In this document: positions 1 to 38,938 of the stretch, piece by piece | Numbering within the stretch: position 1 is the first letter of the stretch | How the letters are laid out: each line of letters opens with the position of its first letter | Assembly: GCA_903913285.1 (NCBI GenBank) | Contig: CAIWKO010000021.1 | Coordinates: 1-38,938 of the forward strand | Length of the DNA: 38,938 nucleotides | Direction of reading: 5' to 3' | Source: an uncultured Bacteroidales bacterium | GTDB taxonomy: Bacteria > Bacteroidota > Bacteroidia > Bacteroidales > CAIWKO01 | Made by a program: the position numbers and the translations under genes | Notes under the pieces: model-generated | Told to the model about the DNA's origin: nothing | Database searches by the model: none | Seen by the model: the letters and a program-made list of their open reading frames with translations, nothing else

Positions 1-2
1 AG

Positions 3-137
3 AAGTCAAAAAAATCAAAAAACCCAACTGTCGATTTAATAAAGAACATCGTTTCAAATATATCAACTCAAAGGCACTATCATACTATTGAGAAAAGAAG
101 CCAGGAATTGGGTATTCTACAATGTCCTAAAACATAA
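3..137 (+). CDS. possible 3' end of a gene entering from the left edge
   Basis: One frame stays open from the first bases for 44 codons to a TAA at 135-137, with no start codon inside the window. The peptide is basic and polar (ending ...QELGILQCPKT) and I do not recognise it. A second frame is also open for 29 codons to the TGA at 89-91, so chance openness in this AT-rich DNA is a real alternative. Only the sequence left of the window can decide. Confidence 0.22.
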   Translation, partial: KSKKSKNPTVDLIKNIVSNISTQRHYHTIEKRSQELGILQCPKT

Positions 138-416
138 CCACAATTATTTAACTATTACAAAAAAAACAACAAAAAAAATCTGATTTTATGTAAAGATTTT
201 TGTTCAATTTTACGATCCCTTATTAAAACAGTCATAAAATGAATGGATTATAATTTATTAATAAAATGATAAAATAAAGATTTTTTTTTAAAAGATGATA
301 TATATCAGAACCTAATGATGAAAGAAACTTTTGATCTTTTTGAAGTATTATTATAGTATAAGTAATACAGCGTTTTAGTCCAATTAAAAAAATGTTTTGT
401 GTTGTTATTTAGTTTT
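138..416. other. AT-rich intergenic stretch, nothing recognised
   Basis: Long A and T runs and no open frame of note. A TTTATTAATAAA palindrome lies near 257. It lies downstream of the J-domain gene, which points leftwards, and no convincing hairpin terminator was seen. Confidence 0.5.
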
Positions 417-941
417 TTAACGATCGTTTTGCTTTTCTTTTTCTTCTTTTATGATCTGTTTTCCGGTTAAAATAATGATAAACGCGATAATACTAAAAAG
501 CAGGCCCCCAAATCTGAAATTAACGATAAGATCGATGGTGCCGAAAACAATTCCGACACTTAAAATAACTATGATTGAGACGAAGAAAAAAGTGTTGATC
601 TTTTTAAAGTTGAAAATACTTTTTTCGGCAGGTTTGGGTTCTTCAGGATGGCTTCTTCGATAATAATATTCACGGTCGGCCGGATGTCGGTTTCGGGCAT
701 CCATAATTTCGGGTTCTGACGAAATATTGAAACGCATGCGAAGATCGTATCGCCTGCGCAATGCCGGATCGACCAAAGTACGGTAGGCTTCGTTCAATAA
801 TTGAAATGCAACGATGGCATTTTCGCTGTGATACACGTCGGGATGGTATTTTAAGGCTTTTTCTTTATAGGCTTTTTTGATCTCCGGGGCAGAAGCGGTA
901 GGGGGTATACCTAATATCGTATAATAATCAAATTCTGCCAT
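417..941 (-). CDS. J-domain (DnaJ-like) membrane protein
   Basis: The 174-residue protein opens with a full J-domain (about residues 4-68): DYYTILGI start, the HPD signature at about 34-36 that stimulates DnaK ATPase, and the closing RRRYD. It lacks the G/F-rich, zinc-finger and C-terminal client domains of DnaJ, so it is a type III J-protein. Two hydrophobic segments (about 118-138 and 144-160) and a basic tail suggest membrane anchoring with the J-domain in the cytoplasm. The likely role is recruiting DnaK to a membrane client, which is inference. A TAATTTTG promoter element (minus strand) lies at 979-986, just upstream. It appears monocistronic. Confidence 0.85.
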   Translation of the reverse strand: MAEFDYYTILGIPPTASAPEIKKAYKEKALKYHPDVYHSENAIVAFQLLNEAYRTLVDPALRRRYDLRMRFNISSEPEIMDARNRHPADREYYYRRSHPEEPKPAEKSIFNFKKINTFFFVSIIVILSVGIVFGTIDLIVNFRFGGLLFSIIAFIIILTGKQIIKEEKEKQNDR

Positions 942-1096
942 CGGTTGCCAGTCTGAAACCTTGTTGAATTTTTTGTTTCAAAATTAAGAATATATCCGGA
1001 AACGGGAATGTGTTTTATCGAAAACTGAAAGTAGAGAGCTTATTGATAAATGAACTTAAGGTAAATGGAAAATAATGGATGAAGAGAAAATAATTT

Positions 1097-1131
1097 CTTT
1101 GTGGAACTTTGTGTCTTCGTGTCTTTGTGGC
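1097..1131. repeat. intergenic CTTTGTG-type repeat remnant
   Basis: The stretch repeats the words CTTTGTGG, CTTTGTGTC and TTCGTGTCTTTGTGGC. Such strings are common between genes in Bacteroidota genomes. A similar CTTTGCGGC/TTTGCGTC/TTTGCGCG block sits at 1761-1790. No coding or RNA function is evident. Confidence 0.4.
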
Positions 1132-1181
1132 TATAAATAATACAGGTATAAAATTCAACTTTTGATTCGCAATATAAATAA

Positions 1182-1211
1182 AAAAAGCTGCCCGATGAGC
1201 GACAGCTTTTT
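1182..1211 (-). terminator. Rho-independent terminator of the DUF6249-like gene
   Basis: AAAAAGCTG (1182-1190) pairs with CAGCTTTTT (1203-1211) around a 12-base loop. On the minus strand the stem is followed by a T-run. It lies 17 bases past the stop codon of the gene at 1228-1581. Confidence 0.75.
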
Positions 1212-1227
1212 ATGAATCTGCAGATGG

Positions 1228-1581
1228 TTATTGCGTTATTTTTTCTTCTTTATGTTTATTAATAATGTATGCCGCCAGTAAACCACAGCCACCGAATATT
1301 AATACTGTGCCACCGTAAACTGCTCCCATCACATTTTCGTCTGTTGTACCGGTGACTTTAATTGTAATTAATCCGATCATGATTCCCAAACCCACTCCAA
1401 TGAGCAATAGTGCAAAACGCAGGGTTCCGAACCGGCTGCCTTTTTTGCGGGTTATTGGTTCCATTCCTTTTTCGATCATTGCCATACGTTCATCATTTTC
1501 GTATTTGCGCAGGAAGACAATAGTGGTAAATCCTCCTAAAAACAAACTGATCGGTACTAAAACTCCAAAAAATGTTTCCAT
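1228..1581 (-). CDS. small two- to three-helix membrane protein (DUF6249-like)
   Basis: 117 residues. An N-terminal hydrophobic helix (about 4-24) is followed by the charged RKYENDERMAMIEKG linker, then two further hydrophobic helices (about 55-75 and 85-107) and a lysine-rich tail. The helix/ERxAMIEKGM/helix layout matches the DUF6249 family, which I recall as frequent near ECF sigma factor genes in Bacteroidetes; a sigma/anti-sigma pair begins about 1 kb away. Its function is unknown. The ATG at 1579-1581 is the only plausible start, and a terminator follows at 1182-1211. Confidence 0.75.
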   Translation of the reverse strand: METFFGVLVPISLFLGGFTTIVFLRKYENDERMAMIEKGMEPITRKKGSRFGTLRFALLLIGVGLGIMIGLITIKVTGTTDENVMGAVYGGTVLIFGGCGLLAAYIINKHKEEKITQ

Positions 1582-1694
1582 GATATTATTTTTTTAAATT
1601 GTTTGCAAGTATGACGCCTTGTTTTTTTGTTCGGTTACAAAAATTAAAAATAAAAAATAAAAACTTGTCATTGGTAGCTGTCCCCGCACGAAAT

Positions 1695-1790
1695 CGTCAC
1701 TGCGAGCGAAGCAAAGCAGTCACCCCAACTTTTTACACAATCTATTTTATGCTACCATTCCCTTTGCGGCTTTGCGTCTTTGCGCGAACC
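1695..1790. repeat. dispersed intergenic repeat pair
   Basis: CGTCACTGCGAGCGAAGC at about 1695-1712, continuing into AAAGCAGTCACCCC, resembles the CGTCATTGCGAGCGAAGCGAAGC-type palindromic repeat seen across unrelated genomes. It is followed at 1761-1790 by the CTTTGCGGCTTTGCGTC block. Identification is from memory of such repeats, not a search. Confidence 0.4.
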
Positions 1791-1794
1791 AAAA

Positions 1795-1806
1795 CCCCGA
1801 TGGCGC
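1795..1806. repeat. left copy of 12-bp direct repeat flanking the minisatellite
   Basis: CCCCGATGGCGC, identical to 2262-2273. The two copies bracket the repeat island at a distance of 467 bp. Confidence 0.6.
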
Positions 1807-1865
1807 GCATCTATCCATACATCAATCAATCAAACTACCCATCCTTTCATTCTTTCCAATGGCCT

Positions 1866-2240
1866 TTATTCCCTCGTTATTGCTTTTTTCCTTTCGGTCA
1901 ATATTTTTTCTTTTCCGCGCATATTCCTCCCGCTTAAGCAATTTTTCTTTTCTATTTTGTCAATGTTCTTTTCCATCATGTAAATGTTCTTTTCGGTCTT
2001 GTCAATCATGTTTTCTGCTCGGTATATGCATTCCGCTGTTATGTATTTGGTGTTTTCTGCTCGGTACATGCACTCCGCTGTTATGTATTTGGCGTTTTCT
2101 TCTCGGTACATGCACTCCGCTGTTATGTATTTGGTATTTTCTGCCCGGTATATACACTCCGCTGTTGTGTAAATGGTGTTTTCTGCTTGGTATATGCATT
2201 CCGCTGTTATGTAATTGGTGTTTTCGCAACTATATCTGGT
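1866..2240 (-). CDS. heptad-repeat ORF spanning the minisatellite (uncertain)
   Basis: The minus strand is open from about 2240 down to a stop at 1866-1868. The first ATG is at 2109-2111 (81 codons); the frame upstream of it is open with no ATG. Because the DNA period is 21 bp, the peptide is a string of seven-residue units such as ENTKYIT / AECIYRA, drifting into EKNIYMM / EKNIDKI and a basic tail. The pattern is strongly charged and helix-friendly. Other frames are also open because the repeat unit contains few stops, so openness is weak evidence of translation. It could be an expressed heptad-repeat protein or simply an artefact of the array. Confidence 0.25.
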   Translation of the reverse strand, partial: TRYSCENTNYITAECIYQAENTIYTTAECIYRAENTKYITAECMYREENAKYITAECMYRAENTKYITAECIYRAENMIDKTEKNIYMMEKNIDKIEKKNCLSGRNMRGKEKILTERKKAITRE

Positions 2241-2251
2241 GTTTTAAATAT
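1958..2251. repeat. 21-bp tandem repeat with 42-bp higher-order unit
   Basis: Fourteen consecutive 21-bp units fill exactly 294 bp. From 2000 on two unit types alternate: type A (TGTATTTGGTGTTTT plus CTGCTC) and type B (GGTATATGCATTCCG plus CTGTTA), giving a 42-bp higher-order repeat, five copies at 2021-2230. The first three units (1958-2020) are all type-A-like and more diverged. A 21-bp period equals seven codons and also two helical turns of B-DNA. Confidence 0.9.
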
Positions 2252-2261
2252 ATTTTGTCTT

Positions 2262-2295
2262 CCCCGATGGCGCTAGTTTTCAACGCGTGCCCATG
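2262..2295. repeat. right 12-bp repeat in an imperfect palindrome (REP-like)
   Basis: CCCCGATGGCGC (2262-2273) is followed by TAGTTTTCAAC and then GCGTGCCCATG, so GATGGCGC and GCGTGCCCAT form an imperfect stem around an A/T-rich loop. I recall similar GATGGCGC...CGTGCCAT palindromes between genes in Bacteroidota, where they may be REP elements mobilised by RAYT-type transposases. No transposase gene is present here. Confidence 0.45.
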
Positions 2296-2376
2296 AAAAT
2301 CAATTATTACGACCGTTTCTTTACATACTGCGACCATTTCGTCAAGTTACGCGACCATTTCGAGAGCGCAAAGTAA
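2293..2376 (+). repeat. three diverged 21-bp units / 27-codon mini-ORF
   Basis: GACC[A/G]TTTC recurs at 2311, 2332 and 2353, exactly 21 bp apart. An ATG at 2293 opens a frame of 27 codons to TAA at 2374-2376 that reads as three heptads with a shared D-[RH]-F core (YYDRFFT, YCDHFVK, LRDHFES). No ribosome-binding context supports translation. The repeat structure is certain and the coding status is not. Confidence 0.55.
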
Positions 2377-2527
2377 ATTGTGTAAACAGCTTGGCACTGT
2401 CAGCCTTCAAAAGCTTATTACAACAGATTTATCCTTATATTAATGTTTTTTTCTCAAAAAAAACACCGCGTATTATTCTAAAAATTGTAACCTTTACATA
2501 AAATAGGGCGTCAATTGTTTTGTGAAT

Positions 2528-3082
2528 ATGAACAGCGACGAAAATAATTGGATAAAAGCGTGTTTGGAAGGAGATACAGCTTCGTTCAGAATGCTGGTGA
2601 ATACCTACCGGCATTTGGCATACACGCTTGCCGTTCGTATTACCAAAAACACTGAAGATGCCGAAGAAGTTACCCAGGATGCCTTTTTGAAAGCCTATAC
2701 ATCGCTGGCAGGTTTTAAAGGCGAATCAAAATTCAGCACCTGGTTTTATAAAATAGTATTAAATTTGGCGATGAGTAAAGTGAGGCGGCGCAAGCCCGGT
2801 CATCAAAATATTGATGAGCTGAACCTGCAAACTGCCGCCGACAGTGAAAGTAAACAAAAAACCGAACGCACCTATTATGTCGAAAAGGCCATAGGTTCGT
2901 TGCCCGATGATGAAGCGGCTATTGTAACTTTATATTATATGGAAGACCAATCGCTGGACGAAATATCGAAAGTAGTGGAACTGACTGTAACCAATACAAA
3001 AGTAAAACTGTTCAGGGCCCGTAAAAAAATGGCAGAAATGCTGCAACGTGAATTAAAAGAAGATCTATACTCAATATTATGA
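2528..3082 (+). CDS. ECF-type RNA polymerase sigma factor (RpoE-like)
   Basis: 184-186 residues with the two ECF domains. Region 2 (about residues 22-88) holds the AYRLA-type helix, TEDAEEVTQDAFLKAY and STWFYKIVLNLAMSK. Region 4 (about 125-178) carries the LPDDEAAIVTLYYMEDQSLDEIS helix-turn-helix and VKLFRARKKM. Translation may begin at GTG 2522 or at the ATG six bases later, chosen here. The stop overlaps the ATG of the next gene (ATGA at 3079-3082), so the pair is translationally coupled. It should direct transcription of a regulon released when the zinc anti-sigma factor next door lets go; the signal is unknown. Confidence 0.92.
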   Translation: MNSDENNWIKACLEGDTASFRMLVNTYRHLAYTLAVRITKNTEDAEEVTQDAFLKAYTSLAGFKGESKFSTWFYKIVLNLAMSKVRRRKPGHQNIDELNLQTAADSESKQKTERTYYVEKAIGSLPDDEAAIVTLYYMEDQSLDEISKVVELTVTNTKVKLFRARKKMAEMLQRELKEDLYSIL

Positions 3083-3615
3083 ATCATATACGTGAAGATA
3101 TTTTGATGGAATTTGCCGACGGTACTCTGATGCCGGAGCAAAAAAAAGAAGCGGAACTCCACCTGCTGCAATGCAACGAATGTCGTGAGGAATTGGCCAT
3201 GTATAAGTCGCTCAACGATCTGCTTACAGCTTCCAACATCCATAGGGCTCCTGATGAGATGCCCGATGAGGTGATGCGCCGGATAGAATTTCACCGGAGC
3301 ATTATGGTGCGAAAAGCCAAAAGCCGCAACACTCTTATCCGTTTTGGAAGTATCATGTTCGGAATGTTAGCCGCAATTGTTTCTCTCGGATTTATTTTTG
3401 GGACACCCTCGGGTAAGGATACCGGGTTTCAGATGCCTGCTTTTATGATGAATGCGGTCAGCTATATGCAAAGTTTAAAGCTCACCATCAATAATCCTGT
3501 AATATTATATGGTGTTGCTTCGTTTATGATCATTATGATAACCGAACGTATCTATACAGGAGTGAAACATCGGAAGGTTACGGCCTCCACTATTTTCGGG
3601 GTGAAAAATCCATAA
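3079..3615 (+). CDS. zinc-binding anti-sigma factor (zf-HC2 type), membrane protein
   Basis: 178 residues. The N-terminus carries the ZAS signature H28-x3-C32-x2-C35 (HLLQCNEC) that binds zinc and grips the cognate ECF sigma factor. Two hydrophobic segments (about 88-107 and 141-160) place the domain at the cytoplasmic face of the inner membrane. It overlaps the sigma gene by 4 bases, the usual operon layout for a sigma/anti-sigma pair. The 3' end overlaps the convergent ogt gene by 26 bases, so transcripts of the two genes are antisense to each other there. What it senses is not visible. Confidence 0.88.
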   Translation: MNHIREDILMEFADGTLMPEQKKEAELHLLQCNECREELAMYKSLNDLLTASNIHRAPDEMPDEVMRRIEFHRSIMVRKAKSRNTLIRFGSIMFGMLAAIVSLGFIFGTPSGKDTGFQMPAFMMNAVSYMQSLKLTINNPVILYGVASFMIIMITERIYTGVKHRKVTASTIFGVKNP

Positions 3616-4078
3616 AATAATATTGTTCGTGCTCAATTAGCCATTGTTTTCGCCACAAACCACCTGCATAACCTGTCAGGTCTCCGTTTTTACCAACCAC
3701 ACGATGGCAGGGCACTATAATTGAAATTTGATTCCTACCGTTAGCACTGCCAACTGCTCTGGCATTTTTTTTATCTTTTAATCTCACGGCTATTTCTTCG
3801 TAGCTGCTCAAATGACCAAAAGGTATTTTGCTGAGTTGATTCCAAACTTGTTGCTGAAAATCGGTTCCTGTTTGTTTCAGCGGCACCGTGAATTTTTTAC
3901 GTTTACCCGAAAAATATTCCTGAAGCTGATTGCCACAGATCTTTAATATCTGATGGGGTTTGGCGGAAGAAACTCCCGAAGTTTCGAAAAAATTAATTCC
4001 TGTAATATGTTCAGGAGTTCCTTTAATTTCTACCGCACCTATCGGTGACTCAATAAAAAAAACATGTTCCGTTTCCAT
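3590..4078 (-). CDS. ogt: methylated-DNA--[protein]-cysteine S-methyltransferase
   Basis: 162 residues, normal for Ogt/MGMT without an Ada regulatory domain. The C-terminal half holds the active site PCHRVVG (about residues 124-130), whose cysteine takes the alkyl group from O6-alkylguanine, and the DNA-binding FQQQVWNQLSKIPFGHLSSYEEIA helix-turn-helix with the arginine finger in the ARAVGSANGRN segment. It is a single-turnover suicide repair enzyme. It faces the sigma/anti-sigma pair and its last 26 bases overlap the anti-sigma gene tail to tail. The next gene upstream starts 15 bp away on the same strand (4094-4930), so the two may be co-transcribed. Confidence 0.95.
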   Translation of the reverse strand: METEHVFFIESPIGAVEIKGTPEHITGINFFETSGVSSAKPHQILKICGNQLQEYFSGKRKKFTVPLKQTGTDFQQQVWNQLSKIPFGHLSSYEEIAVRLKDKKNARAVGSANGRNQISIIVPCHRVVGKNGDLTGYAGGLWRKQWLIEHEQYYFMDFSPRK

Positions 4079-4093
4079 ATTACAGGTTAATTA

Positions 4094-4930
4094 CTAGATG
4101 TCGGAATAAGAGAATCCCAATGATTTTGATGTTATTTTACTAATACGGGTATTAACTGTTTTTCCTTTATCGCTCCAGGGTGCAGGTTTTGTTTCGTTGC
4201 GGTTTGCCGGAACATTATAAAAAACAATCTTTTCCGATTTATAGGTACTTCCGTCAATACGGATATAATTTAACCAAATGGTAACCTGTTCGAGCGGGTA
4301 GGGCATATTGTTGCTAAGAGTTACCGTAGCATTTGTAATGCCTCCTGCCGGACCGCTTGAATAATTTGCCCGTGCCGAAATATAACTCTTCCAGTTCTTT
4401 TTATAGGTTAGTTTTAGTGCTTCTTCTTTTTGCTCGGGTGTCATATTTTTGTCATCAACCGCACCGATCTTTTGTCCGTTTGGGTCCTGACTTGCTTTAA
4501 GAGTAATAGCTTTGAGCGAATCGAATTTCGCATTCATATCTTGAGTAGTAACAACATCTTTATTTTTATTTCCCGAGAGTGCTGCAACCAGAATGATGCT
4601 TAAAGCTAAAAGTAATAAAGCTCCGGCACCGGCTCCGATATAAATAAATAGCTTTTTTCTGCGTTTTTTTTCATCAGCAGTTAAGGGTGGTTTGACTCCG
4701 GTCTCATTTTTTGAAGTTATGACTAATGGTGGTGGAACTGCATTTTGAAGAGGAGGAGGTTCAACCGGAAACAATGGTTTCAATTCATCAATTTCTCCGG
4801 CTGCCTGCCATTTGTCCATACCTTCGCACCAAACCATATCGGATTTCTGAATAGTTTGGTTCTTTAATTCTTCAATCGAAAATGGACCTTGTTGTTGTTG
4901 TCCGCTGTGTGTGAAAAATTTTTTATCCAT
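4094..4930 (-). CDS. GYF_2 (DUF4339) domain membrane protein
   Basis: 278 residues. The N-terminal 55 residues form a GYF_2 domain (FFTHSGQQQQGPFSIEEL ... MVWCEGMDKWQAA), a fold that in other proteins binds proline-rich peptides. A proline-rich stretch (PVEPPPLQNAVPPPL), a lysine/arginine stop-transfer and one transmembrane helix (about 93-114) follow. The extracytoplasmic part (about 120-278) has a predicted beta-rich domain ending in ITSKSLGFSYSDI; I do not recognise its family. The GYF domain should face the cytoplasm. It lies 15 bp upstream of ogt, but no functional link is evident. Confidence 0.75.
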   Translation of the reverse strand: MDKKFFTHSGQQQQGPFSIEELKNQTIQKSDMVWCEGMDKWQAAGEIDELKPLFPVEPPPLQNAVPPPLVITSKNETGVKPPLTADEKKRRKKLFIYIGAGAGALLLLALSIILVAALSGNKNKDVVTTQDMNAKFDSLKAITLKASQDPNGQKIGAVDDKNMTPEQKEEALKLTYKKNWKSYISARANYSSGPAGGITNATVTLSNNMPYPLEQVTIWLNYIRIDGSTYKSEKIVFYNVPANRNETKPAPWSDKGKTVNTRISKITSKSLGFSYSDI

Positions 4931-5018
4931 AATTTATTATTTTGGTCAGTCCAAAAATAATAAACATTTTAAGATTAAACAAATAAAAAATAGTTTTTTA
5001 CTAAAATTGCAAAAAAAA

Positions 5019-5037
5019 AGGACGGTTTGTCCGTCCT
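5019..5037 (-). terminator. Rho-independent terminator of the sigma/membrane-protein operon
   Basis: AGGACGG (5019-5025) and CCGTCCT (5031-5037) form a 7-bp stem with a TTTGT loop. Read on the minus strand the stem is followed by nine T residues. It sits just past the stop codon at 5060 and separates this operon from the GYF gene. Confidence 0.85.
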
Positions 5038-5059
5038 TCTATTCAAAAATATTCGAAAC

Positions 5060-6628
5060 TTAAATTCGAATTAAATTTTTAAGCTGCTCCAACCCATCAT
5101 GTGTATCAAGCAATACGATCTTGAAATTTGGTTTGTTTGTATTTTTCGTGGCAGAACGAAATTCGGAGGTTGGAACAATGCCAATTTTATTGTCTTTACT
5201 AACTACCCATAAAACAATATCCGATTTCCGGTTGCAGCGTATATCTTCACTACCGGGCAAAAAATTAAAAATGGCATTAATAGATTTATCAACTGCATGT
5301 ATAGAGGCGGGGTCAAGCGTCTGGTCGTTGCTGCTGAATTGGGGAGTAAATGTGTAGTCTTGAATCGGTAAGGGATAGTCGCAGTTGTAATACCCCATCA
5401 TGTTTATGGTAACGCCACGGGTGCCTTGAATATTAATACTATTGTTGCTGACCTGTTTTGCATTCATATAGTTGTCGCGCGCAGCAAGAGCTTCCTTGCT
5501 TAGTTCATCGTTTTTTGACTGCGTATTTTTTTTGATCTGCTGTTGTTGATTATATGCAGTTACAGCTTTTTCGTAATCTTTGCTTGCAAAAACTGGATAA
5601 ACATATAAGTAAACGGAAGAATCGGGACGCGACAGAACCATCAAATAGTTTCCCTGAGTTTTTGATGTTTTCAATTTGATCTCATTCCACTTTACATTAA
5701 ATAGTTTCGGGTCGAACTTGCTTTTTTGAGTATTCACTTCGAAAAGTACATTTTGGTAGATTGCAATTTCGGGAAAGGTTTTTTTATCAAAATCTATTTT
5801 AAATGTGTTTTTTGCAATTTTACTCTTTTGAGGAACAATATATTTTAATTCCTTATTTTCCGCCTTCATGTTTTCATCTTCATTATCATATTTGAAGGTA
5901 AAATCGCTTTTATTTTTAGTATTTGCAGGATCCGGTTTTTCGAATTTGCTTTTATCGAGATAAGCCCAATTACGTTTCAGGGTGTCGAGATAATAGAGGT
6001 TGAATTTCGGATTATTATCATACGTTATCATATCAATATGAATGTTTTTAGCCGGAGCCAGTTTTAATTCCCCGTCTTTGTCAAAAGCACGGATCTCGAG
6101 CATACCTGCCGATTCGAAAGTATGGTTATTACTTGCAGAATCATATTGCATGGGCACGCCGCTGATAAAAAACTCATAAGGATTATGCATTTCGCGGTAT
6201 TTTAAAGTAACAGGATTGTTCACAGGGCTTCCATCCAAATGCACGAAAGAGTTTTTGGGTACAATAATTTGTGAACCGTTTTTGGTTTCGCATTTTGCCC
6301 CTTTTTTGTTTTCGAACGTAAAAACTTCATACGGGAGATTGATGCCTTTAACAGGATTGTTTACGAATCGTTCGGCTTTCTGAATAGAATCCGGGTTATT
6401 TAAGGTTTGCTTGGTGTTGTCTTGCTTCAAATTTGAAAAATGCAAGATAGAAACTGCTACGATGCCAAGTATAGCCAATCCTGATGATCCGATAAACCAG
6501 GGAGATTTGTATAATGGAGTTTTAAATCCCTTGAAATTTTTAACTGCATGCGAAAATGAAGGTTTGGTCTCCAGAATTTCCTGATCAGTGATCGGCTTTT
6601 TGTCGATTTTTATATGGAATGGTTTCAT
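5060..6628 (-). CDS. large single-pass membrane protein paired with an ECF sigma factor
   Basis: 522 residues. A short cytoplasmic N-terminus (about 1-45) precedes one transmembrane helix (about 46-65). A long periplasmic region follows, whose segment GSQIIVPKNSFVHLDGSPV (about 118-136) followed by the NPYEFF and SAGMLEIRA motifs looks like the ZU5-like beta domain common in Bacteroidetes envelope proteins. The gene starts 6 bp after the sigma gene stop, so the two are one operon. By position it should be the membrane regulator (anti-sigma-like) of that sigma factor, but it shows neither a zinc HxxxCxxC motif nor a FecR signature, so this is inference from context only. Confidence 0.65.
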   Translation of the reverse strand: MKPFHIKIDKKPITDQEILETKPSFSHAVKNFKGFKTPLYKSPWFIGSSGLAILGIVAVSILHFSNLKQDNTKQTLNNPDSIQKAERFVNNPVKGINLPYEVFTFENKKGAKCETKNGSQIIVPKNSFVHLDGSPVNNPVTLKYREMHNPYEFFISGVPMQYDSASNNHTFESAGMLEIRAFDKDGELKLAPAKNIHIDMITYDNNPKFNLYYLDTLKRNWAYLDKSKFEKPDPANTKNKSDFTFKYDNEDENMKAENKELKYIVPQKSKIAKNTFKIDFDKKTFPEIAIYQNVLFEVNTQKSKFDPKLFNVKWNEIKLKTSKTQGNYLMVLSRPDSSVYLYVYPVFASKDYEKAVTAYNQQQQIKKNTQSKNDELSKEALAARDNYMNAKQVSNNSINIQGTRGVTINMMGYYNCDYPLPIQDYTFTPQFSSNDQTLDPASIHAVDKSINAIFNFLPGSEDIRCNRKSDIVLWVVSKDNKIGIVPTSEFRSATKNTNKPNFKIVLLDTHDGLEQLKNLIRI

Positions 6629-6634
6629 TTTTTT

Positions 6635-7204
6635 TTAATTATGGTTCAACTTATTTTTTAATGTTTGTAAAATGCGGTGCATTTTAACTTTGGCGTTATT
6701 TTCGGTGATATTGAGTAGTTCCCCGATCTGAAAAAATGAGAAGCCATCAAAATAGCGTAGATGCAGCAATTCCATTTCTTCTGCGCGGAGCTTTAACATC
6801 GCGTTCACCAACTTTTGCCAATTTTCTTCAAGGTCTGAATCTTCAATATCATCAGACATATTTTTTATTTCTTTTGAATCTAAATTATAAACAAGCTGTA
6901 TTTTTTTTTCACGATAATAATTCGCGATTTCATTTGACGCAATTCGTAAAAGCCATGCTTCGAAAGGAATTCCCCTGAATTGGTAGCTTTTTAAATGTTC
7001 CATGGCTTTTAAAAAAACTGTGGAAGTGATATCCGCGCTTTGGTCTTTATCACCGTTTCTTTTATAAATAAATCGGAAAACTAAAACATAGTATTTATCA
7101 TAGAGTTTCGAGAACTGATTGATATCTGCTATGGCTGCTCTAATCAGGCTTTCGGTTTCTGCTATTGCAGTTGTATTTTGTGGTTGAATGCTCGCCGTAA
7201 TCAT
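6635..7204 (-). CDS. ECF-type RNA polymerase sigma factor
   Basis: 189 residues. Region 2 covers about residues 28-95 (FSKLYDKYYVLVFRFIYKR, ADITSTVFLKAMEHLKSYQ, PFEAWLLRIASNEIANYYR). Region 4 covers about 128-183 with the helix-turn-helix ELLHLRYFDGFSFFQIGELL followed by ENNAKVKMHRIL. The ATG at 7202-7204 gives the full region 2 with a short N-terminal extension. It is the first gene of a two-gene operon with the large membrane protein 6 bp downstream. It is clearly distinct from the sigma factor at 2528-3082, whose anti-sigma partner is of a different type. Confidence 0.9.
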   Translation of the reverse strand: MITASIQPQNTTAIAETESLIRAAIADINQFSKLYDKYYVLVFRFIYKRNGDKDQSADITSTVFLKAMEHLKSYQFRGIPFEAWLLRIASNEIANYYREKKIQLVYNLDSKEIKNMSDDIEDSDLEENWQKLVNAMLKLRAEEMELLHLRYFDGFSFFQIGELLNITENNAKVKMHRILQTLKNKLNHN

Positions 7205-7267
7205 AAGCTGTGTTTTAAATTAATAACGGGATTTTGGAAAAAAGTTACAAACGTTTTTCGAAAAAAA

Positions 7268-9322
7268 CTAAAGACCTGCAGTCTCAAATATCTGGCTAAT
7301 GGTAGCAAGTTTTTTACTAAATATCTGTAATTTAACCCTGACATTGTTTTTTGAAGGGAAACCTTGATTAGCATATTCCGCTGCAGTCAGAACCCCTATA
7401 TCATCATTTCTGAGGATAACAACAATAGCAATAGAATTTGATCTGTGCAGAAAAAGAGCGTTGGGATTAACTCCTGTAGAGCCTTCAACGGTATAATAGA
7501 TCTTGTTTTTAGTGTTCAGAACATAAATTTGTTTCACCGGTACTAAATAATCTTGCTGATCGGTGAAGAACACACTCTGATTAACAGCAGCACTATCGAA
7601 CAAAAAAGTTTGTCCGAATCCTGTGCTGTTTAAATACCTTTTTAACACCAACATACGGGTGAATCGTTCGGGAGTTATTTCCGATTGCCTCAATAATTCT
7701 TCTTCATGACCCACTAAATAGTCATAATATTCAAACCACTGTTCTTTGCTTAGTTTTTTCTCGTCGCTGCTAAAATAGTTCAGCACAAAACTATCCCATC
7801 TTTCTTTCTCAGCAATGCGTTTTGTTTTCAAATAGTCAGCTTTTCTTTTGCTTAAAGTTCGGTTAAATCTTATTTTCCGGCTTTCAAGAGCTTTGGTATA
7901 TCGAAGATATTGTTTGCCAAATTGAGGTAATGTTTTGTCAATACCTTGAGTAAAAGATACAGGGTATGCCGGAAACGATTCAAACCCTTTACGGTTTTTT
8001 AATTCAATAGTAAAAATATTGTTTGCATTATCGTAGTCAATTCTGATGTCGCACCACCATTGTTTTTCAGATCTGTTCTTAATAAATTTTTTTACGAAGG
8101 CTTTGTTGTTTAGCGGACCTTTATAAACAAATGCTAATCCCAAAAAAGCTCTCAATTCGGGGTTGTCGTTTTTGAGTTTGATATCGTTATAGTCAAATGA
8201 AAAAAGAATACTCGATCTGTCCAGTCCCATTTTTTTTGAATACTTAACAGGTGATAATGCGAAAATATTATACATCGATTGCCCAAGATTGCCACGGTTT
8301 GATAATACCTTGTTCACATTACAATAAGTAGTGTCAGCATATCGTTCATCAAATAATAATGAATCGAAAGGAGATCTGAAAAGCGTGTTACTGAATTCTT
8401 TTGGATAGTGAATGTATGCATCCGATAAAATTCTGAAATTTTGTTTATTGATCTGAAAGGTTCCGTATTTTACATCACTTTCGGTAGAGTCTTTTGTTTC
8501 AATATCAGCAGGGGAAGCTTCGTCCGAATCTTTAAACTCAATTACTGAATTCGGAAAAAGATTTTTTAAAATGGTTTTTTCGTCTTCAGATAAACTTTTA
8601 CTGGCTGCCAGATATTTAATGTTCAATCCTTTTATTTTTTCGAAAGACTGGATCGGCTTAATAAAAATGTTTCCCTGTGTTGAGATCTTTTGCAGATTAT
8701 CCATTTTTGCCGTTTCGTCGGGCAAGTCGTACAAATAGTTATTGCTGATGTCTAAAACTTCCACTTGCTTTAATAAGCCAATATTAATAGGTAAGGAGCT
8801 AAATTGGTTTACCGGAAGAGCCAGATAACGCATATGTGAGGCAAGAACCAGATTGGGAATACTTTTTTCAAGATCGAGGTTATCGCAGTTGGTCAGTGTG
8901 AGTGCCTTGAGCTTTGCAATGGATTTAATCTCTGAAGGGACGAGACTGATATCGCTTTCATCAAAGGTAAGCGTGGTTAAATTTGGGAAGTTCTTTAGTG
9001 AACTAAACAGTGATGTGTACTTTAACCCAAGACATTCAACAAAGCTGATATTTTCAATTTGTTTCGAATTAAAGAAAGCAGGAGGGAAGTTGCTTTTTTG
9101 ATAGCCAACTATGGTTATTTTATGTAAGTTCGGGAAATGGTTGATAGCTGCAAAAAACACAGAATCGTCTTCCAGATTGCAATCCAGATAATATTCCGTT
9201 ACTTTTGCAGTATTGTCAAGTGCATCATCCAGGTCCGAAAAAATGTTGCCCTCCGTATTCTGTGCCCGAAGTGAAATAAGAATAAAAAAGTAAAACAATA
9301 AAAAGAATGCCTTTTTAAACAT
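7268..9322 (-). CDS. secreted leucine-rich-repeat protein
   Basis: 684 residues. A signal peptide (FKKAFFLLFYFFILISLRAQ, cleavage near residue 20) sends it to the envelope. Residues about 45-235 carry leucine-rich repeats (for example FPNLTTLTFDES, IAKLKALTLTNC, LLKQVEVLDISNNYLYDLP). The C-terminal 400 residues are an uncharacterised region rich in aromatic and charged residues, with a KRKADYLKTKR helical segment near its middle. No T9SS sorting domain is seen at the C-terminus. It lies 63 bp upstream of the sigma/membrane-protein pair on the same strand and could belong to the same signalling unit, but the function is unknown. Confidence 0.75.
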   Translation of the reverse strand: MFKKAFFLLFYFFILISLRAQNTEGNIFSDLDDALDNTAKVTEYYLDCNLEDDSVFFAAINHFPNLHKITIVGYQKSNFPPAFFNSKQIENISFVECLGLKYTSLFSSLKNFPNLTTLTFDESDISLVPSEIKSIAKLKALTLTNCDNLDLEKSIPNLVLASHMRYLALPVNQFSSLPINIGLLKQVEVLDISNNYLYDLPDETAKMDNLQKISTQGNIFIKPIQSFEKIKGLNIKYLAASKSLSEDEKTILKNLFPNSVIEFKDSDEASPADIETKDSTESDVKYGTFQINKQNFRILSDAYIHYPKEFSNTLFRSPFDSLLFDERYADTTYCNVNKVLSNRGNLGQSMYNIFALSPVKYSKKMGLDRSSILFSFDYNDIKLKNDNPELRAFLGLAFVYKGPLNNKAFVKKFIKNRSEKQWWCDIRIDYDNANNIFTIELKNRKGFESFPAYPVSFTQGIDKTLPQFGKQYLRYTKALESRKIRFNRTLSKRKADYLKTKRIAEKERWDSFVLNYFSSDEKKLSKEQWFEYYDYLVGHEEELLRQSEITPERFTRMLVLKRYLNSTGFGQTFLFDSAAVNQSVFFTDQQDYLVPVKQIYVLNTKNKIYYTVEGSTGVNPNALFLHRSNSIAIVVILRNDDIGVLTAAEYANQGFPSKNNVRVKLQIFSKKLATISQIFETAGL

Positions 9323-9493
9323 TATATCATTTTAAAATAAAAACTAAAAATAATAATAAAAGTTACAAAAGGAACGTAAAAAATCTATTTTATTTATTTT
9401 TTTTCAGGCAAGACTTTGTTTTTATTAAATGTTCTTCAATAGCCTAGGTATAAATGTAGGGATATAAAAATAATTGTAAAAAGAGAATGCGAT

Positions 9494-10837
9494 CTATTTG
9501 TTTCTCATCATTTGCTTCATATTCCGCATTTGTTTTACCGGATTTTTGCCTGCCTGACTCACCGAACGCATCACCTTGCGGGTATCTTCAAATTGTTTGA
9601 TCAGGCGGTTCACTTCCTGTATCGTGTTCCCGCTGCCAAGTGCAATACGTTTACGGCGGCTACCGTTGATCACATCGGGATTTTCTCTTTCTTCAGGAGT
9701 CATCGAACTGACAATGGCCTCAATTCCTTTAAAAGCGTCGTCCTTAATATCAACATCTTTCATGGCTTTGTCCATGCCGGGTATCATTCCAACAAGATCC
9801 TTGATGTTACCCATCTTTTGGATCTGCTTGATCTGTCCGATAAAATCGTTAAAGTTGAACTGATTCTTGGCTATTTTCTTTTGCAAACGGGCAGCGTCTT
9901 CCACGTCGAATTGTTCCTGAGCACGTTCAACCAAAGAAACAATATCACCCATCCCCAAAATACGATTGGCCATACGTTCGGGATAGAACACATCCAATGC
10001 ATCCATTTTTTCGCCGAGCCCGACAAATTTAATAGGTTTGTTGACAACCGATTTTATGGTAAGTGCAGCACCACCACGTGTGTCGCCGTCAAGTTTGGTC
10101 AGAACCACACCATCGTAGTTCAATCTGTCGTTAAAAGCCTTGGCTGTATTCACGGCATCCTGACCGGTCATCGAATCCACCACAAACAAAATTTCCTGAG
10201 GAGAAGCTGCCTGCTTGATGTTCGATATTTCATTCATCATCTCTTCATCCACAGCCAAACGTCCTGCTGTATCTATGATGATCACATTAAAACCTCTTTC
10301 TTTGGCATGACTGATAGCTCTTTTTGCAAGCGAAACCGGTTTTTTATCTTCCAGATCGCTGAATACTTCCACAGTTACCTGTTCTCCCAATACTTTCAAC
10401 TGTTCAACAGCAGCCGGACGATACACGTCGCAGGCTACCAGCAAAGGATTTTTGCCTTTTTTTGTTTTCAGGTAGTTTGCTAATTTGGCTGCAAAAGTTG
10501 TTTTTCCCGAACCTTGCAATCCGGCAATTAATATTATCGAAGGATTACCTTTTAAATTAATATCCGATTTCTCGCTTCCCATAAGGTCGGTGAGTTCATC
10601 GTGAACTATTTTCACCATCAACTGTCCGGGCGAAACAGCCGTCAGCACATTTTGTCCAAGCGCTTTTGCTTTAACTTCTTCGGTAAAACTTTTTGCGATC
10701 TTATAACTTACGTCGGCATCAAGTAATGCTTTTCTGACTTCTTTCAGCGATTCGGCAACATTGATCTCAGTAATGTGTCCTTGTCCTTTTAATATCTTAA
10801 ACGCGCGGTCGAATTTTTCGCTCAGGTTCTCAAACAT
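9494..10837 (-). CDS. ffh: signal recognition particle protein Ffh (SRP54)
   Basis: 447 residues, standard length. The N domain (1-90) has the ALLDADV motif. The G domain has G1 GLQGSGKTT (106-114), G3 DTAGR (about 189) and G4 TKLDGD (about 247), and the DARGG-like DTRGGAA closing loop. The methionine-rich M domain (about 300-447) ends in MRNMKQMMRNK, with the signal-sequence groove and the SGNT RNA-binding loop (RRKRIALGSGNTIQEV). It binds 4.5S RNA and emerging signal peptides and docks with FtsY. A TAATTTTG promoter element (minus strand) lies at 10865-10872. No SRP RNA gene was seen nearby. Confidence 0.98.
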   Translation of the reverse strand: MFENLSEKFDRAFKILKGQGHITEINVAESLKEVRKALLDADVSYKIAKSFTEEVKAKALGQNVLTAVSPGQLMVKIVHDELTDLMGSEKSDINLKGNPSIILIAGLQGSGKTTFAAKLANYLKTKKGKNPLLVACDVYRPAAVEQLKVLGEQVTVEVFSDLEDKKPVSLAKRAISHAKERGFNVIIIDTAGRLAVDEEMMNEISNIKQAASPQEILFVVDSMTGQDAVNTAKAFNDRLNYDGVVLTKLDGDTRGGAALTIKSVVNKPIKFVGLGEKMDALDVFYPERMANRILGMGDIVSLVERAQEQFDVEDAARLQKKIAKNQFNFNDFIGQIKQIQKMGNIKDLVGMIPGMDKAMKDVDIKDDAFKGIEAIVSSMTPEERENPDVINGSRRKRIALGSGNTIQEVNRLIKQFEDTRKVMRSVSQAGKNPVKQMRNMKQMMRNK

Positions 10838-11000
10838 CGGATTTTATTTTTTTTGATTCGGGTGCAAAATTACAAAAAAGGGGCATAGTAAAAAGATGTT
10901 CATTATTTATTTTAAAAGGTATTGAAATTCAAAAACATATTCTGATTGAGAGGGTTTAATGAGCTTTTTGAATAATACCCGCTGTTTTTCTTAAAATAAC

Positions 11001-11008
11001 TACTTTTG
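11001..11008 (+). promoter_or_regulatory. -7 promoter element of folD
   Basis: TACTTTTG matches the Bacteroidetes -7 consensus TAnnTTTG and lies 27 bp before the folD ATG. No TTTG is found at the ideal 19-bp spacing upstream. Confidence 0.5.
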
Positions 11009-11034
11009 CAAAAGAATTTAAATCAAGTATAATT

Positions 11035-11910
11035 ATGGAACTGATAGACGGAAAAAAGATCTCTGATCTGATAAAAGATGAGATCGCAAAAGAAGTCGGT
11101 AAAATTATTGCAGCAAACGGAAAGGTACCTCATCTGGCTGCAGTATTGGTTGGCGATGATCCGGCCAGTCAAACCTATGTTGCTTCGAAAGAACGTTCGT
11201 GCAAAGAAGTGGGTTTTATTTCTTCCTTATATAAATATCATGCCGGTATCAGCGAAGCAGAATTATTAAAGGCGATCGATTTTTTGAACAATGATGACGA
11301 AATTGACGGATTTATTGTTCAGTTGCCTCTTCCAAAACATATTTCCGGTCAGAAGATCATTGAAGCTATTGACCCTAAAAAAGATGTTGATGGATTCCAT
11401 CCCGTTAATCTTGGAAATATGCTATTGGGCATACCGGGATTTCTTCCTGCAACTCCTTATGGCATAATGCAACTAATAGAACGTTATAATATCGAAACCG
11501 AAGGAAAAAATTGCGTGATACTTGGACGTAGTAATATTGTTGGCACTCCTATGAGCGTTTTGCTTTCACGCAATACCAATCCCGGAAATTGTACTGTGAC
11601 CTTATGCCATAGCAAAACACAAAACCTTTCAGATATCACCCTTCAGGCTGATATTTTGATAGCTGCCATTGGTAAACCTGAATTTGTAACTGCCGATATG
11701 GTGAAAAAAGGTGCCATTGTTATAGATGTTGGTATTCATAGAATTCCCGATGCAGGAACTAAATCGGGATTTCGGCTGAAAGGCGATGTGAAATTCGATG
11801 AAGTTTCGAAGAAATGTTCTTTCATCACACCGGTCCCCGGTGGAGTAGGCCCTATGACTATTGTAGGTTTACTCATGAATACCCTCAAAGCCTCAAAAAA
11901 TAAAGTATAG
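11035..11910 (+). CDS. folD: bifunctional methylenetetrahydrofolate dehydrogenase / cyclohydrolase
   Basis: 291 residues, normal for FolD. It carries the folate-site YVASKERSCKEVG (catalytic Tyr and Lys, about 49-61), the DGFIVQLPLP motif (about 97-106), the NADP loop GRSNIVGTPMSVLL (about 165-178), and the closing PVPGGVGPMT signature (about 264-273). It interconverts 5,10-methylene- and 10-formyl-tetrahydrofolate in the cytoplasm, feeding purine and one-carbon pools. queE starts 5 bp downstream, so the two are likely co-transcribed. Its promoter element is at 11001-11008. Confidence 0.97.
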   Translation: MELIDGKKISDLIKDEIAKEVGKIIAANGKVPHLAAVLVGDDPASQTYVASKERSCKEVGFISSLYKYHAGISEAELLKAIDFLNNDDEIDGFIVQLPLPKHISGQKIIEAIDPKKDVDGFHPVNLGNMLLGIPGFLPATPYGIMQLIERYNIETEGKNCVILGRSNIVGTPMSVLLSRNTNPGNCTVTLCHSKTQNLSDITLQADILIAAIGKPEFVTADMVKKGAIVIDVGIHRIPDAGTKSGFRLKGDVKFDEVSKKCSFITPVPGGVGPMTIVGLLMNTLKASKNKV

Positions 11911-11915
11911 ACGCT

Positions 11916-12542
11916 TTGGACAAGCAACAATTAACTCAACAGGGCAAACTGCTTCCCTTGATGGAAGAATTTTACAGTTTGCAGGGCGAAGGTCATCAAA
12001 CCGGAAAACCTGCTTGGTTTATCCGTATTGGTGGCTGTGATGTAGGATGCAGTTGGTGCGATGTAAAAGAGTCGTGGAATGCGGATCTTCATCCGTTAAC
12101 ATTGGTTGATGAGATTGTTGAACATGCAGCCAATTGTCCTGCAAAAGCTGTTGTGGTTACAGGAGGCGAACCACTTCAATATAATATGGATTACTTATGC
12201 AGCCAACTAAAACAAAAAGGTATCAAAACCTATCTTGAGACCTCAGGAAGTGAGAACTTAAGCGGTAGGTGGGATTGGATATGTTTGTCGCCAAAACTTA
12301 ATGCTCCACCCTTATCTGATCTGTCGTACATTGCTGATGAACTGAAGGTAATTATTCAATCGCCATCAGACTTTGAATGGGCAGAAAAAAATGCAACAAA
12401 AGTAAAAACGGAATGCAAACTTTTGCTGCAACCAGAATGGAGTCAGTATCATAAAATGATCCAACCGATCGTAGATTATATCCTTTGCCATCCGAAATGG
12501 ACCATTTCATTGCAGGCTCATAAATTTATGCGGATTCCATAA
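11916..12542 (+). CDS. queE: 7-carboxy-7-deazaguanine synthase (radical SAM)
   Basis: 208 residues, as expected for QueE. The core begins EFYSLQGEG (about 18-26), followed by the radical-SAM cysteines C41-x3-C45-x2-C48 (GGCDVGCSWCD), the GGEP motif (about 89) and the ending QAHKFMRIP, all typical. It makes the 7-deazapurine ring from 6-carboxytetrahydropterin in the queuosine/preQ0 pathway. The start given is a TTG 5 bp after folD; the first ATG (11961) would remove residues before MEEFYSLQGEG that homologues usually keep. No other queuosine genes are in the window. Confidence 0.95.
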   Translation: MDKQQLTQQGKLLPLMEEFYSLQGEGHQTGKPAWFIRIGGCDVGCSWCDVKESWNADLHPLTLVDEIVEHAANCPAKAVVVTGGEPLQYNMDYLCSQLKQKGIKTYLETSGSENLSGRWDWICLSPKLNAPPLSDLSYIADELKVIIQSPSDFEWAEKNATKVKTECKLLLQPEWSQYHKMIQPIVDYILCHPKWTISLQAHKFMRIP

Positions 12543-12576
12543 TAAATCCAATACCTAATAATCTTCTTTTATAGTT

Positions 12577-12632
12577 TAACTTTGATATAATCGCAAACCA
12601 ACTTCCGGTTTGCAAAATAAAACCTATATTTG
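12577..12632 (+). promoter_or_regulatory. two candidate -7 promoter elements before the OmpA-family gene
   Basis: TAACTTTG (12577-12584) and TATATTTG (12625-12632) both fit TAnnTTTG and precede the ATG at 12666. The nearer one gives a leader of about 30 bases. Neither has a TTTG at the ideal spacing. Confidence 0.4.
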
Positions 12633-12665
12633 TCAAGTTAAATACTATATTAATCAATTTGAATT

Positions 12666-14609
12666 ATGACCAAAATAAAATTCTGGATATCCATACTTAC
12701 AATACTATTTTGTTTTCAGGTTTCAGTTGCGCAAATAAATTATTCTACTAAGGATAAAAAAGCCATAAAATATTTCGATAAAGCTATGGAGTATTTTAAA
12801 GCGAAAGATTTTATCAATTGCGAAACAAATTTATTGAGTGCCATCAAGGCAGATGATCAGTTTATTGAAGCTCACATGATGTTGGGGCAGATCTATGATG
12901 AGCAAAGACAATATGAAAATGCGGTTAAATCGTATAACACCGTTATTGATATTGACCCTGATTTTTTCCCAAATATATATTTCACGGTTGCAAACGATGA
13001 ATTCTCGCTTGCCAACTATTCTGATGCGAAACAACATCTTGAAAAATACCTAATCTACCATGATATTTCTCCTGTTATGAAAAAACGAGCCGGGTTTTTA
13101 TTGAAATGTGCTGAATTTTCAATTGAAGCAGTAAAAAACCCTGTTCCATTTACACCGGTTAATATAGGAGATAGTATTAATTCAGAAAATGACGAGTATT
13201 CACCGACTCTTACTATTGATGAGCAAACCATGATCGTTACAGTTTTGCGACCCCGTGATGAATATACAATAACAGGGAGATCAAAAGAAGAGGATTTTTA
13301 TATGAGTATAAAGGGAAAAGACGGAAGTTGGGGGAAAATGAAAAGATTAGGTCCACCATTAAATTCGCATGGAAATGAAGGGTGTCCCAGTATTTCTTCT
13401 GATGGAAAGATATTGTATTTTACAATTTGTAACCGAAGTGATGGTCTTGGAAGTTGCGACCTTTATTTCTCGGAGCGAAAAGGAAATTCATGGTCCAATC
13501 CTGTAAATATGGGAATTAAAGTTAATTCAACAACTTGGGATTCACAACCCAGTATTTCGCCTGACGGAAACACTTTATACTTTTCAAGTGCCCGCAGTGG
13601 TGGAAAGGGAAATATGGATATTTGGAAAACGACCAAAAATGAAAACGGAAGTTGGACAACTCCTGTGAATATCGGAGATTCGATAAATACAGAAGGGGAT
13701 GAACAATCACCATTTATTCATCCCGATGGAAGAACTCTCTATTTTTGTTCTACTGGTCACCCTGGGTTGGGTGGTTACGATATTTTTTATTCTCATATGG
13801 ATGATAACGGCAACTGGTCATCTGCAAAAAATATCGGTTATCCGATAAATTCAAATAAAGAGGAAGGTTTCTTATTTGTCAATGGTATGGGTAATAAAGC
13901 ATATTTTGCATCAGATCAGCATGGAGGTAAAGGAGGAATGGATATTTACAGCTTCGATTTATATGAAGGGGCAAGACCAACGGCTGTAACCTATATGAAA
14001 GGGATCGTATACGATTCAAAAACACGCCAGCGCTTGCAAGCTAAATTTGAGTTAATTGATTTATCTACTTCCAAAACAGTTGCACAGTCAAATTCCGATC
14101 CTTTAAACGGAGAGTTTATGGTTAGTTTGCCTACCGACAGGAATTATGCACTGAATGTTTCACGCGACGGTTATTTATTTTATTCTGAGAATTTCGAATT
14201 AAAAGGTGATCATTCAAAATTAAAACCATACGCTAAAGATATTCTGCTTCAGCCTATCGAAACTGGTAGTATCGTTATATTAAAAAATATCTTTTTCGAT
14301 TTCGACAAATCAGATCTGAAACCTGAATCTCAGGTTGAACTGAATCGTCTGGTTGGATTATTACAAAAAAATGTTCGTTTGAAAATTGAAATTGGTGGAC
14401 ACACTGATAATAAAGGTACTGCTGCATATAACCAGAACTTATCAGAAGAAAGAGCCAAATCCGTTTATGAATATCTTGTAAACAAAGGAATTGATAAAAC
14501 AAGGTTAACATACAAAGGGTATGGGTTAACAAAACCAATCGACACGAATGATACTGATGAAGGAAGAGCCAATAACCGGCGTACAGAGTTTAAAGTCATT
14601 AGCAATTAA
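12666..14609 (+). CDS. OmpA-family protein with TPR and PD40 repeats (PorE-like)
   Basis: 647 residues. A signal peptide (cleavage near VSVAQ, residue 22) is followed by TPR-like helices (about 30-140), four PD40/WD40-like blades (SPTLTIDEQTM, CPSISSDGKILYFT, QPSISPDGNTLYFSS, SPFIHPDGRTLYFC; about 175-395), a carboxypeptidase-regulatory-like domain (about 435-520) and a C-terminal OmpA peptidoglycan-binding domain (FFDFDKSDL ... GHTDNKGTAAYN ... ERAKSVYEYL). This order matches PorE, a peptidoglycan-anchored component linked to the T9SS. Three T9SS substrates in the window make that role plausible, but Bacteroidetes have several paralogues with this layout. The hydrolase gene follows after 24 bp. 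Confidence 0.88.
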   Translation: MTKIKFWISILTILFCFQVSVAQINYSTKDKKAIKYFDKAMEYFKAKDFINCETNLLSAIKADDQFIEAHMMLGQIYDEQRQYENAVKSYNTVIDIDPDFFPNIYFTVANDEFSLANYSDAKQHLEKYLIYHDISPVMKKRAGFLLKCAEFSIEAVKNPVPFTPVNIGDSINSENDEYSPTLTIDEQTMIVTVLRPRDEYTITGRSKEEDFYMSIKGKDGSWGKMKRLGPPLNSHGNEGCPSISSDGKILYFTICNRSDGLGSCDLYFSERKGNSWSNPVNMGIKVNSTTWDSQPSISPDGNTLYFSSARSGGKGNMDIWKTTKNENGSWTTPVNIGDSINTEGDEQSPFIHPDGRTLYFCSTGHPGLGGYDIFYSHMDDNGNWSSAKNIGYPINSNKEEGFLFVNGMGNKAYFASDQHGGKGGMDIYSFDLYEGARPTAVTYMKGIVYDSKTRQRLQAKFELIDLSTSKTVAQSNSDPLNGEFMVSLPTDRNYALNVSRDGYLFYSENFELKGDHSKLKPYAKDILLQPIETGSIVILKNIFFDFDKSDLKPESQVELNRLVGLLQKNVRLKIEIGGHTDNKGTAAYNQNLSEERAKSVYEYLVNKGIDKTRLTYKGYGLTKPIDTNDTDEGRANNRRTEFKVISN

Positions 14610-14633
14610 ACATAACAAAAGTAATTGATATCT

Positions 14634-15332
14634 ATGGGTTTGAAAGTTAAAACCTGCATTTTTTGTATTGTCATGGTTATAGCATTTCATTACAATGGAT
14701 ATTGTCAATTAACCAAGCAATATCATAAAGCAGCATATCCTTTCTGGCAATATTTGCCTGCCGATAGCATTCTGAAAAATAATCCTCCAGTTTTGATCTT
14801 TTTGCACGGTCGCAGCTTATCCGGAAATAATTTAGAATTAGTGAAAAGGTACGGTATAATTTGTGAATTATTGCATGGTAGAAATATTCCTGCAATTATT
14901 GTTGCACCGCAACTTGCTTATAAAAAAGGATGGGAACCCGATAAAATTCTTAGTGTTTTAAATTATATACAAGCAACTTTTAAAACTGATACAACCCGTG
15001 TTTATATTGTTGGCATGAGCTTGGGAGGCTATGGAACTTTGTTTTTCGCCGGGAAATATCCTAATCGTATCACTGCAGCTGTTGCATTATGTGGTGGTGG
15101 TAGTGTTGCTGATGCATGCCGTTTGGCTGGGATAAATCTTTGGATCATGCATGGAAAAAAAGATGTTGCAGTTCCATTTGCAGAATCAGAACGCATGGTA
15201 TCTGCAATAAAAAAATGCGGAAATGCTTCAAAATTAAGATATACAGTTTACGAAAACTACGACCATGGAGATATGGCAAGAGTTTTTCGTCAGGATAGTA
15301 TCTATGATTGGATGTTCAAGCTTCGGAAATAA
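14634..15332 (+). CDS. secreted alpha/beta hydrolase (esterase/PHB-depolymerase-like)
   Basis: 232 residues from the ATG at 14634; an in-frame TTG at 14625 is a less likely start. A signal peptide ends near NGYCQ. The catalytic triad is visible: the nucleophile elbow GMSLGGYG, the aspartate in HGKKDVAVP, and the histidine in YENYDHGD. An oxyanion motif FLHGRSLSG lies upstream. This is the layout of dienelactone-hydrolase/prolyl-oligopeptidase-like esterases annotated as predicted peptidase or phospholipase/carboxylesterase. The substrate is unknown. It lies 24 bp after the OmpA-family gene on the same strand. Confidence 0.85.
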   Translation: MGLKVKTCIFCIVMVIAFHYNGYCQLTKQYHKAAYPFWQYLPADSILKNNPPVLIFLHGRSLSGNNLELVKRYGIICELLHGRNIPAIIVAPQLAYKKGWEPDKILSVLNYIQATFKTDTTRVYIVGMSLGGYGTLFFAGKYPNRITAAVALCGGGSVADACRLAGINLWIMHGKKDVAVPFAESERMVSAIKKCGNASKLRYTVYENYDHGDMARVFRQDSIYDWMFKLRK

Positions 15333-15400
15333 AAGCATATTATTATCCTGTGTATTCGATTCATAACTAAAAATATTTTGCATAAATTTATTGCCATTTC

Positions 15401-15431
15401 TTTGGTTATATCGGAATTAATATTAATTTTG
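15401..15431 (+). promoter_or_regulatory. canonical Bacteroidetes promoter of rpsA
   Basis: TTTG (15401-15404), exactly 19 bases, then TAATTTTG (15424-15431). This is a perfect TTTG-N19-TAnnTTTG match. Transcription should start near 15438, giving a leader of about 48 bases. Confidence 0.8.
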
Positions 15432-15477
15432 CACCCCAATTTAATTTAAGATAAGTAAAGTAATTATTAACCCCTGT

Positions 15478-15494
15478 CTGTAAAAATGTTACAG
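15478..15494 (+). promoter_or_regulatory. hairpin enclosing the upstream rpsA start codon
   Basis: CTGTAA (15478-15483) pairs with TTACAG (15489-15494) and the 5-base loop AAATG holds the ATG at 15486. A second in-frame ATG lies outside it at 15519. The structure could tune S1 translation, as known S1 autoregulation elsewhere acts through leader hairpins; this is inference. Confidence 0.4.
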
Positions 15495-17639
15495 GCATAC
15501 AAAAACAAAAAACAATTCATGATTGAAGAAACAAATTTGAACGAAATTGAAAACGTTCAGGAAAATCAACCTGATGCTGAAAATCAGGAAACACCAGTTA
15601 ATGAGGTACAGGAAGTGAAAGATGAAGTTGTTGAAGAACCCGTTGCAGAAGTAATTGAAGAACCTGTTGCAGAAGTAATTGAAGAACCCGTTGCAGAAGT
15701 AATTGAAGAACCTGTTGCAGAAGTTGTTGAAGAACCTGTTGCGAAAGTTATTGAAAAACCCGTTGTAAAAGCAGTAAAAAAAGAGGAAGTTGAAGAAGAA
15801 GAATTTGACTGGACTACGATTGGAAAGAAATATGATAATTATTCCAGTAAACAACGTCAGGAACTGGAAGATATTTATGATAAAACTTTGAGTTCTATTG
15901 TGGAACAGGAAGTTGTTATGGGTACAATAGTAGGAATGAATAATCGTGAAGTTGTAGTAAACATTGGTTTTAAATCTGATGCTGTTATTACATTAAACGA
16001 ATTCAGAGATACTCAGGATTTAAAAGTAGGTGATAAAGTTGAAGTATATGTTGAAAGTCAGGAAAACCTTACCGGTCAGCTTATATTATCTCATAAAAAA
16101 GCTAAACTACTTAAAGCTTGGGATCGTGTAAACGAAGCTCTTGAAAAAGATGAAATTATCACAGGCTTTGTTAAATGTCGTACCAAAGGTGGTTTAATTG
16201 TTGATGTTTTTGGAATTGAAGCATTTTTACCCGGTTCACAAATTGATGTGAAACCGATCCGCGATTATGATGTTTATGTTGGCAAAAACATGGAATTTAA
16301 AGTGGTTAAAGTTAACAACGAGTATAAAAACGTTGTTGTTTCGCATAAAGCACTTATTGAAGACGAACTGGAACAACAAAAATCTCAGATCATTGCCAAG
16401 CTTGAAAAAGGTCAGGTTTTGGAAGGAACTGTTAAGAATATTACTTCCTATGGTGTCTTTATTGATCTCGGCGGTGTTGACGGACTTATCCATATCACGG
16501 ACTTGTCATGGGGCCGTATCAATCATCCCGAAGAAATAGTAACCTTAGATGAAAAAATTCAGGTTGTTATTTTAGATTTTGATGAAAATAAAAAACGCAT
16601 TGCTCTTGGCTTAAAACAATTAACTCCTCATCCATGGGATTCTTTAGATGCAAATCTAAAAATTGGTGATAAAGTAAAAGGTAAAGTTGTTGTGATTGCT
16701 GATTATGGTGCATTTATCGAAATTACTAAAGGTGTTGAAGGTTTGATCCATGTTTCAGAAATGTCATGGTCACAACATTTACGTACAGCTCATGATTTCT
16801 TAAAAGTAGGTGATGAAGTAGAAGCTGTTGTTTTAACTCTTGATCGTGAAGAACGTAAAATGTCATTAGGTATTAAACAACTGATTCCTGATCCATGGAC
16901 CAATATCAGCGAAAGATATCCTGTAAATTCGCAGCACCAAGCTATTGTTCGCAACTTTACAAATTTTGGAATTTTTGTAGAACTTGAAGAAGGTGTTGAC
17001 GGATTGATCCATATTTCTGACCTTTCTTGGTCTAAAAAAATCAAACATCCTGCTGAATTTACCAAAATAGGTGAAAAAATAGATGTTATTGTTTTGGAAG
17101 TGGATATTGAAAACCGTCGTTTGAGCTTAGGCCACAAACAGCTCGAAGAAAATCCTTGGGATGTTTTCGAAACAGTATTTGCAGTAGATTCTGTTCATAA
17201 AGGAACCATTGTAAATGCAAATGATAAAGGCGGAATAATTTCATTACCATACGGTGTTGAAGGTTTTGCTCCGGCACGTCATTTACTGAAAGAAGATAAT
17301 ACTACTGCACGTGCAGAAGAAACTCTTGATTTTAAAGTTCTTGAATTCTCTAAAGAAAATAAAAAGATTCTTGTTTCGCATTCAAAAATGTGGCAGGATG
17401 TAATAAATGCTGAAAAAGAGAAACAAGTTGCTGAGAAAAAAGTAAAGGACAATGTCACCAAGAAAGCTGTTAAAAAAATAAAAGACAACATGGAAAAAAC
17501 AACTTTAGGTGATCTCGAAGTTCTCGCGAATTTAAAATCGGATATGGAACAAACCGAACGCGAAACTTTTGATAAAAATTATAAAGCAAAAGAAAACAAG
17601 AAAGCAAAAGCAGCAAAAGAAGAAAAGGGAGAAGAATAA
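15486..17639 (+). CDS. rpsA: 30S ribosomal protein S1
   Basis: 717 residues with six S1 RNA-binding domains. Domains three to five carry the strongest signatures (GVFIDLGGVDGLIHITDLSW, GAFIEITKGVEGLIHVSEMSW-type, GIFVELEEGVDGLIHISDLSW-type). Two diverged domains precede them and one (GGIISLPYGVEGFAPARHL) follows. The N-terminus has about 100 extra acidic residues with six eight-residue repeats, and the C-terminus is a lysine/glutamate-rich tail. It binds mRNA on the small subunit to help initiation, important where Shine-Dalgarno sites are weak, as in Bacteroidetes. The start is ATG 15486 or ATG 15519; the second looks more like homologous N-termini. It has its own promoter (15401-15431) and terminator (17661-17696). 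Confidence 0.97.
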   Translation: MLQAYKNKKQFMIEETNLNEIENVQENQPDAENQETPVNEVQEVKDEVVEEPVAEVIEEPVAEVIEEPVAEVIEEPVAEVVEEPVAKVIEKPVVKAVKKEEVEEEEFDWTTIGKKYDNYSSKQRQELEDIYDKTLSSIVEQEVVMGTIVGMNNREVVVNIGFKSDAVITLNEFRDTQDLKVGDKVEVYVESQENLTGQLILSHKKAKLLKAWDRVNEALEKDEIITGFVKCRTKGGLIVDVFGIEAFLPGSQIDVKPIRDYDVYVGKNMEFKVVKVNNEYKNVVVSHKALIEDELEQQKSQIIAKLEKGQVLEGTVKNITSYGVFIDLGGVDGLIHITDLSWGRINHPEEIVTLDEKIQVVILDFDENKKRIALGLKQLTPHPWDSLDANLKIGDKVKGKVVVIADYGAFIEITKGVEGLIHVSEMSWSQHLRTAHDFLKVGDEVEAVVLTLDREERKMSLGIKQLIPDPWTNISERYPVNSQHQAIVRNFTNFGIFVELEEGVDGLIHISDLSWSKKIKHPAEFTKIGEKIDVIVLEVDIENRRLSLGHKQLEENPWDVFETVFAVDSVHKGTIVNANDKGGIISLPYGVEGFAPARHLLKEDNTTARAEETLDFKVLEFSKENKKILVSHSKMWQDVINAEKEKQVAEKKVKDNVTKKAVKKIKDNMEKTTLGDLEVLANLKSDMEQTERETFDKNYKAKENKKAKAAKEEKGEE
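15636..15779 (+). repeat. 24-bp repeats in rpsA coding EPVAEVIE units
   Basis: Six consecutive 24-bp units encode EPVAEVIE with drift in the last three (EPVAEVVE, EPVAKVIE, KPVVKAVK). It is an in-frame low-complexity acidic linker before the first S1 domain and is prone to copy-number change. Confidence 0.9.
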
Positions 17640-17660
17640 TTCTTGATTTCTTTGAAGATA

Positions 17661-17696
17661 AAAAGCCGTTTCAAATATTGAAACGGCTTTTTTTTA
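17661..17696 (+). terminator. Rho-independent terminator of rpsA
   Basis: AAAAGCCGTTTCAA (17661-17674) and its complement TTGAAACGGCTTTT (17678-17691) form a 14-bp stem with a 3-base loop, followed by a T-run. It ends rpsA 21 bases after its stop. Confidence 0.92.
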
Positions 17697-17773
17697 AATA
17701 ATTACTGAATAATTTGGTAGGTTCGATTAACTTATCGAAATTTGCACTCGGAATTATACGGATTCTTTTGTTC

Positions 17774-17833
17774 TTTGATTATTGCTTCGTATAATTAATA
17801 CTTTTACTACTATTCACAAATAAAGATTTGTGA
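17774..17833 (+). promoter_or_regulatory. candidate promoter and operator of the hdr-flx operon
   Basis: TTTG (17774-17777), 21 bases, then TACTTTTA (17799-17806, one mismatch to TAnnTTTG) is a plausible promoter. Just downstream, TCACAAAT-AAAG-ATTTGTGA (17814-17833) is a perfect 8-bp inverted repeat at the expected transcription start, a good position for a repressor. Arm order is opposite to Crp/Rex-type TGTGA-N6-TCACA sites, so no regulator is assigned. It may also fold as an RNA hairpin in the leader. Confidence 0.42.
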
Positions 17834-17864
17834 TAATACTTAATAAAACTAAACTAACTAAAAA

Positions 17865-18425
17865 ATGTCTGCTCATAGCGAAAACTCATCATTGAGCGCA
17901 AAACTTCACCAAGCCACAGAAGTCAAAAGTGCAAAGTGTTATCAATGCGGGAAATGTTCTGCTGGATGCCCTTTGTCGACCGAAATGGAATATCCTCCGA
18001 GTGTGATAATGCGCATGCTTCAGACCGAAGATCTAAAGAACGACAGGAAAATCCTCAAATCCCAAACCATTTGGGTATGCGTTTCATGTGAAATGTGTCT
18101 TTCGAGATGTCCCATGGAAATCGATATACCCAAAGTAATGGATTTTATGCGTCAAAAATCTATTGCGGAAGGTTTGTCCAATCCAAAATCAAAGAATATC
18201 ATCAGATTTCATAAAGCCTTTTTGGACTCCATTAAATACACAGGAAGATTGCATGAAATTAGTCTTGTTGCCGATTATAAAATGCGCAGCATGCACCTAA
18301 CGCAGGATGTGATGATGGTTCCGAAAATGCTGTCAAGAGGCAAACTGCCTATTTTACCCGAAATAATTAAGGATAAGAAAAAAGTATCGGGTTTCTTCAA
18401 AAAATCAGAACATACAAATTTTTAA
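17865..18425 (+). CDS. hdrC: heterodisulfide reductase-like subunit C (2x[4Fe-4S])
   Basis: 186 residues, the usual HdrC size. Two [4Fe-4S] motifs are seen: C25-x2-C28-x2-C31-x3-C35 (CYQCGKCSAGCP) and C72-x2-C75-x2-C78-x3-C82 (CVSCEMCLSRCP followed by MEIDIP). Each ends in the C-P that caps ferredoxin-like clusters. HdrC wires electrons from HdrA to the catalytic HdrB. It is the first gene of a seven-gene operon ending with flxA at 24587, and a dyad operator candidate sits in front. No membrane helix is present, so this is the soluble HdrABC form, not HdrDE. The codon usage here is AT-rich, unlike the last genes of the operon. Confidence 0.93.
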   Translation: MSAHSENSSLSAKLHQATEVKSAKCYQCGKCSAGCPLSTEMEYPPSVIMRMLQTEDLKNDRKILKSQTIWVCVSCEMCLSRCPMEIDIPKVMDFMRQKSIAEGLSNPKSKNIIRFHKAFLDSIKYTGRLHEISLVADYKMRSMHLTQDVMMVPKMLSRGKLPILPEIIKDKKKVSGFFKKSEHTNF

Positions 18426-18446
18426 GTTATTTGCCGATGGTTAATT

Positions 18447-18470
18447 GAGCATCTTTCATTGAAGATGCTC
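18447..18470 (+). other. intercistronic hairpin between hdrC and hdrB
   Basis: GAGCATCTT (18447-18455) pairs perfectly with AAGATGCTC (18462-18470) around a TCATTG loop. It is not followed by a T-run, so it is unlikely to be a terminator. It may be an mRNA processing or stability element that sets different levels of hdrC and the downstream genes. Confidence 0.55.
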
Positions 18471-18506
18471 AGTTCAGCACGACAAAACCTAATAAAATAT
18501 AAAACA

Positions 18507-19412
18507 ATGCAGAAAAAAATTGGATATTACCCCGGATGCTCGCTCGAAGGCTCTGCACGCGAATATAACGAATCGGTTCAAACTTTGGCTAAAGCTTTTG
18601 ATGTTACTCTGGAACAGGTTCCTGATTGGAATTGTTGCGGAGCAACTGCTGCTCATAATTTAAATAAGGTTCTGTCATTTGCATTGCCTGCACGTATATT
18701 AGCCAATGCTGAAAAGGCTGGTATGGAGAACATATTGGTACCTTGTGCAGCTTGCTATAACAGGTTGAGTATGGTTCAACACGAACTTGGCAAAAACGAA
18801 TCTTTGCGAAATGAAGTAAATGCGATTATTGAGGCTGACCTGAAATGCAATCTGAAAATTCTAAACATTATTCAGTTTATTCAAATGTTCATTTCGGATT
18901 TTGTAGGCGACAAACAACAATTGCTGTTCAATAAAAAAGTGGCTTGCTATTATGGTTGTTTATTGGTTCGTCCGAATGATGTGCTTGGATTCGATCGGGC
19001 AGAAGATCCGCAAATGATGGATGAGGTGATGAAAAGCCTTGGTGCAGACACGATCGATTGGCCTTTTAAAACAGAATGCTGTGGTGCGGGTTTGTCGGTT
19101 AGCAGAACAGATATAGTCGGGAATCTTTCAGGCAGGATTGTGAAAGAAGCTGCCGACAGAGGAGCTGAAGCCATTATTGTAGCATGTCCGATGTGTCATT
19201 CGAACTTGGATATGCGTCGTCCGGCTATTGAAAAGGCTATTGGCGAAAAGATCGATATTCCTGTGATCTATATTAGTCAGGCGATCGATATGGCGTTGGG
19301 AAAGACTCAAAAGGAAACAGGTATTAACAGGCATTTTGTTCCGGTAAATATTGAACTGAAGAAGAAAGAAGCCGAACCACAAGTGGTAATTGAAAAAACT
19401 GAGGAGAAATAA
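18507..19412 (+). CDS. hdrB: heterodisulfide reductase-like subunit B (CCG domains)
   Basis: 301 residues from ATG 18507, the start that gives the usual KKIGYYPGCSLEGSA N-terminus; an in-frame TTG at 18459 lies inside a hairpin and is rejected. Two CCG domains are complete: PGC...WNCCG...PCAACYNRL and CYYGC...TECCGAG...ACPMCHSNLD. In HdrB these cysteines bind two noncubane [4Fe-4S] clusters where the disulfide is cleaved. The last 30 residues are a charged tail (ELKKKEAEPQVVIEKTEEK). hdrA starts 2 bp downstream. Every CCG cysteine is kept, so catalytic competence is likely. The substrate cannot be read from sequence. Confidence 0.94.
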   Translation: MQKKIGYYPGCSLEGSAREYNESVQTLAKAFDVTLEQVPDWNCCGATAAHNLNKVLSFALPARILANAEKAGMENILVPCAACYNRLSMVQHELGKNESLRNEVNAIIEADLKCNLKILNIIQFIQMFISDFVGDKQQLLFNKKVACYYGCLLVRPNDVLGFDRAEDPQMMDEVMKSLGADTIDWPFKTECCGAGLSVSRTDIVGNLSGRIVKEAADRGAEAIIVACPMCHSNLDMRRPAIEKAIGEKIDIPVIYISQAIDMALGKTQKETGINRHFVPVNIELKKKEAEPQVVIEKTEEK

Positions 19413-19414
19413 TC

Positions 19415-21415
19415 ATGGCACGAATAGGAGTATTTATTTGTCACTGTGGCGAAAACATAAGCGCTACGGTTGATTGTGAAAAAGTAGCGAAAGTTGCTTC
19501 CGAATTTCCGGGGGTTGCAGTGAGTGTCGACTATAAATATATGTGTTCCGATCCGGGTCAAAACCTGGTGAAAGAAGCTATCATTGAACATAAACTTACC
19601 GGAGTTGTCGTTTCGGCCTGTTCCCCGCGTATGCACGAACCTACTTTCAGAAATGCATGTGCTGAAGCCGGATTGAATCCATTTTTATGCGAAATGGCCA
19701 ACATACGTGAACATTGTTCATGGGTGCACGAAAAAGGTGATGCAACTACACAAAAAGCTATTGATATTGTCAGAACTCTTGTAGAAAAAGTGAAACGCAA
19801 TGAAGCTTTGGCGCCAATTTACGTTCCGATCAGCAAAACAGCCGTAGTTATCGGCGGAGGAGTTGCCGGAATTCAGGCTGCATTGGATATTGCCGATGCC
19901 GGTCATAAAGTAGTAATGGTTGAAAGAGAACCTTCCATAGGTGGTCATATGTCGCAACTGTCGGAAACGTTTCCGACCCTGGATTGCTCGCAGTGTATTT
20001 TAACTCCGCGCATGGTTGATGTGGCACGTCATCCGAATATAACTCTATATACCTATGCCGAAATTGAAAGCGTTGACGGTTCCATCGGGAATTTCAATGT
20101 GAAGATACGCCTGAAATCAAAAAGTCTGGATGAAAAGGTTTGTACCGGTTGCGGCGCTTGCATACAGAAATGTCCCGTTAAGAAAATCCCCAGTGAATTT
20201 GAACAGGGATTGGGAATGAGAACTGCTATTTATGTTCCTTTTCCGCAGGCAGTACCCAACAAACCGGTTATTGACCGTAAAAATTGCACGTATTATATCA
20301 AAGGAAAATGCAAGGTTTGTGAAATAGTTTGCCCTACCAAAGCCATACGTTTCGATCAGGAAGATAGTTTTGTGGAAGTTCAGGCCGGTGCATTGCTGCT
20401 GGCTACGGGATTCGATGTGTTGAAAACATCAGCTTTCCCGGAGTACGGTTACGGAAAATACAAGGATGTTATCGACGGTTTGCAATTCGAACGTTTGGCT
20501 TCCGCTTCGGGACCTACAAAGGGAGAAATCCGCCGTCCGTCGGATGGTCAGATACCAAAGAAAATAGTTTTCATTGCCTGTGCAGGTTCACGCGATCCCG
20601 CCAAAGGCAGAGAATATTGCTCGAAAATATGCTGCATGTACACTGCAAAACATGCCATGCTCTATAAACATAAAGTGCACGAAGGAACTCCGTATATTTT
20701 CTACATGGACATCCGGGCAACCGGTAAGATGTATGAAGAATTCGTTCGCCGTGCCATCGAAGAAGATGAAGTGAAATATATCCGCGGACGTGTTTCGCAG
20801 GTGTATGAGAAAAACGGAAAACTAATCGTTAGAGGAGTAGATACCTTGCTGATGGGCCAGCCGGTGGAAATTGAAGCCGACATGGTGGTGCTTGCAACGG
20901 CAGGTATTGCCAACCAGGGATCAGAAGAATTAGCGCAAAAACTGCATGTGTCGTATGATAAACATAAGTTCTTTTCGGAAGCTCATCCAAAACTGAAACC
21001 CGTTGAAACCAACACTGCCGGTATTTTTCTGGCAGGTGCATGCCAATCAACGAAAGACATTCCGGAAACGGTTGCTGCTGCTTCGGGAGCTGCTGCCAAA
21101 GTGGTTGGTTTGTTCTCGAACGATATGCTGAAACGAGATCCTTTGATAGCGATCGTTAAAAAGAGTCCTCCGCCGGTGTATTCAAGTTGTACGGGCTGTT
21201 TCATGTGCATACAGGTTTGTCCGTATCAGGCCATCGATAAAGAAGAGATCAAAGACCGCAACGGAAATATCATAAAAACAATTTCGCATATCAATCCGGG
21301 ATTATGCCAGGGATGCGGCACCTGTGTGGCATTCTGCAAATCGAAATCCATCGATATACTCGGATATAATCACGACCAGGTGTATGCAGAAGTTTCAGCT
21401 TTGCTGAACGAATAG
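19415..21415 (+). CDS. hdrA: heterodisulfide reductase-like subunit A (FAD, multi-[4Fe-4S])
   Basis: 666 residues, standard for HdrA. The N-terminal domain (1-135) has the CHCGENIS start and the VSACSPRMHEPTFR segment. A Rossmann FAD site GGGVAG (147-152) leads into the HdrA-specific CSQCILTPRM (191-200). Ferredoxin-like clusters are CTGCGACIQKC (243-253) and C291/C299/C302/C306, and two more lie at the C-terminus (SCTGCFMCIQVCP and CQGCGTCVAFCK). The FAD of HdrA is the electron-bifurcating site in characterised complexes. The hydrogenase/formate module is absent; FlxD directly follows (33 bp) as the electron entry. No selenocysteine codon is seen. Confidence 0.95.
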   Translation: MARIGVFICHCGENISATVDCEKVAKVASEFPGVAVSVDYKYMCSDPGQNLVKEAIIEHKLTGVVVSACSPRMHEPTFRNACAEAGLNPFLCEMANIREHCSWVHEKGDATTQKAIDIVRTLVEKVKRNEALAPIYVPISKTAVVIGGGVAGIQAALDIADAGHKVVMVEREPSIGGHMSQLSETFPTLDCSQCILTPRMVDVARHPNITLYTYAEIESVDGSIGNFNVKIRLKSKSLDEKVCTGCGACIQKCPVKKIPSEFEQGLGMRTAIYVPFPQAVPNKPVIDRKNCTYYIKGKCKVCEIVCPTKAIRFDQEDSFVEVQAGALLLATGFDVLKTSAFPEYGYGKYKDVIDGLQFERLASASGPTKGEIRRPSDGQIPKKIVFIACAGSRDPAKGREYCSKICCMYTAKHAMLYKHKVHEGTPYIFYMDIRATGKMYEEFVRRAIEEDEVKYIRGRVSQVYEKNGKLIVRGVDTLLMGQPVEIEADMVVLATAGIANQGSEELAQKLHVSYDKHKFFSEAHPKLKPVETNTAGIFLAGACQSTKDIPETVAAASGAAAKVVGLFSNDMLKRDPLIAIVKKSPPPVYSSCTGCFMCIQVCPYQAIDKEEIKDRNGNIIKTISHINPGLCQGCGTCVAFCKSKSIDILGYNHDQVYAEVSALLNE

Positions 21416-21448
21416 TAAACATTGTGAATAATGAAAAAAAATTGAAAA

Positions 21449-21916
21449 ATGGAAACAAATAATAATAACAGCTTCGAACCTAAAGTGGTTGCGTTTGTTT
21501 GCAATTGGTGTACTTATGCCGGAGCCGACCTGACAGGTACCAGCCGTATTAAATACGCGCCGAATGTGAAGATCATCAGGTTTCCGTGTACGGGCCGCAT
21601 CGATTATATGTTGCTGATGAAAGCTTTTGCGAATGGCGCCGACGGCATCATCGTTTCGGGCTGCCATCCCAACGACTGTCATTACACTTCGGGCAATTTC
21701 CATGCACGCCGCCGCTGGATGATATTTCGCAATTTGTGCGATTTTATCGGAATGGATATGAACCGCGTGGTTTTTTCGTGGGTTTCAGCAGCCGAAGGAG
21801 CCAAATGGGCCGAAATTGTGAACACAACCGTCGATACAATCCGGCAGTTGGGTCCCGCAACTTCGTTCCAAAAACTTATTAAAAATTCAGTATTTGAGGA
21901 GGTAGGCAATGAATAA
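21449..21916 (+). CDS. flxD: MvhD/FlxD-like [2Fe-2S] electron-transfer subunit
   Basis: 155 residues, matching the MvhD/FlpD family. The conserved cysteines are C18, C21 (FVCNWCTYAG), C47 (FPCTGR), C72 and C77 (SGCHPNDCHY), which hold a [2Fe-2S] cluster. The protein bridges an electron-input module to HdrA. In methanogens the input is a NiFe hydrogenase or formate dehydrogenase; here the following genes supply a NAD(P)H-oxidising module instead. Its 3' end overlaps the next gene by 8 bases. No hydrogenase large subunit occurs in the window, which argues for the Flx assignment over Mvh. Confidence 0.92.
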   Translation: METNNNNSFEPKVVAFVCNWCTYAGADLTGTSRIKYAPNVKIIRFPCTGRIDYMLLMKAFANGADGIIVSGCHPNDCHYTSGNFHARRRWMIFRNLCDFIGMDMNRVVFSWVSAAEGAKWAEIVNTTVDTIRQLGPATSFQKLIKNSVFEEVGNE

Positions 21917-22712
21917 TATTCAACAGAAAACCAAAGAACTTTTGGAATCGGGCGCTTGTACGCTTATCATAGGATACGAAAAAGGCACGGGCGGAAAAGC
22001 CCGGCCCGTGTTCGTGAGAAAAGCGGAACATGCTGCCAAGCTTATTTTCGACGAAAGTTGCGACCAAAATATAGCCGGCTATTTATACCGTCAGGAAATT
22101 AAAAACGAAAGCAAAAAAGCCATCGTGGCAAACAACCATACGCTGAAAAGCATAGTGGAACTTGCTTCGGAAAACCAGATACATGAAGGTGATTTTATGG
22201 TGCTGGCTTTTACGGCCGAAGGCGAAATCATCGAACTGAAAAGCTTCGAAGAGATAGAAAAGCATGTGGCTACACTTTATCACGGTTTGAATGACGAAGA
22301 CAAAGCTACGATGCAGAAAATTGAAGCCATGACGATGGAAGAACGCTGGGGGTTTTGGGAAAACGAATTTTCGAAATGCATTAAATGTTATGCTTGCCGC
22401 GCTTCGTGCCCCATGTGCTATTGCCCAACCTGCACGGTTGAGATCAATCAGCCGCAATGGATACCGGTGCCCTCGCATACGCTGGGCAATTTGGAATGGC
22501 ATGTGATGAGAGCCATGCATCTGGCCGGACGCTGCATCACCTGCGGACAATGCGCCAAATCATGCCCGCTGGATTTGCCCATACATTTGCTAACTTACAA
22601 AGTTGCTCTTGATTCGGAGCAATATTTCGACAGCGTTGCCGGAACTTCGGTGTGCGCCAACAACGTACTGGCAACTTTTAAAACTGAAGATCACGAAAAT
22701 TTTATCCGTTAA
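21909..22712 (+). CDS. flxC: Flx iron-sulfur subunit, cysteine-rich (FlxC-like)
   Basis: 267 residues. The first 150 residues form an alpha/beta domain with no cluster motif (GACTLIIGYEKGTGGKARP start). Then comes a dense motif with C157, C160, C163, C167, C170, C172 and C175 (CIKCYACRASCPMCYCPTC), followed by a classical CITCGQCAKSCP (209-220). The seven-cysteine patch exceeds one [4Fe-4S] cluster and resembles the one in FlxB, suggesting related folds. The gene overlaps flxD by 8 bases and stops 3 bp before flxB. The FlxC versus FlxB naming rests on gene order and length and could be swapped. It probably carries electrons between FlxA/B and FlxD. Confidence 0.8.
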   Translation: MNNIQQKTKELLESGACTLIIGYEKGTGGKARPVFVRKAEHAAKLIFDESCDQNIAGYLYRQEIKNESKKAIVANNHTLKSIVELASENQIHEGDFMVLAFTAEGEIIELKSFEEIEKHVATLYHGLNDEDKATMQKIEAMTMEERWGFWENEFSKCIKCYACRASCPMCYCPTCTVEINQPQWIPVPSHTLGNLEWHVMRAMHLAGRCITCGQCAKSCPLDLPIHLLTYKVALDSEQYFDSVAGTSVCANNVLATFKTEDHENFIR

Positions 22713-22715
22713 GCC

Positions 22716-23729
22716 ATGGAAAGAAAATTGTTAACCAAAGATTCATACAAACTGCTGATCAGTAAAATTATTTCCGGCAAATATCAGTTGGTTGCTCCGG
22801 TGAAAGTTGATGCACTTGTTGATTTCAGACGCATCAAATCGGCAGACGAAATTACGGAGGATTATATCGTAACGGTTTCTTCGGCAAAGAGTGTTGCGTT
22901 TCCGCGCAACGAAAAGCTTTTTGGTTTTGAGAAAAATAATAAGAAACTGGAACAAACCGATTTTGATTTCGACAGCATCCCGCATACGGTGTTGCTGGGC
23001 GTTCGTCCGTGCGATGCCATGGGCTTTGCATCGCTCACTTCCATTTTTTGCTGGGACAGTGTCGATAAAATTTATACCACCCGCCTGGAACGTACTATCA
23101 TTATAGGCATGAGTTGCGCCAAGGCCGACGCGAGTTGTTTTTGCACTTCGGTAAAAGGCAATCCGGGCAACACAGCCGGAAACGACCTGCTGCTGACCAA
23201 AACTCCGGATGGAGATTATATCACCGAAATCGTTACCGAAAAAGGAGCGAAGCTGGTGGCCGAATTTTATGAACTGTTTAGAGAAGATAAAGGAGCCGAA
23301 AAAGAACCTCTGCTGGCAAATGTGCCCGAGGTGTTCGAATTGGACGGCATCCTGGCAAAGATTAATTCGAAGTTCGACGACGAAGTTTTTTGGAGCGAAC
23401 AAGCCATGCGGTGTTTGGGTTGCGGAGCCTGTGCTTATGTGTGCCCAACCTGCGCCTGTTTCGACATTCAGGACGAAAGCCACGGCAAAACCGGTCAACG
23501 GGTGCGCTGCTGGGATTCGTGCGGGCTGAGTTTGTTCACCCTGCACACTTCGGGCCACAACCCGCGCCAAAATCAGGGACAACGCTGGAGACAACGACTG
23601 ATGCACAAATTTTCGTATATGCCCGACCGCCTCAACACGGTAGGTTGCGTGGGTTGCGGACGCTGTTCGCGCGCTTGCCCGGTGGATATGAACATTGCCG
23701 AACATCTGAAAAGCATTATTGACAACTAA
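22716..23729 (+). CDS. flxB: Flx iron-sulfur subunit (sulfhydrogenase beta HydB-like)
   Basis: 337 residues. Family marks of the HydB/FlxB group are present: VRPCDAMGF (about 96-104), CAKADASCFC (134-143), CLGCGACAYVCPTCACFD (233-250) and CVGCGRCSRACPVD (311-324). The last two bind [4Fe-4S] clusters, and C246/C248 plus the CFC region may bind more. In sulfhydrogenases this subunit passes electrons between the flavin subunit (HydG, like FlxA) and the rest of the complex. It lies 3 bp after flxC and 18 bp before flxA, inside the operon. The DNA is richer in G+C than the hdr half. Confidence 0.86.
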   Translation: MERKLLTKDSYKLLISKIISGKYQLVAPVKVDALVDFRRIKSADEITEDYIVTVSSAKSVAFPRNEKLFGFEKNNKKLEQTDFDFDSIPHTVLLGVRPCDAMGFASLTSIFCWDSVDKIYTTRLERTIIIGMSCAKADASCFCTSVKGNPGNTAGNDLLLTKTPDGDYITEIVTEKGAKLVAEFYELFREDKGAEKEPLLANVPEVFELDGILAKINSKFDDEVFWSEQAMRCLGCGACAYVCPTCACFDIQDESHGKTGQRVRCWDSCGLSLFTLHTSGHNPRQNQGQRWRQRLMHKFSYMPDRLNTVGCVGCGRCSRACPVDMNIAEHLKSIIDN

Positions 23730-23747
23730 AAAAAGATTTCTAATATC

Positions 23748-24587
23748 ATGGAAACACAAAATATTTATCTGCCCTATTTGATGGAAATTGAAAAAATTTC
23801 GGAAGAAGCTCCTTTTGTGAAAACGTTTCGGCTGAAATTTATCAATCCCGAAGATGCCGAAAGTTTTTCGTTTCGCACCGGGCAGTTTGGCGAATATTCG
23901 GTTGCCGGAGTGGGCGAATCGACATTTTGCATCGCCTCGGCGCCCACGCGCAAAGGTTATATTGAATGCACTTTCCGCAAGGCAGGCAGCGTAACCACCG
24001 CCTTGTCGGATATGGAAGAAGGCAGCACCCTCGGGTTCAGAGGGCCTTATGGCAATGTGTTCCCGATTGACGAATGGAAAGGCAAAAGCCTGCTGTTTAT
24101 CGCCGGGGGCATAGCGTTGCCGCCCATGCGAAGCGTGATTTGGAACTGCCTCGACCTGCGCGAAAATTTTAAGGACATCACCATAGTGTATGGCGCCAAA
24201 AGCGTGGCCGACCTGGTTTATAAAGAAGAACTCCGCTTATGGGACGAACGCCCCGACGTGAAACTGGTGACCACTGTGGACCCCGGCGGCGAAACTCCCG
24301 ACTGGAAAGGGGAGGTGGGGTTTGTGCCCACGGTGCTCGACAAACTGGCGCCCAAATCGGAAAACACCATCGCCATTGTTTGCGGACCGCCCATTATGAT
24401 AAAATTTACCTTCCCGATACTGGAAAAATACGGTTTTGCCGACGACATGGTTTATACCACTTTGGAAAATCGTATGAAATGCGGTTTCGGTAAATGCGGC
24501 CGCTGCAATGTGGGGAAAACCTATGTGTGCAAAGACGGCCCCGTGTTCAGCCTGAAACAACTCAAACAATTGCCCGACGAATATTAA
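23748..24587 (+). CDS. flxA: FAD/NAD(P)H-binding oxidoreductase subunit (FlxA, HydG-like)
   Basis: 279 residues in a ferredoxin-NADP reductase fold. The FAD-binding barrel holds GQFGEYSV and the ESTFCIASAP motif (57-66), which replaces the usual RxYS as in sulfhydrogenase gamma subunits. The NAD(P) domain has IAGGIALPPMRS (118-129) and CGPPIM (212-217). The C-terminal C245-x4-C250-x2-C253-x7-C261 binds a [2Fe-2S] cluster. It should oxidise NADH and feed FlxB, FlxC and FlxD, then HdrA. It is the last gene of the operon. Its base composition is strikingly G+C rich (68% counted over 24241-24300, against 28% over 18181-18240 in hdrC). Confidence 0.9.
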   Translation: METQNIYLPYLMEIEKISEEAPFVKTFRLKFINPEDAESFSFRTGQFGEYSVAGVGESTFCIASAPTRKGYIECTFRKAGSVTTALSDMEEGSTLGFRGPYGNVFPIDEWKGKSLLFIAGGIALPPMRSVIWNCLDLRENFKDITIVYGAKSVADLVYKEELRLWDERPDVKLVTTVDPGGETPDWKGEVGFVPTVLDKLAPKSENTIAIVCGPPIMIKFTFPILEKYGFADDMVYTTLENRMKCGFGKCGRCNVGKTYVCKDGPVFSLKQLKQLPDEY

Positions 24588-24726
24588 GGTAAATAAACTT
24601 TTCTGACTAGATGATCATTGAATTGCAGATGTTCAGATGCTATAAGCTTTAGTTATAGTATAAAAATATATAATACCTTTTGCTCTTATTAAATCTCAAT
24701 ACCAACTCTAAACTAATTAGCTAATT

Positions 24727-25623
24727 TCATTTCTTCGTATTCAAAATCTTCTCCACTTTTTCCGATTCAATTCCCTTGCTGCCGTCCCAGGTAATCTTGT
24801 GAATATAGCTGATATCGCTCGTCACGCGTTCATCCTCGCTTTCGGTATCATATTGAATCGTGCGAACGTTCAACAAAAGCGTGTTGCGTTTGCCGCCCGG
24901 GTCCTGCGGAAAAACATAGGTGTACGACACATTAAATATCCCCGCTTCCGATTCTTTGGTGGCGCGCGCAAATTCAGTCAGGTTGTTTCCCGAACGAAAC
25001 AAAAGCACGTCGCCGTTCATAAAGCTGCAGGCTTCGTAAATAAAACTCACGGCAAATATTTTCGAAACCCCGTCGAAGCCGGTGGGGTCGATTTTCCTTA
25101 TCGATAAACCATAACCGAAACTATTCGACACCGACATTTCGGAATAGATGGGCTTGAACACAACCGTGCTGATAATTTTCCCGTCCGACACAATTTTTCC
25201 GGTCATCTTAAATCCGTCGTCGGCCGTTTTCGACGATGGGGCACACACAAAATAATAAGTAATGCCGGTTTCCGTAAACTTTGAAGTCGCAAACGAAATC
25301 AAATTTCCCCAAACATAGCCGGTGGTGTAGGCGCCGTTGTTCGTAAAACCCACTTTATACCAGCAGGCCGACATGCCGTTCAATTCGAAAGTATTTTCCG
25401 AACGCAAAATAATTTTGAGCGGTGTTGCAATCGGCAAATTGCAAACTATGGTCGATGTGGGCGAATCCGACTGTCGCACGTTCACCTTGTCGGCATACAA
25501 AAAAACATCGGCCCCGATGCTGAATTTGCCGTGTAAATACACGCAACTGTCGCTTTGTGCCGATACTTTTGCCAGACCGAAACTGCATACCATTATAATA
25601 AGAAATAATATTTTGAAGTTCAT
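24727..25623 (-). CDS. secreted protein with an SH3-like domain
   Basis: 298 residues from the ATG at 25621-25623, chosen because it begins a clean signal peptide (FKILFLIIMVCSFGLAKVSAQ); the frame stays open upstream to an ATG at 25707. After cleavage, residues about 28-110 form a bacterial SH3-like domain (DVFLYADKVNVRQSDSPTS ... CWYKVGF ... YVWGNLIS), often a cell-wall or peptide-binding module. The remaining 190 residues are an unrecognised beta-rich domain. It converges on flxA with 139 bp between the stops. It shares the raised G+C of flxA, which differs from the AT-rich genes further right. Function unknown. Confidence 0.7.
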   Translation of the reverse strand: MNFKILFLIIMVCSFGLAKVSAQSDSCVYLHGKFSIGADVFLYADKVNVRQSDSPTSTIVCNLPIATPLKIILRSENTFELNGMSACWYKVGFTNNGAYTTGYVWGNLISFATSKFTETGITYYFVCAPSSKTADDGFKMTGKIVSDGKIISTVVFKPIYSEMSVSNSFGYGLSIRKIDPTGFDGVSKIFAVSFIYEACSFMNGDVLLFRSGNNLTEFARATKESEAGIFNVSYTYVFPQDPGGKRNTLLLNVRTIQYDTESEDERVTSDISYIHKITWDGSKGIESEKVEKILNTKK

Positions 25624-25727
25624 CCTTTGATTTTTATTCAAAGATATTCTTTTATTGAAAAACAACTTCCATCTGCAGGATTTTTTTTCGAAGCTTTCCG
25701 TTTCCATGTTTTTTAAATCATTTTGAT

Positions 25728-25735
25728 TAATTTTG
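25728..25735 (+). promoter_or_regulatory. -7 promoter element of the apbE-like gene
   Basis: TAATTTTG fits TAnnTTTG and lies 13 bp before the first ATG (25749) and 19 bp before the second (25755), so the leader would be very short. The second ATG leaves a slightly longer leader. Confidence 0.4.
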
Positions 25736-25748
25736 TTTTCATAAAATC

Positions 25749-26756
25749 ATGTTTATGAAAAAACTCAGTATCATTTTTTGTTTTCTATCGTTATTGTTTT
25801 TCGGTTGCCATAATCAGCGCACCCGTTTGGTTCTTTATGCTGGTTTCACTCAGGGCGGAACATTTCACATAAAGTTCTATAGCGGGGCAGACAGTACTAA
25901 AATAGAACATGACATCGATTCACTACTGACCGTGATTAGTTCAACAGCATCGGTATTTGATTCCAATTCCATCATCTCAAAAGTGAATGTTAATCAGGAT
26001 GTGGTGCTCAACGAGCATTTTATCAAACTATTCAACAAATCTGTGGAAGTATCAAAAGCCAGCAACGGAAGTTTCGATTTCACCGTGGGACCATTGGTCC
26101 GTGCATGGGGATTTTGGCGCAAAAGAAGAATGGATCTTACCCAAAAGCAGGTCGATAGTTTGAAAGCTTTTGTAGGATACAAAACCGTTTCGCTCAAAGG
26201 CGGAAAAGTCATAAAGCAGCATCCTGAATCGATGCTCGATTTTAACGCCATAGCCCAGGGATACTCAGTTGATGTGATCTCCGAATACCTGATGAGCCAT
26301 AACTGCAACGATTTTGTGGTTGAGGTTGGGGGTGAAGTGCGTTCACACGGATTTAAAAATAAAACAGAAAATTGGCTGGTAGGTATTGAAAAACCTGCAC
26401 CGGATGCAAATTCAAATGAAGTGATTCAAACTAAAATTGCATTGGGGAACAAAGCTTTGGCGACTTCAGGAAACTATCGGAAATTCTTTATAAAAGATGG
26501 AAAAAAATATTCTCATTCCATTGACCCCGCTACCGGATTTCCCGTTCAACATTCCATGCTTAGTGTAAGTGTATTGGCCGACGATTGTTTTACAGCCGAC
26601 GGATACGGAACGGTTTTTATGGTATTAGGACTTGAAAGATCAAAAGAGTTTATAAAAGCTCATCCGGGGCTTGATGCCTATTTTATTTATTCCGATAGTC
26701 TTGGTAATTATAAAACGGAATATACCAAAGGATTTGAAAGTATAATAGTAAAATAA
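25749..26756 (+). CDS. apbE: FAD:protein FMN transferase, lipoprotein (ApbE)
   Basis: 335 residues. A lipoprotein signal ends LLFFGC (lipobox C20), so it is anchored on the periplasmic side. The ApbE core is complete: FDFTVGPLVRAWGF (about 113-126), ESMLDFNAIAQGYSVDVI (about 160-177), VEVGGEVRSHG (about 191-201), ALATSGNYRKF and HSIDPATGFPV with the DDCFTADGYGT metal site. ApbE attaches FMN through a phosphodiester to a Ser/Thr in a D-x-x-[ST]-G-[AS]-T motif of exported redox proteins. No Rnf or Nqr genes are nearby. A possible client in the window is the DUF2271-like protein at 35182-36012, with DATTGST at residues 91-97. Confidence 0.95.
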   Translation: MFMKKLSIIFCFLSLLFFGCHNQRTRLVLYAGFTQGGTFHIKFYSGADSTKIEHDIDSLLTVISSTASVFDSNSIISKVNVNQDVVLNEHFIKLFNKSVEVSKASNGSFDFTVGPLVRAWGFWRKRRMDLTQKQVDSLKAFVGYKTVSLKGGKVIKQHPESMLDFNAIAQGYSVDVISEYLMSHNCNDFVVEVGGEVRSHGFKNKTENWLVGIEKPAPDANSNEVIQTKIALGNKALATSGNYRKFFIKDGKKYSHSIDPATGFPVQHSMLSVSVLADDCFTADGYGTVFMVLGLERSKEFIKAHPGLDAYFIYSDSLGNYKTEYTKGFESIIVK

Positions 26757-26781
26757 TAAGGCGAGTTCTCTTAAATCAAAA

Positions 26782-27246
26782 TCAGTTCACCCAGATCTTG
26801 TCTGTCGAAACTCCGTGGCAACTGTTGCATTGTCCGGAAGTGGCTTTTGAGTTCATGAATTTAGTAGTGCCCGTTGTTCCTGTAATAGCAGGATACAATC
26901 CATTGGTAAAATCAACGGTATTTGTTGTAAAAAAATTACCTTTTGAATCCACCTCAATAACGGCTTCAACTATTCCGGTACCAGCACTTCCGGTAAAGAT
27001 ATGTACGGTTCCGTTTCCATTGGTTGATGTTATTGTGGCATTATATACTGTACCCGCCACATTAAAAGTACCGGTTCCGCTTCCACCGCTTTTATGACAA
27101 TTCATACAGTTTTGACCCATGTTATGGCTTCGGGATTCGTTATTTTTCGAAATATTCGAAGTGCTATCTTTCTTGCAGCTGTGGGTTAATACTATAGCTA
27201 CAATAAAAGTAACCAGTACCGACAAAATGATCTTTAGTTTACGCAT
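26782..27246 (-). CDS. CxxCH-containing lipoprotein (c-type cytochrome-like)
   Basis: 154 residues. The signal peptide ends THSC (lipobox C24) followed by KKDS, a typical outer-membrane lipoprotein start in this phylum. Heme-binding motifs CMNCH (47-51) and CNSCH (140-144) lie near either end. Between them is a glycine/threonine-rich segment (about 55-125) that looks like a small beta domain with GTVYNATITSTNGNG and VEAVIEVDSKGNFF, similar to a carboxypeptidase-regulatory fold. The arrangement of two hemes around a beta insert is unusual for a classical cytochrome. It converges on apbE with 25 bp between the stops. A TATATTTG element (minus strand) lies at 27263-27270. Redox role inferred from motifs only. 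Confidence 0.72.
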   Translation of the reverse strand: MRKLKIILSVLVTFIVAIVLTHSCKKDSTSNISKNNESRSHNMGQNCMNCHKSGGSGTGTFNVAGTVYNATITSTNGNGTVHIFTGSAGTGIVEAVIEVDSKGNFFTTNTVDFTNGLYPAITGTTGTTKFMNSKATSGQCNSCHGVSTDKIWVN

Positions 27247-27442
27247 AGCAGGATGTTTTTTACAAATATAACATTTTTCTGATGGTTATTTGATTATTCC
27301 TTAAAAATGATTGTAATTTTGATTTTTATCAATAACCCACAAACTTATTAGGTTCTGCCAATCAACCCATGACGGTATAAAAATATAGTTTTAATTAATA
27401 TTACTATTTTGAACAATTTTTTGTTGATATTTTGAAATCGCA

Positions 27443-27475
27443 TTTGACTTTTCGAGTTTTTATTTCGTATATTTG
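27443..27475 (+). promoter_or_regulatory. promoter of the T9SS substrate gene
   Basis: TTTG (27443-27446), 21 bases, TATATTTG (27468-27475). This is close to the Bacteroidetes consensus with 2 bp extra spacing and lies 18 bp before the ATG. Confidence 0.5.
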
Positions 27476-27492
27476 TAAAAAAATTACTGTCT

Positions 27493-28527
27493 ATGAAAAA
27501 AATTATCGCTTTAGCATCTGTGCTATTCTTAACTACTGAAGGTTTTTCTCAGACTTCACTGACCTATCAGAAAAACGCCCTTCAATTTGGCGATTCTGTC
27601 CAATCTCATGAATTTGTATACACAAGCCCTGGTAATGATGGTGCTAATCAAATATGGGATTTTTCAAAAATTGTTTATACATCAAAAAACCAAACAGCAA
27701 ATGTTAAAAACACACCATCAGCTATACTTGAAGATGTTGGTAGTTACAATACAATTCTTTCCGAAAGCGGATATGAGTATTATTTTGATTTAAGCGAAAG
27801 TGCCCTAATATTAAAAGGATATACTTCTGCTGATCTGTCGACCATTTATACCGACCCTATTTTGAAAATGAAATATCCGTTTGCTTTTGGTGAAAAATAT
27901 ACCGATGCTTTTGCTGGTCATGCTTTATTTAAAAAAGTAACTCAGATATCTTTTACCGGCGATTATACCGTTTCTGCCGATGCCTATGGTACACTCATTG
28001 CCCCCGACAGAACTTACACGAATGTATTGCGATTAACAATCACCAAAAATTCTATTCAAACCAACCCTTGCAGCACTATCAAAGCCGACCAGACATTTTA
28101 TTATTGGTATGCAGAAGGATACAGGTATCCTGTTTTAACTCTAAACTACAAATCGACACAACAAAATGCTGATGAACCGATAATTGAAAAATCTGGTTTT
28201 TATAATCAACAACAAAGCAATAATAATACTGTTGCTACAGGTATAGATGATCAGCAAAATGCAGATTTCGCTTTAAACTCCTATCCCAATCCTTTTTACG
28301 ATATTGTTAGTTATTCTTATTTCTTAAGAAAACCCATGAATGTAAGCATCGAGTTTTTCGATATGTCGGGTAAATTGAACGATTTTATTATAGATAATCA
28401 GATTCAGACAGCTGGAATCCATAACGGCGAGGTCGATGCAAAAGCTTTGACTTTGGTGCCCGGTGTTTATTACATCAGGTTTACTTTTGATGATAAGGTT
28501 ATTGTAAAGAAAGTCGTAAAGATATAG
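27493..28527 (+). CDS. secreted protein with T9SS type A sorting domain
   Basis: 344 residues. A signal peptide ends near EGFSQ (residue 20). The body (about 21-250) is a beta-rich domain with no family I can name. The last 80 residues are a T9SS C-terminal sorting domain: NSYPNPF opening, a beta-sandwich pattern with VSIEFFDMSGKL, AGIHNGEVDA, PGVYYIRFTF, and a final KVVKI. Such proteins cross the outer membrane through the type IX system and are attached or released outside. A terminator follows at 28548-28577. Confidence 0.85.
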   Translation: MKKIIALASVLFLTTEGFSQTSLTYQKNALQFGDSVQSHEFVYTSPGNDGANQIWDFSKIVYTSKNQTANVKNTPSAILEDVGSYNTILSESGYEYYFDLSESALILKGYTSADLSTIYTDPILKMKYPFAFGEKYTDAFAGHALFKKVTQISFTGDYTVSADAYGTLIAPDRTYTNVLRLTITKNSIQTNPCSTIKADQTFYYWYAEGYRYPVLTLNYKSTQQNADEPIIEKSGFYNQQQSNNNTVATGIDDQQNADFALNSYPNPFYDIVSYSYFLRKPMNVSIEFFDMSGKLNDFIIDNQIQTAGIHNGEVDAKALTLVPGVYYIRFTFDDKVIVKKVVKI

Positions 28528-28547
28528 TGATACAGAAAATCTTTTAT

Positions 28548-28577
28548 ATCCCGGTACACGTTATCGGGATTTTTTTT
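28548..28577 (+). terminator. Rho-independent terminator of the T9SS substrate gene
   Basis: ATCCCG (28548-28553) pairs with CGGGAT (28565-28570) and a T-run follows. It lies 20 bases past the stop codon. Confidence 0.75.
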
Positions 28578-28605
28578 GCTTAATAGTGAACAATCAAAAG
28601 GGTTT

Positions 28606-29091
28606 TTAAAGATAAAGTGTTTTGCTGCGTTTTAGTGATATTTCTTTTAACTGGTATATTTCCGCTGTTGAAGGGAAATCAAATATTTTCTGTTGTACCT
28701 CTTTTGGAAAAAGTCGTTTAATATCTTCGCTGTACAAGTCTCCATCGCGCGGTGCATCATGGCTTTTGATATTAATTCCATCCTGTGTTTTTTCTACATT
28801 CAATACTAAAGGCACCGACCATCCGCTTCCTAAAACAGTTTTGCCATCCTTTATGTAATATTCCTGCAGATAAGCCCACAAAAATATTTTATCCTTTTCG
28901 ATCGTAAAGATTTTATTGGCACTAAAAACACTTCCGCCAAATGAAGTTGCCATTATTTTTGTATCCAAATATTTTTCAACTTGCTTCGAATCATCTGCAG
29001 TTAGTTTTAGTTGATTCTGAAGACAAGAAACTAAAAGCAAAAAACTAAATAGTAAAAGATATATAGGTTTTCTTTGGAGCTGCTTTATCAT
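28606..29091 (-). CDS. small lipoprotein of unknown function
   Basis: 161 residues. An N-terminal basic region and hydrophobic stretch end LLLVSC (lipobox C23). The mature part begins with a charged helix (ADDSKQVEKYLDTKI) and continues as alternating beta strands (FTIEKDKIFLWAYLQEYYIKDGK, GWSVPLVLNVE). The family is not recognised. It starts 27 bp after the methyltransferase gene stop on the same strand and is probably in the same transcript. Confidence 0.65.
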   Translation of the reverse strand: MIKQLQRKPIYLLLFSFLLLVSCLQNQLKLTADDSKQVEKYLDTKIMATSFGGSVFSANKIFTIEKDKIFLWAYLQEYYIKDGKTVLGSGWSVPLVLNVEKTQDGINIKSHDAPRDGDLYSEDIKRLFPKEVQQKIFDFPSTAEIYQLKEISLKRSKTLYL

Positions 29092-29118
29092 AAATTTTTT
29101 TATTGCAAAACACTTCTT

Positions 29119-29838
29119 TCAGAATTTCTTTTTTATCACCAGTATCTTTAATGGAGGAAAAGTGGTTGGGAAAGAAGCCGGTTTGATCTCGGTTTGCATA
29201 CCGAGTTCTTCGAAATTCTTCCGGTATTCCTTAATGTGTATGAAATCGGAAATAATACCCGTGCCGCCTTTTTTCATCACCCTGTATACTTCGGAGCAGG
29301 CTTTTTTGCGGTCGGCAGCTTTACTAATGTTGTGCAGGCACAAATTACTCAGCACCACATCAAAGGCATTGTCGGAAAAACTCATGTCGCAGGCATCTTC
29401 GTTCACAATTTCGATCTTATCGTTTACGCCTTCGGCAACCACGTTCGACAGTGTGTTTGCCAGTTTGTTTTTTGTCAGGTCTTCTGCTTTCCAAATATCG
29501 ATGCCATACGATCTGCCCGTAGTGAGCCGTTTGGCAGCTCCTATTGCTAATAGTCCGCGTCCGGTGCCTATGTCCAAAACCTTCTCATCGCCCCTCCAGT
29601 TAATGTAATTCAACATACGGTCGCGATGCTTCAGTTTGCCGTAAACGGAGTACAGCAGCATCCATAGGCCCGTTAAACCGCAGGTAATTCCTGTATAGAT
29701 AAACCCAAAGGTGTATATATTGATCCCTCCAATTGTGATGACAGGGTAGAATACAGGCAGCAAGATTGCTATTATGCAGCAAATTAATAGATTTCGTATC
29801 ACACCCGGTGCATCAATACCGTATTCGGGTCTTTTCAT
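29119..29838 (-). CDS. membrane-anchored SAM-dependent methyltransferase
   Basis: 239 residues. Two hydrophobic helices (about 16-36 and 40-62) precede a class I methyltransferase domain: motif I VLDIGTGRGLLAIGAAKR (about 87-104), the acidic loop YGIDIW, EDACDMSFSDNAFDVVLSNLCLHN (motif IV region) and GGTGIISDF. Similar two-helix methyltransferases are frequent in Bacteroidetes but their substrate is generally unknown. A TAGTTTTG element (minus strand) at 29872-29879 may be its promoter. A lipoprotein gene follows 27 bp downstream. Confidence 0.82.
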   Translation of the reverse strand: MKRPEYGIDAPGVIRNLLICCIIAILLPVFYPVITIGGINIYTFGFIYTGITCGLTGLWMLLYSVYGKLKHRDRMLNYINWRGDEKVLDIGTGRGLLAIGAAKRLTTGRSYGIDIWKAEDLTKNKLANTLSNVVAEGVNDKIEIVNEDACDMSFSDNAFDVVLSNLCLHNISKAADRKKACSEVYRVMKKGGTGIISDFIHIKEYRKNFEELGMQTEIKPASFPTTFPPLKILVIKKKF

Positions 29839-29969
29839 TTCGTATAGTTCAAGTAAGGTTTTCTAAAAAAGCAAAACTACTGAATTTTTACAAGCAGGAG
29901 GGATGTTTTTTAAGTAAAAAGGAAAGTGGTATTTTTTTATAATAATGTTAATTGGTGAGTTGCTGTATT

Positions 29970-31430
<1,461 letters not shown>

Positions 31431-31440
31431 TCAATAAGTT

Positions 31441-31977
31441 ATGAGTAAAAGAATATTAATACTATCCTCAAGTCCGCGCAGGGGAGGAAATTCCGAACTG
31501 CTCTGCGATGAATTTAACAGGGGAGCACTTGAAGCAGGACATCAAACTGAAAAGATCTCGCTGAAAGAAAAAAACATAAATTACTGTACCGGATGCAGTA
31601 CCTGTTTTAAAACCAAAAAATGTTCGCAAAACGACGATATGGCAGAAATACTGGAGAAAATGATAGCTGCCGACGTTATCGTGATGGCAACGCCCGTATA
31701 TTTTTACACCATGTGCAGACAGATGAAGACCATGATCGACCGCTGCTGCCCGCGCTACACGGAGATAAAGAATAAAGATTTTTATTTTATTGTTACGGCT
31801 GCCGTGAATAATGAACCTGCCATGGAAAGAACCCTGCATGGTTTTCGCGGATTTCTTTCCTGTTTGATTGGTCCCAAAGAAAAAGGAACTATATACGGAA
31901 TAGGCGCATGGAACGTGGGCGATGTAAAAGGAAGTGATGCTATGAAGCAGACGTTCGAAATGGGGAATAATTTGTAA
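31441..31977 (+). CDS. flavodoxin-fold NAD(P)H-dependent oxidoreductase (FMN reductase-like)
   Basis: 178 residues. The flavodoxin-like FMN loop is SSSPRRGGNSELL (about 8-20), the second flavin loop is TPVYFYTMCRQMKTMIDR (about 84-101). The CTGCSTCFKTKKC segment (about 49-61) matches the cysteine-containing loop of multimeric iron-sulfur flavoproteins and related reductases, though a full cluster motif is not certain. It starts 10 bp after the aldo/keto reductase, so the two are probably co-expressed in NADPH-linked reduction or detoxification. The C-terminus ends EMGNNL, a normal length for the family. Confidence 0.88.
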   Translation: MSKRILILSSSPRRGGNSELLCDEFNRGALEAGHQTEKISLKEKNINYCTGCSTCFKTKKCSQNDDMAEILEKMIAADVIVMATPVYFYTMCRQMKTMIDRCCPRYTEIKNKDFYFIVTAAVNNEPAMERTLHGFRGFLSCLIGPKEKGTIYGIGAWNVGDVKGSDAMKQTFEMGNNL

Positions 31978-32221
31978 ATTATAGAAATAGAAACTTTTTC
32001 AAAGTTTGTAATTTTCTTCAACCGGGTTGTTCTTTTTTTGCCCGTCACTTTAGTTATTCAATTTTTAGATTGGATTGATAATGAATTCGTACAAAAATAT
32101 ACCTGAAGATTTTCAATTAATTAATAAAATTTCAGATAGAAATACATTTTTTTAAAAAAAAAATTGGTTTATTGAAAAATAATTCGTATTATTGCGAAAA
32201 ATAATTTAAAATCCGGAAACT

Positions 32222-32962
32222 ATGAAAAAATCATTACTCTTTTTGTTTTTGTTTAGTCTGCTATTCATGGTTGTTTCCTGTAAAAAGGATAAAACTACTA
32301 CAACCGTTGACCCCCCTTATGTTCCTGTCACACCTGTTCTGTCAACCAGTTTGGCTGGTCTTGGTTATCATGGAGGCATTCCTTCAGGTACAGCATGGAC
32401 TTTTCCTGCAAATATTCAAGTTGTCGGTAATATCGTAGGCGGCGATCCCGGAAAATCCCCTTATATTGGTAAAAAAACAATTGAGGCATGGGAAAATTAT
32501 TCTCAAAATTCAGCTAAAACCAATTGGGTAACTCATGGATTAGGTGAGTTTGTAAGTCTTTACATGAATTTGCATAATACAAGTGCCAGCCCTTCTACAT
32601 TTATTTTTCCTGCCGGCTTGCTATTTTGTAACAGATGCTGTGGCGATACAATTACCGATACAACCCAAACAGGCTTAGTGGTGGTTCCCGATACGGTTAC
32701 CATACCTGGTGGCGATACGTTAAGGCTTTGCTTAAAATCATTCTGTTCAAACCCAAATCGTCATGCGCCCACTTATTTGTCTGTATATGATCCGGCAGTT
32801 GTAAGTAATAACGATCAGGTTGTCCACTTTATTGAAGCGTTACATGTAAAATCTGTTTTGGTACTCGCAGGCCATGAATCAGATATTTTATCCTATATCT
32901 GGAAATTCGTAGGTGGAACACCACTTACAACCGCAGATTATGCTGTAATTGCTGCATGGTAA
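32222..32962 (+). CDS. lipoprotein of unknown function
   Basis: 246 residues. The signal ends VVSC (lipobox near C20) followed by KKDKTTTT, a usual Bacteroidetes outer-membrane lipoprotein start. The mature domain has FIFPAGLLFCN ... LVVVPDTVTIPGGDTLRLCLKSFCSN, a pattern I recall from exported proteins with a conserved C-x-N after an IPAG strand pair; I cannot name the family. Cysteines are many (FCNRCCGD, LCLKSFC) but do not form CxxCH. It stands alone with a 240-bp upstream region and its own terminator. Confidence 0.68.
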   Translation: MKKSLLFLFLFSLLFMVVSCKKDKTTTTVDPPYVPVTPVLSTSLAGLGYHGGIPSGTAWTFPANIQVVGNIVGGDPGKSPYIGKKTIEAWENYSQNSAKTNWVTHGLGEFVSLYMNLHNTSASPSTFIFPAGLLFCNRCCGDTITDTTQTGLVVVPDTVTIPGGDTLRLCLKSFCSNPNRHAPTYLSVYDPAVVSNNDQVVHFIEALHVKSVLVLAGHESDILSYIWKFVGGTPLTTADYAVIAAW

Positions 32963-32984
32963 AAGCTTGAACTATACAATTAAC

Positions 32985-33022
32985 AAAAGCCTTGATACGT
33001 GTTGTATTGAGGCTTTTTTTTA
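32985..33022 (+). terminator. Rho-independent terminator of the lipoprotein gene
   Basis: AAAAGCCT (32985-32992) pairs with AGGCTTTT (33010-33017), with further pairing inside (GATAC/GTATT), and a T-run follows. It is 23 bases past the stop. Confidence 0.82.
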
Positions 33023-33124
33023 TGGATCATACCTGTCTTAATAATTATATGATTATAGAATTCTGGTTTGAGAGCATCTAAGCATAAGGTCATAAACCTC
33101 TATTCCTTTAATTAAATAAAAAAA

Positions 33125-33149
33125 GAGGCTGTAATAAATATACAGCCTC
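33125..33149 (-). terminator. Rho-independent terminator of the jelly-roll T9SS gene
   Basis: GAGGCTGTA (33125-33133) pairs with TACAGCCTC (33141-33149) around a 7-base loop. On the minus strand it is followed by seven T residues. It ends the gene at 33172-34938. Confidence 0.85.
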
Positions 33150-33171
33150 CTCCATATTTAATGTTCAGATA

Positions 33172-34938
33172 CTATTTGACGATCTGAATTTTCTTTGTAA
33201 CAATACCTTGTTCGGTTTCGATCTGAACAAAATAGATTCCATTCTGCAGGCTTATGGTGTTGATGTTTGCATTGTTTGCATCTACCAATTGTTTATAAAC
33301 CACAGAACCGACTATATTCAGCAGGGTGAGTTGTTTTATTTTTTCTTTAGAATTTACTGTGATCAGGTTGCTTGCCGGATTCGGAAATACTTCGGTTTGC
33401 AGACTGATACCATTGTTATCAATACCCAGAACAACATCTACACTGATATCGTCTATCATCAGTAGGTCTTGATCTGCAGCACTGCGGCACTGAAATCCAA
33501 GATAATAAGTTCCTGTACTGGGAACTGTGAAATTGGTCGACGATAATGTATAGGTTGTGTTGGTAATGCTGGTCAGGTTAACCAACTGCGTGGTCATAGC
33601 AGCAACTGTATTGCTACTACCTCTATACACTCTCATACGCTCCGTATAGAGGGCTGAAGAACCTTTATAATAATATTTCAGTACATAGTTCGTGCCTGAG
33701 TTATAGGTGGTGCATTTAGTAAAGAACCAGTCGTCGGCAGCTGAAGCTGTATTATATGAGTAACCGATGAAGTCAGTTCCAGTATGCGCATTTGCTGCAT
33801 CGCTGTATAGCCCCCATGTATAACCATCGGTATTGTTATCAGCCACGGTCCATCCATTCAGATCTTCAGTGCTTTCAAAGCCCATAGTAAAAGGAATTGA
33901 AGTGGTACCAACCGTAATTGTGGTGTATGCTGTATCGTTGGTGGCTAGTGCATCACCGGTCAGCGAGGTGTATGCTTTTATGCTATAAGTTCCAGCTGTC
34001 GATAAATTGGCTGCATTGGCACCGGTGAAGGTATACGATGCAGAAGTGCCACCGTTGATAGTACCTGAATAGATTGCTGTAACTGGAGTGTTGTTGTTAA
34101 CCTTGTAGGATACATTAAATCCGGAAATTGCTGAAGACCCTGAATTCAATATTGTTACCACAATATTCTCTGCTGACGACAAAAGGTTGCATGTTGTAAC
34201 AGGAGCAGTTATTGCAGAAACTCCTGCATCGTTGGCGGGTGGTTCAAGCACATTCACATTATCTAGTGCCATCAGGTCGCCATCAGCACCGGTAACCTGC
34301 CATGCAAGCATAAATGGAGCTGATTTGTATGCACTGATATCGATTAAAACCTGTCTCCAAACCCATCCGGTAAAAGCGGGAGTGTTGTTGGCATCCCACA
34401 ACAAATTCCAGGTGCTTCCCCCATCAGTTGATATTTTACACTGAAGAGTGGCACCCGGATTACCCTGTCCGCCTGCCGGCAACCAATCGTAGCTGTATCC
34501 AGCCCAAAATTCAAGGAACAAAGCTGCTGCACCCGAGGTGCCGCTGATTGAAGGTGTTTTTAACCATTCGTTTTGGGTTTCAGCAGGTAGGCTGTAAGGG
34601 CAGATGGTTGAATAAACGTTCGTTGGGTCTATATTGGTGAAAGGATCTGCAGAAGGGTTTCCCTGCATCCAGGTTTTGGTCGTGAGCAGTATACTTTGTG
34701 TCCAGCCTGTCGGTAAAAATGTGCCATCGAAATTCTGAGTCAGGTAAGTGGCTTTTGCCTGTGAATGTTTTGTAGGAAAATAAATTTTTGAATTGCCCGA
34801 TTCCAGATTTTGATTTGTAGTACCCAATGATGTTTTTGATAACACCAGAGGACTTTTTATTGTTTGTTGTGTCTTGATCTGGCCAATGCTGCTAAATGAT
34901 ACAGCAATAGCAATTAATAATAGCGTAAATTTTTTCAT
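33172..34938 (-). CDS. large secreted T9SS-sorted protein with jelly-roll domains
   Basis: 588 residues. A signal peptide ends near SIGQ. Two MAM/cleaved-adhesin-like jelly-roll domains are visible: residues about 68-235 (QNFDGTFLPTGWTQS ... FMLAWQVTGADGDLMALDNVNV) and about 350-505 (MGFESTEDLNGWTVADNN ... YYLGFQCRSAADQDLLMIDDISV). Between them (about 236-345) lies a CARDB-like immunoglobulin fold (NILNSGSSAISGFNVSYKVNN). The last 75 residues are a T9SS sorting domain (VFPNPASN ... ITVNSKEKIKQLTLLNIVG ... NGIYFVQIET ... KKIQIVK). It is probably an adhesin or part of an extracellular enzyme, exported and anchored outside. Terminators on both sides make it monocistronic. Confidence 0.88.
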   Translation of the reverse strand: MKKFTLLLIAIAVSFSSIGQIKTQQTIKSPLVLSKTSLGTTNQNLESGNSKIYFPTKHSQAKATYLTQNFDGTFLPTGWTQSILLTTKTWMQGNPSADPFTNIDPTNVYSTICPYSLPAETQNEWLKTPSISGTSGAAALFLEFWAGYSYDWLPAGGQGNPGATLQCKISTDGGSTWNLLWDANNTPAFTGWVWRQVLIDISAYKSAPFMLAWQVTGADGDLMALDNVNVLEPPANDAGVSAITAPVTTCNLLSSAENIVVTILNSGSSAISGFNVSYKVNNNTPVTAIYSGTINGGTSASYTFTGANAANLSTAGTYSIKAYTSLTGDALATNDTAYTTITVGTTSIPFTMGFESTEDLNGWTVADNNTDGYTWGLYSDAANAHTGTDFIGYSYNTASAADDWFFTKCTTYNSGTNYVLKYYYKGSSALYTERMRVYRGSSNTVAAMTTQLVNLTSITNTTYTLSSTNFTVPSTGTYYLGFQCRSAADQDLLMIDDISVDVVLGIDNNGISLQTEVFPNPASNLITVNSKEKIKQLTLLNIVGSVVYKQLVDANNANINTISLQNGIYFVQIETEQGIVTKKIQIVK

Positions 34939-35122
34939 AATACGAGGGTTTTGGTTATTTATTAATTAACGTAAAAATAATAAAAATAATTAGGTTTATC
35001 TGCATTTTTTTTAGTAAGTGTTTAACAATTTATTATCAAAAATTAAACCAAATTTCTTTATGAGCCTGATAAATATGAATAATTGATTGAACAAGGATGT
35101 TCAAAGTAGAGGAAGTAATAAA

Positions 35123-35152
35123 AAAAGCCGGTGATCATAACCACCGGCTTTT
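35123..35152 (-). terminator. bidirectional-looking terminator after the cytochrome cluster
   Basis: AAAAGCCGGTG (35123-35133) pairs with CACCGGCTTTT (35142-35152), an 11-bp stem with an 8-base loop, followed on the minus strand by T residues. It closes the five-gene cluster ending at 35182. Confidence 0.88.
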
Positions 35153-35181
35153 CTGTTTCGGGTTTATCCCTGTATAAAATT

Positions 35182-36012
35182 TTATTTGACCATGATACGT
35201 TCGGTATGCTCTGAATTTCCGGTATACATTTTAACGAAATAAATTCCGGGGGCCAGTTTTCCTTTTAATGATAAAGGCATACTGTGGTTACCAGCATCTT
35301 GTTTTCCATCAAATATAACGTCCACCAAGTTGCCATTAATATCATATAATTTCACACCAACATTAGATGCTTCGTTAATAGAATAGTTAATTGTACTTTG
35401 ACTGGTTGCAGGGTTTGGAGTTACATTGAAATAAAACTTTTGATTGTTTTCTGTTATACCAACTCCCAGTGGAGTCCATTGCAAAGTCATGTTTGTGAAA
35501 TTTGTTTGGTTTGCAGGAGTTACCGTTTGAGGACTTGGTCCTTTTGTGAAAGAAACACGATAGATTTGTCGTCCTGTTCCCAACACTTTTGAAGATCCCC
35601 AAGCTAATTCCATAGCAACAGTGTAGGTTCCATCAGCCAATAAGGTGTAATTTGGAGCTAAACCTGTCAAATCATTACCTATCCAAATAATCCCTGAATA
35701 CGTATATGGATTTGCATTTTTTGTTGATCCTGTGGTTGCATCAACAGTACTCATTGAGGGCGTTTTTGATGACCATTCCAATAAATGGTCCGTTTCGCCA
35801 CCATAAAGAATCCTTGTTTTAACAAAAGCTGCTGATGAATTTTCAATCCAAACAACAAAATTGTGTCTATTACCCCAACCTCCACCAGTAAAAGTAGTAG
35901 TAACAGTAAAAGTCATGGTTCCTGCAGTTTGTGCATTCACACCTGAATTGAAAAATAACGGGCTTATCATAAAGGCCGTCATAACGAGCATGCGGGTAAG
36001 TTTGTTTTTCAT
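35182..36012 (-). CDS. DUF2271-like secreted protein with T9SS sorting domain and candidate flavinylation motif
   Basis: 276 residues. A signal peptide ends near GVNAQ (28). Residues about 30-160 look like DUF2271: NFVVWIENSSAAFVKTRI, then DATTGST (91-97), SGIIWIGNDLTG, ADGTYTVAMELAWG. The DATTGST segment fits the ApbE target pattern D-x-x-[ST]-G-[AS]-T, so the threonine may carry FMN; this is inference. The C-terminal 75 residues are a T9SS sorting domain (TPNPATSQSTINYSI ... VGVKLYDINGNLV ... PGIYFVKMYTG ... ERIMVK), so the mature protein should sit outside the outer membrane. It is the last gene of the cytochrome cluster, 30 bp after the monoheme cytochrome. Confidence 0.8.
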   Translation of the reverse strand: MKNKLTRMLVMTAFMISPLFFNSGVNAQTAGTMTFTVTTTFTGGGWGNRHNFVVWIENSSAAFVKTRILYGGETDHLLEWSSKTPSMSTVDATTGSTKNANPYTYSGIIWIGNDLTGLAPNYTLLADGTYTVAMELAWGSSKVLGTGRQIYRVSFTKGPSPQTVTPANQTNFTNMTLQWTPLGVGITENNQKFYFNVTPNPATSQSTINYSINEASNVGVKLYDINGNLVDVIFDGKQDAGNHSMPLSLKGKLAPGIYFVKMYTGNSEHTERIMVK

Positions 36013-36042
36013 AATTATTTTTGTTTTTAGTTAATATTCGGT

Positions 36043-36447
36043 TTATTTTTTAAGTGAACGGATAAAATTGATCAAATTCCAACGGTCGGTATTATCAGGA
36101 ATTTTCTTTTCGAAATTGGTCATTTCGTCACGGCCAACAAACGACTGATAATACAGTTCGCCGTCTGATTCGCTTTGTATTTTTGCTGTGCTCATATCAC
36201 CGCAAGTTGTTTTCAGGGTTTTGGCTTTCACACCATCGCCTTTTCCTAAACTGCCGTGGCATGATTTGCAATGTTTTTCCCACAAAACTTTGCCTGCAGC
36301 GATGCTTGCAGCACTCGTTTTTACGGTACTCTTCATACTTTTATACTTTTCGGGTATCACCCAGGGTTTTTGTTGCAGTGTTGCCGACATAATAATTATC
36401 GCAATACCGATCGCAATAATATTAAACCCAATAATTTTAATTTTCAT
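36043..36447 (-). CDS. membrane-anchored monoheme cytochrome c
   Basis: 134 residues. An uncleaved-looking N-terminal hydrophobic segment (about 5-22) anchors a class I cytochrome c domain: GKVLWEKHCKSCHGSLGKGDG with the heme motif C60-K-S-C-H64, and a likely axial methionine in the GRDEMTNFEKKIPD loop (about 108). The end WNLINFIRSLKK is the usual terminal helix. It lies in the cluster between the b-type cytochrome (27 bp upstream) and the DUF2271-like gene (30 bp downstream) and is a good candidate periplasmic carrier. Confidence 0.9.
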   Translation of the reverse strand: MKIKIIGFNIIAIGIAIIIMSATLQQKPWVIPEKYKSMKSTVKTSAASIAAGKVLWEKHCKSCHGSLGKGDGVKAKTLKTTCGDMSTAKIQSESDGELYYQSFVGRDEMTNFEKKIPDNTDRWNLINFIRSLKK

Positions 36448-36474
36448 AGATCCTCCTGTTTTATTTATTATGAT

Positions 36475-37107
36475 TTATTTTTCTTCTTCGTCTAATTCGT
36501 GATATCCGTTGATAATGCTTTTAAAATGTGCCGTCGGTGTGTGCCCTATGGTCGCAAAATAAAGATGGATCAACAGGAACAGCGTAATGATAAAAGCACC
36601 GCACAGATGTACCACATCAACAAATAACGGACCATTTATATTATATATTCTGTAAGGTATGACGCTGTGGAAAAACATCAGGCCGCCTGTGATGACCATA
36701 ACGGGAACCATAAAATACATTACCGTTTTATAGGTTATTTGTTGCACGGGATTGAATTTTTGTTCTTCGGTGGTAGGGAAGGGAGCCTTTTTACCTTTGA
36801 ACATCCCTGACAAATAATATTTCAATTGTTTAATAATATTTCCGGTAAACCCTTTTGCAGGGATGCGGTAATGTCTTTTGTTGGCTGTGGCCAGATTTCC
36901 GATAAAAAACAAAAGATAGTTAACGGCAAGACTGATGCCTGTAATATCATGTATTCTGACAGAAGTAAAGAAATTTAGCAATATCGTTTCTTTCGACGAA
37001 AATTGCATGCTGAGGCCTGTAAAAATAAGTGTCAGACACAGCAATGCATTGATGATGTGCCACAAACGCAGCCATTTCGGATATAAGTATATTCTTTTAG
37101 TGCTCAT
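36475..37107 (-). CDS. b-type cytochrome membrane subunit (FdnI/HyaC-like)
   Basis: 210 residues with four transmembrane helices (about 14-32, 55-73, 129-148, 165-186). Heme-ligand candidates lie in those helices: H17 (LRLWHIINA), H53 (VRIHDITG), H167 (VVHLCG) and H181 (LLIHLYF), the pattern of cytochrome b561/formate dehydrogenase gamma and NiFe hydrogenase cytochrome b. It would exchange electrons with the quinone pool. It starts 1 bp after the heptaheme cytochrome stop, so the two are probably made as a complex. No hydrogenase or formate dehydrogenase catalytic subunit is near. Confidence 0.87.
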   Translation of the reverse strand: MSTKRIYLYPKWLRLWHIINALLCLTLIFTGLSMQFSSKETILLNFFTSVRIHDITGISLAVNYLLFFIGNLATANKRHYRIPAKGFTGNIIKQLKYYLSGMFKGKKAPFPTTEEQKFNPVQQITYKTVMYFMVPVMVITGGLMFFHSVIPYRIYNINGPLFVDVVHLCGAFIITLFLLIHLYFATIGHTPTAHFKSIINGYHELDEEEK

Positions 37108-37108
37108 G

Positions 37109-38131
37109 CTACGCTTTTTTTATAATTCTGAAAATGATATGAATTAATATAACAAAACCTGCAAAACCCAATACGAACAAGAATATAAGATCCAGATAAT
37201 AATTTCGGTTCGAACCAATGATATCCTGTTCTTGTAAAGTTTGAGGATTTAAGAATCCGAAACGGCTTCCTGCCTGAGGTCTGTTCTTATATAGCGATTT
37301 GATAAGGATCGAATTGGGCGAATGGCAATCGGCACAGGCTCTCACCGAAAGGCTTTTCGGTTGTATGGTGTGTGCTACCAGCGTTTTAGGATCCATAGCA
37401 GCGTGACAATCGATACAGCGCACGTTCAGTAAGTGGTTTTCAAGCATAGGCAGCCATTGATGTTTTTCATAAATGTTAGCTTTTGCCTTGCCCTTGCTGT
37501 AAAACTCATAATAATCATTACTCGTACTGGTGTCGTGACATTTCATACACATGGCATTATCGGTAGCTACAGTAATTTTTATATCCTGCAGCGAATCGCG
37601 CATACTGGTCTTATTGTAATGAGCATTATGACAACTCCAGCAGTTAAAGTTCACCGTATCGTTCTTAAAATGCATGCTCTTACGGAATGCCGTATCAATA
37701 TTCTCGAAATGGAATTTAGCGTATTTTGCATCTTCAGCATGGCAATCCAAGCATGTGTTTATTTGGGCATATTTTAGTTTTGAGTCGTGAGGCACTTTCG
37801 AATAAGCGTCGGAATGGCAGTCGGTGCATTTAAAATCCCAGTGGTTTGAAGTGTAGTATCTGTTCGTATCGATAATGCAGCGGGCAGGCATTCTTTTTAA
37901 GAGAACGGTGGTCGAATCGTCGGGGTTGTTTATCTCGTAACGGCTAACGGTATGACATTTCAAACATTTTGCGTTATCACCTTTACTCGTATACTCTTTT
38001 GGTTGGTGTGCCTTCTTCCTGATCTTTGTAAAGGGTTTGTTTTGTATGGTGAAAATAATAGAAACAACCAGCAACAGGATCAAAACCCCGATCACAATAC
38101 CAATTTTATTCATTTTAAATGCAGAACTCAT
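37109..38131 (-). CDS. membrane-bound heptaheme cytochrome c
   Basis: 340 residues with seven CxxCH motifs at residues 56-60, 102-106, 127-131, 164-168, 195-199, 239-243 and 266-270. An N-terminal helix (about 9-29) and a C-terminal helix (about 311-334) hold the heme domain at the periplasmic face. Many extra histidines (H97, H115, H141, H154, H171, H224, H233, H254) could be distal ligands. Layout and size recall NapC/NrfH- and octaheme-type electron shuttles but I cannot assign a family. It is one base from the cytochrome b gene and 17 bp after the beta-barrel remnant, in a five-gene cluster. It should move electrons from the quinone/cytochrome b site to periplasmic or outer-membrane carriers. 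Confidence 0.9.
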   Translation of the reverse strand: MSSAFKMNKIGIVIGVLILLLVVSIIFTIQNKPFTKIRKKAHQPKEYTSKGDNAKCLKCHTVSRYEINNPDDSTTVLLKRMPARCIIDTNRYYTSNHWDFKCTDCHSDAYSKVPHDSKLKYAQINTCLDCHAEDAKYAKFHFENIDTAFRKSMHFKNDTVNFNCWSCHNAHYNKTSMRDSLQDIKITVATDNAMCMKCHDTSTSNDYYEFYSKGKAKANIYEKHQWLPMLENHLLNVRCIDCHAAMDPKTLVAHTIQPKSLSVRACADCHSPNSILIKSLYKNRPQAGSRFGFLNPQTLQEQDIIGSNRNYYLDLIFLFVLGFAGFVILIHIIFRIIKKA

Positions 38132-38148
38132 AAAATGTTTTTAATGGT

Positions 38149-38796
38149 TTAGTTAAAACGAACCGTAATGTTGAAACCTAACATCCATCCTTTTGAAGTA
38201 GTAAAATCGAACTGGTTTTTGACTGAATTTTGTTGAGGAATGATGCCCCTGTAGTTTGAAGCAAATATCTGGAAACAATGTGTGCTTGTGGTTATTTCGT
38301 ATGCAATTCCAAAATTGGGTTTTGGTTTCAATTCTTCCGCAGTAGCTTTTTTCATATAAAAACCCTGATCGTATTCAAGAAGGAACGACATACCTTTGTA
38401 AAAATTAATACGGGCTCCGGCGCTGGCACCCAAAACATCATTTTGATAGATCGGATTGTAGTGAATATGAATAATACTCAAAAAAGGATCGTCTGGATTG
38501 ATAACAGTATCTGAAACTTCTTTGCTTTCTACTTTATTATAATGGCTGTAATTAACCGAAGCTTCCAGTGAGAATGCTTTGCAAAATTTACGTGCAATGA
38601 TCAGGTCGGCAAAATACGAAAAACGGTCTATATTTTTAAAATCTTTGCCATAATAAGATGTTTCACGCGCACATATCGTGGCATTACCGAATAATGTCAG
38701 TGATAATGGTATAGAACCGCTTCTGTTCTGCTCCAGCAATTTTCCTTTTGCAAAAAATTCCTGATATTTATTGTCTTTTTCGGTGCCGAATCCTAT
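38149..38796 (-). pseudogene. 5'-truncated DUF5777-like outer-membrane beta-barrel gene
   Basis: The open frame runs from codon 38794-38796 to the stop at 38149. A TTG at 38739 is the only start-like codon near the front, but the coding pattern continues upstream (IGFGTEKDNKYQEFFAKGK) to a TAG at 38797-38799. The visible part resembles the C-terminal two thirds of DUF5777 barrels (SIPLSLTLFGNATI, FSLEASVNYSHYN, LGASAGARINFYKGMSFLLEYDQGF, STHCFQIFASNYRGIIPQQNS, final aromatic-rich VRFN). The signal peptide and first strands are missing; beyond the TAG lie short direct repeats and non-coding AT-rich DNA. It is 17 bp upstream of the heptaheme gene, the position of a porin partner. Confidence 0.72.
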
Positions 38797-38807
38797 CTAT
38801 AATTGCC

Positions 38808-38881
38808 AAAACCAGTTGTTAAAATGTTTTAAAACCAGTTGTTAAAATTACTACTATTATTTTAAAACCAGATGTTAAAAT
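38808..38881. repeat. three copies of an 18-bp direct repeat at the truncation point
   Basis: AAAACCAGTTGTTAAAAT occurs at 38808-38825 and 38831-38848 and, with one change (AGATG), at 38864-38881. Spacers are 5 and 15 bp. Each copy is flanked by TTTTAA/TTAAAA-type inverted ends. The first copy lies 9 bases beyond the TAG that ends the truncated barrel frame. Confidence 0.85.
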
Positions 38882-38895
38882 AAAACAATAAAGGT

Positions 38896-38910
38896 GGTAT
38901 AATTTATACC
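38896..38910. promoter_or_regulatory. 15-bp palindrome near the window edge
   Basis: GGTATAA-T-TTATACC is a perfect 7-bp inverted repeat with a 1-base centre. It could be an operator or half of a mobile-element end. No gene can be assigned to it within the window. Confidence 0.35.
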
Positions 38911-38938
38911 TATTATAATTTCAGACCGTTATTTTATA

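Follow-up and report, generated by a model that had tools for sequence, protein, structure and literature searches.

The operon analyzed here is an ordinary member of the known FlxABCD-HdrABC family, and the point of interest lies instead in the genomes that carry it: within the Bacteroidales, Flx-Hdr occurs mostly in genomes without the sodium pumps Rnf and Nqr. We give roughly even chances to the reading in which this complex bifurcates electrons from NADH and its reduced ferredoxin feeds a complex I lacking NuoEFG, in place of Rnf/Nqr. The operon was found in a contig of an uncultured Bacteroidales bacterium, analyzed as a stretch of 38,938 nucleotides (the window). Neither the absence of Rnf and Nqr nor the complex I link was within the reach of a reading of this single stretch.

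ORF calls and Pfam/NCBIfam searches delimited seven intact genes in the same direction (Table 1), and profile searches identified all subunits of the complete Flx-Hdr operon originally predicted. The hdrB ORF was called as 18459-19412 with a TTG start. However, the N-terminal 16 residues of this product have no counterpart in the orthologue of the same-genus genome G001. The ATG at 18507 is therefore the likely start, which leaves a gap of 81 bp, as originally given. Because the whole operon is kept in two same-genus genomes (G001 and G003, 78-95% protein identity), it is not a chance arrangement.

Table 1. Genes of the hdr-flx operon in the window.
Gene	Position	Strand	Features
hdrC	17865..18425	+	HdrC-like; two [4Fe-4S] motifs, C25-C35 and C72-C82
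hdrB	18507..19412	+	Two CCG domains; aligned with 8rvu_b
hdrA	19415..21415	+	Bifurcating-type FAD subunit with ferredoxin-like clusters
flxD	21449..21916	+	MvhD/FlpD-like [2Fe-2S] relay; PF02662 E 6e-49; matches to 7bkb_F and 5odc_D
flxC	21909..22712	+	Iron-sulfur relay; overlaps flxD by 8 bp
flxB	22716..23729	+	HydB/ShyB/AsrA-like iron-sulfur subunit; 9nez_B E 5e-44
flxA	23748..24587	+	FAD/NAD(P)-binding and [2Fe-2S] subunit; 9nez_C E 4e-62

The genes are complete, their cofactor residues are retained, and the subunits are homologous to solved structures or curated families. Pfam and NCBIfam gave the expected domains, including two CCG stretches in HdrB, FlpD in the product of the fourth gene, HydB/AsrA-like clusters and a HydG/AsrB/PyrK-like family for FlxA; the NCBIfam equivalog cut-offs, which derive from other organisms, were not reached. 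The claim that every key motif is intact was borne out by alignments, in which the cofactor cysteines are invariant across 48-59 homologues per subunit: 8 of 8 cysteines in HdrC (48 homologues) and 11 of 12 in HdrB (50 homologues), among them all ten of the CCG motifs. Domain search, the 8rvu_b alignment and the homologue alignment agree on two complete CCG cluster motifs in HdrB, for which two noncubane [4Fe-4S] clusters and a disulfide site are predicted. HdrA aligns over nearly its full length with HdrA of solved HdrABC complexes (5odc_A, E 5e-202), its E359 and K412 aligning with E356 and K409 of the M. thermolithotrophicus protein, residues whose roles in bifurcation are described in a passage of PMC12054007. 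This E and K are present in 59 of 59 sequences, the window's own counted, and by these alignments HdrA possesses the FAD residues of the bifurcating type. FlxD has the five conserved MvhD cysteines. Both the FAD/NAD domain and the [2Fe-2S] ligands are present in FlxA, presumably the subunit at which NADH enters; its best family matches, together with that to 9nez_C, would place it in the hydrogenase-gamma/HydG/AsrB group. Neither this placement nor the HdrA residues contradict the original prediction. The C-terminal half of FlxC resembles the ferredoxin part of FdhB-type chains in Hdr complexes (AlphaFold model pLDDT 86; best PDB match 7bkb_E, E 4e-11).

Two emphases of the original prediction did not hold. 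The order hdrCBA-flxDCBA, to which it gave weight, is printed for Bilophila in PMC12125255 and credited to Ramos 2015 by PMC6103483. It occurs in at least 26 of the 40 Bacteroidales loci fetched, and in at least 27 of 80 named loci all seven genes follow it with no gene between hdrB and hdrA; both counts are lower bounds because the ORF caller, which favours the longest ORF, overlooked real genes (e.g., the window's flxB in the order and nuo scans). The gene order was therefore rejected as evidence that the operon is new. Occurrence in Bacteroidota had also been thought noteworthy, yet flxC, though patchily distributed, was found in 43 of the 392 genomes sampled from the window's order, and the operon occurs in the named isolates Bacteroides oleiciplenus and Segatella paludivivens, in both of which no nuo operon lay beside hdr-flx within the stretch examined. 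In an HdrA tree of the 114 of 127 loci whose HdrA passed the length limits (a quick search with SH-aLRT as the sole support, in which long branches were flagged and the root was not clean), the window fell within a 44-row clade of Bacteroidota or members of the order, except for one Ignavibacteriota-labelled MAG. Two further HdrA lineages of the order, represented in the sample by 7 genomes and 1 genome, lacked RnfC and NqrF throughout. Clustering of flanking ORFs from 25 loci returned small sets of ordinary-looking genes only, with no conserved partner. ApbE was rejected as a functional link, since the ORFs in the stretches from G001 and G003 included no match to it or to three other window neighbours.

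The distribution of Flx relative to Rnf was strongly skewed. Among the 392 genomes of the order, RnfC was found in 329, FlxC in 43 and both together in nine; rnfC was thus missing in 34 of 43 flxC genomes vs. 29 of 349 others (Fisher p 1.8e-23). When presence was permuted within families (16, keyed by hand), 4 of 200,000 shuffles were as low, and 192 of 200,000 in a worst case that adds, by guess, nine rows from the 22 genomes with neither gene and no family label. Likewise, nqrF was missing in 35 of 43 flxC genomes, and NqrF was found in 5/34 Flx-only genomes, 3/9 with both and 31/34 Rnf-only genomes, the last picked from families also holding Flx genomes. The window's own genome had no RnfC above cut-off, and NqrF was not found. 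Rnf is broadly conserved across Bacteroidales according to PMC12718326. By comparison, [FeFe] hydrogenase was similarly frequent in Flx-only (28/34) and Rnf-only (26/34) genomes, with 6/9 in those having both, and was rejected as a co-varying partner. In a phylum sample Flx occurred in 83 of 392 genomes, with one family dominating, so this sample is no independent test; in 20 of these 83, all outside the order, RnfC exceeded the cut-off in 3 and gave weaker matches only in 4 more.

The link to complex I was traced from complex I coordinates in genomes rather than from the flanking-ORF clusters. In 6 of the 40 fetched Flx loci, hdr-flx is joined to an 11-subunit complex I operon, which in one case separates hdrA from flxD; in the other 34 a nuo operon was not seen within the stretch taken. 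No NuoE or NuoF relatives were found in the nuo-joined stretches read (L177-L181). In the nuo scan 15 loci bore a nuo label, from which L092, L094, L107, L111, L115, L116 and L174 were dropped as having only one or two ferredoxin-like nuoI matches, while nuoH and nuoI of G092 were recovered by tblastn. The link is not confined to headless complex I, because in L095, a named MAG, NuoE- and NuoF-like genes are among those of complex I that follow flxA. No match to nuoABCDHIJKLMN was found among the window's ORFs, nor was a nuo operon seen beside hdr-flx in G001 or G009. In the window's genome the nuo operon lies on another contig, joined to a paralogous hdrCBA-flpD-mvhGA (C22). Full-length-type NuoD, so named from its PF00346 match alone (E of 1e-100 or lower), was found in 25/34 Flx-only vs. 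4/34 Rnf-only genomes; counting weaker NuoD-type matches by eye (E 1e-41 to 1e-89) gave at least 33/34 and at least 21/34, respectively. Full-length-type NuoD alone could replace Nqr in Flx-only genomes. Headless NDH-I occurs in Bacteroidetes and reportedly does not contribute to NADH oxidation there, as stated in PMC6560451.

These observations may be combined as follows. FlxA FAD would receive hydride from NADH, and electrons would pass from the FlxA [2Fe-2S] cluster through FlxB, FlxC and FlxD (MvhD) to the HdrA FAD, this order being our proposal, as are the reaction and its direction. There they would be split, one stream reaching ferredoxin through the HdrA clusters and the other passing via HdrC to the noncubane clusters of HdrB and on to an acceptor of high potential, which is probably a disulfide. 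From the joined operons of relatives we infer that the most likely user of the reduced ferredoxin is the 11-subunit complex I without NuoEFG, which, standing in for Rnf/Nqr, would pump protons into a quinone chain. Such a role in NADH/ferredoxin balance would fit the NADH recycling or ferredoxin supply originally proposed, which, with the complete operon and intact motifs, is the part of that reading that stands; the weight on gene order and on Bacteroidota does not, and a link to DsrC is not supported by these genomes. Several observations weigh against our explanation. The Flx/Rnf correlation alone does not establish function, Rnf is retained in nine Flx genomes (in G221 alongside both Nqr and an operon joined to nuo), 29 genomes of the order have neither Flx nor Rnf, and the nuo operon of the window's genome adjoins the Mvh-Hdr paralogue, not flx. 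The NuoE- and NuoF-like genes of L095, the full-length-type NuoD of most Flx-only genomes and the 34 loci with no nuo operon in the stretch taken also count against it.

Alternatively, the complex may run in reverse, confurcating electrons from a thiol pair and from ferredoxin reduced by pyruvate oxidation onto NAD+, and so carry out the electron transfer of Rnf but not its pumping. The missing RnfC in most flxC genomes is compatible with this, and PMC12718326 describes Bacteroides Rnf itself as passing electrons from ferredoxin to NAD+, opposite to the direction that we favour; reverse operation, to a lesser extent, is also described for fermenting Nitratidesulfovibrio (PMC12125255). However, confurcation requires a steady thiol donor, the transfer would not replace NqrF, which is mostly missing too, and the joined nuo operons suggest ferredoxin use at the membrane, so that we consider it unlikely. 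Flx-Hdr, complex I and the loss of Rnf/Nqr might also be separate marks of certain environmental lineages with no special tie to Rnf, as the patchy distribution and the fact that full-length-type NuoD tracks Flx would allow; this we hold to be a little more doubtful still, given that the anti-correlation persists inside families, that [FeFe] hydrogenase fails to track Flx and that nuo joining is seen in four families. By far the least probable is the sulfate-reducer mode, in which NADH would reduce ferredoxin and the DsrC disulfide for sulfur metabolism. In PMC12125255 the Flx-Hdr of Nitratidesulfovibrio is described with DsrC as its partner, and a DsrC-family protein occurs in 17 of 43 flxC genomes, G001 among them. 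Yet it is equally frequent in Rnf-only genomes (14/34, Fisher p 1.0), and the window's genome, 97% complete, has no PF04358 match. DsrC was therefore rejected as the partner in this genome, and the HdrB acceptor is apparently another.

More broadly, it is possible, at somewhat less than even chances, that Hdr bifurcation in Bacteroidales (Flx with NADH, Mvh with H2) and NuoEFG-less complex I form a proton circuit that repeatedly replaced sodium-based Rnf/Nqr, the Hdr complexes feeding headless complex I, perhaps while docked to it. The replacement of Rnf/Nqr by Flx-Hdr, with the joined Hdr-nuo operons, names a candidate electron source for headless complex I, and this joining in relatives suggests an alternative energy circuit that can be put to the test.

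HdrA, HdrB, HdrC, MvhD and the bifurcation residues are common to this system and Methanothermococcus HdrABC-MvhAGD (5odc), in which [NiFe] hydrogenase subunits stand in the place of FlxABC; MvhA and MvhG had no match among the window's ORFs, and both were located with the Mvh-type paralogue (C22) elsewhere in the genome. The acceptor here is presumably not CoM-S-S-CoB, unlike in that complex. FlxC resembles the FdhB-type chain of the Fdh-Hdr and Elp-Hdr complexes (7bkb, 8rvu), although the window's operon has no formate dehydrogenase catalytic subunit, and FlxB and FlxA are homologues of the beta and gamma subunits of Pyrococcus furiosus sulfhydrogenase I (9nez), whose hydrogenase catalytic subunits the operon lacks. 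FlxABCD-HdrABC of Nitratidesulfovibrio vulgaris and Bilophila wadsworthia has the same seven subunits and gene order, and NADH-dependent bifurcation was likewise proposed for it (PMC12125255), whereas the window's genome has no DsrC, RnfC or NqrF matches and its relatives show the complex I link. The closest precedent for the circuit as a whole is that proposed for Methanomassiliicoccales from transcription and activity data (PMC7374477), in which a soluble bifurcating Mvh-HdrABC feeds headless Fpo, an 11-subunit complex I-like pump; the circuit suggested here, proposed from genomes only, would be its bacterial counterpart, with NADH as the donor and presumably menaquinone instead of HdrD.

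All seven ORFs of the Flx-Hdr operon, hdrC to flxA, were found by ORF calling at the positions given in the original prediction. As called, hdrB begins with a TTG codon (Table); since the first 16 residues of this product have no counterpart in the orthologue of G001, a genome of the same genus, the downstream ATG is the likelier start on sequence grounds, and with it the 81-bp gap that had been claimed is obtained. Every operon gene was assigned by Pfam and NCBIfam, with scores below the NCBIfam equivalog cut-offs. HdrA aligned nearly end to end with chain A of a solved Hdr complex (5odc_A, E 5e-202), and its K412 and E359, aligned with K409 and E356 of that chain, were invariant in 59 of 59 sequences; the role of the latter two residues in HdrA is treated in the available portions of PMC12054007 and PMC9430772. 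Solved HdrB and MvhD could be aligned to the window's HdrB and FlxD, respectively, FlxB and FlxA aligned to P. furiosus sulfhydrogenase I, and a good AlphaFold model of FlxC (pLDDT 86) had as its top PDB matches the FdhB-type chains of Hdr complexes (7bkb_E and 8rvu_E). These subunit matches fit a relay running from FlxA through FlxB, FlxC and FlxD to HdrA, the order of which we infer.

Features of the window and of contig C51 from the same genome
Feature	Sequence	Coordinates	Remark
Flx-Hdr operon	window	17865-24587	hdrC-hdrB-hdrA-flxD-flxC-flxB-flxA
hdrB start as called	window	18459	TTG
hdrB start, likelier	window	18507	ATG
ApbE flavin transferase gene	window	25749-26756	~1.2 kb downstream of flxA
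Gene for protein with type IX secretion C-terminal sorting domain	window	33172-34938	
Four-gene row, FlpD first	L028 (C51)	9123-15644	

The window spans contig C21 in full and belongs to a genome of 4.0 Mb, 70 contigs and 97% completeness. Neither RnfC over the cut-off nor NqrF, the usual targets of ApbE, was found in this genome, although an ApbE gene lies near flxA. Elsewhere in this genome, the FlpD gene of the C51 row is followed by genes for a 918-aa protein with GltD- and HdrA-like parts, an HdrA of 732 aa and a 378-aa membrane protein with an HdrC-like part, which may be QmoC-like. Similar rows are present in several relatives.

The distribution of Flx was compared with that of Rnf by counting flxC and rnfC (the latter when over cut-off) in one common set of 392 genomes of the order. 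We take this order to be Bacteroidales, as HdrA of one member, G284, is almost identical to HdrA of Segatella paludivivens and another member, G040, has its HdrA in common with a MAG labelled Bacteroides fragilis. We found flxC in 43 genomes, rnfC in 329 and both in nine, such that rnfC was absent from 34 of 43 Flx genomes and from 29 of the remaining 349 genomes (Fisher p 1.8e-23). The Flx-only genomes are spread over 17 families, and eight families (f1, f23, f60, f61, f62, f88, f99 and f113) hold both a Flx-only and an Rnf-only member. The window's own genus is split: its genome, G001 and G003 have Flx without RnfC over cut-off, and G002 has RnfC without a FlxC match. When presence was permuted within 16 families, seven co-occurrences were observed versus 14.1 expected, and an equally low number arose in 4 of 200,000 shuffles, or in 192 of 200,000 once worst-case rows, filled in by guess, were included.

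A quick-method HdrA tree of 114 rows separated three Flx lineages in the order: a main clade of 44 rows including the window, a second with G009, six genomes of f95 and two named MAGs as its nine rows, and a third consisting of G205, placed amid Ignavibacteriota-like rows. Both rnfC and nqrF were absent from all seven sampled second-lineage genomes and from G205, a modest replicate of the Flx/Rnf-Nqr pattern. Two genomes of 1.0-1.2 Mb (G090 and G299) keep hdrCBA-flxDCB, and neither ORF calling nor tblastn found flxA in their 13-14 kb stretches (L162 and L166).

Partner genes were compared in 77 genomes: 34 Flx-only, 9 with both systems, and 34 Rnf-only from families also holding Flx genomes. 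In that order, nqrF was present in 5, 3 and 31 genomes, full-length-type NuoD in 25, 4 and 4, DsrC in 15, 2 and 14, and [FeFe] hydrogenase in 28, 6 and 26. The window's genome gave no match to NqrF, DsrC or full-length-type NuoD in searches of its 97% complete assembly. It carries two [FeFe] hydrogenase clusters on contig C68, one above and the other below the threshold that NCBIfam sets for the NADH-dependent group A6. A [NiFe] hydrogenase with best matches VhuA and VhuG (below cut-off) is encoded on C22 alongside its own hdrCBA-flpD. In G001 (L045), a DsrC-family gene adjoins ORFs that we read as DsrE-like and rhodanese-like.

We fetched the surroundings of flxC from 40 of the 43 Flx genomes, the other three being those of the window, G001 and G009. 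The seven genes stand in the window's order in 26 of these 40 loci, the other 14 being cut at contig ends or differing; flxA was called in 34 stretches, 30 of which extend at least 1 kb past it. A complex I operon is joined to the cluster in 6 of 40 loci, as a raw count. All eleven genes nuoABCDHIJKLMN follow flxA on the same strand in G205, G069, G221 and G124, with nuoA starting ~100-210 bp past flxA in the first three and a single 344-aa ORF intervening in G124. The same eleven genes are inserted between hdrA and flxD in G092 (L181), and nuoH to nuoN immediately precede flxD in G177 (L140), where the contig start leaves nuoA-D and hdr out of view. In G069 (L143/L177), nuoH, flxD and flxA are each split in two pieces, of gene or assembly origin. 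The six loci represent four families (f13, f43, f67 and f90), and G205 and G124 differ in HdrA lineage. No NuoE- or NuoF-like sequence was found by tblastn within stretches L176-L181.

On C22 of the window's genome (L027, L176), a nuoABCDHIJKLMN operon is contiguous and on the same strand with the paralogous hdrCBA-flpD-mvhGA. Nine of its proteins were scanned, each with the expected Nuo subunit as best match. Six of the nine, namely B, D, H, K, L and N, scored above a curated threshold, and the names NuoJ and NuoM were assigned from gene position. A 113-aa gene without NCBIfam match lies between nuoN and hdrC, and a relative of it also follows nuoN in L178, L179, L183 and L140.

An NDH-I without NuoEFG, termed headless, has been described for Bacteroidetes (PMC6560451, available text), and Mvh-HdrABC has been proposed as ferredoxin supplier of a headless Fpo in Methanomassiliicoccales (PMC7374477, available text). 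By analogy, Flx-Hdr would reduce ferredoxin with NADH, and the reduced ferredoxin would feed headless complex I by a route that avoids both Rnf and Nqr. However, Rnf is kept in the nine genomes with both systems, full-length-type NuoD co-varies with Flx too, and the nuo operon of the window's genome adjoins the paralogue rather than flx. In addition, L095, a named Bacteroidetes MAG of the second lineage, has NuoE- and NuoF-like genes among the complex I genes downstream of flxA, which counts against a purely headless link.

Titles and abstract openings among the literature matches listed held no statement of a Flx/Rnf exchange or hdr-flx-nuo operon in Bacteroidales. The available part of PMC7382037 counts FloxHdr and Rnf among the electron transfer pathways of digester genomes, and may thus overlap with the present Flx/Rnf result.

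We also considered the best 80 named loci of at least 578 confirmed HdrA-scan candidates. All seven genes occur in the window's order in 29 of these, or 27 without the two in which other ORFs separate hdrB and hdrA; hdrC and hdrB are fused in five, and many others are cut at contig ends, lack a gene call or have a different order, such as hdrBCA. Among the 80 are loci of Chlorobiaceae, Geobacteraceae, Ignavibacteriota, Planctomycetota and Bacillota, along with Bacteroides oleiciplenus and Segatella paludivivens, both of them isolates. Judged by its gene order, the window operon is of a known kind: the accessible text of PMC6103483 attributes to Ramos 2015 an hdrCBA-flxDCBA cluster across many phyla, and that of PMC12125255 prints the identical order for Bilophila, which the window operon shares.
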